Assembly: GCA_011033025.1 (NCBI GenBank)
Contig: WFMF01000668.1
Span: forward strand, 1-64,000
Direction: 5' to 3'
DNA from: Beroe forskalii
Taxonomy: Eukaryota; Ctenophora; Nuda; Beroida; Beroidae
Length of the DNA stretch: 64,000 bases
Both the position numbers and the translations under genes were made by a program. Positions 1 through 64,000 of this stretch are shown here, piece by piece (positions within the stretch are counted from its first letter, which is position 1; each line of letters begins with the position of its first letter). The notes beneath the pieces were generated by a model, which was not told where the DNA came from, made no database searches, and saw only the letters and a program-made list of their open reading frames with translations.

Positions 1-770
1 GTATGATATTTCAAACACTGACATAATCACTAACATAATATGATCTATTATTTTGTTCTGATGAAGCGAAAATGGTGAACGGTGGCCGGAGGCCACGGGT
101 TTTGCTAGTATCAACAATTAAAGAATCAAAGAATCTATCCTTATAAACACATTGATCTTCAACTCTGGACTCGAACTTGGACTTGATTTTATGAGAAATA
201 CTGTGCTAGAACAGCCAGATCCAAGTGTGTCACACCAAGATGTTTGTTGTGCAGGCATGATCAGTCCAATACTTACCTCAACTTTCAGGATGAATAAATT
301 GTGAGAGCTTTTTATGAGGTAGCCCCCCCCCAGTCACCCCCTGGTACCAGGATATAGCATTATAGCACCATCAAGTGCTATGACCTCCTGCCCAATTGAA
401 ATTTAATAGAGCTGAAACTGAATATCAGCTGTATTATTTAGAACCACTTTTAACTCAGCCAATTCTCCAATTGAAATTTGTGTAACATATTTTTTTTGTT
501 TTCCTCATTTTCTTGATAAATTTCTCAGAGAGGTCTTGATGCAAACATCAAGAAATCAAGTAGCGCATTTGGTGAAGAGAAGTATAGGCCTAGTTCATGG
601 ATCCTGGGGTTTTGATTCATTTATCTTGCTTTATGATCCAATACTCCATCTTGAGAGTACATGTGTTCTTAAAAATATGAAATATTACATAACAAACTTC
701 TCTAAAATTTGTTTCCTGATCTGTAAAAAATCATGCCTTGACCTTTCAAACAGGAAAAATACAATGAAAA
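1..770. other. No gene seen
   Basis: AT-rich DNA with a C-run near 328-345 and no splice-bounded or long open frame that I can support. The small open frame at 536-823 has no recognisable content. Confidence 0.5.
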
Positions 771-1034
771 TCAGAATTGTAGACGCAAGCTATCCCCTGA
801 TAAACCATATGGTATCAAGTTGAAGGATATGGCAGAGGCTGGGAGCTTTGGCACGCAAGAAGCTTTGCCCTGGTATCCCCTCACTGAAATCAGCACACTC
901 TTGAGCAATGCAAACGACAGTTTTGTTCTCATTGTACTGATTACATCCCTATACTCCTTGTTTGTCTTCTCTGCAATGAGTTCAGCCAGTCTATTATGAA
1001 ACACCATTGCTTGAGGTGACATCCCTCCAGAAGT
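771..1034 (-). pseudogene. Repeat-derived protein fragment (C-terminal type)
   Basis: An open frame on the minus strand reads T-S-G-G-M-S, then RLAELIAEKTNKEYRDV and RTKLSFALLKSVL, ending near V-R-G-Y-Q-G-K. From memory this pattern (SGGM, then RLA..IA.K, then RT+LSFALL+S, then RG) recurs at the C-terminus of proteins encoded by high-copy repeats in invertebrate and fish genomes. I cannot name the family with certainty. The match stops after about 58 residues and the remaining frame to the stop looks unrelated. No start-codon context or intact upstream domain was seen, so this is probably a truncated mobile-element relic rather than a host gene. Confidence 0.5.
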
Positions 1035-1266
1035 GCTGTAAATTTAAACATGCACTTTAAACATACTAAGTGCATGTTAAACATACTACCCTCAGAAACA
1101 CAGCATTTGTGTCATGTACTTTATTGTGACTGACTAAAGATTAAGTAGCCACCATTTTTACAAACTAAGGTGTGGTCTACAGAATTCTTTTTGCCACAAA
1201 CACACAATGCTGGAATGTTGGGAATTTGCCAGCCATACCTGAGCCTAAACTCCTCTTGAGAGTGAA

Positions 1267-1350
1267 TTGAATTTTAGTTTTCTTCTGAATTTTAGTTTTC
1301 TTCTGAATTGAATTGAATTGAATTGAATTGAAATGAATTGAATTGAAATC
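1267..1350. repeat. GAATT microsatellite with a short upstream duplication
   Basis: An 18-bp motif (gaattttagttttcttct) occurs twice and is followed by about ten imperfect GAATT pentamers. The open frame across it on the minus strand is a product of the repeat. Confidence 0.85.
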
Positions 1351-1587
1351 AATTTTTATAGCAAAATTATAGTAAAGTAGTTTCATCATTCTGTCTACAT
1401 CGAATGGACTGACCAAATGAAAAACACACACAGTACATTTTTACGATGATGTCTGTGCAAAACAGTTAGCTCGAGCAATTGTGTGCGCATTTCTATTGAT
1501 CAGTTCATGTCATCAACACGGCACAATGCAGATGCCTTAATACTTTTCAATTGGATATAAAGGAGCATCTTCAGAGATGATACAAAT

Positions 1588-2474
1588 CGGGGGGGGTTCA
1601 GCAGTAAGTGGGAGGACGGCATCACCCTATCTGGTCGAGAATCCCAACCACCCACCCACCCACCAGATAGCGGCATGCCTGTAACTGGTCAAGCTGAACT
1701 GAAAATTAGACCCACCCCTACAAGCTACAGAAATTGTTTCAGGACCACAAATTGGTTGCAAAAGCGACCCTTTGTTTCATATAATCTTAGTTTCTCACTC
1801 TTATCAAATATATAAAGTCACTTACTCTTTACGAAGTGATTCTTTCTAGGGACACAATCAATTTAATACCCAAAATTGCTACAGATTTTAAAAACACTAG
1901 AGAATTTTTACCATACAACTGCCTAGATATCTAGATACCTAGAACTATCTAGACTGCACTGGGTGCAATGGGTAGGTATTGATGTGACCATAACATTTTT
2001 TACGAACTCAAAACTTTTTTTACTAACTAGGTACTAATCAACTTGAAACTTTGAAGTCTTATCTCCATAGTAACATTTATGTCACGTGAATTCTTCAAAC
2101 AATTGTGCCAAATCATTGGCATATATCATCGATATTAGAAATCAGTTGGTTACGTCATCTTTGTAGCATGTAATAGTCCATGATGACGTCACACCAATTC
2201 TAAGGTTAAGATTCTGATTCATAATTAAATTTACTTAAGAGCGCTAGGAGCAGCCGAGAAATCCAGTTTCAATATCCAAAATTTCTGAAAATGGGCATTT
2301 TTGACAAATTTTTCACAAATTTCGTAACAAATTTAGTGGATTTACTGCATTTTACCCTAAAATTTATACCATTTACCGTCTGCCGCTATCTGGTCACTAG
2401 TTCGAAGTACCCACCCACCCCCCATGCCCTTAAGTGTGATGCCGTCCATACCACTTACCGCTGAACCCCCCCCG
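1588..2474. mobile_element. Non-autonomous DNA transposon, 887 bp, 7-bp target-site duplication
   Basis: The ends are inverted: the left end begins CGGGGGGGGTTCAGCAGTAA and the right end is its reverse complement with small differences. The pairing continues into GACGGCATCAC and, further in, CCAGATAGCGGC. The element is flanked by identical TACAAAT at 1,581-1,587 and 2,475-2,481. No long open frame lies inside, so it would depend on a transposase supplied elsewhere. The 7-bp duplication is unusual; the superfamily is not assigned. Confidence 0.85.
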
Positions 2475-2742
2475 TACAAATGCAGTTTTGTATTATTTGG
2501 CCTCTAGAGGTATAATTTTTAAATTATTAAAGTGAATATGACTGTAAAATAGGTAATTATTCAGCTGGCACATTACTGATTACAGCTAATTAGATAAGGT
2601 ATTGAGGATGAGCAGATGTCAGAAAATCTTGACTTAGCAAATGTAACATTTTGGATAGCAAAACTTTGAACATTTTTCTGATATATTTTGTATCTATTTT
2701 GTTCAAAAGACCCTAATGAATTTTAGCAAGAGAGTAATACTA

Positions 2743-3622
2743 TTTAATCAGAAATAGGACGAGTAGGGCGTTGGTAGAACTCCAGACCTGCGTGGTCCAG
2801 GACTGGGTTCTGCTCTCAGCTCAGGATATAACCCGGCAGTCGGGTGGCCTAAAAACCACCCAGGAGTTCACACCCTTGGCCTAGTGTATAGGGAAGTCTC
2901 CATGCTCCGCATGGCTGCCACCGGCCTGGTTGATTAAACCAACCATGGCCACTTATACTAAGACCTAAGGACGAGTAGAGTGGTTACGAACATCTTCAAT
3001 TGTAATAATTAAAACGTCGTGTTCTTGTGATATTTCAATGAATATATCATTCATCATAGTCATACATTCTGAGAAGTTTATTGGTTAGAACATACAACTG
3101 ACACGCAACATATTCATATCACTAAGCTCTTATCTTAACTAAATCTATAAATAATTGAATTAAATTAATTTATTAGAAAATGCACTGAATATATTATACG
3201 GCAATCTACTGTCTGCTATTATGTGTAGAGTACAATATACATTATACAATATACACAGCAATTGGCAATGTCAAGGCACGAGCACTGTACTCAGTACACG
3301 GTGACGTAATGACGTGTCGTGAGCTAGTAGAGAGAGAGAGAGTTCCCGCTCAAACCCTATGCTTGTCAATACGTCACTGCATACCGACACTCTGTTGCTC
3401 AGTGGCTCTGTATCTTGACCTTGTCAATAGCTGGGGGAAAATTCTGCCCTTCAGTTGGTCTTGATCAACTGAAATATTCATTGAACAAGATGTTGTGTGT
3501 TAGTTTCAGAAGCTCCAAGTTCATCAAGGAAATATTCATTGAAATATCACAAGAACACGACGTTTTAATTGTTACAATTGAAGATGTTCGTAACCACTCT
3601 ACTTGTCCTATTTCTGATTAAA
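2743..3622. mobile_element. Inverted-repeat element carrying a nested SINE
   Basis: About 100 bp at each end are inverted copies, about 97% identical by eye once the SINE is removed: TTTAATCAGAAATAGGAC at the left pairs with GTCCTATTTCTGATTAAA at the right. The inner arm contains AACATCTTCAATTGTAA and its complement. No clean target-site duplication was found. The open frame at 3,415-3,621 runs into the right arm and is not a gene. Part of the right half, around 3,487-3,535, is repeated at 4,303-4,350. Confidence 0.75.
2767..2967 (+). mobile_element. tRNA-derived SINE, 201 bp, 11-bp target-site duplication
   Basis: The insert interrupts the left arm of the surrounding inverted-repeat element and is flanked by identical AGGACGAGTAG at 2,756-2,766 and 2,968-2,978. 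Its first 60 bases resemble a tRNA: GGCGTTGGTAGAAC matches the D-arm/box A region and CTGGGTTCTGCTCTC the T-arm/box B region. The tail has no long poly-A. The intact duplication and the empty right arm of the host element show that it inserted after the host element was in place. Confidence 0.8.
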
Positions 3623-4042
3623 TTGACGAAGAAATCCCTATTCTAAACACCAACAGTATTCAAATTCAATACTAATTCTGACTTTTTTCTGACTTTTTTC
3701 TGACTTTTTCTTCTCTACCCTTGACTATTGAAACTAGGTTGTTTGTGTGAGTTTATCTGTGTATGTGTGTTTTTGACTTTTTTGACCTTATTAATATTTC
3801 TTTACTATTTAAGTTATTATGTTTGTATGTTAATTTAATCTTAATCACAATTGTCATATGACCAGAAAGAATTAAGCTGTTCAAATTATGGTGTAATGTG
3901 CTACTAAATGTAAACTTATTTGTTTTATTAAACTTATTTGTTTTATTACTTCTGAGGGCACTGCCATGGTTTTTTTTCCCTTTTTAATGGACTGCTTGGG
4001 TAACCAACTGGCCATGGGCCATATTTAAAAAAAATAAAATAG

Positions 4043-4675
4043 GACTGTAGAAATATCTTCTTTGTAGAACAAATACAGTCATCTTTGTAGTCAAGCACAG
4101 AACTCCCCAACAACTCCAACCATAGTCTTTGACAGGATCCATAAAAGAAATGCCTTCATCAGAGAGCTAGGCAGATCCAAATAAAGCATGAGACACCAAA
4201 AATGATATGGTGTACTGAAAGCTAACACTGTGGCACACGGACTTGCGACCGTGTTGTGGGGTTGAATGCATTTGACAGGCGCCCAACACTCCCCCAACCA
4301 CAAGATGTTGTGTGTTAGTTTCAGAAGCTCCAAGTTCATCAAAGAAATTAAGTTCATCAATGTCTATCCAAAGTGTAGGAAGATAAAGTTCCATCTGGTC
4401 CTAACAAGATCAAAAGATCAAGTCAACTGTGTTTACTTGTAAACATAAATCAGGCTGCGACTCTGAAGAGACAAGAATGAACGAGAGAAACAATGGGACT
4501 CCATTCTGGGCGACTTCAACCTTGCTTGCAAGGTTAAAACGTCTTCTTTGTAGAACAAATAGTCATCTTTGTAGTCAAGCCACAGAACTCTCCAACAACT
4601 CCAACCATAGTCTTTGACAGGATCCATAAAAGAAATGCCTTCATCAGAGAGCTAGGCAGATCCAAATAAAGCAAA
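4043..4675. repeat. Local direct duplication
   Basis: About 140 bp (TCTTCTTTGTAGAACAAATA through CAGATCCAAATAAAGCA) occurs at 4,053-4,190 and again at 4,540-4,672, with small indels. The sequence between them includes the 50-bp block shared with 3,487-3,535. The short open frames here differ between the two copies and do not look coding. Confidence 0.8.
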
Positions 4676-4889
4676 GTAGAAATATTTTGTTTTGAAGGAA
4701 CATGAACTTATTCCTTAAAGTGCCAGATGAATTATAATATTGGTAATAATGGTAGTTTTCAGCCATAATTTGGGTCTATATTGTGACCATAAATTGCCCA
4801 AAAACACCATTTCATAGCCAGAAAGTTAGGTTTTTATGATGCTCTAAAGCTTCAAATTGGTCATAATGCAAAATTACCAAAGCAGCATT

Positions 4890-5115
4890 TTCTTAGTTGG
4901 ATCACACCTGGATGTTGTACAAACTTCCATGAGTAGACAAATAAAAAAGATTGGGGGACCACAGATGCCATGGTTAGAAAATCACAAAATACCTCCAAAT
5001 ATCCCTGATAAACTTGAAATACTTGGAACTTAAAGGAAGAAAAACCTGAATAATGTAATAATAATTCTTAGTTGGATCACACTTGAATGTTGTAGAACGT
5101 TTCATGAGTTAACAA
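4890..5115. repeat. Pair of diverged direct repeats
   Basis: TCTTAGTTGGATCACAC followed by a similar 35-bp stretch occurs near 4,892 and again near 5,067. Confidence 0.65.
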
Positions 5116-5432
5116 GAATGAAAGTTCCAGTCAACTTAAATGAGAAGCTGAAAATAGCCCAAATTGTAACTAAATGAGCTTATTCCGAAGGTACAGATGA
5201 TATTTTTGCAGTTCCTGAGAAATTTCTTACAGTTTGGTTTAGGCATAGGTTTTCCATATATTTCTTCTGACTGGGCAAATGTGTCAAAATGTGGAACATT
5301 GCCCATGCAGGGTAGAATAACATGTTACACATTTGGTTTAATTGTAACTGACTTGGTGGCACTTTGTGACACCCTGTATGCACAAGCCGGTAGAAGGTTA
5401 AGTTGAGCATTTTGTAAAGGGCAGGGGCCTGT

Positions 5433-5467
5433 GCCCACACTCCCACAGGCCCTGTGGGAGTGTGGGC
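5433..5467. repeat. Perfect 17-bp hairpin
   Basis: GCCCACACTCCCACAGG is followed, after one base, by its exact reverse complement. It lies 165 bp downstream of a degenerate copy (about 5,258-5,330) of the GC-rich family described at 5,862-6,930. Confidence 0.9.
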
Positions 5468-5628
5468 TGTGCCATCAGGAGCTGGAGGTTGCTAACATTT
5501 AGAAAATGCATAGAATTGATATTTCTGTAAGTGAAAAATTTCATTGCTAAGTTTGCATTTACAATTAAACCTGATTGATCTTAAATAAAAGGGAGGGGTC
5601 TGAGGGTGCAGCCCCCAGTAGCCAAAGG

Positions 5629-5724
5629 TTCCAAATCTGATTCCAAACCTGATTCCAAACCTGATTCCAAACCTGATTCCAAACCTGATTCCAAACCTGA
5701 TTCCAAACCTGATTCCAAACCTGA
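5629..5724. repeat. 12-bp minisatellite, 8 units
   Basis: The unit TTCCAAACCTGA repeats with almost no variation. The period is a multiple of three, so it gives a spurious open frame (Gly-Ile-Arg-Phe repeats) on the minus strand. Confidence 0.95.
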
Positions 5725-5861
5725 ATAAATTAATAAAAACCATGCCTGATGATTTCTACTACGAAAGAAAGGACACCAGATGTGACTGAAAAAGCAGAGC
5801 TTTTGTGATAATGAATAAACAAAGTGCAGTATGGAACAGATTGCTGATGCTTATGCGCTTC

Positions 5862-6930
5862 CCCTAACCAGGGGTGTCGCGTTTGGAGCAAGGCGCGGCG
5901 CGCGCGCGTAAAACTAGGGATCTGGTTTAGGTTAGAGCAACTTATGCGCGTGCAGAATAGTTGCTAAACACGTATATCCCTGTTTGCGTTGAGCAGCGCG
6001 CTTCCTCAGAACAGGGAAGCGCGCGGCGCGTGCACACACCTATATGCGTGATTAGGATGGAATACTAAATAGGGCGCTGTTTAGGGCTCGACGGACGTTG
6101 CCCCGTCCATTTCTTCTGACTGGATGGCGAGGTTGCAAAGTGACGTCCAAATGTGGAACGTTGCGCCGCGCGCGAGGGTAGGGTAACATCCTACGATTTA
6201 GGGCAAGTTTGGATTTCTCTAAGCTCGCATAGGTGTTGTCAGGCGTTGCCTGACCCCCTCGCGCGCGCGCCACGAAATAATGTGTAATGGGTCTGACGAC
6301 GTCAGACAACTTTTGCGAGGAATGAAACGATGGCGCGCACTGCGCACAAAAGAGGGCTCTGGTTAACCAGGGCCTTGTCGTACGATGTATGACCCGCGGA
6401 CGCCAGCCGCGCGCGCGGCGCTGATTCTCGAGAGGGTCTGTCAACGTCAGACAACCAGGGCCGGGACCTGCGAAACCCAGGGTCCTGGTTAAAGCGTTAG
6501 CTAGTCTTCCTAGCTAAGCCCACACAGGTGTGTGCGCGCGCCGCGCGATTCCCTACGAGGAAGCGCGCCGCGCAACGCAAACAGGGGTATACGTGTTTAG
6601 CAACAGCTAGTCAGACAACTAAACGTAAATATCAGGCTGCATTGCACTTGCACTGTTGATCTGTTTTGTCAGACGTCGACGGGCGATGTCCGTCCCTTTC
6701 TTCTGACTTGTTGTTGGACGAAGGTTCCCCTAACCAGGGGTGGTTTGGAGCAAGGCGCGGCGCGCGCGTAAAACTAGGGATCTGGTTAGAGCAAGGACGA
6801 AGGCGCAAAGTGACGTCCAAATGTGGAACGTTGCGCCGCGCGCGCGAGGGTAGGGTAACATCCTACGATGTCAGACGTTGTCTGACCCCTTCGCCGCGCC
6901 TTCGGCGGGCGCGGGCGTCCGCCATTAATG
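5862..6930. mobile_element. GC-rich modular repeat with internal inverted and direct copies
   Basis: This CpG-rich block sits in AT-rich DNA. CCCCTAACCAGGGGTG...TAAAACTAGGGATCTGG occurs as direct copies at about 5,862 and 6,726. GTTGCTAAACACGTATA...GCGCTTCCTC at 5,958 recurs inverted at 6,553-6,605. TTTCTTCTGACTGGATGGC and CCAAATGTGGAACGTTGCGC recur here and near 48,550, 48,610 and 59,010. Palindromic GTCAGACGTTGTCTGAC-type motifs are spaced through it. About 150 bp (6,355-6,510) has an inverted copy at 62,480-62,640. The open frames are overlapping high-GC artefacts. It is probably a mobile-element family; no transposase is recognised. Confidence 0.65.
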
Positions 6931-7578
6931 ATTAAATTAAGAAATAAAGATCGGGAGTTTTTTTGGAATAGAATTGCTTTCAAACTAAAATTACAACTTC
7001 CAACATACATTATTTACAATTTGAATTACAAATATTTACATTTTACACTTGCAGGAGTTAATATCTTGACCTGTTCTCTATCCTGAATAAATGAAATTTC
7101 AACTTTATTTGATAAAACAGTCTACCATGGAGACTTCGATTGTATTTAATGTAAATACTGAAATTATATTTCAAAAGTCTAAAATGAAAATTCGCTACAA
7201 GTACAATGAACATTTACAATATTTTTTTGCTGAAAAATGGAAATTCATAAATTGTTAAGTACATATCAATTTATCCATTATCTGTATCTCTTATATAGGA
7301 CAATAGACATGTCCCTTGCCTTGCATATTGATATATGAATAACGTGAAAACCGTTACCCTTAACGCGGGTAAAAACTAAAAGTGATACTTTATAACTAAT
7401 AGCATTAGTGCACATTTGTACTTCATTAAACCATGTTCCATTCCGTTGAAATGTTTAATGTGCATATTATTGTGTACCAAAACCACGCTGCAATTACGAA
7501 GTTATTTCAATGAAGCAAACTGAAACTGCAAAAGTTGCTTGGACAAAGGAGAAGCGGGTTATTTTTCAATATTCATTG

Positions 7579-7584
7579 TTTATT
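7579..7584 (-). terminator. Polyadenylation signal AATAAA
   Basis: AATAAA on the minus strand lies about 40 bp downstream of the stop at 7,625. It is conserved in the other arm at 47,541-47,546. Confidence 0.55.
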
Positions 7585-7624
7585 TAGTTTAATATCTCTT
7601 TCCTGGCAATGTTTTCTTATCAGA

Positions 7625-7815
7625 TCAGAAAGCTGCAGCCCGCAGGCGGGGTAAGATGGTGGGGGTTTTGTTGGAGCTGCTGCTAGCCCGCGTGCTGGAC
7701 CCCGCCTTAGCGTTAGAAGTGGCGTTTCCTGCTCCTTTCTTCCGGCCCCGCACTGCCGTGTCCTTCCCTTCCAGCATGTGCTTAGGGAAGAGATTCTTCT
7801 CGTCAAACTTCAGCG
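7625..7815 (-). CDS. Terminal coding exon of an unidentified gene (left-arm copy)
   Basis: On the minus strand a strong 3' splice site (pyrimidine-rich tract ending TTGTTTTCAG) opens a 191-bp exon. Two bases complete a split codon, then 62 codons run to TGA. The encoded tail contains FDEKNLFPKHMLEGK, then a basic stretch (RGRKKG) and a Ser/Ala/Thr-rich low-complexity part, ending in LRAAAF. I do not recognise the protein; it looks like a C-terminal, probably disordered tail. The copy in the other arm (47,307-47,497) differs at six bases, all synonymous (codons for Pro, Leu, Glu, Thr, Ser and Ala), with no indel, although the neighbouring intron-side DNA differs by roughly 6% plus indels. Six synonymous changes out of six is unlikely without selection, so this is probably a real exon. 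Transcription runs outward from the loop. Upstream exons were not found. Confidence 0.72.
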
Positions 7816-8261
7816 CTGAAAACAAGGGCGGGTTAAAGGGGAGGTGAGTTAACAGTGGGGCTGGTCAACGGGAGAAATGGGCAATACTTAAGTAGAAGTA
7901 GCGACGGAAGTGCAGTCAGGATTAATCAAGCTAAATAATGTATCAATATTAGTTGTTGTCAGAAAATACAGATTAAGTAATTTAACTGAATTTCTGAGCA
8001 AATCAAATGTACGGTAAATGGGTAATGGTATCGGTAAGGTGAAGTCACTGTCAGTCATGAGGGAGGCCACTGGTTTCACCGTTTAAGTGATGCTACTGGT
8101 ACTTATGTGCGCGCATTGGTTATTGTAAAAAGGCAAAAAGAAACACGTCTATGGGGTAATGAAAAGGGCCGGTATTGAAAATTCTCTACAGTTATACTGA
8201 CACGGACATGGGACGGTATTTCCTAGGTAAGCTGGACCACGCTTGTGCTAATGCTATTTGA

Positions 8262-8466
8262 ACCCCAGGAAACTTTCCCTCACGCAGTTTGAACCCAAGT
8301 AACTTTCCCAGGGAAAGTTACTTGGGTTCAAACTGCGTGAGGGAATGTTACCTGGGTTCAAACTGCGTGTAGGAATGTTACCTGGGTTCAAACTGCGTGA
8401 GGGAAATTCCCTCACGCAGTTTGAACCCAGGTAACATTCCCTCACGCAGTTTGAACCCACGTAACT
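8262..8466. repeat. Cluster of perfect palindromes from an alternating 30-35 bp unit
   Basis: A unit containing GGTTCAAACTGCGTGAGGGAA occurs about seven times in alternating orientation. One palindrome has perfect 35-bp arms around a single base (8,275-8,309 and 8,311-8,345). A second has 34-bp arms centred at 8,406. The right arm has only two or three scattered units near 46,825-46,905, so the palindromes arose or expanded on this side only. Confidence 0.92.
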
Positions 8467-9764
8467 CGTGCTCGCCCTAATATAGTTCGAGCCCGAGATC
8501 ATAATCCTATGCACATTAATCGTATTTCATTGTGTTCTAATGGAATCTAGTCGACATTCCAGGGTGAACATCAATTTCTTGGAATCCCCTAACTTCTACA
8601 AAATTTTGACGTAAACTCACGTGCTAAATATCTTACCCTACACGGTTCTAAGTGCCATCAAATGGAACATCATTTCTAATAAATATGTTATTGTTTTGCC
8701 AGATTTTATTCATTTTTGAAGTTTCGTTTTAGTTATTTTGTAAGTGAGCCTCGCTACACTTTGCAATAACTGGTGCGTTTACTTAAAAAACTGCTGTTGA
8801 GAAATCGATGACTTGATTACCCCTGAATACCTAAAGTCTAAACTATTGATTATTCCGGGAATTGGAAGTGCATGAGACCAATGCAGTGAAGTGACGACAT
8901 GCCGAAATGTTAAAATTCATTATTTTGATAGAAAGCAGTCACTGCATTCGATATTACATGGTCTAGTCAAGGACAATCAACAAATATAAATTCTAATTAT
9001 TTGAATATTTTAATTTTTCTTCACCCGATTATTCCACCTTCATATCAATATCGTCAAACAGCTGTCTAAGACTTCATCCTCTTTTTCAATACGTTTTCCA
9101 GCTAGGAATTATGAAGCACTATCCAACCATTAGATTTGGCCTTGCGCCCTTTCGAAGTATTGATACCCGGTGGTACAATCGAACGTTGTTTTCTAGTTTT
9201 GCAACATACTATTTAGTGGAACTGGTCAGGGAGTAGATGGAGCATGAGACCACTGAAATATGTGGTGACATAACTGCATAAAAAATAATAAGCGTTAGGA
9301 ACAAGATAATCGTCGTGATTCAGCAGAATTAGTAAGACGTTTATGTGTCATAATCATAGCGTCTAAAAGTATGCTTACAAAGGTACAACACCATTGTTTC
9401 ACACATGTAGGAGTGGTTTTTCGGAGAAAACTAACAACAATATAGGTTTCAGATCACTGATATACGAGCACTCTCAAGTCTCCACTCATAACTCAGACAT
9501 CACATAATCTGTCTATCATTATATGTCTAGTGCCCATCAGGATGTGTCTAGGTATTGACACCATGCAACACCCTCTGCTACGAGGCTAAAGACTGTGGAA
9601 ATCACCACTCATCAGAGCATATGAGGAGCTAGAAATCCAAAAGGGTTAAAGGGAAGGATCGAAGGAAAGAGGGAGATAGAAGGAAGGGTATAGAGGGAAT
9701 AAGGGAGGGGGATCAAAAGAAGAAGGAAAGGATATAATGGGAAGGATGCGATAGAGGAAGGAAT

Positions 9765-10003
9765 AGAGGGAAGGAGGAATGGGGTGAAGGGAAGGAGGAA
9801 TGGGATGAAGGGAAGGAGGAATGGGATGAAGGGAAGGAGGAATGGGATGAAGGGAAGGAGGAATGGGATGAAGGGAAGGAGGAATGGGATGAAGGGAAGG
9901 AGGAATGGGATGAAGGGAAGGAGGAATGGGATGAAGGGAAGGAGGAAAGGGGCTGCTGTTTTGGGATGAAGGGAAGGAGGAATTGAAGGGAAGGAGGAAT
10001 GGG
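9765..10003. repeat. 21-bp purine minisatellite
   Basis: The unit GAAGGGAAGGAGGAATGGGAT repeats about nine times without interruption, then degenerates. The mirrored array at 45,110-45,500 is longer and more diverged. The period is divisible by three, which creates open frames on both strands. Confidence 0.95.
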
Positions 10004-12234
10004 ATTGTCACGTTAGGGGACATGGGATGGCGGATATTGGATGTTGGATATATCGGACATTACTTTATCGGGCAGAAAATGAGCGCAGGGGCCCTGCGTT
10101 CATAATCATATCCACCCTCTATCACGCAATCATGATTTATCATCCGACAAGATATTTTCCGATAAGGTGTAACTGAAAGAGGAATGCAATAGTTGCTGCA
10201 GCTGGTACTGATATCGAATATTCTTAGAAACTTATTTTATTATTTGATGCACTCAACCCCAAATTGCAGTGTTGCGAAGTGAATTTGTAACTTCTTAGCA
10301 CAGACTCATGACATTCTGAAGTGGGAATCGGTTCTTAACACAGTAATCTATTCCAGCGATCTGTAAGGTCGTCTTCTAAGTACCCTAAGTCAACTCTCCT
10401 GCTGATCTCTACAAGCCAATGACTAGTTGTTGACAGACGAACCACAGCACTGCAGGGGATCTGTCAAATAAGGCATGAAGACAGCATTCCATATGTGATT
10501 GGAAATGTTACATTGAACTCGGAAACAGCACTGTTTCTCAAGGCAACATCAATTTCTTCCGATGCTAAGGATTGGGTTTTACCGCTCACACCTTGTAATT
10601 TGGATCATACAGTGTGAGTCATGTGACTATACTTTCTGCAGATCATGTCAACAACTGACACAATCCCCTCCTACCGATAACTACTGGAGTACTGGAAAAG
10701 CGGTAAAGTTTCTGGTGGCTCTATGATCTGGCAAATGAAACATTTTTATGTTTCACTTGCTCTGTAAAAACCGAACGAAACTAATCTCGTTTAGAAACAG
10801 TATCCAGCTTTGAATTGCAATGGAATTCCTCGGAAATTGAAGCATTTATTGATGACATGACATTATTATCACAATATTTTAGGGCAATTTCCTGTGGTAA
10901 GTGTGAGAGTTGGGTCCGTTATATAAATATGGACAATCATATGCTAAAACTCAAGCTAAAACTCGCCTCTTTACTATTTACAAAATATGGCTTCGTTGCT
11001 CAAGTCACGTTATTCACGTTCATTAACAAACTTCTTGCTTAATCTGTTAGATTTAGAGAACACCTAGACACAAGCCATACAATATCACTTTGGTTTTGGT
11101 AGTTTACAGGGAGTCAATCCGCACGGGAAGTCCACCGATCACAGATTTTTAGCATAGCGTGAGTTGTGGATATATAACGAGAGCAAACGTTTACCGAAAG
11201 TATTTTAACCTTTGATATCAGCTTTAAAAACATCAAAGTCTAATTTTTTCCATTTTAGAACTAGAAAATGTGCTAAGGAGTAAGGTAAAGTGAAGTCGAT
11301 TTGATTTTCGTTTCCGAGAACTTTCCTCTTAGCTCTCCAGTGGCTAAAGCGACGTTTCCTTGACTCGATAAAGCCGGATCAGCGACTGTAAAAACAGACA
11401 TTGCTGCGATTATCGAACATAAATTATGAATTTTATGCGGGCTCACTTCAGACATACGTTCATTAGTAACCGTTCTTACAGCGCCTGATTTCGCTTTACT
11501 TTTTGAGATGACTATTGGCTGTGCTCTCGAAACAGCACGGCTCTCATACGACAAATCTTAGGGAATTCTGTATCTACCCAGATTTCAAAGACGTTTAACT
11601 GCTCATTCTAAAAGATTATCCCTAAAACACAAGAGTAAAATTCGAATTTCCGTTTACTTCAGCGAATTCTTGATAAGAGTTGTACAGTGTTTACTAATCA
11701 TGGGCAGGTTAACACGACTAGCTCCAGGAAATAGTGATTTAGACTCTTAGAATCTCAGAGATTCGTCTTTTCTTTGCAACTGTTATTATCACCAATATCG
11801 CGAGCAGGTAGCAGCTAGAACGAATTGTTTATTTAGTGATTTCACCCTGCTTATTAGATAAAAATCGTGCTGTTTTGATGGTAACTTTCACAATACAAAG
11901 CATTGAAAATCGAAATTCAAATGCGCAAACCTGGATGACTCCTATGATTTAATTTTTATCAGATTATTTTCACATAGCATACTTTAATCAAAATTTGGAG
12001 CTTAAATTGTCAGATTTTTGAGAAGTGGAGCTGGGGACAATTATGTGGCATAAGCCTTGGGGCTTGGACATAACATGATGCTCATTTTCCATCGCCAATG
12101 ACAGCCTGATCAGTAGCCGATATCCATATCTATGATTCATTCCACCAAGAAAGCCATGATAACTCTCACTCATTGCATGCTCCCCACAAACTGAGCAAGA
12201 CAATGAGCTATCTGAAACATGTTTAGAGGAATGC

Positions 12235-12372
12235 ATCCCTTGATCTCCCCCCGAACATCCCCTGATCTCACCCCGAACATCCCCTGATCTCCCCCGAACA
12301 TCCCCTGATCTCCCCCCGAACATCCCTTGATCTCACCCCGAACAATCCCTGATCTCCCCCCGAACATCCCCT
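12235..12372. repeat. 21-bp minisatellite in the left arm
   Basis: The unit CCCGAACATCCCCTGATCTC repeats about six times. The matching part of the right arm (about 42,640-42,720) has a single diverged stretch, so the expansion is specific to this arm. Confidence 0.9.
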
Positions 12373-13387
12373 CCACATGCACTTGATACTTCCCAGGAAG
12401 GTAGCCGAGCAGTCCTTAATCGGACGCAGGACTTGGCTGTGTCGTACGTTGGTTAAGGCCATCATTGCGTACTAAACCAGGAGCACTAAACACATGCCTC
12501 CACACACCCAGTCTTAGTCTAGTTCCAGTGGCACGCTTAGTGGGGTAATGAAGTGCATTGGTATAGGGCATATCATAATATGATAATTATATGTCTCATA
12601 ATATATTCCACTGTTTTAGAGCGCTGGTTTAACGTGAAAAATTACAGAATGATTTGTGGTCAGGCAGACCATGCCACAAGCTAAGATTTAAACTTTCTAA
12701 GAAAGATCCTCCTCTGCAAAAGTACAAGGGTTTCAGTAAATGAGCTGCTGCACCAAAGGACCATGAGCCTGCTCAGGACGGAAGTGTAGAGGAAAGCACA
12801 GAGAAAGAGAGACGACTTCAGAGCCGGATGGAAGAGCAGAGCAAAGCGCAGGAAGGGAGAGACGACGCACAGCCCGGGAACAGAGAGTGCTTCATGTCGC
12901 CTAGCCATGAGCTCAAGCTGCACTTCTCAGCCTATAATCAGCCCTGCTATCCGACTATTGGATCGCAGCCTCCCCAGTTCTGGGAGGGATCCATTGGACC
13001 AGACACCGTTTATAACGAGATAACCGTGGTCTGAGGACAAATATTGGAGGAATTTCTCCAGTATTTGGGAGAGACGGCCCAGTGTTACCAGCGGGTGGTT
13101 TTACAGCGTCAAACCTGCGTACTTTCCTTCCTCCCAGCAGGATCCCCGTTAGACCGTTCATTTAAATAGTCACATTCGGATATATTCCACCGGCATTAGT
13201 GGGTATGTATACTCATAAGGAAAATACCATGAAATTGGTTGGCTGTGCACTCTCCCAAGCCATTAGCGTTGCGGCTGCGTTTAGCCACCAGTGGCTATCA
13301 TGCCTCATGCTATTTATCAGCGATCATTTCTTGTACTACATCTACCTTGTGAAGTGTGCTGCATGCTCTCCTGGTAGTGTAATTCTT

Positions 13388-13766
13388 TACATGTCACGCA
13401 GACAGGACGATGTCTAGTGTCTGCACTTCTTTAGATGTCACGCAGACAGGACGATGTCTAGTGTCTAGTGTCTGCCCTTCTTTAGATGTCACGCAGACAG
13501 GACGATGTCTAGTGCCTGCCCTTCTTTAGATGTCACGCAGACAGGACGGTGTCTAGTGTCTGCCCTTCTTTAGATGTCCCGCAGACAGGACGATGTCTAC
13601 TGTCTAGTGTCTGCCCTTCTTTAGATGTCACGCACACAGGACGATGTCTACTGTCTAGTGTCTGCACTTCTTTAGATGTCACGCAGACAGGACGATGTCT
13701 ACTGTCTAGTGTCTGCCCTTCTTTAGATGTCACGCAGACAGGACGATGTCTAGTGTCTGCCCTTCA
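13388..13766. repeat. 44-bp minisatellite, about 8 units (left arm)
   Basis: The unit begins GTCACGCAGACAGGACGATG and ends in CTTCTTTAGAT; some units carry an extra CTACTGTCTAGT. The same array in the right arm spans 1.9 kb. Confidence 0.95.
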
Positions 13767-14603
13767 TTAGCTCCATATGCAGCTGCTTGGAACAGCAGCC
13801 GGCTGCTATTGTGTAATTCTAAACACTTAATAACGGATCATAATATGTTGTATTGTGCCAGCAGTGCCTGCATTATGCATGAAGTTCCGCTGAAAAGATG
13901 AGCAGAGGGAAATTAGCGAAGAGCATTGTCGTTAAATGTGAAACGTCAGAGCCTCCATTGTCCCTGTTCTACGGCCCTCCGTAGTTACTAGTTACATTCC
14001 ACTCGTTTATAACTTCACAACATATGTTATACTCTCTCTTGAGATTACCGCAAAGGGGCATTTATTTAATGACCTAGTTTATTATCTTTATCATTTAATA
14101 ACCTATATGATTACAATTTATAATCGTTCACACTGAATTAAGCAAGGAAAATTATAATTACCTTATCCACAATTGACTATATATACTAAAATTAACTATG
14201 GAAGTTAAAGGACTGCATCAGTTCAGGCAGTCCATTAGGACCACGAGGGGTGCCTCATGACTCTTGCGAAAACAACAGGTTAGATTATAATCATCATTTA
14301 ATATTGGAAGAAGTTTTTAAGTTAATGCGTTTCATCCTATTTTGGGAAACAGCCCTCTGGGGTAGATTATGGTTCATTCGATACTCGTTTGTTGGTAGAT
14401 GAGTTAGTGATCTACTTAGAATATCCCTGAGTTGAATGGCATTGATTCTGTTTAATTAGAATTTAAGAGATCTTGTAATCGATCAGATCGTATTTCTATG
14501 ATCTATCGTTATACTGGGCAGTGCCAGCGGATATCATGGTTACTGCGAGCGGGGGTTTCAGGTTAAATTCCTGTTTAGAGTCTAGTCATGTTCGATTGTG
14601 AAA

Positions 14604-15673
14604 TTGAGAAAATATGCTACGGTCGTGGAACTTTGGAATGAAACAAAAACAACGAAGGACCAGATTGATTCTCTTAGACATCATAGAAGCATTGAACTCA
14701 GTTGACAATTGAAGCCTCGAAAAGAGAAATCGCACTTATGGCTAAGACTACCAGTCTCAACGAGTATACCAAAAGAAATTAGGGAAATACAATGGAAAAC
14801 AAAAACAAAACACAAATGAAAAAAAACACAAATCAACAGTTTGGTCGTCTGTCTTTAATTTGAACTTTTGCATACCGTTCTTCCTACTTCATAGCTACGT
14901 CAAATACCTATTTCGTCTAAATTTTCATAATACCCCAGATTTCTCATAAGTTCACGGCCCATCTTGAAATAAATTGAAGTAGTGGAGGTTTACTTAGATT
15001 TTGTCTTGGACTTAAGGCATTCTTTATAAGCAGTGCACTGTCGTGATAAATCCTCCTCATTATTAAATGTGGCCGCCTTACTCTCAATATGATCATCACT
15101 TTCACTTAATAAATGCCATTATATGTTGATTTTTCTAGTATTGGTATGTTAACAGCTTCCTCTTCGACCTTTCTCTTGTTCCAGCTTCATCGTAATCAGA
15201 GACTGTCTGCCAGTCTAGAGAGTGTGGCGACTCTCCAGGTAAGTGGTTCTCCTTTCCGGCATTGGATAACACTCCTAAAATTCAACACAATGGGCGCAAG
15301 ACGCAAGAAAAGGGAAGGGAACCGATGTAAGGGGTGGAATTTTCGATAACTGTAGGAATACATATAGATGCAATGGGCGCTAAGACGCTAGTATATCGTT
15401 ATAGAAGACACTCTTGGATCAGCAAATGCTCTTCAATAGAAACCTAAATTAAGAAGTTTTTCATTATGGGGAAACCAACGGGGAATGGGGAAACAAATTG
15501 GGAAATAAAAGGGGGTACAAAGATTGTCCGACGCTGTCTGATCCCCTCGCGGGGGCCAGACGACGTTTGACAATATAAGGAGAGTATTCCATAACCAAGC
15601 CCATTGCCCAAACACCCCAAAAGGGGAGTATCCGGCGAGTTTTGGCTTGTTAAATTAAAAAAAAAAAAAAAAA
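14604..15673 (+). mobile_element. 1.07 kb poly-A-tailed dispersed repeat, copy 1
   Basis: It is homologous in the same orientation, about 95% by eye, to 61,284-62,377. Both copies start at TTGAGAAAATATGCTACGG and end in a poly-A run, which suggests a retroposed, non-autonomous element. Both contain a consensus splice donor (CTCCAG/GTAAGTGG) near the middle and, towards the 3' end, a GC-rich hairpin (ATTGTCCGACGCTGTCTG paired with CAGACGACGTTTGACAAT) related to the GTCAGAC motif family. No target-site duplication was recognised. It starts two bases after the left arm of the giant inverted repeat ends. Confidence 0.75.
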
Positions 15674-15876
15674 TCTCATTTTATAATGTGAAATAGATGG
15701 GGCTTATTTGAGTAAGGACCGTTTAGCACCCACCGGACAAAAGAACTGCATTTATCTACTCAGTTCAAGTAGTTAGAAGTCAATTCACTGCAAGGCAATT
15801 TGGCAGATGGGAAGAATACCAATTTTCAAAAAGTGTTTCCTATTCCTATTACTCACCAAATTATTCCTAACCATAA

Positions 15877-16690
15877 GGGATCGTTCACATATTACGTAAT
15901 CAATTTTTGGGCATTTTTTACCCCCCTCCGTAATCAAACGTAATCATGGCCCAACCCCCCCCTCCTTCAGTTTTTTTGACGTCACCAAAAAACTATATTA
16001 ACTGACAAAAAATTAGAACAGTATCGTGTGTTTCAATTCAATCATCAACATCATCGACCTGAAGATGACATTCAAAGCTTCTTTCAGTTTTTCCTACGGA
16101 AATCTCGCCTATGACAATGAGATGGACACTTCCTGCTCTTTCTCTTCCTCCAACGCATCCTCATATTCTGCTCATCATCCTCCTTTACCTCCAACAGATC
16201 ATCCTCCTCCTCCTCTACACCTGAGGCCCCCAGTTCCATTATAGAGCCAGAAGTCAACATCTTGGTCCCACCTCAACCTCCTTCAAAACCGATGGAACCA
16301 AAGTTCAGTATCCGTGTCCTGCTCATCTGCCACCAAAGCCGACAGAACCTAAGATCCAGATCAGCCCTAGCCCCTAAGTGCCAGATCAGAGTCTGGCAAC
16401 TTCACAGAAATTTTGACAATTTTTTCTGCAGATGGTTAATTTTTGGTAATAAAAATTCGGATATCCTTTAAATTTTCATAAAAAATTCTTGAAATTTTTA
16501 TGAAAATTCTTGAAATATTCATGAAAATTCATGAAATTTTCATAAAAATCCTTGAAATTTTCATGAAAATTTAGATATTTTGATTACGTAATCATTGGCC
16601 AAACCCCCCTCCCCCCCCTCGTAATCAAACGTAATCATTTGGAAACCCCCTCCCCCCCCTCGGCTGATTACGTAATATGTGAACGATCCC
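15877..16690. mobile_element. Non-autonomous DNA transposon, 814 bp
   Basis: Perfect 25-bp terminal inverted repeats begin GGGATCGTTCACATATTACG. The flanks TAACCATAA (15,868-15,876) and TAACCATTA (16,691-16,699) form a 9-bp target-site duplication with one mismatch. CGTAATCAAACGTAATCAT lies next to C-rich runs near both ends in the same orientation. Open frames inside, including a proline-rich one at 16,026-16,244, do not resemble a transposase. Superfamily not assigned; an 8-9 bp duplication fits hAT- or Mutator-like enzymes. Confidence 0.87.
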
Positions 16691-16699
16691 TAACCATTA

Positions 16700-19600
16700 C
16701 CATAACCCTAACCATCGCATTGAACCTAACGTTTTATGGTTAGGTTATGGTTTAGCCACGATGGTTACTGGTTACGGTTATGGTTGGGATATAGGACAGA
16801 AATAGTGTTTCCACTTCCGTTAATCTACTTTTTGAAAATCGGTGTTCTTCCTGTCTGCCCAGAATTAAACGAGAAAACCGACAAACTAAGGGTACCTATA
16901 CTAAGTATGTGCTCCGTCCATAACCTCTAAATCTATAGCACCAAATAAATGCGTTTTATTGTAGTCACATAATCAAATTGACGTTTAAGTTCGAAATCCA
17001 ATCCCTTAAACCAGGTAGGAATTCCCAAATCGATGAATGTATGTGTTTTATTTTTAAGTATTTCTATGGATATTCAATAAAAGGCACACTACTGGAAGAA
17101 AGACAAAAGGTGCCCGGATATATGGGATAAATGTCATGTAGTAGTAGAAGTAGTATAATATGCTGGAGATGCCTGCCCCTTGTGATGTTAAATCACACCG
17201 TAAAGTTGCCATGAAGCTCATTGTAAGGACAGCTGTTTCTCAAGGTCATTGGAAAAAGGACTTATGATAAGAATTAGAATGGTTATTGGAAAAAGTGCAA
17301 GGACTTATGATAAGAATTGGATCAATGAAATCCTGTAGAATATAGTGAGAATCCCGTCGTTTTGCAATGAAAATTGAAATCCTAAGAATAGTGGCAATCC
17401 CATCATTTCAATAGATTTCAAATAAAGAAATGATGTATATTAACAATTTTTCTGCTGTGAATGAATTGACATTCAGTAAATTTGTTGCCGAGTTATTAGT
17501 AAGAGGACCTAAGCTTCTCATTGACGCTTGTATTTATGATTTAAAATCATAGAGAAACAATTGCTCAAGCTGCAATTTTGAAATTCTCGCATATTCTCAT
17601 GTTGGCTCATGCTATTGAATGAACCAATACGTAACAACTTACTTCATCACGGTTCTTACTATCCTAAATTCTTGAGAACCTGAGGTATCCAATAGGAAAC
17701 GGGAACTTCCATCCTTTTCGCTGCGGTACTTCCTCTTTCCTTGTTTTATTTTTAGACTGATGAATATAAGTGGACCGGGTAACTATGAAATTATGCTCCA
17801 TGAGACGGATTATGTACCCCTGCATACCAGACATGATACCAAACATAGTTTTAAAGATCGTTCTGGGGTTACAGAAAGATGAGTTAATAATCCTCCACCG
17901 AAAGAAGTGGGTAAAATTTAGCGTTTTTCTAAACTGGATCCAGCCGGATAAAATGTGTTTTCTAAAACGCTTTTATTGATCGACAAGGGTAATCGGACCG
18001 CGGAAATGTTGCAAATATCATTTTCTGAGTGTACGTAAACAGTTTTCAAGAAATTTAAAAAATCGTATGGTAATAAATGATATGATCATGTGCTGCTAAT
18101 AACTTTTCTGACCGAATCTTCTAAAAACACAACACTACCCAAGTCCTATCAAACAAGAACTCTATTCAATCTTAACCTCGTCCCTCACCATATAATAATC
18201 ATGATAAGAACCCCAATAATCATGAAACCAATTCAATTTAAATTCAGGAAGCAGGAACAAATGCTTGATAACTTGCTTGTAAGTCTGAATGAAATTGATG
18301 GTCAAATAATAGGTATCGTGGACCAATTCATAATCATAGTGCAATGTTCTTTTTTAATCAGATAGTATAATTTAATCTCATTTTGAATATTATTTTCATC
18401 GTATCTTTAATCTCTTATTAAAACTTTTAACTTTCTTTATTGTACACTTATCCACGAACAATAATTGGATATGCTCAAATATCATTAGTGCAACAGCAGA
18501 GGCCATGTATTTTGATCCTTTAGTTCTTCTTCCGATGAGAGATACCGATTGGCTCAGTGAATGGTAGTCTGAGGATGTTAGGATGTTACCCGTGCGCGCA
18601 ATTATCCGTGCGCGCACACTCAGGTCCAGGTCTCAGACATTTTATCATTTTGACAGCCATGTTGCTCTCTGCTCGAGCAACGAAACATCCCACTTCTGAT
18701 ACCTAAAATTGCGCGCATAGGGAGAGTAACATCTGGCAGATTTCCAGGCCTCAACTATAATATCAATGGGGGATAGTATAATTGTGCATCTTAACAAGTT
18801 ATCTAGATTTGATCTTGGCAACGCAAAGTTCCATAAAGTCGTGATTTACATTTCAGCGAGAGCTCATTGAGTTTAGTCGATTTTAGATCTACTGCACATT
18901 TTAAACTGTCATTATACTCACCTAGGTACCAGGGTAAGCCAGGGGAAGGGAGGTCAATTATTAATAGGTAAATCCAGCTTGCAATATCATACCTACAGTA
19001 TCATATACATGTATGTGGTGCACTTTTGGCACTAATTTCCCGAGCAGCTTGTATATTTGCTACTCAGTAACTGATGTCCAAAGTTCGAATTGAAACGTAT
19101 ACGTCACTAGTCTACGTGTATACCTAGTTATAGAGGTAGTGTGGCTCTGATCAAGGTGATTTACAGATTGGAGACAGGAAGTAATATAAAGATGGTTTAT
19201 TTTCTCCTATATTAGCTGAACATGTACTCTGATAGTGCCATCAATCTGAGTGTTTCATCAAATCAACGCAGTAAATACGATATCAGAAATCAAAATCTAG
19301 TTTGTTAAGAAAATAAGCGAAAGTTCAGACAATTTATAGGTACGTAGGTACAAAGTATTAATTTCTTACACTGAAATATGACTTTGAAAACTTAATAACA
19401 AGAGGATTATCGCATCATTGAAGAATGAGATGTGAGATGAGTGAGTATCATGTGAGGGCGTGGTTTTATGTTATTGATGTGTCTACTCCGAAAACAGTCA
19501 AAGTATAAGGTTTAGAGCCAGAGGTTAGAAATTGATATAGTAAAAAAGCATACACAATGCAAAAAATTCTGCAGAACAGCTAACTAGAATGGACTCGCTA

Positions 19601-22057
19601 ATTGCATGCCTGTATCTTCTACAGGCCGATAATTAGAGCCTGTTATGTAGTCAATTATTGGTATATATTTCATTTGCCAGCATTACATTATTCGTATGCA
19701 TAATGTTAATTCATAATTCACGAAATGTAATCCACGGAATTGAATATGCTGAACTCCTTTATTTAACAATTCTTTCTTAATTCGTTAAAAGAATTCCTAA
19801 AAAACGTGCAGCTAAAAATAGACTTTCTGCACGGCTGTTTGCTGTGGCATGTTGAGTGACCACTAGGTTAAGTATAGAGGTCCAGTTAGCTACTTAACTA
19901 TGTTAATAAGTACAGCTTGTATCATGAGTGCTATGCATGTATGTGTTAAATGAGTCTAGCTTTCTGGAGAAGACTGGAGAGAGCTGCAGTTCGGACAATG
20001 ACAACATACGGCAACTTATGTTGTTAATTTAAGTGGGTAACTTTAATGTTTGGTACCAGTCAATCTTTGAACTAACCAACTTGGTTGAGCAGATTATTAT
20101 GTCTTGTAAGATTCAAGAAGTAACTATAAAATCAAAGGCAGCCTACAGCTATAAAGTAGCTGCAGAAAATACGTGGAGATGTGGCGTATAAATCTATAAT
20201 GTTTGAAGCATCTGACGAAAATCTGAAACCTTCACCACTCATTGAAATTTGAAGCCACAGCCCATAAGTCCTTTATTTATTTGGAAATAATGATGTAATG
20301 ATTCTACAAATGATGACTTCAAAGTTATGTCACATTGATGTATATGACATAAATTTGAGGATTTCAGTCTATAAAATGTGACATCTATCAGCTGCTGAAT
20401 GTTGATGTCGGTATCTTTTCTTCATGAAATCCATCTTGCTTGATCGTTAAGCAAAAATGCTGACAAAACATGGTTTTGGTTGGTTAATGGTTGCATAGGA
20501 ATCTGTCATAGCTTCATGTTGCACTTGGTCTTATAACAGAGTGTATTAATGAGCTTATTCGGCTACAGAAGACTGCAAATAATAGCTTGCAACTCTTCCT
20601 GTCGAGATTATAATATGGGAATATGGTGTCTTTCTCCCATCCAACATGTCTAGTGCCTATTGCTTTCCCTTCCAAAGTGCCCTTCCATTCTTAAAACGGG
20701 AGACCTCACGTACGATTACGTTCTTAGTTCTTACTCGCGGGTAATCTTCATGGTTATCTCCTATTACTGTACTGCAAGTCTGGTACTGGCTAAATTTATA
20801 CTTATGGTCTAGGATTCTAACTTCAACGGCCTCTTAAATCCAATAGTCCTTCTGTATAGAAGTATAGAATTGAGGTTGAACTTTTTGGGTGGTTGTATAC
20901 TACTCCCGTCTTCCACAAAGTACGAATAGATAAGTAGCTGTGTCTACAGCTCATTTCTTAATTGGAATGGCTAATGAAAGTTTAAGAACTATAATATTCA
21001 TGGGTAGGATTGAGATGGTAGTATGAGATCAAACAAATAATAATTGCTCCTGCAAATGATCGTATTTATGTTAAATCCTACGGGAGGAATCAAGGGCGTA
21101 TTAGAGGATGAATTCACATCACGATTCATATTCCCATGATCACCGAGCATTCCCAATTATCTTCAGCATTAGTTCGATATTTATATCACCCACATTCAGG
21201 ATTTCCCTTGAAATCTGTGATGCAGGAATAACGTTATAAACCAACTAAAGAGTGATAAGTGTTATAGTTATAGAGCTTCGGCGTTTGGGAAATTACCGAA
21301 CAAAATCCATGAGTTCGAAAATCATCGGCAATCCACTTTTGAAGATTCAGATCCATAATAAGAGTTTTACTTCCTGTTCCAATTTATTTCTAACTTCTGG
21401 TCACATATATGTAATATTGACCGGCAAAACACCAGCAGTAAGGGAGCTCATTTTAACCAACAATCACACACGAACAATGCTCTTAATTTTGAAATTTCGT
21501 CATTTTATTTCATGATGAAAATTATTTTAAAACAAAAAAGTTATTCAGATTTCAGATCTAATATATCATTATATCAGTTCAACCAGTAAAAAATTTTCCA
21601 ATTTGTGAAGATTCAAATAGAAATATAACTCTTAACAGATCAAGTGATCAAAGGCATCTGTCAATTATTTTGACGTTTGATTAAAAATATGATATATGCT
21701 GAAGCTCACTGATCTTTGCGAATCACTTCTCTTCAACGACAAATTCAGTTTACGTCCTTAAAGTGAAAAAAAGTTATTTACAAAATTTTTCCGTCAGCTA
21801 GTACAATGCAAAGTCGACAGAAGTTCAACTTTAGCTTCATTTTAGCTCGATCATTTAAAGCAATACTATTAAATCACTCCAGCACTGAGCACAACCCTCA
21901 TTTCTCACAACTCAAGTCCCTCAAAATTACGCCGCCAGATTATCCCTCACTATTGCGTCACATCAGCCACTATATCACACTATAGTTACTTATTATCACG
22001 CCGTTAGCACCGCTCCGTCGGCGCCGCTCGGCGCCTGTTTCTGCGCCGTCTCACCCG
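16700..22057. other. Gene-poor loop DNA and 3' flank of the GPCR
   Basis: Mostly AT-rich sequence. At 16,700-16,790 there is an imperfect palindrome of TTATGGTTAGG-like words. A short duplication of AAGGACTTATGATAAGAATT lies at 17,256-17,320. No other coding exon, RNA gene or element could be supported. On the minus strand an AATAAA (plus-strand TTTATT) at 21,504-21,509 is a candidate polyadenylation signal for the receptor gene, about 550 bp past its stop. Confidence 0.5.
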
Positions 22058-23296
22058 TCAGAGGCGCCCCTGGGCGGTGTACTGAGTAGTCCCATTGTCC
22101 GTCGCCTCGTCCGTCCCTGCTGTGGACGCCGTGAACCGCGTGTAGTTAGCCCGCATGGCGTCCGACATGCGGCGCAGGGAAAATACCGACTCAGAGTCCG
22201 CGCTATTGAGTCGGAGGACGAGCTTTGTGGACGCTCGGAGCTGCTGGTTCACGAAGCTCTTGACGGTGTTCATCCGCCAGTAGTAGATAAGGGGGTTGAT
22301 CGTACTGTTAACTGCCACGCACATGATGTACGTAAAGTTCCAGCTGTACCAGATAAGAACTGGATGGTTTTCGTAGGTCTTATGATAGCAGTCACTGACG
22401 CAGTTCTTACTCCACCCGGCTATCGACATGAGCAAGTAGTTTACGAACACCGGGATGTTGAAAACGATGTACGCCACTGTGAAGATGAGAATTGTCATCG
22501 TTGCTTGGAGCGGACCGACACCCTTTTTCTTCCCGATTTTGCTGAGTCGTCGTGCGTTCTCCGAATCAGCGCCGGAACTGAAGCGTTTTGCTGCCTGGCT
22601 GGGTCGTCGGACCTTGGCCTGTCGTCGTTCGTTGAGGAGTATGATGATGTAGGAGGTGGCACAGCTAATGCAAATGGGAATTACCGGGGCAGCCAAGGTC
22701 AGGGACCGTGAGATGGAGTTGAACTTGTAGCTCCAGTCTGCTGTTGGCAGTTCGTAGCAGTAAACATCACTGAACACGTACTCATAGGTTGCATCGTCCT
22801 TCAAGATGGGCACCGCCGTCCTTCCCACCAGGAACAAGAAATAGATGATAATGGCGCCCCACAGCGCTTCCTTCTTCAGCTGATACAGCGGCTTTATCAG
22901 GACCATAGTCCGGGAAATGGACATGATACCCACCAGGAAAACAGACATGAAGGGCAGGGCCTCCCAGAGGATGCCCCAGAAGTGGCAAAAGACGGAGTTC
23001 AAGAACCAGGCGCCTTCCCGCTGCTCAATGAAGCTGACGATGACTGGGAGCAGGGTGGCACACACCAACATGTCCACGATGGTGGTCAGGATGTAGATGA
23101 TGTTGAAGAAGGCCTTGTTGGCTCCCTGGGACACGGTCAGGCCCTTGGTCAGGAAGTACCGGAGGGACAGGATGTTACCCGGCACCCCCACCACTGTACA
23201 CAGGATGTACACTGCTGCGAATGTATAGTTGGTATAGGCTGGTATGCTGTACCCAGGGAGGGTTTCAGTGTGGGATACCACTACTTGTTCTTCCAT
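22058..23296 (-). CDS. Class A (rhodopsin-like) G-protein-coupled receptor, orphan, 412 aa
   Basis: This encodes a plasma-membrane seven-helix receptor that would couple an extracellular ligand to heterotrimeric G proteins. The N-terminus has a glycosylation sequon (N23-Y-T). Approximate helices: TM1 26-49 (G40-N41), TM2 62-90 (D75), TM3 101-134 (C104 at its start), TM4 145-165 (W146), TM5 195-222 (P204, P207), TM6 265-292 (P282) and TM7 315-340 (N-P-L-I-Y at 334-338). C104 can pair with C180 in loop 2; C299 and C303 lie in loop 3. Departures from the family norm: the DRY position reads I-S-R-T (R129 kept, acidic residue lost) and the CWxP toggle reads F-N-I-P (Trp replaced by N280). Loop 3 and the tail carry three RRxS sites (S233, S252, S378) that fit PKA phosphorylation. 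The start was chosen because a splice acceptor lies five bases upstream; the frame stays open for 45 more codons to 23,431, but that part is AT-rich and unlike the receptor. Ligand unknown. Confidence 0.92.
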   Translation of the reverse strand: MEEQVVVSHTETLPGYSIPAYTNYTFAAVYILCTVVGVPGNILSLRYFLTKGLTVSQGANKAFFNIIYILTTIVDMLVCATLLPVIVSFIEQREGAWFLNSVFCHFWGILWEALPFMSVFLVGIMSISRTMVLIKPLYQLKKEALWGAIIIYFLFLVGRTAVPILKDDATYEYVFSDVYCYELPTADWSYKFNSISRSLTLAAPVIPICISCATSYIIILLNERRQAKVRRPSQAAKRFSSGADSENARRLSKIGKKKGVGPLQATMTILIFTVAYIVFNIPVFVNYLLMSIAGWSKNCVSDCYHKTYENHPVLIWYSWNFTYIMCVAVNSTINPLIYYWRMNTVKSFVNQQLRASTKLVLRLNSADSESVFSLRRMSDAMRANYTRFTASTAGTDEATDNGTTQYTAQGRL

Positions 23297-23301
23297 GCTT
23301 C

Positions 23302-23345
23302 CTGGAGATGGTTGGTTAGGTTGGTGATAGATACAATTGCAAAAA
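23302..23345 (-). other. Likely 3' splice site of a 5'-UTR intron
   Basis: On the minus strand CAACCTAACCAACCATCTCCAG precedes GAAGCATGG, giving a branch-point-like CTAAC, a moderately pyrimidine-rich tract and AG five bases before the receptor start codon. The upstream exon was not identified. Confidence 0.5.
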
Positions 23346-24837
23346 CAGGAGTAGAGCTTTACTAAGATCATAAAACGAAAACAATACTTCAATTTATCTG
23401 GATATGTGCCCTGGGAAGCACTTATGTTCAAAAATATGAGGTTTTTGCTTGCCTTTTGATCATTGAAATATTGAACAAAGCAAATTACGTTAACAAGATA
23501 CTACAATGAGGAAATTGATAACAAGCAGCAGCCAATGACAAGAAAATAGAAACGAAGCTATGAAATAAAACAAAGTGGTTTCAGGCATAGCTCATATTCT
23601 TTCGAACTACACAGTACACACGGTAATTCCTATCTGAGTGAGCCAACTGCCTCCATCATGAGCAAATAGGCCATATTCCGCAACTTCAGACTTTCAGACT
23701 TGGGAATTACTGTACGGACTAAGAGACAAGTGCGTGTAATTTGGATCGGAACATGAACTGAAGCTCATTGGTGGTTGTAAATTGTGCGGAATTGTTTGGT
23801 TATTACGGTCTGCGTCATCTCCATAGTTCAAGTATCACGATCACTAAAAGGAAAGTATACACTATTTTAATACACGAATATAGAGGTCCTGTCGTACGCA
23901 TAAATTCCACATTAGTCAAGGGCTCCGTCTGATTTTCGATTTAATCACGGAGTATTATGTAGGGCAAATAACGAGCCAGAAGATTAGATTAATTTCAGTG
24001 CACCAATTCGTTTCAAATGTACACTATTATTCTGCGATGCTTTCCATTTCTTGTAAACAGACCTACAATAGATTGTAGAACTAGAGACAAGAAATTTGGT
24101 TAGCAAAAGAATTTATTGCAATATTGCAAAATTTGCAGGCTAGAATCCACGATTGGAATTAAGAATTAGAGAATTAGAAAGCATTTCTATGCTAACTTTT
24201 TAGTAAGTCAAACTAAAGGAGCTGTCGCTCAACATTGTTCTTTCCTAGAAAAATAGGGATCGTACCATAAAAATAAAACTCGCGTTTTCAAGAAAACCAT
24301 AACGCTGCTTTTATAATTATATAGTAGCGCATATTTCAGGAATTTTGTTAAAAAGTTAGTGCTGAAAGTCGTGTTATCTCAGAATATTCAGTATTCAACG
24401 TCTAATCGGTTGAAATGGAGTCAAATCAAAGTGAACTTTGCAATCTTAAACACTAGCAATGAATGAGAGCGATGATAACAAAAAATCTCCTACAAACATT
24501 ACGACATCGAAAAACAACGGATTCTACTTAAAGAAATCTCTTCCCTCCAAACCGATATAACAAACACACCTGGTCTGATAATTGCAAATATTTGGCATGA
24601 ACATGAGTTATAATATGGAGGAGCCTCCCTCCCCTCATACACGTGTACCACAACTGAGAGAAGAGAGAAGAGGAGAAGGTCCACATGGAACACCCCACCA
24701 CACGCTCACCACCGTCCTGTAATCACTCCCACCGGCTCATGTCTTGTAATGTGTGGAACGTACAACACAGCTGCTGCTCGTGGGAATAACTATCGTATTT
24801 CCTTCCAGGAGATCATGCACACACGCACACAAATATA
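23346..24837. other. Upstream flank of the GPCR; no gene seen
   Basis: AT-rich DNA without a supported exon. A promoter and first exon for the receptor probably lie here or further up, but I could not place them. Confidence 0.45.
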
Positions 24838-25268
24838 AACAACCATTACTAACAACCTAGCTTCATTACAAACAACCATTACAAACAACCTCTTCATTAC
24901 AAACAACCATTACAAACAGCCTCTTCATTACAATCAACCTCTTCATTACAAACAGCCTCTTCATCACAAACAACCTCTTCATTACAAACAACCTCTTCAT
25001 TACAAACAACCTCTTCATTACAAACAACCTCTTCATTACAAACAACCTCTTCATTACAAACAACCTCTTCATTACAAACAACCTCTTCATTACAAACAAC
25101 CTCTTCATTACAAACAAGATCTTCACTACAAACAGCCTAGCTTCATTACAAACAACCTCTTCATTACAAACAACCTCTTCATTACAAACAAGACCTTCAC
25201 TACAAACAGCCTAGCTTAATTACAAACAACCTCTTCATTACAGACAACCTCTTCATTACAAACAACCT
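24838..25268. repeat. 18-bp minisatellite
   Basis: The unit ACCTCTTCATTACAAACA repeats about 18 times, with variants (ATCACAA, AGATCTTCACT). The 18-bp period leaves a Met-Lys-Arg-Leu-Phe-Val frame open on the minus strand, which is not a gene. Confidence 0.95.
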
Positions 25269-25528
25269 ATGATTATGCAGTTTATGATGAATTTTAAACA
25301 GTTCTATCTATGAATATATGCAGTTTGAGATGATCCATAAACAGCCTCTTCATATTGGAAGGGCTATAAGTTGACACGATCATCGTTAGTCTTATAGATT
25401 CAGCTTACCATGACTATACCAATCAGTCTACCACGGTGATAGAAATGATGGAATTCTAACGTAGCTAGCTCACCAGGATTTATCACTGTCAAATCCTGTC
25501 TGTTGTAGATTACCTCCAGACCTTCATA

Positions 25529-25756
25529 TTATTGTAAGCTGGATACTTTTCTAGGACGGAGTAAGACCTGGTATAACTTCAAATAAATTCGTGAACAGAA
25601 GATGGTGTTATCGGCTCCGCGAAAACGTTCAGCCATTTTGTAAAACAAAAGCAAATGCGAATGGGTTAAACCGGGAGCAACATCAAAGAAATTCTTAATT
25701 ATCTCAGGCGTGAATTTATAATTAAGCGAGATCGCTGTCACCTCTCTTTCGTGCAA
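25529..25756 (-). other. Coding-like open frame, unrecognised
   Basis: A 75-codon frame on the minus strand has ordinary protein-like composition (for example NYKFTPEIIKNFFDVAPGL and LLLFYKMAERFRGADN). No family is recognised and no splice sites clearly bound it. It could be an exon, an element relic or chance. Confidence 0.2.
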
Positions 25757-25769
25757 TTCGAATAGAAGT

Positions 25770-28700
25770 ATGCGATAGCAATTAGAATATAGGTTGCATG
25801 AATTATGAAGCCATTGTTTTCTAAATCCAAGCCTTAATTAAGTATCTTTGGTTTAAAGTGCGTGGTGCGCATTCCGCAAATCCAATATCCGAGGTTTAAA
25901 CGCGTGGGGTACTAACTATAACCAAAATATTAAACTTCAATTACGATATAAAGCCAAAAGACTAAACTTCAATTACGATATGTTACAATCAACACTGCAG
26001 ATAACTTATATAACTAAAAGATTAAATATTCATTATCGAAATGCTGTCCAGTGGCTCCGCTAGGTCGAGTAGCGATCACATTTCTGTATTTCATTGAGGA
26101 TTCGTGCAATCAAGAGTTAAAGGTCCATTAATTGAATTATTAGATTTAAAAAAAACCTATATCTCATATATAATTGAAAAACACTTTCGGTGCGACCAAG
26201 AAACATAAATCGTTATAAAAAAATTACAAATTACAACCAATTACAAATTACAACCAATTACAAATTACAAATTACAATTACAAATTACAATTACAAATTA
26301 CAACCAATTTTAGATTTCAAGATTTTAAACTAGGTGAAACGACCACAAAAAATCAACGGTTAAGGATATACCTACCGCATAAATCCAACTACGTTATCCC
26401 TCCTCACAGTATTATGATCTGAAGCCGTGGTGAGGGTGGTTTTTAGCGATTTCCCAGAAAGTCTTACAACGTACTGACGCACACTGATCTGACGCAAGTG
26501 TGTGTGTCAGAAACCCCATATACTATGTGTGCTGCGTGGTTAAGTCCAGTGAGTAGTTTTTGACATTTCCTACCGTATTCCCAGCATTTTATGGAATATT
26601 TTATGTGGGTAATGGATGGGATATACGGTGTGTGTTTCGAAAAATAGCGTAAAGATGACGGGGAGAACAATGCGCGTATCCCTCTAATATATTTGTTTTT
26701 AAGAGGCGGGGTCTCCACTCCCTCTTAACCTATTCCGGGCTACAAATGATAACATGTGCCGTACTATAGATGAAAGAGTCTAGGGGAGAGTTTTCTCGGC
26801 ACTAGAAGTTTAGAAGACTATAGCTCACAACAGCAGCAGCTCAACTAACATGTAATGTAAGTCTACTGATATGATTTTCGCAAGATAGTGCATGGTATAA
26901 ATTATTTCTCAGTACAACTTGATTAATTAATGTCGTTTGGAGTCTAGGGAGAATTTAGACTTTAGGGAGAGTTTTCTCGGCACTCCAGCTCACAGCACAG
27001 CAGCTGCTGTATTAGACGTACTCATCCCTTACACTGCGAGTTAGACACCTCGTCAGCGCCCCACTCTAACACATGATAATGACATCACACTCTCCGAATT
27101 ACTGATCTCTTCTAGTTTCCTCCTCGTGTGAATCATGTGTCCTTCTTTCCGGTATGAGAGGAGGGCTACCATCTTCCTTCCTTCTCTACCACTGCATGTC
27201 TCCTGGCATGATGTTCGCAAGAAAAGGGGTGGTTGAGATGGCATCATCATCATAGCCAAAGATGATGAACTACTGACGTTGGTACAGGGTTTATACCTCC
27301 ACTAACCCTGCCTGGTAGATGATCACTACAATATATACCCTACTTACTCCACTAACTTATAGGAAGACAGCACTAGTGCATAGAGCATGGGAGGGCGGCG
27401 CCTCCCTCAAGTAGTTATATCTATAGTTAATAGCGCTATATCATCTGGTATATCATCTGGCTATCATCTATATCATATGGTATGTTCGCGGATACGTCAT
27501 GAAGGTCGCCTGCAAGCCTAGGCTGGAGCTGCCTGGTTCTACCGCTGCTGCTGCTTGGTAGCTATGACAACTACCACTCCTACCAGAGCATTTCGTAATA
27601 AGCGGTACTTCATATTATTATTATGGTTAGCGATCCTAATTACACTAATTAATGCCTGATATTAATCACTCCATTAATGAGGAAGCTCTATAAATGATTC
27701 CCACTGTATATCAAGATCCGCCTCACCTAATTCTAGCTCAGCTCATATTGAATACCCACGACTAGAATATTAGCTTGATATCCAGAAAAAGATCTGCCTG
27801 GTTTACTGAGAATACCAATAACCTGTGGTATGAATTAATCCACATTCCTCAGAACCACAATAGTTAGGAGCATGGAATGAGCAGGTCTAATTTTGTGCTG
27901 AGAGTAGATATGAAATCCATATCCAGTTCATCCATTTAACATGATCTGCCCTCCCTTTCTTTCCCCAGCTTAATCTCAAGTTGATGTTAGAAGAATTATG
28001 CAAGGTTAATGATTAATGTGTTCATAGGTATCTAGGCCGAATGATGATGATCATCCTAAAATTCAAGACAAATGAATAGTGGTATTTGTTACCGTTAAGT
28101 AAAACTATTTGGTGACTGGGGCTCTTCAGATGACAGGTCACAGGAGCGTGGCAGATGATTACCCTTATCTCGTCCCTTCATCATCTGATAAGATTTATTA
28201 AACGTTGTTTCTCTATTAAACGTTGTTTCTCTAAGAGAAGCAAGCACACTGGTTCGTCATCTATGATCTTAGGTGGACATATAATATGTCCGCTATATAT
28301 TGACCGACTGGTGGTGATAGAGTTATGCGAGCTATGCCATATCCAGTCACTACGCCGACTGATGATACTTGCAGCTTTGGAGTAACGAATATTTGTTTCT
28401 ATTATTGGCTGAGTAATAAATACGTAACATTGATTGAGTAGCTGTGGCAGCTGCGGGTAATCAATGTAAACAAGCCGTGATTGATGGCCGGTGGTGGTGG
28501 TTTGTGACAGATCCTGGGGGAATGAAATGCCTCTACGCATGTACCTAGTGTGTGTGTCTGAAATTGATGAGATCCCCGTGCTCTGGTATCACGGGAAGGG
28601 TCATGTGGCAGATAATAGCTACACGTTCTCACCGGTATCTATCTAACATGGCGCCCTGTATTTCTAATCAAAGTGATGAATCTTACCATCTGATGTACCT

Positions 28701-31232
28701 ACTTTATAGGCAAGTAGTTACATTAGAATATTAGGACTTACTCCTATCAAAGATCACCATATTTCAATGGGATAGTAATGCTGTAATGGTCAAAATAGTA
28801 TCCAAACATGCGATTCATAGACATTAAACACTGCATATTAGCTGAAATTAGTCTAATGCTAACTTAAAGGGAAAACACGGATGGTATGAAAAGTGACCTA
28901 AGTTATTTGTGAGACAAAAGAATTCAAGATTGAAGGTACTAGATAATCTACTGTCAATCCAATGAACCTGGTCACAAATCTCATAGGACATATATTCGAG
29001 CAAAAGTAGCGGTTTGTGCTACTCAAACTTAAGAAGAGCTACAACGTTAAACAGACTTGATGAGGCTAACTTCAATTGTATACGGAGATTTTATGCATCC
29101 CTACTCTCATATAAAAGCTTATAATTGCATGCCCCAGTGCCTTCAAATCAATTTCCATATGAAAGGAGACCGTTATATTTGTGTCCTTCTTTAAGGCTCA
29201 CAAAACACACACCTATGATAAGCGACCTATGTTGAGCGATTGCATGGTCAACCTACTACGCGAAACTAAAGCGGTAATAGCACATTATATGATCACAAAC
29301 CATAGTCCTAAACGATAAATTACATACCAAATCACATTGAATATGTGTAAAAGAAAGGCCTCTATTGTACTCGCATTCCTCACTTATATATTACTCATAG
29401 TTATCCTCAAACACATTTAAACCTATTAAACCAATATTATTGTGGGGTACATGCTCACATAGAGTCATGAGTTGCTGGAAGACCCTACCACTCGAGGATG
29501 CCTCCTGACAGGCGAAACCTCGTCAAATCCTGTCCCACAAAACATAGAACCTGAAAAACCTGTCGAAATGGTGTCCACAACCTGTCACAACGTTGCTATA
29601 AAATGTGGCGAAGTTCTCCGAAACATGTTGTGAACCTGTCACAGAGCTGGTAGAAAACTAGGAAGATGGGAAATCTTGTTCAAAATCTGGTGTAAACCCG
29701 TCCATGACCTGTCCGTGAAGTGTCAAAAACCCGTCGCAAACCCGTTCAGAGCCTGTTAACAAAAAGTGGACGGAGTACCGTTTTTCAGGAGGCCTTCGAG
29801 GGAGAAATTAAAAACAGGCACTATAGGTTTGGTTAAGAAAACGCATTTCTTCAGACTGCCTCCTGTTTAAAAATTCAGGCACGAAAGACAAAATGTCTGA
29901 TAATAATTAGTATGAGAAATATCGTATATAAATTCGTCTGATTTTACCCATTTTCAGTAATTAGGTAGAATATTCGTAGATTTCTTTCACTAGCACTCAT
30001 CAACTCTATATGTGTCTCAATATTATATTGAATTACAGCACTTTTCAACTGGACAGTCGATAAACCTCAAAACGGGCAAGTGATTTTACTGTAGAATAAA
30101 TATAAGCTCTTCTGTATTTATGTATTTATGAACAATGAACATATTATCCCAACAGGTTTTGCAGTTCTACTTCGCACAGAAGTAGTAGTTGTTGTTGTTA
30201 AAACTTCACGATATCTGGATATAATATTAAAAAACATGTGATAAGGAGAGCTAAATGATTATCACACCATCTTGGTGAGGTATTAACGTATAAAATATAA
30301 CCTATGACTTCTTAAAACAAAGATGTCTTATTATGAAGTTCATGAACAAAATACGCTGCCTGTGAAGAAAATAACACTTATTATGAAGAAAATGATACGT
30401 ATATGTGATACTTATAATACTTATATGTGAGGAAAATAATACTTATATGAGATCTAGTACAGCCTCCATATTAGCTCGTTTAGATGGACGATAATCTTAT
30501 CATTAAAGAGCATTATTTAAGTCGACCATATCCCTAAATCCTGATTCCTGATCCTCGGCTGAAGATCTCTTTAGTAGAGTCTTGATCCTATAAGACCCTG
30601 GAGTCTTAAATCCTGATCTAGATCATTGGTACCCAGATCATGATCTCGATCCAATGATACAGCGGTGGATACAATTTGGCCGTAAACCGTTGCGATACAA
30701 TGTCACATACAATGCTGATCTGTCTTTACCACATTACGTAACTACAGACCACGGACTGTATTATTCAAACCACGGACTGTATCATTCCTCTGGTAACTTG
30801 GCAGAAGTCCAAAGGACGGAAGTTCTGTCCTTATCCGTCCTCATCGCCCACCTTTGTATACTATAAAAAGTGCGTTGGTATAAGGAAGCTAGCATTCCGG
30901 GGAGTTTACTATAGCAGCAATGTGTTTGCGACTATTCTTCCTAAACAATCGCTATGCTAACAATACCAGACTTAAACAAAGCAGAAACTCCAAAAACAAA
31001 GCAGAAAGTTAAGCCAACCTCTGACGGAGGAGGAAGAAACATCTACCTATCTACACTCGCAAACCTAAGTAGCGTACCCCGTATTACCCGGGAATTTCAG
31101 GGCATTAGGTCCTTCCTCCCGTGGTCGGATTGGAGAAAGCAGCCTCTCCATAATGCGCATATAATGGAGTAATGTGGCTCTGTTTGTAATTATATAGAGT
31201 TATAGACGCTAAACGTTTTGACGTCATACTCA
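25770..31232. other. Gene-poor loop DNA with small repeats
   Basis: Contents: an AATTACAA-type microsatellite at 26,218-26,305; a direct duplication containing GGGAGAGTTTTCTCGGCACT at about 26,782 and 26,967; a 17-bp doublet (TATTAAACGTTGTTTCTC) at 28,196-28,231; a block with loosely inverted ends (CTCGAGGATGCCTCCTGA at 29,493; TCAGGAGGCCTTCGAG at 29,787) and many ACCTGTC words between them. No coding exon could be supported. Confidence 0.5.
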
Positions 31233-34070
31233 GTAGTATACCACTGGAGTGCCTGGTGAAACCCTCTAGGTACCTAATACTAGGTCACTCAGCGCTCAGT
31301 ATACCACTGGAGTGCCCTAGTGAAACCCTCTAGGTACCTAATACTAGGTCACTCAGCGCTCAGTATACCACTGGAGTGCCCAGGAAACCCTCTAGGTACC
31401 TAATACTAGGTCACTCAGCGCTCAGTATACCACTGGAGTGCCTGGTGAAACCCTCTAGGTACCTAATACTAGGTCACTCAGCGCTCAGTATACCACTGGA
31501 GTGCCCAGTGAAACCCTCTAGGTACCTAGTACTAGGTCACTCAGCGCTCAGTATACCACTGGAGTGCCCAGGGAAACCCTCTAGGTACCTAATACTAGGT
31601 CACTCAGCGCTCAGTATACCACTGGAGTGCCCAGGAAACCTCTAGGTACCTAATACCCTAGTCACCAGCGCTCAGTATACCACTGGGTGCCTGGTAAAAC
31701 CCTCTAGGTACCTAATACTAGGTCACTCAGCGCTCAGTATACCACTGGAGTGCCCAGGGAAACCCTCTAGGTACCTAATACTAGGTCACTCAGCGCTCAG
31801 TATACCACTGGAGTGCCCAGGGAAACCCTCTAGGTACCTAATACTAGGTCAGTATACAGGAGTGCCTGGAAACTCAGGTACCACTGGGTCACTCAGCTCA
31901 GAAACCTCATCTAGGTACCTAGTACTAGGTCACTCAGCGCTCAGTATACCACTGGAGTGCCCAGGAAACCCTCTAGGTACCTAATACTAGGTCACTCAGC
32001 ACTCAGTATACCACTGGAGTGCCCAGGAAACCCTCTAGGTACCTAGTACTACTAGGTCACTCTCAGTATACCACTGGAGTGCCCAGTGAAACCCTCTAGG
32101 TACCTAATACTAGGTCACTCAGCGCTCAGTATACCACTGGAGTGCCCAGTGAAACCTCTAGGTACCTAATACTAGGTCACTCAGCGCTCAGTATACCACT
32201 GGAATGCCCAGTGAAACTCCAGTATACCACTGGTCACTCAGAGTGCCCAGTGAAACCCTCTAGGTACCTAATACTAGGTCACTCAGCGCTCAGTATACCA
32301 CTGGAGTGCCCTAGTGAAACCCTCTAGGTACCTAATACTAGGTCACTCAGCACTCAGTATACCACTGGAGTGCCCTGTGAAACCCTCCTCTAGGTACCTA
32401 ATACTAGGTCACTCAGCGCTCAGTATACCACTGGAGTGCCCAATGCAACCCTCTAGGTACCTAATACTAGGTCACTCAGCGCTCAGTATACCACTGGAGT
32501 GCCCAGGGAAACCCTCTAGGTACCTAATACTAGGTCACTCAGCGCTCAGTATACCACTGGAGTGCCCAGTGAAACCCTCTAGGTACCTAATACTAGGTCA
32601 CTCAGCGCTCAGTATACCACTGGAGTGCCCAGTGAAACCCTCTAGGTACCTAATACTAGGTCACTCAGCGCTCAGTATACCACTGGAGTGCCCAGGGAAA
32701 CCCTCTAGGTACCTAGTACTAGGTCACTCAGCGCTCAGTATACCACTGGAATGCCCAGTGAAACCCTCTAGGTACCTAATACTAGGTCACTCAGCTCAGT
32801 ATACCACTGGAGTGCCCAGGGAAACCCTCTAGGTACCTAATACTAGGTCACTCAGCGCTCAGTATACCACTGGAGTGCCCAGGGAAACCCTCTAGGTACC
32901 TAATACTAGGTCACTCAGCGCTCAGTAAACCACTGGAATGCCCAGTGAAACCATCTAGGTACCTAATACTAGGTCACTCAGCGCTCAGTATACCACTGGA
33001 GTGCCCAGGGAAACCCTCTAGGTACCTAATACTAGGTCACTCAGCGCTCAGTATACCACTGGAATGCCCAGTGAAACCCTCTAGGTACCTAATACTAGGT
33101 CACTCAGCGCTCAGTATACCACTGGAGTGCCCAGTGAAACCCTCTAGGTACCTAATACTAGGTCACTCAGCGCTCAGTATACCACTGGAGTGCCCAGGGA
33201 AACCCTCTAGGTACCTAGTACTAGGTCACTCAGCGCTCAGTATACCACTGGAATGCCCAGTGAAACCCTCTAGGTACCTAATACTAGGTCACTCAGCGCT
33301 CAGTATACCACTGGAGTGCCCAGTGAAACCCTCTAGGTACCTAATACTAGGTCACTCAGCGCTCAGTATACCACTGGAGTGCCTGTGAAACCCTCTAGGT
33401 ACCTAATACTAGGTCACTCAGCGCTCAGTATACCACTGGAGTGCCCAGGGAAACCCTCTAGGTACCTAGTACTAGGTCACTCAGCGCTCAGTATACCACT
33501 GGAGTGCCCAGGAAACCCTCTAGGTACCTAATACCACTGGGTCACTCAGCGTCTCAGTATACCACTGGAATGCCCAGTGAAACCCTCTAGGTACCTAATA
33601 CTAGGTCACTCAGCGCTCAGTATACCACTGGAGTGCCCAGGGAAACCCTCTAGGTACCTAATACTAGGTCACTCAGCGCTCAGTATACCACTGGAGTGCC
33701 TGGTGAAACCCTCTAGGTACCTAATACTAGGTCACTCAGCGCTCAGTATACCACTGGAATGCCCAGTGAAACCCTCTAGGTACCTAGTACTAGGTCACTC
33801 AGCGCTCAGTATACCACTGGAGTGCCCAGGGAAACCCTCTAGGTACCTAATATACTAGGTCACTCAGCGCTCAGTATACCACTGGAATGCCCAGGGAAAC
33901 CCTCTAGGTACCTAGTACTAGGTCACTCAGCGCTCAGTATACCACTGGAATGCCCAGTGAAACCCCCTAGGTACCTACTCAGTATACCAATGGAGTGCCC
34001 AGAGAAACCATCTAGGTACCTACTCAGCATACCACTGGTATGCCCAGTGAAACCCTCTAGGTACCTACTA
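31233..34070. repeat. 63-bp tandem array, about 45 units
   Basis: The unit runs from AGTGCCCAGGGAAACCCTCT through AGGTACCTAATACTAGGTCA to CTCAGCGCTCAGTATACCAC. Variation is concentrated at the AGTGCCCAG(T/G)GAAA segment (CCCAGT, CCCAGG, CCTGGT, CCCTAGT) and at TAATACT/TAGTACT. Some units are truncated or fused (31,840-31,910, 32,210-32,240, 33,960-34,060). The period is 21 codons, so several long plus-strand frames stay open; frame-breaking indels between blocks argue that it is not coding. Confidence 0.97.
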
Positions 34071-34074
34071 GAGA

Positions 34075-37000
34075 AGGGAATGCCGGAGTTTCGGCTGCGG
34101 AAGTGATACTACTGTGAGGTGAAGGGGAAGGTAAAGCTCCAATTAGTCGGAGATCTTATTGTTCTTCTTTCAAGTATGGAAACGTGAAATTTAAGCAGAA
34201 AGAGTTTTTTCTAGAAAGAAAGGGACCGCCAATTTAAACGATAAAACGAGACTGAGAAGATCAATTTGCCTCACGAAAACCATAAAATGTGAACCTCATC
34301 GTATGTGATAGAGGGAAGCGAATGACAAACGTTCTATATTATCATAAGCCGTTATATGTTTAGAGATCGGAAAGCAATTTTAAGAAAACAAGATATTAAT
34401 TAGAAGCGCAGATAGGTACCTGCTAAAGTATTGCAGATAATGGTTGTAGCATACAATCAGGTGCATCCCGTACCTCTCTCTCCTTCTCACACGCCCAATA
34501 AAGAGCTGCTGGTAATTAAACGCAATATATGGATATCTGGTACTAGTCTATCACAATGTCCTGGAGGATTCTTCCTGAGTTCGGTTAATAAAACATGCGT
34601 ATTCCAGGTAATTTCTAATTTAAGTTAAGTTGGGCTTGATAGCATGAATTCGCATAGGGAAGATAATGAGATTGTTCCAGGAGTTATTAGGTGGGACGTG
34701 ATGAATAAATCATACCGTCAGTTTATTAAGTGTTTGCTAAAGGATGCATACCAGCCATCGCTCGTGATTGTAAGAGTAGTTAAGGGTCTATAGGCGCGGC
34801 TGAGATGATAATAGGAAAACCCTTCCTATCCTACAATATCACTGCGCGCATTTATACTTGTTATCTGTTCAAAAAGCAATATTATGGAATGAAGCTATGT
34901 AATGAAAATTACAGGGAGTCAATTAGAGCAATGAAGAATAATCCAACTCGAAGGACTAATAATGCAACTTGAAGAAAGAAAATTACGATTTACGACTCAA
35001 AGACAGAATAATATAATCTAAAGATTAATCCAACTCGAAGAAAGAATAATGCAACTTGAGTAATATTTCAGCCTGAATGAAGAATTAGGCAACTTAAAGA
35101 TTGATCCATCACAAAGAAAGAATAATGCAACCCCTTCAGAATAATGAACTCGATGAAAGTTGTAAGTTATAATTATTGCTGAGGGTGTCAATCGACCACA
35201 CTACTTTGTATAGCTGATTGACAAATACGCCACACAAAGTGATATAATCATTATAACGTCCAACTTAACACGATGGCTGATTAAGGTACATGGAGTGAAG
35301 AAGGCGGTACACTGCATGAAGGAGGAGGCATGACTCATTCATCACTCCTCATCTCTTGAACTGACTCATCAGTCTGATTGAGGATTCATCACTCCTCATC
35401 TCTTGAACTGACTCATCAGTCTGATTGAGGATTCATCACTCCTCATCTCTTGAACTGACTCATCACTCTGATGAGCAGCTCCCCAGCAATATAGTATTCA
35501 CCTGGTAGAATCAGGATATAGAGACACGGCTAACTTGCTGTGTTGCTAACACAAACTCAGGTAATGCTACGTCACTAAGCAACCATGTTAAGCCCTGGTG
35601 ATGACGTCATTGTCAACTGTAGATGGAGGGGAGGCAGCATGTGTTATTGCTGTCTCGGTAGGAGCTTACAAGGAGCTGCGGTGTAATGAATTAATTAGTA
35701 GATATCCAGTTATTAGAGGCTTTCTAATTTAGATACTGAATACATCCTCGAGCTCTAGAGGAGAACTCCGTACCATGTTTTGCCTGCTTCACTCCGGGAT
35801 CCGTTTAATTATTTACGTATATTATCATTGTGATTTGGAGAAATTGAGATTCTAAATATGAAATCTGCCGACGTTGCCGTCATGAAGACTGGAAATCAGG
35901 CCGAATATTTCAGTTATACTCTGTGATACGAATTTACTTGGATTAAAATTGTCCTGCAACGTAAATTTGCCTACATACAAACCATGTCTTATTAAGAGGT
36001 CAAAATGTAAATGGAAGGAATGATTGATTTAGTTAAAATTGACAAAAAACAAGAACAAAAATGAAACGAAAACCGCAAAATCTCTCTCAGCGCATAATAT
36101 GACCATTTCTCGAGATTATAAAATAAATAAATAAAATATCATTTTATTAATAGTTACAATATGAACTTCCAAATATCGCCCCTTCAACAAAGATTTATAT
36201 GATAAATACTTCAATAAATAAGTAAATAATCATAAATATCTTATGGTGCACTTGTCAAAATTAAGAAGAAGGCGAAAAATGAAATGACTGGGGGAAGAAA
36301 TAGCTCTTCGAGAAGACGCATATAAAACGAGATAATGTTCAACTGATCCACAACCAAAACTTGTTCTTATTAGCATAGTAGTATAAATATAACTTTTATT
36401 TCAATGGAAAAACATTTATCTATGTAAAATGTTGAATGATAATTTTTTCAACTTTTGGACCACTGCGTCAAGGCCCCCAAACTCAAAAAAGTAAATTGGG
36501 ACTCTCTAAGTAAATAATCGGCACCCTACTGAAATGACTCCTCCTCAACTAAAGTAAAATATTATACGTTGCATGGACCACTGAGCAATTTCAGATCTAT
36601 TCTCCGGGGTATGCCCAATAACCACACCTGTTTTTTTCTTAAGGCACCCAGCCTCGGGTGTGCTGATGTAATATGTTTAATGACTCATTAATATATATTT
36701 TTATATTCAAGAGTGGTTTACAGCGAATTAGAAAACGAGGAGAAACGCGACGAGAGGATTGTTCTTTTCACAAAGCTTGCCGGGAAATTCGGAAAAGTGA
36801 AATATGCTGAAAAGTTCCGGGCAAACGTGTTTTATCCATCTTAATTCAACGTGACAGTTACCAAAAAGACGGGAACTGCGGTGGAACGTTGCGTTGGGCA
36901 GCCTTGAGAACTTGCAACCATCGAAATCACAAACGAGCGAACTACAATACAAATATTCAATTGTAGGAAATGAGTAGAGTTCCTCCATGAATTTATGTAA

Positions 37001-38928
37001 CAATTTGTTACAAGGGACCTATAGGCTACAAATTAGGCTCCTTTTGAAACAATTACCATATTTTAGTGGCCATGGTTGCATCTTCATTCTTCAGCACGTT
37101 TTAGTCTGTGATGCAAATACTTCAATTAATTTCTTAACGAGACTCATTGTTCGACCCTATTTAGGATTCTAGAGCAAATCCTGCGGCTCCATTGTTTGGG
37201 AGCCTAGAAAGCCTGAGTTAGATAAATATGTGCTGTAAATATGTAACTTATGAAAACGGTGCTCGTATGTATTAGCGTGACTTGATACTTTTTTTGGAGC
37301 GTGTCCCGAATTGAACGCGTTCCACATTGGATCGGAGCCACATTGAAACTGAAACTGACTTATAGGTTTTTTACTTTGAAGGGTGAAATGAAACTATTCT
37401 CATAAATTTAGTGCCACAGTTAATGCTTTAAATAACGTCAGTGACTAATATGTGTTGCTTAGTCCTAAAAAACTTTCAATCCAACAAAATATGCGAAGTA
37501 AGTTATTGATAAGTGCACTGGAGTTGAACTAGAAAAATGCAACCAGCAAAGAATTCAAAACAGTGCATGCACTGCACAAAAATTAAAGATCGTTTTATAA
37601 GTACCTCATCGTGCATATTTGGTCCGCCATTATTCTGTTGGATAACAAAATTCTAAAATGGCCATAGCATCTCAGGTCTTTTTATTTCGCCTAAAGATTT
37701 TTTTCCCTAAAAAAGGGCGCTATCGGCAACGTAAAGGTCTAGTAAATTCATCAGATTTGAACGTATGAGAATAGACAAGTGACACTGCGATAGTGCGATA
37801 ACTCGAGCACTTGTTACATTGTTACGAGATCAAGTGTAAAGTCAACGACCAACAAAAGCAATTTGCTCTCGGGAATTTTTGTTGTTGTACGTACCTCACA
37901 TGGGGTGTACTATTGTAGTGTACCTCTACATTGTTTAAATGTAGGTAAGGTATAATGAAGGTTCTGAATAATGACGAATTGATGAAAAATTATCATAATT
38001 CTGAGAATCTTTCTTATGTTTTAGCCAATTCCAGCTTCATTATGTGTCTCTTGATTATGAATTAGTGAAGTACATAGGTAGGTAATTTTTGGCTTCCTGG
38101 TGTCTAGACATGGTGAGTAAAAGAGAAATTTATTCATTCGCCAGATAAGAATAATCACATACGCACTTAAGAAATCTGGTGGGTTTGGTCAATGTATTAT
38201 GTAACAATGTTGCTCATGGATAAATAGTGTTTAGGCATTAAAATGTATCAATGAAGTATTAGGCTCCCAGACTCATCGTAGATTGCAAAGATTAAGCACG
38301 GAATTCGGTATATTATTAACACTATATACCTGTTCTTCGTAATTTTGATGTTAAGTCCTACTAATATACGAGCTATTGATCGTTACAAACTTCCTCTTCA
38401 TTGTTTGCTGTATAGCAGTAATATAAATGATAATAAAGTACACCTTTATTACCTTCACGTAACCTAAACCATAATTAATAAACTAAATTCTTTAGGCAAC
38501 TCTAAGCGGCGTAGCTTTATATTGATTATTTCTACAATAGCCATTGTCAGCCTGTTTATCATCAACAATACTTAATTAATTAGAGACTTGGATTTACTGG
38601 CTTTACCCATTGCGCCACTCTTCCCTTCGCTACACAGATTAAGAAATATCATAGGTGCCTGCAGAGATGGGATTATAAAGATGGTTAATAAGTTGTCCCA
38701 CTATTATCAAACTCCCTCAAAAACCAAGTTACACCTCCCATCTTACCTCCTCTCAATCTCATCTTACCCCTTTATATACGACACAAAGCGTTCTATGAGG
38801 AAAAACTAGCGGTAACTTTGGAAGTGAGAGGGGCACACTGAGTAAGATGTCACAGCTTAAAATGAAAGAGTTAAGTCTCTCGTTACTACTCAAACTGAAC
38901 CTCTTCACTCTAAAGAAACAATATAACC
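34075..38928. other. Gene-poor loop DNA with a 47-bp repeat
   Basis: A 47-bp unit (CACTCCTCATCTCTTGAACT and onward) occurs three times at 35,342-35,475. At 34,920-35,150 short AATCCAACTCGAAG/AATGCAACTTGAAG words recur loosely. The minus-strand frame at 36,728-37,003 is protein-like in composition but unrecognised. No supported gene. Confidence 0.5.
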
Positions 38929-39769
38929 TTCACAATCGAACATGACTAGACTCTAAAACAGGAATTTAACCTGAAACCCACGCTCGCAGTAACCATGATA
39001 TCCGCTGGCACTGCCCAGTATAACGATAGATCATAGAAATACGATCTGATCGATTACAAGGTCTCTTAAATTCTAATTAAACAGAATCAATGCCATTCAA
39101 CTCAGGAATATTCTAAGTAGATCACTAACTCATCTACCAACAAACGAGTATCGAATGAACCATAATCTACCCCCAGAGGGCTGTTTCCCAAAATAGGATG
39201 AAACGCATTAACTTAAAAACTTCTTCCAATATTAAATGATGATTATAATCTAACCTGTTGTTTTCGCAAGAGTCATGAGGCACCCCTCGTGGTCCTAATG
39301 GACTGCCTGAACTGATGTAGTCCTTTAACTTCCATAGTTAATTTTAGTATATATAGTCAATTGTGGATAAGGTAATTATAATTTTCCTTGCTTAATTCAG
39401 TGTGAACGATTATAAATTGTAATCATATAGGTTATTAAATGATAAAAGATAATAAACTAGGTCATTAAATAAATGCCCCTTTGCGGTAATCTCAAGAGAG
39501 AGTATAACATATGTTGTGAAGTTATAAACGAGTGGAATGTAACTAGTAACTACGGAGGGCCGTAGAACAGGGACAATGGAGGCTCTGACGTTTCACATTT
39601 AACGACAATGCTCTTCGCTAATTTCCCTCTGCTCATCTTTTCAGCGGAACTTCATGCATAATGCAGGCACTGCTGGCACAATACAACATATTATGATCCG
39701 TTATTAAGTGTTTAGAATTACACAATAGCAGCCGGCTGCTGTTCCAAGCAGCTGCATATGGAGCTAATG

Positions 39770-41660
39770 AAGGGCAGACACTAGACATCGTCCTGTCTGC
39801 GTGACATCTAAAGAAGGGCAGACACTAGACAGTAGACATCGTCCTGCGTGACATCTAAAGAAGTGCAGACACTAGACAGTAGACATCGTCTGTCGTGACA
39901 TCTAAAAGAAGGGCAGACACTAGACATCGTCCTGTCTGCGGGACATCTAAAGTAGACATCGTCCTGTCTGCGTGACATCTAAAGAAGGGCAGACACTAGA
40001 CATCGTCCTGTCTGCGTGACATCTAAAGAAGGGCAGACACTAGACGTCCTGTCTGCGTGTCGTCCTGTCTGCGTGACATCTAAAGAAGGGCAGACACTAG
40101 ACACCGTCCTGTCTGCGTGACATCTAAAGAAGTGCAGACACTAGACATCGCCCTGTCTGCGTGACATCTAAAGAAGGGCAGACACTAGACATCGTCCTGC
40201 GACATCTAAAGAAGGGCAGGTACTAGACATCGTCCTGTCTGCGTTACATCTAAAGAAGGGCAGACACTAGACATCGTCCTGTCTGCGTGACATGTAAAGA
40301 AGGGCAGACACTAGACATCGTCCTGTCTGCGTGACATCTAAAGAAGGGCAGACACTAGACATCGTCCTGTCTGCGTGACATGTAAAGAAGGGCAGACACT
40401 AGACATCGTCCTGTCTGCGTGACATCAGACACTCCTGTCGTCCTGTCTGCGTGACATCTAAAGAAGGGCAGACACTAGCGTGACATAGACACTCATCGTC
40501 CTGTCTGCGTGACATCTAAAGAAGGGCAGACACTAGACATCGTCCTGTGACATCTAAAGAAGGGCAGACACTAGACATCGTCCTGTCTGCGTGACATCTA
40601 AGAAGGGGCAGACACTAGACATCGTCCTGTCTGCGTGACATCTAAAGAAGGGCAGACACTGGGTCTGCGTGACACTAGACATCGCATCGTCCTGTCGTGA
40701 CATGTAAAGAAGGGCAGACACTAGACATCGTCCTGTCTGCGTGACATCTAAAGAAGGGCAGACACTAGACATCGTCCTGTCTGCGTGACATCTAAAGAAG
40801 GGCAGACACTAGACATCGTCCTGTCTGCATGACATCTAAAGAAGGGCAGTCGTCCTGTCTGCGTGACATCTAAAGAAGGGCAGACACTAGACATCGTCCT
40901 GTCTGCGTGACATCTAAAGAAGGGCAGACACTAGACATCGTCCTGTCTGTCTGACAAAGAAGGCAGACACTAGACATCGTCCTGTCTGCGTGACATCGAA
41001 GGGCAGACACTAGACATCGTCCTGTCTGCGTGACATCTAAAGAAGGCAGACACTAGACATCGTCCTGTCTGCGTGACATCTAAGAAGGGCAGACACTAGA
41101 CATCGTCCTATCTGCGTGACATCTAAAGAAGGGCAGACACTAGACATCGTCCTGTCTGCGTGACATCTAAAGAAGGGCAGACACTAGACATCGTCCTGTC
41201 TGCGTGACATCTAAAGAATGGCAGACACTAGACATCGTCCTGTCTGCGTGACATCTAAAGAAGGGCATCGTCCTGTCTGCGTGAACACTAGACATCGTCC
41301 TGTCTGCGTGACATCTAAGAAGGGCAGACACTAGACATCGTCTGTCTGCGTGACATCTAAAGAAGACAGACACTAGACATCATCCTGTCTGCGTGACATC
41401 TAAGAAGTAAAGGGCAGACACTAGACATCGTCCTGTCTGCGTGACATGACATCTAATCTAAAAGAAGGGCAGACACTAGACATCGTCCTGTCTGCGTGAC
41501 ATCTAAGAAGGGCAGACACTAGATATCGTCCTGTCTGCGTGACATCTAAAGAAAGGGCAGACACTAGATATCGTCCTGTCTGCGTGACTAGACATCGTCC
41601 TGTCTGCGTGACATCTAAGAAGGCAGACACTAGACATCGTCCTGTCTGCGTGACATCTAA
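39770..41660. repeat. 44-bp minisatellite, about 40 units (right arm)
   Basis: The unit begins GACATCTAAAGAAGGGCAGA and ends GTCCTGTCTGCGT, the reverse complement of the 13,388-13,766 array. Units are often truncated, unlike the tidy left array. Confidence 0.96.
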
Positions 41661-44600
41661 AAATTACACTACCAGGAGGCATGCAGCACACTTCACAAGG
41701 TAGATGTAGTACAAAGAAATGATCATGATAAATAGCATGAGGCATGATAGCCACTGGTGGCTAAACGCAGCCGCAACGCTTATGGCTTGGGAGAGTGCAC
41801 AGCCAACCAATTTCATGGTATTTTCCTTATGAGTATACATACCCACTAATGCCGGTGGAATATATCCGAATGCGACTATTTAAATGAACGGTCTAACGGG
41901 GAAGGAAAGTACGCAGGTTTGACGCTGTAAAACCACCCGCTGGTAACACGGGGCCGTCTCTCCCAAATACTGGAGAAATTCCTCCAATATTTGTCCTCAG
42001 ACCACAGTTATCTCGTTATAAACGGTGTCTGGTCCAATGGATCCCTCCCAGAACTGGGAGGCTGCGATCCAATAGTCGGATAGCAGGGGCTGATTATAGG
42101 CTGAGAAGTGCAGCTTGAGCTCATGGCTAGGCGACATGAAGCACTCTCTGTTCCCGGGCTGTGCGTCGTCTCTCCCCTTCCTGTGCTTTGCTCTGCTCTT
42201 CCATCCGGCTCTGAAGTCGTCTCTCTTTCTCTGTGCTTTCCTCTACACTTCCGTCCTGAGCAGGCTCATGGTCCTTTGGTGCAGCAACTCATTTACTGAA
42301 ACCCTTGTACTTTTTGCAGAGGGAGGATCTTTCTTGAAAGTTTAAATCTTAGCTTGTATGGTCTGCCTGACCACAAAATCATTCTGTAATTTTCACGTTA
42401 AACCAACTCTAAAACAGTGGAATATTAGACATATATTAACTCATATTGCTGTTATGCCCTGTCAATGCACTTCATTACACTAAGCGTGCCACTGGAACTG
42501 AACTAAGACTGGGTGTGTGGGCATGTGTTTGAAAGTGCTCCCAGTTTAGTACTGTGATGGCCTTAACCAACGTACGACACAGCCAAGTCCTACGTCCGAT
42601 TAAGGACTGCTCGGCTGCCTTCCTGGGAAGTATCAAGTGTCTGTGGAGGATGATTTCGGAGGAGATCATGAGGATATTCGAGGTGAGATCAGAGATGTAT
42701 TCAGGGGAATCGGGGGATAGGTCCCTCTGAAGACATGTTTCAAGATGGCTCATTGTCTTGCTCAAGTTTGTGGGGGCATGCAATGAAGTGAGACTTATCA
42801 TGGCTTTCTTGTTGGATGAATCATAGATATGGATATCAAACTGGCTACTGATCAGGCTATCATTGGCGATGGAAAATGAGCATCATGTTATGTGTAAGCC
42901 CCAAGGTTTGTCACATAATTACCCCCAGCTCCCTTCTCAAAAATCTGACAATTTAAGCTCCAAATTTTGATTAAAATATGCTATGTGAAAATAATCTGAT
43001 AAAGAAATTAAATCAAAGTTCATCAGGGTGTGCATTTTGAATTTCGATTTTCAATGCTTTGTATTGTAAGTACCATCAAAACGCTTTGTTTTATCCCCAA
43101 TAAGCAGAATTTAGAATCACTAAATAAACAATTCGTTCTAGCTGCTCACGTATTGGTGATAATAACAGTTGCAAGGAAAAGGCAGAATCTGAGATTTCTA
43201 GAGTCTAAATCACTATTTCCTAGAGCTGTGTTGTTAACCTGCCCGCATGATTGAAAAATAAACACTGCTGCAACTCTTATCAAGAAAGGGGTTGAAACAA
43301 ACGGAAATTCAATTTTTGCTCTTGTGTTTTAGGGATAATATTTTAGAATGACGGTTTAACTTTTAACGTCTTAATCTGGGTACAATACAGAACTCCCTAA
43401 GATTTGTCGTATGGCCGTGCTGTTTCGAGCACAACCATTCGTCATCTCAAAAAGTAAAGCGAAATCAGGCGCTGTAAGAACAGTTACTAATGAACGTATG
43501 TCTGGTGAGCCCGCATAAAATTCTATAATTTATGTTCGATATAATCGCAGCAATGTCTGTTTTTAGAGTCGCTGATCCCGCTTTATCGAGTCAAGAAACG
43601 TCGCTTTAATACTGGAAGCTAAGGAAAGTTCTCGGAAACGAAAATCAAATCGACTTCACTTTACCTTACTCCTTGCTTTTTTTTTAGTTTCACAAAATGG
43701 AAAAATTAGACTTTGATGTTTTTTTTAAGTTGATGTCAAGTTAAAATACTTTTCGGTAAACGTTTGCTCTCGTTATATCTCCAACTCACTTCTGCTAAAA
43801 ATCTGTGATCGGTGGACTTCCCGTGTAGTTAGACTCCCAAACTACCAAAACCAAAGTGATATTGTATGGCTTGTGTCTAGGTGTTTTCTCTAAATCAACA
43901 GTTAAGCAAAAGTTTGTTAATGAACGTGAATAACGTAACACAATTAACAAAATATGTTTGTAAATAGTAAAGAGGCGAGTTTGGCTTGAGTTTTGGCATA
44001 TGATTGTCCATATTAATATTGCAGGACCAACTCTCACACTTACGAAAGTACTACAAAATATTTGATAATAATGTCATGTCATCAATAAATGCTTCAATTT
44101 CCGAGGAATTCCATTGCAATTCAAAGCGGGATACTGTTTTCTAAACAGATTAGTTTCGTTCGTTTTACAGAAACGAAACATAAAAATTTTCATTGCCAGT
44201 CTAGAGCCACCCGAAACTTTCCTTTTCAGTACTCCCGTGTTTCGGTAGGAGGATTTGTCGGGGTTTACATGATCTCGAAATATAGTCACATGACTCCCTT
44301 TGATCCAAATTTCAAGGGGTGAGCGGGGAAACCAATCCTTTTGCATCGGAAAAATTGATGCTGCCGAAACAGTGCTGTTTCCCAGTTCAATGTAAAATTT
44401 CCCAAACACATATGGAATCTGTCTTCATGTTTTTTGACAGATCCCCTGATCTGTGGTTCGTCTGTCAACAACTGTCATTGCCTGTGAGATCAGCGGAGGT
44501 TGACTTAGGGCAGAAAACGACCTTACAGATCGCTGGAATAATTACTGTGTTAGAACCGTTCCCCTTCAAAATGTCTGGGCTGTGCAAAAATTCAAATTCC

Positions 44601-44859
44601 CTTTGCAACACTGCAATTTGGTTGGCATCAATTAAATTTAAAAAAAGTTTCTAAAAAATATTCGATATCAGTACCAGCTGCACAACTTGCATTCCTCTTT
44701 CAGTTAAACCTTATCGGAAAATATCTTGTCGGATGATAAATCATGATTGCGTGATAGAGGGTGGATATTTTTATGAACGAGGGCCTAGCTCATTTTCTGC
44801 CCGATAAAAAATTTCGATATATCCCAAAATCCCCATTTTCCCCCTAACGTGACAACTAA

Positions 44860-45640
44860 GTAAAAACAGCAGCCCCTTTCCTCCTTTCCCCTTTTCCCCC
44901 TTTTTTCCCCTCCCTTTCCCCCCTTCATCCCATTTCCCCCCTTTCCCCCCTTTTCCCCCCTTCCCATTTCTTTTTTTTCCCCCCCTTCTTTTTCTACCCC
45001 CCCCCAATCCTTTTTTTCTTTTCCCCTTTCCCCTTCAATTCTTTTCCCTTCCCCCATTCCCCTTCCCACCCATTTTTTTCACCCCATTTTTTCTTTTTCC
45101 TCCCCCCTTTCACCTTTCCCTCCTTCGCTTCATCCATTCTCCTTCCTTCATCCCATTCCTCCTTCCTTCATCCCATTTCCTCCTTCCCTTCATCCCATTT
45201 CCTCCTTCCCTTCATCCATTCCTCCTTCCCTTTAAATATTCCTCCTTCCCTTCATTCATTCCTCCTTCCCTTCATCCCATTCTCCTTCCCTTCATCATTC
45301 CTCCTTCCCTTCATCCCATTCCTCCTTCCTTCATCCCATTTCCTCCTTCCCTTCATCCCATTCCTCCTTCCCTTCTTCTCCCTTCATCATTCCTCCCTTC
45401 CTTCATTCCCATTTCCTCCTTCCCTTCATCCCATCATTCCTCCTTCCTTCATCCCATTTTCCTCCTTCCCTTCATCCCTCCTTCCTTCATCCATTCCTCC
45501 TCTATTTCCTTCCTCTATCTCATCCTTCCCATTATATCATTTCCTTCGTCTTTTGATCCCCCTCCCTTATTCCCTCTATACCTTTCCTTCTTTCTCCCTC
45601 TTTCCTTCGATCCTTCCCTTTAACCCTTTTGGATTTCTAA
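44860..45640. repeat. Pyrimidine-rich tract and 21-bp minisatellite (right arm)
   Basis: C/T-only runs (44,870-45,110) pass into repeats of ATTCCTCCTTCCCTTCATCC, the mirror of 9,765-10,003. It is more degenerate than the left copy. Confidence 0.92.
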
Positions 45641-47306
45641 ATATGCTCTGATGAGTGGTGATTTCCACAGTCTTTAGCCTCGTAGCAGAGGGTGTTGCAT
45701 GGTGTCAATACCTAGACACATCCTGATGGGCACTAGACATATAATGATAGACAGATTATGTGATGTCTGAGTTATGGAGTGGAGACTTGAGAGTGCTCGT
45801 ATATCAGTGATCTGAAACCTATATTGTTGTTAGTTTTCTCCGAAAAACCACTCCTACATGTGTGAAACAATGGTGTTGTGCCTTTGTAAGCCTACCTTTA
45901 GATGCTATGATTATGACACATAAACGTCTTACTAATTCTGCTGAATCTCGACGATTATCTTGTTCCTAACGCTAAATATGTTTTATACTGTTATGTCACC
46001 ACATATTTCAGTGGTCTCGTGCTCCATCTCCTCCCTCACCAGTTCCACTAAATAGTATGTTGCAAAACTAGAAAACAACGTTTGATTATACCACTGGGTA
46101 TCAATACTTCGAAAGGGCTCAAGTCCAAATGTAAGGGTTGGATAGTGCTTTATAATGCCTAGCTGGAAAACGTATTGGAAAAGAGGATGAAGACTTAGAC
46201 ATCTGTTTGACGTTATTGATATGAAGGTTGAGTTATCGGGTGAAGAAAAATTAAAATATTCAAATAATTAGAATTTGATATCTGATGATTGTCCTTGACT
46301 AGACCATGTAATATCGATTGCAGTGACTGCTTTCTATCAAAATAATGAATTTTAACATTTCGGCATGTCGTCGCTTCACTGCATTGGTCTCATGCACTTC
46401 CAATTCCCGGAATAATCAGTAGTTTAGACTTTAGGTATTCAAGGTGAATGAAGTCATCAATTACTCAACAGCAGTGTTTTAAGTTAACGCGCCAGTTATT
46501 GCAAAGTATAGCGTGGCTCACTTACTTAAAAACAACACAGAATAACTAAGACGAAACTTCAAAAATGGATAAACTCTGGCAAAACAATAACATATGTATT
46601 AGAAATGGTAAGTTTGTTCCATTTGATGGCGCTTAGAACCGTGTTGGGTAAGATATTTAGCACGTGAGTTCGCGTCGAAATTTTGTAGAAATTAAGGGAT
46701 TCCAAGAAATCGATTTTCACCCTGGAGTGTCGACTAGATTCCATTGGAGCATGTTGAAATAGGATTAATGTGCATAGGATTATGATCTCGGGCTCGAACT
46801 CTATTAGGGCGAGCACGAGTTACGTGGGTTCAAACTGCGTGAGGGAAAGTTATCTCATACCTGTGTTCAAATAGCGTGAAAGAAAGTTACCTGGGGTTCA
46901 AATAGCATAAGCACAAGCGTGGTCCAGCTTACCTACAGTTTTTCTCGTAGGAAACACCTCCCTTGTCCGTGTCAGAATTTACAATCTTACAATACCGGCC
47001 CTTTTCATTGCCCCAAAGACGTGATGTTTTTTACCTGTTTGAAAAGTACCAGTAGCATGAAATCAGTGGCCTCCCTTATGACTGACAGTGACTTTACCTT
47101 ACCAATACCATTACCGTACAATTGATTAGCTCAGAAATTCAGTTAAATTAGTTAATCTGTATTTTCTGACAACAACTAATACTGATAAATTATTAGCTTT
47201 AATCCTGACTGCACTTCCGTCGCTACTTCTACTTTAGTATTGCCCATTTCTCCCGTTGACCAGCCCCACTGTTAACTTACCTCCCCTAACCTGCCCTTAT
47301 TTTCAG

Positions 47307-47497
47307 CGCTGAAGTTTGACGAGAAGAATCTCTTCCCAAAGCACATGTTGGAGGGGAAGGACACGGCAGTGCGGGGCCGGAAGAAAGGAGCAGGAAACGC
47401 CACCTCCAACGCTAAGGCGGGGTCCAGCACGCGGGCTAGCAGCAGCTCCAACAAAACCCCCACCATCTTACCCCGCCTGCGGGCTGCGGCTTTCTGA
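47307..47497 (+). CDS. Terminal coding exon of an unidentified gene (right-arm copy)
   Basis: An acceptor (CTGCCCTTATTTTCAG) is followed by a 191-bp exon: two bases of a split codon, 62 codons, then TGA. The predicted peptide is identical to the left-arm exon, including FDEKNLFPKHMLEGK, the basic RGRKKG and the terminal LRAAAF. Nucleotide differences from the left copy are only CCA/CCT, TTG/CTG, GAG/GAA, ACC/ACT, TCC/TCT and GCG/GCA. Function unknown. It is transcribed rightward, away from the loop, so with the left copy it forms a divergently oriented pair whose 5' parts should lie inside the arms or the loop. It is in principle also possible that only one copy is expressed and recent gene conversion keeps the other intact. 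Confidence 0.72.
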
Positions 47498-47540
47498 TCA
47501 GAAAACATTGCCAGGTCGCCAGGAAAGAGATATTAAACTA

Positions 47541-47546
47541 AATAAA
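47541..47546 (+). terminator. Polyadenylation signal AATAAA
   Basis: Lies 44 bp past the stop of the right-arm terminal exon and matches the left-arm signal in position. Confidence 0.55.
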
Positions 47547-48224
47547 CAATGAATATTGAAAAATAACCCGCTTCTCCTTTGTCCAAGCAACTTTTGCAGT
47601 TTCAGTTTGCTTCATTGAAATAACTTCGTAATTGCAGCGTGGTTTTGGTACACAATAATATGCACATTAAACATTTCAACGGAATGGAACATGGTTTAAT
47701 GAAGTACAAATGTGCACTAATGCTATTAGTTAAGTATCACTTTTAGTTTTTACCCGCGTTAACTTTAAGGGTAACGGTTTTCACGTTATTCATATGTCAT
47801 TATCAATATGCAAGGCAAGGGACATGTCTATTCAGTCCTATATAAGAGATACAGATAATGGATAAATTGATATGTACTTTAAAAATTTATGAATTTCCAT
47901 TTTTCAGCCAAAAAAATATTGTAAATGTTCATTGTACTTGTAGCGAATTTTCATTTTAGACTTTTGAAATATAATTTCAGTATTTACATTACAAATACAA
48001 TCGAAGTCTCCATGGTAGACTCTGTTTTTATCAAATAAAGTTGAAATTTCATGTATTCAGGATAGAGAACAGGTCAAGATATTAACTCCTGCAAGTGTAA
48101 AATGTAAATATTTGTAATTCAAATTGTAAATAATGTATGTTGGAAGTTGTAATTTTATAGTTTGAAAGCAATTCTATTCCAAAAAAAACTCCCGATCTTT
48201 ATTTCTTAATTTAATCATTAATGG

Positions 48225-48870
48225 CGGACGCGCGCGCCCGCCGAAGGCGAAGGGCCGGGGTCAGACAACGTCTGACAAAACAGATTAACAGTGCAATGCC
48301 TGATATTTACGTTTAGTTGTCTGACTAGCTGTTGCTAAACACGTATACCCCTGTTTGCGTTGCGCGGCGCGCTTCCTCATTTTGTCCCATTTTGGAATCT
48401 TTGTACTTTTCTCACGGCGCGAAAGATATTGCGCTGTGTGAATGGTACTGTATAATAGTCTGTAAGCGCGCAGGAAAAATGCGCGCCGCGGGAAAACGAG
48501 TTTCCCCCGTCTATTGATAGCCATCCTCGACGGGCGATGTCCGTCCCTTTCTGACGTCCAAATGTGGAACGTTGCGCCGCGCGCGCGAGGGTAGGGTATC
48601 ATCCTACGATAGCCATCCAGTCAGAAGAAATAGACGGGGCAACGTCCGTCGAACCCAGCGAACACTGTGCACTCGTTGGGGCGATTTTTGCGCTACTCGG
48701 CGCCAAACCAACATATGACAAATTTTATACCGTTGGAAAGGTATTGTTCCCCCTGACACAGCGCAACTATTTTCAAGTGAATCCGATGTTTCTATCAGAA
48801 GTTATGGCCGATTTGCTGATTTTCTTGAAAATCGCGCCGCGCACGACCTAAATATTGTGTCGAGCTGAAA
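48225..48870. mobile_element. GC-rich modular repeat at the outer end of the right arm
   Basis: Shares GTCAGACAACGTCTGAC, GCTGTTGCTAAACACGTATA, GACGGGCGATGTCCGTCCC and CCAAATGTGGAACGTTGCGC with 5,862-6,930. TTCTTCTGACTGGATGGC is present in inverted orientation at 48,605-48,632. CCAGCGAACACTGTGCACTC recurs inverted near 62,455. A frame at 48,658-48,851 (containing ALVGAIFALLGAKPTYDKFY) is protein-like but unrecognised. Confidence 0.65.
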
Positions 48871-48902
48871 TAACTTTGCAAACCTTATTTTACGGAACAC
48901 TC

Positions 48903-48984
48903 TGATTGGTCAGAACGATGTGTCACGTGACGATCACGTGATCTTTACTAATGACTAAGATGGCCTTCTGCGGATCACGTGATC
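48903..48984. promoter_or_regulatory. Promoter-like E-box/CCAAT cluster
   Basis: Three palindromic CACGTG E-boxes lie within 60 bp: GTCACGTGAC at 48,922-48,931, and GATCACGTGATC at 48,932-48,943 and 48,973-48,984. An inverted CCAAT box (ATTGG) lies at 48,904-48,908 and a YY1-like AAGATGGC at 48,957-48,964. The arrangement resembles TATA-less animal promoters of bHLH-ZIP (USF/MITF/TFE-type) targets. No downstream gene was identified, so it may be decayed or regulatory DNA within a repeat. Confidence 0.35.
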
Positions 48985-49215
48985 AGAACACTGCACCATT
49001 TTAGTTTCAATTTTTGGACAGTGAGCTAAGGCTCATTATTGATCGGCGAGACGGAACTGGCAATTAATATTAATATAGCTGCTGTCTGTATTTATGGAAG
49101 AAAATCCATAGCATTTAAAATTAAATTTTAATTGAATAGACAAGAATCAAACTCTGATGTTAAAAATATTATTCATTAGTTTTCGTGACAGCAAAATGAT
49201 CAATAACTGATCAAT

Positions 49216-49568
49216 CAGCCTGGCGTCATGGAGTTGGCAGTGGTGTCAGGCACATCAGCCTGGCGTCATGGACTCGGCAGTGGTGTCAGGCACATCAGCC
49301 TGGCGTCATGGACTCGGCAGTGGTGTCAGGCACATCAGCCTGGCGTCATGGAGTTGGCAGTGGTGTCAGGCACATCAGCCTGGCGTCATGGACTTGGCAG
49401 TGGTGTCAGGCACATCAGCCTGGCGTCATGGACTCGGCAGTGGTGTCAGGCACATCAGCCTGGCGTCATGGACTCGGCAGTGGTGTCAGGCACATCAGCC
49501 TGGCGTCATGGAGTTGGCAGTGGTGTCAGGCACATCAGCCTGGCGTCATGGACTTGGCAGTGGTGACA
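49216..49568. repeat. 40-bp minisatellite, about 9 units
   Basis: The unit CAGCCTGGCGTCATGGACTC followed by GGCAGTGGTGTCAGGCACAT is nearly invariant; the only recurring variant is GACTCGG/GAGTTGG/GACTTGG. All three plus-strand frames stay open across it, which is an artefact. Confidence 0.96.
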
Positions 49569-49569
49569 G

Positions 49570-50381
49570 GGACTCCACACGGGCATTCACGGCACTCAGA
49601 CCTGGAACATACCGCACCGTTATCACTTGAATTCAGATTTGAGGTGTTAAGTTTAAGAATAATGTCTTTACTACTTTAGCTCTTTAGCAGGAAATAACTG
49701 GATAGAAGTGCGTTGATATCTAGAAGCATCGGTCTCATTTTCCCTGGAAATGACAGATATTTTAACGCTCCGTTACAAGGCCAAGGAAAGAGTGAGAAGG
49801 CATATCCACTTTTAGCATCATATGAAATTGAATCTTGTACACTTGTAGTGGCCGTGGTAATAATAACAGCTGGGGACGAAACAACTTCGGTAAATAGATG
49901 ACGTAGGTATTGGATAGGGAATCGGGGTAGAATGCATTGAAATTATAGTTCCTTATGATGACTATTAGCTACTTATGCAATGAAGGGAGAGGATCAAGGT
50001 AAAAAGGAGAAAATAAAATGGGCGCGTTCGTTTATAAAGTTATAAGCGCGCTGTGATTCGCGATTTTGAAATATTTAGCCGAGGACTTAATATCAAAATA
50101 TCATCATTGCATAATGCTAACGTAAAATGACCAAAAAGTCAGATGAGAATGTTTATTTCCACCTTTCTACACATCCTAACAATTTAATGTAGGTACCTAC
50201 CTCCAGCTCAATATCATGCGTTTGTTATAATCAGCAGGAGATCCAGGCTGCAGCATCATCTGCAATGGGGATCAGCGTCGGACAGTCAGATCATGGTGCC
50301 AGACTTGGTTTCCTGAAATTGTTCAAACACTTTTTTATTTTACCACAATGCTTAGCTTCCGTGAGATATTCAAAACAGTAT
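49570..50381. other. No gene seen
   Basis: AT-rich DNA between a minisatellite and the foldback transposon. Nothing further supported. Confidence 0.5.
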
Positions 50382-50409
50382 AAATTATCGGCAGATGGGC
50401 ACCTTGCAA

Positions 50410-50757
50410 TCGGCGCCGATCAGCGCTGATCAGCGCCGACCCACCGCCGATCAGCGCCGATCGGCGCTAATCAGCGCTGATCGGCGCTGATCAGCGATTG
50501 ATCAGCGCTGATCAGCGACACCGCCGATCAGCGCTGATCAGCGCCGATGGAAAAAATTTAAAATTTCATCGGCGGTCGTCGGCGCTGATCAGCGATGATC
50601 AGCGCCGATCAGCGCTGATCAGCGCCGATCGGCGATCAATCAGCGCTGATCGGCGAAATTGGCCGCCGATCAGCGCTGATCAGCGCCTTCCGAAACACCT
50701 GCATAGGAGCCTTAGAAAACTCCATCGGCGCTGATCAGCGCTGATCAGCGCCGATCG
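50410..50757. repeat. GATCAGCGC satellite, left end of the foldback element
   Basis: Many copies of a 14-15 bp word centred on TGATCA (GGCGCTGATCAGCGC and variants with CGATCGG), itself palindromic. The reverse-oriented array at 53,568-53,940 matches in overall order. Confidence 0.93.
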
Positions 50758-50887
50758 CTAACTTACTAAATTCGCATTGATATGGATATGTGGGTATGTT
50801 TCCCTTGAAAATATAATTCCGGCTGGCCCTAGGAAACGTTTAATGGCAAATCCTTGAACCTAGGTTATCACAACATCAACAACCATG

Positions 50888-51182
50888 TCAATAGTAACAC
50901 CGTTACTACACAGTAACACCGTTACGACACAGTCACACTGTTGTGACACAGCAACCCCTTTGCGACACGTCACACCGTCACGACACAGTAACACTATAAC
51001 TCTATAATTACGACACAGTAACACCGTAATTACGACGCAGTAACGCCGTTACGACACAGTAACACCGTTACGACACACTCACAGTAACGTCAGTCGTCGT
51101 TACAAGTACGAATCAGTAACGGTGCAACGACTCGGTAACATTGTTACGACACAATAACACCGGTGCGACACACTAACACCGT
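50888..51182. repeat. GTTACGACACAGTAACACC repeats, left block
   Basis: A degenerate repeat of about 20 bp. Its reverse complement (GTGTCGTAACGGTGTTACT) fills 52,139-52,870 on the other side of the core. Confidence 0.9.
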
Positions 51183-51650
51183 AAAGCCGCCGCAAATCGC
51201 CGAATCGGCGCCTTTAGGCGCCTATAGGCGGACAGGCGGTACCGCTTTTCGGCGCCTATAGGCGCCGATAGTTTTCGATTGTCGAATTATCGGCGGTCAT
51301 CGGCGCCGAAAAGCGCCTATACACCGCTTTTCGGCGACATCGGCGGTTTTCGACCGCCTATAGGCGCCTGTACGGCCATCTCCGCCTATAAGCGCCTATA
51401 GGCGCCTGTCGTGATATTTTTCATGGCCCGGTACGAGTCTGACGTATCGGCGCCTATAGGCGCCGATATTGATCTCTAGCAATCTGTGTTCTTCCTTATT
51501 TTTCGGCGCCTGCCGCCTATAGGCGCCGATGAATTAAGGCAGTGCTGCATTGGCAAGGACAAGTTTTACTAGCTGAGCCTCGAGTCAATTCTTCAATTAT
51601 CAGCCAAAGTAATGGATTCATCGTCCTAAATTCTATAGGCGCCTATGATA
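51183..51650. repeat. GGCGCCTATAGGCGCC repeats
   Basis: A second self-complementary GC-rich word, centred on CTATAG, scattered about 15 times. It has no mirrored partner in the right half of the element. Confidence 0.88.
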
Positions 51651-51677
51651 ATGAATTAAAGCAGTCCTAAACTCCTA

Positions 51678-52138
51678 AATTCGGCTAGAGTTAGGGTTTG
51701 GGTGAGGGTTTGGGTTTGGGTTAGGGTTTGGTTCAGGCTTTGCCCTTTGGGTTAGGCTTTGGGTTAGGCTTTGGTTCAGGGCTTGGGTTAGGGTTTGGGT
51801 TTAAGGTTTGGGTTAGGTTATGGGTTAGGGTTTTGGTTAGGGTTTGGGTTCGGGTTTGGGTTTGGGTTAGATTTTGGGTTAGGGTTTGGGTTAGGGTTTG
51901 GATTAGGGTTTGGGTTAGAGTTTGGGTTAGGGTTTGGGTTGAGGTTTGGGTTAGGGTTTGGGTTTGGGTTAGTGTTTGGGTTAGGGTTTGGGTTAGGGTT
52001 TGGGTTAGGGTTTGGGTAAGAGTTTGGGTTAGGGTTTGGGTTAGGGTTTGGGTTAAGGTTTGCGTTAGGGTTTGGGTTAAGGTTTGGGTTAGGGTTTGGG
52101 TAAAGGTTTGGGTTAGGGTTTGGGTTAGGGTTTGGGTG
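51678..52138. repeat. Interstitial telomere-like array (TTAGGG/TTTGGG)
   Basis: About 38 twelve-base units, mostly GGGTTAGGGTTT, alternate the metazoan telomere hexamer TTAGGG with TTTGGG. The 12-bp period leaves long spurious frames on both strands (Val-Trp-Val-Arg and Thr-Gln-Thr-Leu repeats). Confidence 0.95.
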
Positions 52139-52870
52139 TTACTGTTACTGTGTCGTAATGGTGTCACTGTGTCGTATCGGTGTTACTGTGTCGTATCGGT
52201 GTTATTGTGTCGTTACGGTGTTAGTGTTTCTTAACGACGTTATTGAGTCGTAACGACGTAACTGAGTCCTAACGGCGATGTGTGTCGTAACGGCGATGTG
52301 TGTCGTAACGGCGATACTGTGTCGTATCGTTGTTACTGTGCCGTAACGACGATACTGTCGTAACGTTGTTACTGTGTCGATACGGCTTCACTGTTTCGTA
52401 ACAACGTTACTGTGTCGTAACGGCATTACTGTGTGGTAACGACGTTACTGAGTCGTAACGACGATACTGTATCATAACAGCATTACAGTGTCGTAACGGT
52501 GTCACTGTGACGTAACAGTATTTCTGCTTTACTGTGTCGTAACGTTGTTACTGTGCCTAATTATAGTAAACAGTGTTACTGTGCCGTTAATGTGTCGTAA
52601 CGCTGTTTCTGTGTCATAACGGAGTTTCTGTGCCGTTACTTCTCATCTCTGTCGTAACTGTGTTACTGTGTCGTAACGACGATACTGTCGTAACGTTGTT
52701 ACTGTGTCGATACGGCTTTACTGTTTCGTAACAACGTTACTGTGTCGTAACGGCATTACTGTGTTGTAACGACGTTACTGAGTCATAACGATGATACTGT
52801 GTCATAACAGCATTACAGTGTCGTAACGGTGTCACTGTGACGTAACGGTGTTTCTGCTTTACTGTGTGGC
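52139..52870. repeat. GTGTCGTAACGGTGTTACT repeats, right block
   Basis: A degenerate array of about 20-bp units with a higher-order duplication: TACTGTGTCGATACGGCTT and its surroundings occur near 52,372 and 52,700. Confidence 0.9.
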
Positions 52871-52871
52871 A

Positions 52872-53143
52872 CAGGATAGACGTATGATACCTTTACTAAT
52901 TTACTAGACCGCAACATTGTTACGACGGAGAGGCGAAGCAGCACCAAAACTCGGCGCAGTAACACTGTTGCTATAATTAGGCACAGTAACAACGTTACGA
53001 CACAGTGTGTCGTAACGTTGTTACTGTGCCTAATTATAGTTAACAGTGTTACTGCGCCGGAGTTTCTGTGCCGTTACTTCGCATCTCCGTCGTAACAATG
53101 TTGCGGTCTAGTAAATTAGTAAAGGTATCATACGTCTATCCTG
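52872..53143. repeat. Spacerless 136-bp-arm palindrome
   Basis: CAGGATAGACGTATGATACC at the left pairs with its complement ending at 53,143; the centre is near 53,006-53,008 at CACAG/TGTG. The pairing is nearly complete, with a few mismatches and small indels in the middle of each arm. Confidence 0.9.
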
Positions 53144-53567
53144 AGCCGAGTTATGAACGAAATACGTTCGATTATGACCTCAGGACTTTGAATATTTTTG
53201 CGTCCAATATTCTCAACGTCCAATTTGCGAAATTAGGGCGTTGGGAGATATGGGCGCATCTTATACGTACATACTTTCAAAGTTAATAAATCGTAGTTTG
53301 TATGAAAGTACTTAAACTATCTGGCCGCTTATTTTGATACTATTTTTTTTGAATATTTGTTTAAGTAAGCCTATAATCGGCCCGGCGCTACGGGTCTGTA
53401 GTTGTTTACAATATTTAATGTTGTTGTTGACTATTGACATGGTTGTTGATGTTGTGATAAACCTAGGTGCGAGGATTTGCCATTAAACGTTTTCCAGGGC
53501 CAGCCGGAATGATATTTTTAAGGGAAACATACCCACATATCCATATCAATGCGAATTTAGTAAGTTA

Positions 53568-53940
53568 GCGATCGGCGCTGATCAGCGCTGATCGGCGCTG
53601 ATCAGCGCTGATCAGCGCCGATGGACTTTTCTAAGGCTCCTATGCAGGTTTTGTAGGCGCTGATCAGCGCTGATCAGCGCTGATCGGCGGTTAATTTCGC
53701 CGATCAGCGCTGATTGATCGCCGATCGGCGCTGATCAGCGCTGATCAGCGCCGACGACCGCCGATGAAATTTTAAATTTTTTTTCCATCGGCGCTGATCA
53801 GCCGATCAGCGCTGATCGGCGGTGTCGCTGATCAGCGCTGATCAATGCTGATCAGCCATTCAGCGCCGATCGCGCTGATCAGCGCCGATCGGCGCTGATC
53901 GGCGGTGGGTCGGCGCTGATCAGCGCTGATCAGCGCCGAT
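53568..53940. repeat. GATCAGCGC satellite, right end of the foldback element
   Basis: Mirror partner of 50,410-50,757. Confidence 0.93.
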
Positions 53941-54349
53941 TGCAAGGTGCCCATCTGCCAAATTATCTTTATATTGATCAGCAACCCCAGTTAAGAAAGG
54001 GCAACATTTGTAAGTCATTTTAGTTTCATGAAATGATTCCTGTAAAACGTAGGTGGGTACATGTAGTCAAATGTCTTATCTACAAAGGTGTATGAGAGTA
54101 TGAGTATACTACAAACATAACAAAATACTATTACATATCGTATATATCGTACTTCTGCTCTTATGTACCTGGGTACCTATCAACGTTGTAGGTATATCGT
54201 TTGGTTGGGTACTGATCCCATAAAAACCGGTCAGCGGAGTGAAAAATCGCCGGTAGGTAGAGATCTCCATCTTCATGACGAGATTAATGAAGACGTTCAT
54301 AACTACTCCTCAACAATTCAACAAATCATTAATAGGTATAGCTGTATAG

Positions 54350-54580
54350 TCTCATCATTGCTATTGCGACGATGCTAGGAAAATATACGAGAAAATAGAG
54401 AATATTGTAAAACGGTTGAACCTGGCCGAGATCGTGCTGATTCAGCACACAAACTATAATGTGTATGAGTTTACTGAAATGCCGCTGCATCTGAGCAGCT
54501 GCAGTTTTGGGCAGGAATGCAGCAAAACTATAATTAGAGCACAAATTGCGCGAAAGGGACGCTCGTGCGTAATCCTGTGA
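54350..54580 (+). pseudogene. Coding-like fragment, unrecognised
   Basis: A 76-codon frame opens after a stop at 54,347 and ends in TGA at 54,578-54,580. The composition is protein-like: DDARKIYEKIENIVKRLNLA, then LIQHTNYNVYEFTEMPLHL. There is no start codon in a good context. The final codons overlap the left arm of an imperfect hairpin (54,541-54,644). It may be an exon or a decayed element; no family recognised. Confidence 0.3.
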
Positions 54581-54644
54581 CGCAATGGTTTACGGTTAGG
54601 ATAGACGTATGGTTCGCACGAACGTTCCCATCGCGCAATTTGTG
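54541..54644. repeat. Imperfect 31-bp hairpin
   Basis: GCACAAATTGCGCGAAAGGG...CGTGCG pairs with CGCACG...CCCATCGCGCAATTTGTGC across a 40-bp spacer, with a few mismatches. Confidence 0.8.
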
Positions 54645-55093
54645 CCTCAAGGTGCAGTCTTTTTTTTGTCCGGGTGGGGTTTTGTCCTACCATCGCAGCT
54701 GCAACAACGTCGTTGGTAAATACTATCATGCAATTTTCAGTAAACGACCATTAAAAGGTCAATTAGCTATTTGGTCACTCGCAAGTAATTCTATCTTGGT
54801 CTACCCTATTAAGAAAAAGTTCTGTTTTTGGCCTAAAAGTGGCAATTTTTATGTGCAATCATTGTTGTTCCCGTATACCCACCAACGTAATTTGTGCACT
54901 GTGGCCAAATAATTTTTGCAAAGTTATTCGTAAGAAATAACGACATATTAAACCAAATGCGCGGCGTTCCAATGAGCCCGCATTGCGTGTTTTGCTCGAC
55001 AGCAAAATGGGCCTTAATAATTTCGAACTTTTTCTTGACGTTATTTTGTTTAACTCATTGAGCTGATCATTTTGGTACCAAATTTATGGTAGT

Positions 55094-55323
55094 TTGTTAA
55101 CTTTTTTTAATTTCGCGACGCCGGCCTCTGCTCCTTACTTGATCACGATGAGCGACGTGCCCTTTGCGTTGCACAATTATGGCCAGGAAAATTTTTTATA
55201 TGAGTGCACCAGTGAACTATCTTATTCTATTCAAAAAGCGTCTGAATTGATGGCTATGGCTATTTTGGATCAGATTTATGGCAATTTGATAATCAAGAGT
55301 CAAAAGTTAATGATTTTTGGTTG
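55094..55323 (+). pseudogene. Coding-like fragment, unrecognised
   Basis: A 76-codon frame to TGA contains SDVPFALHNYGQENFLYECT and ELSYSIQKASELMAMAILDQ. It looks like protein but has no recognised homologue and no clear splice sites. A nearby shorter frame (about 54,985-55,060) has a similar look. It may belong to the same decayed unit as 54,350-54,580. Confidence 0.28.
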
Positions 55324-55749
55324 ATGTTCCTTCGCGCGCGCGTCGAAAATCGGACCACGCCACATGCAGATTCATAATCATATGAAAATTGGAAAGGGCT
55401 GCCATTGATTTCAGTTGGGCATGGCATGGGCACTCGAGTTCGTGCCGTGATGCAGTCAAGCTTAAAATAAAATTGAATATAAAATATTCGCACATATTTC
55501 AATAAAATCTGGCAAAATACGTTAGCGTCGCTAAAATCATCAATTCAAGGCTCAAACGCGCGCACATAACTTTGCGACGTTACGAACCAGGCCAGTGCAG
55601 TAGCCACCGCACCTGCCACGTATGTTCTTCTCTCCCTTCGTTGTAGCTCTGTGGAATTAAATTCATTTCTGTCGTTTTGCGTTTACTTATGTTACGCCAT
55701 CAGCTGTTGTACGTTTCGATGATGAATCCCACCATGATAGTGAGCTAAG

Positions 55750-57650
55750 ATCTAATGAACTCGATCTATAAATGAATAATATTATATGTTCCACGATCTA
55801 TTAAGCAACAATCTACTGAAGTATTGACCCGAGATCTATCTATCTATGTTCCACGATCTAGTGAGCTACGATCTATTGAGCTACGATCTTCTGAGCTATA
55901 CGATCTACTGAGCTACGATTTATTGAATTACGATAGATTGAGCTACAATCTAACGGGCTACGATCCAATGAGCTACGATCTACGGGAGCCGGACATTTGA
56001 TCTCACGACATTTGATCTCCAGACAGTCCATCTGCGACACTTCATTTCCACATACGACATTTCATCTCTAATTTTAGGCTACTGTAAATTGATAGTGGGC
56101 TCTACGTTTGATCACAAAGGGTACGAGATATGATCTCAAGGTACGACATTTGATCTCTAAGTACCTATAGAAAGTGATTCCAGGCTGCGACGTTTGATCC
56201 CAAGGTACGACATTTGATCTCTGGGTACGACATTTGATCTTTAAGTATAAGAGAAATTGATTCCAGGCTGCGACGTTTGATCCCAAGGAACGACGTTTGA
56301 TCTCTTGGTACGACATTTGATCTCAGGGTACAACATTTGATCTCTAAGTAGAGAAATTGATTCTAGGCTGCGACGTTTGATCCCAAGGTACGACGTTTGA
56401 TCTCAGGGTACGTTTGATCTCAGGGTACGACATTTGATCTATAAGTAGAGAAATTGATTCCAGGCTGCGACGTTTGATCCCAGGGACGTTTGGGGGTACG
56501 GACACGACGTTTGATCTCAGGGCTAATCGACAATTTGATCTTAGGGCGTTTGATCTCAGGGTACCATTTGATCTCGGGGTACTACATTTGATATATGAGT
56601 ATAGAAAGTGATTCCAGGCTCTATGTTCCACGATTTAGTGAGCTACGAATTAGTACGATCTACTGATCAACGATCTATTGACCCACGGTGTAATGATCTA
56701 TCCTCCACGATTTAGTGATCATGATGCTACGATCTAGTGAGCCATGATCTAGTGAGCTACGATCTATTGAGCTAGTACGATCAATATATGCTTTGTTCCA
56801 CGATCTATTGATCAGCTACAATCCAGTGCGCTATGATCTAGTTCGAGCTACGATCTAATGAGCTACGATCTAATGATCTATGTTCCACGATCTAGTGAGC
56901 TACGATGCATCGAGATTCGAGGCACAATCTACTGATCCACAATCTGTTGATCAACGATATGAATTAAGCTAGGACCTACTGAGCTACGATCTACTATGCT
57001 ATGATTTATTGAATTACGATCCATTGAGCTATTATCGACGATCTATTAAACTACGATGCATTGAGCAACGATCTAACGGGCTACGATCCACTGTTCTACG
57101 ATCTATTTACTTTTAGCTACATCTATTGATCTATGTTCCACGATCTAGTGATGTACGATCTTTTTACCAACGATGTAATGATCTATGTTCCACGATCTAT
57201 TGACTTTGAGCTATGATCTACTAAGCTACGATCTCTGCTATGTTCCACGATCTAGTGAGGTACAATCTAGTGAGTCATGATCTAGTGAGCTTCGATCTAA
57301 TGAACTACGATCTATGTTCCACGATCTATTGCTCTATTGATCTATGTTCCACGATCTAGTGAGCTACGATCTAATGAGCTACCATCTTATGATCTATGTT
57401 CAAAGATCTATTGAGCTACGATCTACTGAGCTACGATTTAGTGAGCAACGATTTATTGATCTATGTTCCACGATCCTGTTCAAAGATCTAAATCCAGTTC
57501 TACGATCCTGTTCCACGATCCTGTTCCGGTTCCATGATCTTACTTGTTTTAGTGAGCTACGATATATTTCGATCTATGTTCCAAAATCTAGTTAGCTATG
57601 TTCTAAGATCTAAATTCAGTTCCACGATCCTGTTCCAAGATCTAAATCCA
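55750..57650. repeat. Degenerate arrays of CGATCTA and TTTGATCTC words
   Basis: About 1.9 kb of loosely periodic 11-14 bp words: GAGCTACGATCTA(T/C)T and TATGTTCCACGATCTA. An interior block at 56,070-56,620 is built of TGATTCCAGGCTGCGACGTT and GGTACGACATTTGATCTC. The copies are too diverged to count reliably. All open frames here are repeat artefacts. Confidence 0.9.
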
Positions 57651-57926
57651 GTTTCTTTTCATTTTGATTTGAATTGCGATGCATTTGCGTTATATTATGT
57701 CCATAATATACATACTTGCCAGACGTAGTGAAACGTTGCCTGGCTCCCTTCGAATAAATACATAATAAACAGCAGTTCCGACATTCCATATTTGATTTGT
57801 GTTGATAGCTTCATCAGATCATCAGTTTTTCGATATATCATTATCAATCAAAATATGAATCGATGTAAACCGCGCACGCGCATAGTGCGCGGCTCATATA
57901 AATGATAACGTACATAATCTCCAATT

Positions 57927-58820
57927 GAGTGTTTATTATTCGTGTTCTTTTCCGTGCCTCTCCATATCTTAGCCAATTTAATCCTATTCCACCCATTTTC
58001 TATTATTTTCATATTTAAGCACCGTTTTTCTATTCCATTTATCATTATTTCCTATTCTTTTTCCAATTTTCCAGTTCCATTCTAAAATAGACAGCAACTA
58101 GACCGTTCCTTTTTCCCTTCCGACTATCACTATCTTAGGGCCGTAACTCTTTTAAAAAATTACTCACCCTCTCCAAAAATTGAGCCGCGCACTATATTTG
58201 CTTTCGAAATTCATTGACATTGTTTATATAGGAGCAAATTGATCACACGTGTATGGCATTTAACTTACCAGTGTTTATTATTCGTGATCTTTTCCGTGCC
58301 TCTCCATATCTTAGCCAATTTAATCCTATTCCACCCATTTTCTATTATTTTCATATTTAAGCACCGTTTTTCTATTCCATTTATCATTAATTCCTATTCT
58401 TTTTCCAGTTCCATTCTAAAATAGACAGCAACTAGACCGTTCCTTTTTCCCTTCCGACTATCACTATCTTAGGGCCGTAACTCTTTTAAAAAATTACTCA
58501 CCCTCTCCAAAAATTGAGCCGCGCACTATATTTGCTTTCGAAATTCATTGACATTGTTTATATAGGAGCAAATTGATCACACGTGTATGGCATTTAACTT
58601 ACCAGTGTTTATTATTCGTGTTCTTTTCCGTGCCTCTCCATATCTTAGCCAATTTAATCCTATTCCACCCATTTTCTATTATTTTCATATTTAAGCACCG
58701 TTTTTCTATTCCATTTATCATTATTTCCTATTCTTTTTCCAGTTCCATTCTAAAATAGACAGCAACTAGACCGTTCCTTTTTCCCTTCCGACTATCACTA
58801 TCTTAGGGCCGTAACTCTTT
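57927..58820. repeat. Tandem triplication, about 334-343 bp per unit
   Basis: The block starting GTGTTTATTATTCGTG begins at 57,927, 58,270 and 58,604. Copies one and two end in AATTACTCACCCTCTCCAAA plus about 90 bp; copy three is cut short near 58,824. Copies are nearly identical apart from small indels. Confidence 0.95.
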
Positions 58821-58825
58821 TAAAC

Positions 58826-59095
58826 AAGAATTGCGCCGTTACCCATTTGCGGGCGCTTAATTTCCCTCCCCCGAGCTTGAAGAAAATATTAATAGAAACG
58901 CACAATTCTAAATGCATGTGGGACATGGGCAGCTTCGATCCGACGATCCACGTTGATGAGCTTTTTAACAACGCAATTGCATTATTTCACGAAGTTATTT
59001 ATACGTCTATTTCTTCTGACTGGATGGCTATCAAAAGTGACGTCAAAAATGAACGTTAGCAGCTGGTAAAGGTAAGGTAACATCCTACGAATTTC
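58826..59095 (+). pseudogene. Decayed protein fragment tied to the GC-rich repeat family
   Basis: A plus-strand frame from about 58,850 to the stop at 59,057 reads KKILIETHNSKCMWDMGSFD, then HVDELFNNAIALFHEV, then ISSDWMAIKSDV. The DNA for the last part (TTTCTTCTGACTGGATGGC...GTGACGTC...GTAACATCCTACGA) is the same module found at 5,258, 6,108 and, in pieces, near 48,550-48,632, where I-S-S-D-W-M-A or similar is also encoded. No named domain recognised. Upstream, the frame is lost at the junction with the triplication. Confidence 0.4.
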
Positions 59096-59099
59096 ATGA

Positions 59100-61283
59100 T
59101 ATACAATTTCATGATACAGTAATTTGTTTTTCCACCATAAATTGTTCAAAATTGCTAGAATTTCAAACATTGGTAAAGTGTTGACTCGGCCTTGAATTTT
59201 TTTCGCTAAAATTTGATAGGCTAACTAAAAAACAACATGAAAAAATGATGAGCCGCAGCGCATGCATGTTATTCGACATGTACATCCATCCTGATCTTGC
59301 GGAGTGAATTGAAAGCAACTGCGCTAATTAAGGTTGCTTAAACTCCACCTGATGGTACCATTGTTGACGATATCTCCCTCAAATATGTGGACATCTCCCT
59401 CAAATTTGTGGACATCTCCCTCAAATTTTGTGGACATATCTCCCTCGGACTTTCCGGGCACTTTCCAGAAATTACAGTAGTTGTATTGCAAATCTGGACC
59501 TGCTATGCACATATCCTATTCTCCCCTTCCCAAACACGATCTCTGCTAACCCTCTCATTTGCCTTTTTGTATTCACAAAAAGGCCAATGGAGAGGGAAAA
59601 AATTACTCACCCTCTCCAAAAAATACCCCTTACCAACGGACTTCTTTATTAACCTTTTAATTTATTTCCTTGTGTTTAAATCAAACGCTGTTTTTGTTGC
59701 TTGATTGAGACGAATTTCGTGTTGGTCACACATATAGAAGTTCAAAGACAAGCCTTGGAAAATAGATGATGGGTTTGAATCCCGAGAGACCACTAAAGAA
59801 AAGCAAATAGGAAAAGGATGAGTGTTTTGAACGCATTTTAACCTCTTATTTTTCATCTTATTTCTTTCTCTTTTATCATTTTTAAATATCTACTTAGTAC
59901 GCACTTACTGGTGGGGGGGGGTGGCCGTCCTTGCCAGGGGGGATTTAATCAATTTTCCCCCAGTACAGAATATATAAATTTGGGAAGGGTTAGCAGAGTT
60001 TGAGATTCATCGAGTACGTACCATGCAGCATACGCCATGCACGCTATAACCTAAATAACCTCCAACTACAGCGCTAGATTAAGATATTTTATGTTATTTT
60101 ACCACTTTTAAAACTACTGTGTACAATCAAATTTGCGGACGGTTTCAGATGACAAGTACGAGTAGCAACGAATCAACCACTTCCTGCTTTCCTGTTAACA
60201 TACCAGTTTTCTACTTCATTTAGAGTATCCACTTTTATGCCACTAGGTGCCGAAGTATCAGTTGTCGAATCGTTTTGTTTATATTCTACAATAATATACT
60301 AATTAGACTTTCATGACGGGTGCATTAATTCACACTAGTTCATCTTACATATTAGGAATAAGCTAATAGACTAAAATTATTCATTACATCAGGCAGTAAA
60401 ATCGTTTATTCACTCATTTTTCTTGTCCGAACAGCCAAAAGCTATTCTTACGTGTAAGACTCAGGATAGTTAAAATCTTTTAATCCAGTACAATCCTCCC
60501 GCAACGGGCGTGTAAGCGCATTTTTACTAGCTGTTTCTTTTTATAATCAGTCATAATTCTTTAGCCTCAAGATTATCGCATCGACGCTACACTGTATCTC
60601 ATGGCTCGCTACGCTTAAAGTATCTTTTACTTAAATCATCACCATTTTAGGTGCACTGACTCAGTATCATAACATGACTACTTATGGCAACTATTATTAT
60701 CTTTACCGTAAGAATACCCTTCACGATGGGCACATTGGTGCAGTACTTCTTTTCGGCTTGCTAAGTTTAATTATCGCTTTAATAATCTTCCACTCAACTT
60801 GAATATAGGCGTACGGGTAGGTTGGTAAGGCATTTTATCTCGAATATCTCTGTCATTCATAATACTCCTTATGATGGACATATAGATGCAGGTGCAGCCT
60901 TTTCCCGACTAGTTTTGACAATTTATCTTCAACTAGCATTGCTGAATTAATCTGTATCGATACTCCTCATGATGGGCGCAATGGCGCAGTATTACATTGA
61001 TTAACTATATTGGGCATTTATAGCGTTTTTTCAGCATCTTCTTGATATAATGATATGCAGGGGTTGCAATGGCGTTGATATTCTAAACATTGACAAGCTT
61101 TTCCTACTTATCTTTTTCAATCAACTAGCTAAGTCAAATTGGTAGTATTTTCCAATTAATTCAGAAGATTATTCGGAAAACATAAAATTTTAATATATTA
61201 ACAACAACACGACAGAAAACTATACTGGTAGGCTCCCCATCGATGGGCCTGAACATGAATGACGAATGGGCACCCACAGTAGC
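59100..61283. other. Gene-poor DNA with short repeats
   Basis: At 59,371-59,450 a 20-bp unit (CATCTCCCTCAAATTTGTGGA-like) occurs four times. Between about 60,310 and 61,080 a loosely conserved phrase (CCTCATGATGGGCGCAATGG-like, followed by GCAGTA) recurs five or six times at irregular 90-200 bp spacing. No supported gene. Confidence 0.5.
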
Positions 61284-62377
61284 TTGAGAAAATATGCTAC
61301 GGTCGGTCTTGGAACTTTGGAATGGAACAAAATACAACGAAAGACCAGATTGATTCTCTTAGACATCATAGAAGCATCGACCTCAGTTGATAAATGAAGC
61401 CTCGAAAAAGAAAATCGCACTGATTGCTAAGACTACCAGTTTCAACGAGTATACCGAAAAGAAATTAAGGAAATACAGTGAAAAACACAAAAAAACACAA
61501 ACACAAACAAAAACACAAATCAACACAGTTTTGGTCGTCTGTTATTGATTAGAGCTCTTGCATGCCGTTCTTCCTACTTTATAGCCACGCCAAGTACCTA
61601 TTTCTTCTAGAATTCTCATAATACCCTAGATTTCTCATAAGTTCACGGCCCATCTTGAAATAGATTGAAGTAGTGAAGGTTTACTTAGATTATGTCTTGG
61701 ACTTAAGGCATTCTGTTATAATTAGTGCACTGTCGTGATAAACCTCCTCGTTGTTAAATGTGGCCCTCCTTACTCTCAACATGAACATCACTATCACTTA
61801 ATAAATGCCTTTTTATGTTTTTGCTAGTATTGGTATGTTAACAGCTTCCTCTTCGACCAGGAACCCTTATTCTTGTTCCAGCTTCACCGTAATCAGAGAC
61901 TGTCTGCCACTCTTGAGAGTGTGGCGACTCTCCAGGTAAGTGGCTCTCCTTTCCGGCATTGGATAACACTCCTAAAATTCAACACAATGGGCGCAAGACG
62001 CAAGAAAAGGGAAGGGAACCGATGCAAGGGGCGGAATTTTCGACAACTGTAGGAATACATAATATAGATGCAATGGGCGCTAAGACGCTAGTATATCGTT
62101 ATAGAAGACACTCTTGGATCAGCAAATGCTCTTCAATAGAAACCAAATTAAGAAGCATTTCAATATGGGGAAACCAACGGGGGAATGGGGAAACAAATTG
62201 GGAAATAAAAAGGGGTACAAAGATTGTCCGACGCTGTCTGACCCCCTCGCGGGGGCCAGACGACGTTTGACAATACAAGGAGAGTATTCCATAACCAAGC
62301 CCATTGCCCAAACACCCCAAAAGGGGAGTATCCGGCGAGCTTTGGCTAGTTAAATTTAAAAAAAAACAAAAAAAAAC
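61284..62377 (+). mobile_element. 1.07 kb poly-A-tailed dispersed repeat, copy 2
   Basis: Same orientation and layout as 14,604-15,673, with the same splice-donor-like CTCCAG/GTAAGTGG and GC-rich hairpin. The A-rich tail is interrupted (AAACAAAAAAAAA). It is followed by CATAATCTCCAATT, which also occurs near 57,913. The reading frames differ from copy 1 through indels, so no protein is supported. Confidence 0.75.
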
Positions 62378-62419
62378 ATAATCTCCAATTAATTGAGCCT
62401 TTCTTGAGCGTTACTTGAC

Positions 62420-62645
62420 GTAACGCGCGAATGACATTTTCATGTACGCCGCGCACCCCAACGAGTGCACAGTGTTCGCTGGGAAGGAAGACTAGCTAAC
62501 GCTTTAACCAGGACCCTGGGGTTCGCAGGTCCCGGGCCCGGCCCGGTGGTTGTCTGACGTTGACAGACCCTCTCGAGAATCAGCGCCGCGCGCGTGGCTG
62601 GCGTCAGCGGGTCATACATCGTACGACAAGACCCTGAGGACCCCG
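62420..62645. mobile_element. GC-rich repeat fragment, inverted copy of 6,355-6,510
   Basis: Contains the complement of the left block: AGGAAGACTAGCTAACGCTT, GGTTGTCTGACGTTGACAGA, GGTCATACATCGTACGACAA. It shares CGAGTGCACAGTGTTCGCTGG with 48,657-48,676 in inverted orientation. Confidence 0.7.
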
Positions 62646-62696
62646 ACCATCAAACGGTTAATATGAAAGGCGAATTTATATTTCAAGAACTTCACA

Positions 62697-63375
62697 ACAA
62701 ATAATAATAATAATAATAAATTGTCAATTAGGAACACTGCTTTTAAGGCAGGCTTATACTCAGCAGTGTTTAAACCAAACTGAAACCAAAAGTGAGAGCC
62801 AAATAATTCACAATATCCAAAAACTTGTGCCTTTCACAAGGCCAAAAAGTGAGTGAAAAAATTGTGCATCTAAGTGAATGAAAATAAATAATTTAACTTT
62901 AAGTGGTAGAATGTACTATGAAAGCACAAATGGCAAAGAGTATTACTTAGTCAAGTTCATAGTTTCTTCTATAGAAAGGTTGAAAAGATATGTTTTCAAA
63001 AGTTTTTTGAAGGAATCAGTGTTGGATGCAGTTGTTATGTGATAAGGTAAGTGATTGAAAACTTTAGGACCAATGAAAGATAGACTTCGTTGACCAAGGC
63101 TAGTGTTCCTGGCTGGAGTTAACAATCTTGGGACATAGCCCTGATAGGAGTAAGTGAACATGTCTTGGATGTATTCTGGTGCTTGACCATTAATGGCTTT
63201 GAATGATAAGAGTGCAATTTTGAAAACAATACGCTTTTTGATCTGAAGCCAATGAAGTTCATGAAGGTCATTGTCAACATGATCATACTTATATTTTCCA
63301 GTTACTAATTTAGCAGCAGAATTTTGTATGATTTGTAACTGATTAAGAAGCCTGTCAGCAATACCATAATACAAA

Positions 63376-63378
<3 letters not shown>
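62697..63378 (-). mobile_element. 5'-truncated CR1/L2-like LINE
   Basis: The minus strand carries the end of a reverse-transcriptase ORF, a 3' region of about 240 bp and a (TTA)n tail (TAATAATAATAA at 62,701-62,719 on the plus strand), as is typical of LINEs with microsatellite tails. The 5' truncation point abuts a 29-T run (63,379-63,407). Confidence 0.8.
62943..63377 (-). pseudogene. Reverse transcriptase C-terminal region of a non-LTR retrotransposon
   Basis: About 144 residues from the break to the stop. Recognisable pieces: LYYGIADRLLNQLQIIQNSA then AKLVTG; LHELHWLQIKKRIVFKIALL then SFKAINGQAPEYI; a stretch ending VPRLL; SLGQRSLSFIGPKVFNHLP; and FKKLLKTYLF. These are the usual C-terminal blocks of CR1/L2-type reverse transcriptases, past the catalytic palm, so the fragment cannot be active. 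The frame is intact to its stop, which suggests a fairly young insertion. The Lys run and the residues before it in the open frame come from the adjacent homopolymer and are not part of the protein. Confidence 0.88.
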
Positions 63379-63411
<33 letters not shown>

Positions 63412-64000
63412 AAATAGTTTATATTTAGTAGCACATTATACCATACTTTGAACACAAATTCCATATATATCTTCTTCGGAAAATCATGATTTAGATTAGT
63501 TTATATTATAAAGATAACTTAATAAACTGGAATAAAAATAAATACATAAAGTGAGGAATATCCTAACATAATTGATAAAAAAACAGTTATATAGGTAGTA
63601 AAATACTGCTGCTATATAATCAAATTCCAGCAATAGCTTCCATTATACAGATAACCATTAAAAACAAAAAACAAGAAACAAGCAGGCAGCAAATGTTTTT
63701 CAATAAATTAGGTTAAACTAAACATACAATTGGGTTGTGTTGTGGCTACAGGAAATACGTGTGGGTAACTTGGGTACCACCCTTGGTACAACAAAAAAAG
63801 ACAATAAATTACTTGAACAACATATACTATTTCCAGTATAGTCTTCCTAATTTGCTGCTAGTCATAAATTGTAAGATAGATTACAATAAATTAATAATTA
63901 GATATAATAAATAAATAAATAAATGTTACATTCTTAGTAAACGCTTAATAGCTATCATGAGATTCAAAACCTTAAAGAGTCATCTAAAAAGTTCAACCCC
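63379..64000. other. 29-T run and AT-rich flank
   Basis: On the minus strand the T-run is a poly-A directly 5' of the truncated LINE, so the DNA at 63,408-64,000 may be the 3' end of another retroelement. An AATA microsatellite lies near 63,905-63,925. No gene seen. Confidence 0.45.

Follow-up and report, generated by a model that had tools for sequence, protein, structure and literature searches.

A probable non-autonomous foldback transposon family with satellite arms in mirror order in the ctenophore Beroe forskalii

Foldback transposons whose inverted ends are made of short tandem repeats include FB of Drosophila and TU of the sea urchin; the repeats of TU are 15 bp long and its target-site duplications are 8 bp. 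To our knowledge, neither is related in sequence to the element described here. By design, the systems closest to this element are Tm1, Tetris, Galileo and FB. The Drosophila and sea urchin foldbacks are also mentioned in an excerpt of PMC4079207.

Tm1, a Mutator/Foldback element of root-knot nematodes, resembles our element in its composite terminal inverted repeats with a variable number of short tandem repeats, in the presence of larger non-autonomous and MITE-like forms within one family, and in having some copies that lack duplications, which in Tm1 are explained by exchange between copies (excerpt of PMC3169594). The same excerpt gives duplications of 9 bp, as against 8 bp here, a repeat most often of 14 bp and not palindromic by eye, as against a palindromic 10-bp word, and asymmetric 7-bp outer motifs, as against symmetric ends. 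Tm1 also has a copy encoding a MULE transposase (PMC3169594), whereas none was found here in 26 copies. Tetris/DAIBAM of the Drosophila virilis group is again a foldback with tandem repeats in its arms and a MITE partner with common ends; no autonomous copy has been found, the duplications are 8-10 bp and the repeats can seed satellite arrays, which we count as a further likeness (excerpt of PMC4079207). Its arms contain one repeat of ~220 bp, whereas several short satellites, two of them strongly self-folding, are stacked in mirror order here. Features shared with Galileo of Drosophila are inverted ends that are long and repetitive within, exchange between copies and an association with inversions (excerpts of PMC3573991 and PMC3688188). 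Rehavkus-1_TC of Tribolium is likewise a DNA transposon with a satellite within inverted termini, but it is 9.5 kb long with a satellite unit of 164 bp (excerpt of PMC10218199), as compared with units of 10-22 bp in our element.

The window analysed here is the whole of a stretch of 64,000 nucleotides of B. forskalii DNA, in which a bounded insertion of 3570 bp occupies positions 50390-53959. The insertion opens with GGCAGATGGGCACCTTGCAATC at 50390, the exact complement of this terminus finishes at 53959, and AAATTATC flanks it on both sides. Its parts are as follows.

50382..50389, no strand: left 8-bp target-site duplication AAATTATC, present as a single copy at the join in 5/5 empty sites read
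50390..50411, plus strand: left 22-bp terminus GGCAGATGGGCACCTTGCAATC
50412..50757, plus strand: left arm, A array, the palindromic 10-bp word GATC[A/G]GCGC[T/C] with spacer words
50758..50899, plus strand: left terminal inverted repeat, inner non-satellite part
50893..51190, plus strand: B array, 19-bp satellite AGTAACACCGTTACGACAC (50893-51077 and 51145-51181 by tandem-repeat finder)
51195..51535, plus strand: C region, palindromic words GGCGCCTATAGGCGCC (fold z -10.9)
51690..52137, plus strand: T array, 12-bp GTTAGGGTTTGG (tandem-repeat finder)
52143..52856, minus strand: b array, the 19-bp satellite inverted, mirror partner of B
52872..53143, no strand: inner inverted repeat, ~60 bp per arm (CAGGATAGACGTATGATACC...), read by eye
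53425..53569, minus strand: right terminal inverted repeat, inner non-satellite part
53570..53937, minus strand: right arm, A array
53938..53959, minus strand: right 22-bp terminus, complement of the left
53960..53967, no strand: right target-site duplication AAATTATC

The terminal inverted repeats (50390-50899 and 53425-53959) are 85% identical, and the 10-bp array GATCAGCGCT is present in both arms, its GATC[A/G]GCGC[T/C] words being self-complementary or nearly so. As DNA, the left arm (50390-50770) folds far better than shuffled sequence (z -16.6; 0/100 shuffles as good), and the C region also stands well clear of its shuffles. The B array is weakly above shuffles (z -2.0; 6/200 as good) and the T array hardly so (z -1.4; 9/100). 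Strong self-complementarity is therefore a property of A and C and not of every satellite. No Rfam family matches positions 50000-54400 at gathering thresholds. An earlier, sequence-only reading of this locus had described a bounded mobile unit with exact termini and an exact 8-bp duplication, its ends being tandem arrays of a self-complementary word, and both descriptions hold. The same reading took the core to be a mosaic of three satellites; the 19-bp and 12-bp arrays are indeed present, but the third component consists of spaced GGCGCCTATAGGCGCC words, and the tandem-repeat finder lists no array in the C region of this copy. Its view that the unit is probably young is supported in part, by the intact duplication and by arms that share 97-98% identity with their closest relatives in the retrieved set.

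The window copy is inserted in an older dispersed repeat. When its flanks were joined with one AAATTATC and the resulting 220 bases were used as a query, 14 places matched. Seven of these cover the full 220 bases, 84-96% identical to the query and lacking the element, and one of the seven is 16 kb off on the same contig; of the other seven, two correspond to the flanks of the copy itself and five match in part. The joins were read at five of the seven empty sites and all five are ...CAGTATAAATTATCTTTATATT..., exactly the joined sequence, with the single AAATTATC that the sequence-only reading had expected at homologous sites lacking the element. In four of the five a 13-bp tandem difference lies away from the join.

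Two further insertions can be read in the same manner. L032 interrupts a reverse-transcriptase frame, and joining its flanks keeps the frame open across the join; the joined frame matches RVT_1 (residues 4-72, E 9.5e-9, spanning the join) and an R2 retrotransposon protein (E 1e-5). Among 41 matches listed, contig C1112 spans this join without a gap; 20 further matches cover the stretch and are longer by ~42 bases, an excess that, judged from the C1112 pieces, lies clear of the join. Joining the flanks of L010 likewise yields an open frame running through the join, and 18 of 41 matches listed span that join, the best with 100% identity. The joined L010 frame, which may belong to a LINE, has no Pfam match, and the reverse-transcriptase reading holds for L032 alone. 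Empty sites with a single AAATTATC and open joined frames are expected if insertion was by cut and paste with an 8-bp stagger.

The element belongs to a large family. In the 216-Mb assembly the 27-bp terminus is found at 113 places with up to three mismatches and the 22-bp terminus core at 297 places with up to one mismatch, reversed controls giving none in either case, so that the further copies with shared ends sought on the strength of the sequence-only reading exist in number. The ends are of the GGCAGATG type (terminus sequence GGCAGATGNNNACNTTGCAATC) and fall into two main subtypes, NGC and TTG, the exact TTG-type 27-mer occurring at 76 places. A kilobase taken from the left end as a query gives at least 248 matches when 40 of its 609 candidates are scored. 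About 100 of the 297 core places were listed individually. Intact cores whose third following base is not C occur at only seven places; five of these have the usual word with a T instead, including those of L069 (C458) and L073 (C607), and two (C769, C1069) differ otherwise. Terminus and satellite word are thus almost inseparable. Near-absence of GGCGCC between GATC sites (4/681) was dropped as a finding, since the copies descend from common arms and such counts are not independent.

Copies were retrieved as 26 stretches, followed by two long pairs, one stretch with a 101-bp copy and six short pairs; L066, retrieved as a long pair, turned out to be two short copies. Copies with exact duplications span from 70 bp to 5.3 kb. 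Short forms sharing the ends (L066, L067, L068, L069, L072 and L073) measure 70-138 bp and have exact duplications, the smallest, L068, being a perfect hairpin of 70 bp; these forms probably arose by deletion. Large terminus pairs were seen on C357 (13.8 kb) and C770 (12.3 kb). A 6.4-kb pair on C758, considered as a captured receptor gene, proved to be two short copies, the receptor-like frame being part of other sequence lying between them. Foldbacks are characterized by long terminal inverted repeats composed of tandem repeats on either side of a variable middle, by target-site duplications at dispersed copies and by short forms with common ends, and the family shows all three. The structural class is a known one, and the unusual part is the mirror-stacked satellites together with a size series down to a 70-bp hairpin.

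A map of the satellite words in 23 copies reveals this stacking. Six fuller copies (L009, L010, L011, L012, L031 and L032) read A-B-C-T and then, in mirror order, t-C-b-A. Another six (L020-L023, L027 and L030) read A-B-b-P-A, where P is a 22-bp satellite on one side; L019 has P on the opposite side. Four copies (L015, L016, L024 and L028) are mainly A-B-b-A, and six, namely the window copy, L013, L025, L033, L034 and L065, are partial or ungrouped. We read the window copy as a full form in which the mirrored counterparts of T and C have been lost. Most of its core is common to other copies by sequence. What had seemed a mosaic peculiar to this copy recurs elsewhere, module by module, as a mirrored series, and it is better described as a mirror-ordered stack with later losses.

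The arms show no memory of the side on which they lie. Over 23 copies, arms on the same side of different copies share a mean identity of 0.898 and arms on opposite sides one of 0.899, against 0.941 for the two arms of a single copy; in some cases the arm closest to a left arm is a right arm of another copy. This likeness fits exchange or conversion between ends, by analogy with what has been suggested for Galileo (excerpt of PMC3573991). L034 and L065, with left ends ~33 kb apart on one contig (C44), have a common insertion site, opposite orientation and no duplications of their own, and their left flanks are GGCAAAAT and its complement ATTTTGCC. A simple reciprocal inversion on C44 fits these copies only in part, as the other pair of ends, CTGACGCA and GGCGGTGT, is mismatched against its prediction. 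L018 (C244) and L026 (C171), on different contigs, have TAGAAATT in common, although an assembly error could also have produced this broken pair. These shared sites hint at rearrangement through elements but do not amount to proof.

The flanks of the copies bear on whether the unit is mobile at all, the alternatives being segmental duplication of a complex satellite locus and an artefact of assembly. Minisatellites are plentiful in the window, which also contains a large inverted duplication, and the copies on C858 have flanks in common, so that they were evidently duplicated along with their surroundings. Elsewhere the flanks are distinct. Among the 31 copies with both ends found, the 8-bp duplication is exact in 24, differs by one base in four (L013, L031, L032 and L070) and is absent in three (L034, L065 and L071), whereas left flanks compared with the right flanks of other copies gave no exact and no one-mismatch pair in 930 comparisons. 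L014, L017, L018, L026 and L029, with one end not found in the stretch, fall outside this set, as does the additional short copy found at the right-hand end of L066, whose duplication agrees at 7/8 bases by eye. For the window copy the empty sites refute duplication and artefact alike, unless they are themselves assembly errors, and we regard an immobile origin as very improbable. The targets are AT-rich with no clear motif by eye. Duplications made by hAT elements have the form nTnnnnAn, to which the 24 exact ones do not conform (T at position 2 in seven, A at position 7 in three).

Which enzyme mobilizes the family is a matter of likelihoods. The 26 copies scanned, a set without L026, L029 and the short copies, contain 119 frames of at least 75 aa; 66 are low-complexity satellite translations and were omitted, and the 53 non-repetitive frames gave no Pfam match of any kind at E 0.01. 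No autonomous copy sharing the termini was found among these 26, and with no recognizable protein in the copies the transposase probably acts in trans. With 5'-GG at its ends and duplications of strictly 8 bp, the family leans towards a Merlin/IS1595-type transposase, with MULE next. The element would on the former account be a foldback-form Merlin derivative, to which we give somewhat less than an even chance: terminal 5'-GG and duplications of 8-9 bp are both given for Merlin in an excerpt of PMC8101967, and the genome contains 35 Merlin-type DDE matches, several of them in open frames of more than 300 aa. DDE_Tnp_IS1595 is, however, absent from the 53 frames of the 26 copies, and by eye none of the 35 matches lies within ~5 kb of a terminus among those listed; the nearest, on C891, is ~10 kb from a listed terminus, itself one of the five with T at the third base beyond the core. 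A literature search for Merlin elements with foldback structure and tandem repeats brought up only a plant review. Duplications of 8 bp are not unheard-of for MULEs, and a MULE (Mutator, e.g. Phantom-type) transposase is a possible though less likely source. The genome has 46 MULE-domain matches, several in long open frames, and foldbacks with tandem-repeat arms and MULE transposases have been described in Tm1, FARE also being named (excerpt of PMC3169594). Against this, MULE duplications are mostly 9 bp, as in Tm1, and here a 9-bp duplication is found in 0/31 copies; no listed MULE match is inside any copy retrieved, and the sole match near a listed terminus, on C434, lies 5 kb away and outside a separate 101-bp copy. 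Any other superfamily seems to us slightly less likely again. Galileo has a P-superfamily transposase, whereas neither the P-type domain PF21787 nor the KDZ transposase PF18758 matches this genome, in searches to which the control genomes were likewise silent.

We consider it very likely that the element represents a family of non-autonomous cut-and-paste DNA transposons of foldback form, moved in trans. A transposase encoded elsewhere would bind the 22-bp terminus, probably with the adjoining GGCGC satellite word, excise the element and insert it at staggered cuts 8 bp apart, fill-in repair then creating the target duplications. The satellite arms would move with the unit and might plausibly supply extra transposase-binding sites; a role for them in recognition is suggested by Galileo, whose arm repeats contain further such sites (excerpt of PMC3688188). 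Long stretches of homology in the arms would also make the two ends interchangeable. Array lengths could then change through slippage and unequal exchange, inverted exchange or gene conversion between the ends could build the mirrored satellite stacks, and deletion could leave the short hairpin versions.

The satellites are not confined to recognizable copies. A dimer of the 19-bp satellite, with up to three mismatches, is found at 360 places and in none of the control. About 100 of these places were listed and form 49 clusters by eye, 34 of them within ~6 kb of a listed terminus and 15 not; C528 has a long uniform run of the satellite and no listed terminus on the contig. The 19-bp satellite may therefore not all belong to the element, although the listing of termini is partial and some of the 15 clusters may sit in unlisted or decayed copies. 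Tetris provides a precedent for a satellite arising from an element (excerpt of PMC4079207).

More tentatively, we propose a mobile unit built of several satellites in mirror order, with a 70-bp hairpin as its smallest form and a recognition signal that includes a self-complementary satellite word. The mirror order would record successive rounds of inverted extension, the ends growing from within, and the transposon would be both factory and carrier of new satellites. If the transposase is of Merlin type, that superfamily would have a foldback form in this element. Breakage and rejoining of chromosomes may also have occurred through its copies, the trace left by L034 and L065 resembling the inversions of Galileo and DAIBAM. 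How new satellites originate and spread is an open question, and satellites and transposons are often treated apart. Here one genome offers a graded series, from 70-bp hairpins through short-array arms to full mirrored copies, and arrays without a listed terminus nearby, and this series makes the order of events testable: whether the satellites were born inside the element or captured by it.

The core of the foldback element and the sequence on either side of it are both repetitive:

51690-52137, T array, a 12-bp repeat in which the telomere-like word TTAGGG is interleaved with TTTGGG
50280-50389 and 53960-54077, dispersed repeat forming the flanks of the element

In other copies of the element, for example L010, the T array abuts its own inverse in the middle of the element. 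The flanking repeat carries a 13-bp tandem duplication in four of the five copies that were read. The contig carries a further, inverted copy of this repeat at a distance of 16 kb, beyond the window (C767:69877-70109).

Some members of the family may have been divided or rearranged. The left flank of L034 (C44:407880), GGCAAAAT, is the complement of the left flank of L065 (C44:441489), ATTTTGCC, as if a single insertion had been divided by an inversion, but the remaining ends of the two are at odds with such an origin. An 8-bp flank, TAGAAATT, is common to L018 (C244) and L026 (C171), one a left and the other a right half-element on separate contigs, a possible sign of translocation or misjoining.

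Elsewhere in the window, the following features were recorded:

6557-14602 and 38929-48378, two arms of an inverted duplication
22058-23431, minus strand, stop-free rhodopsin-type receptor frame of 457 aa
31235-33977, 63-bp minisatellite, for which periods of 126 and 189 bp were reported as well

The receptor frame has 11 relatives with identities of 36-68%. The arms of the inverted duplication are ~8-9 kb each, are roughly 80-95% identical and are spaced ~24 kb apart, and the minisatellites at 9767 and 13383 have inverted counterparts at ~45096 and ~39764, respectively. Possible readings of the duplication are a giant palindrome, an inverted-end element of very large size and a fold introduced by the assembly of haplotypes.

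Two features on other contigs of the assembly may be connected with the family. A match to a Merlin-type transposase, one candidate class for the mobilising enzyme, and an intact terminus occur on a single contig with a separation of ~10 kb (G000 C891:470167-470430 and 480809). The 19-bp satellite forms a long and rather uniform array at G000 C528:26906-27744, a contig without a terminus among the matches listed, and this array is possibly a free satellite derived from the element.
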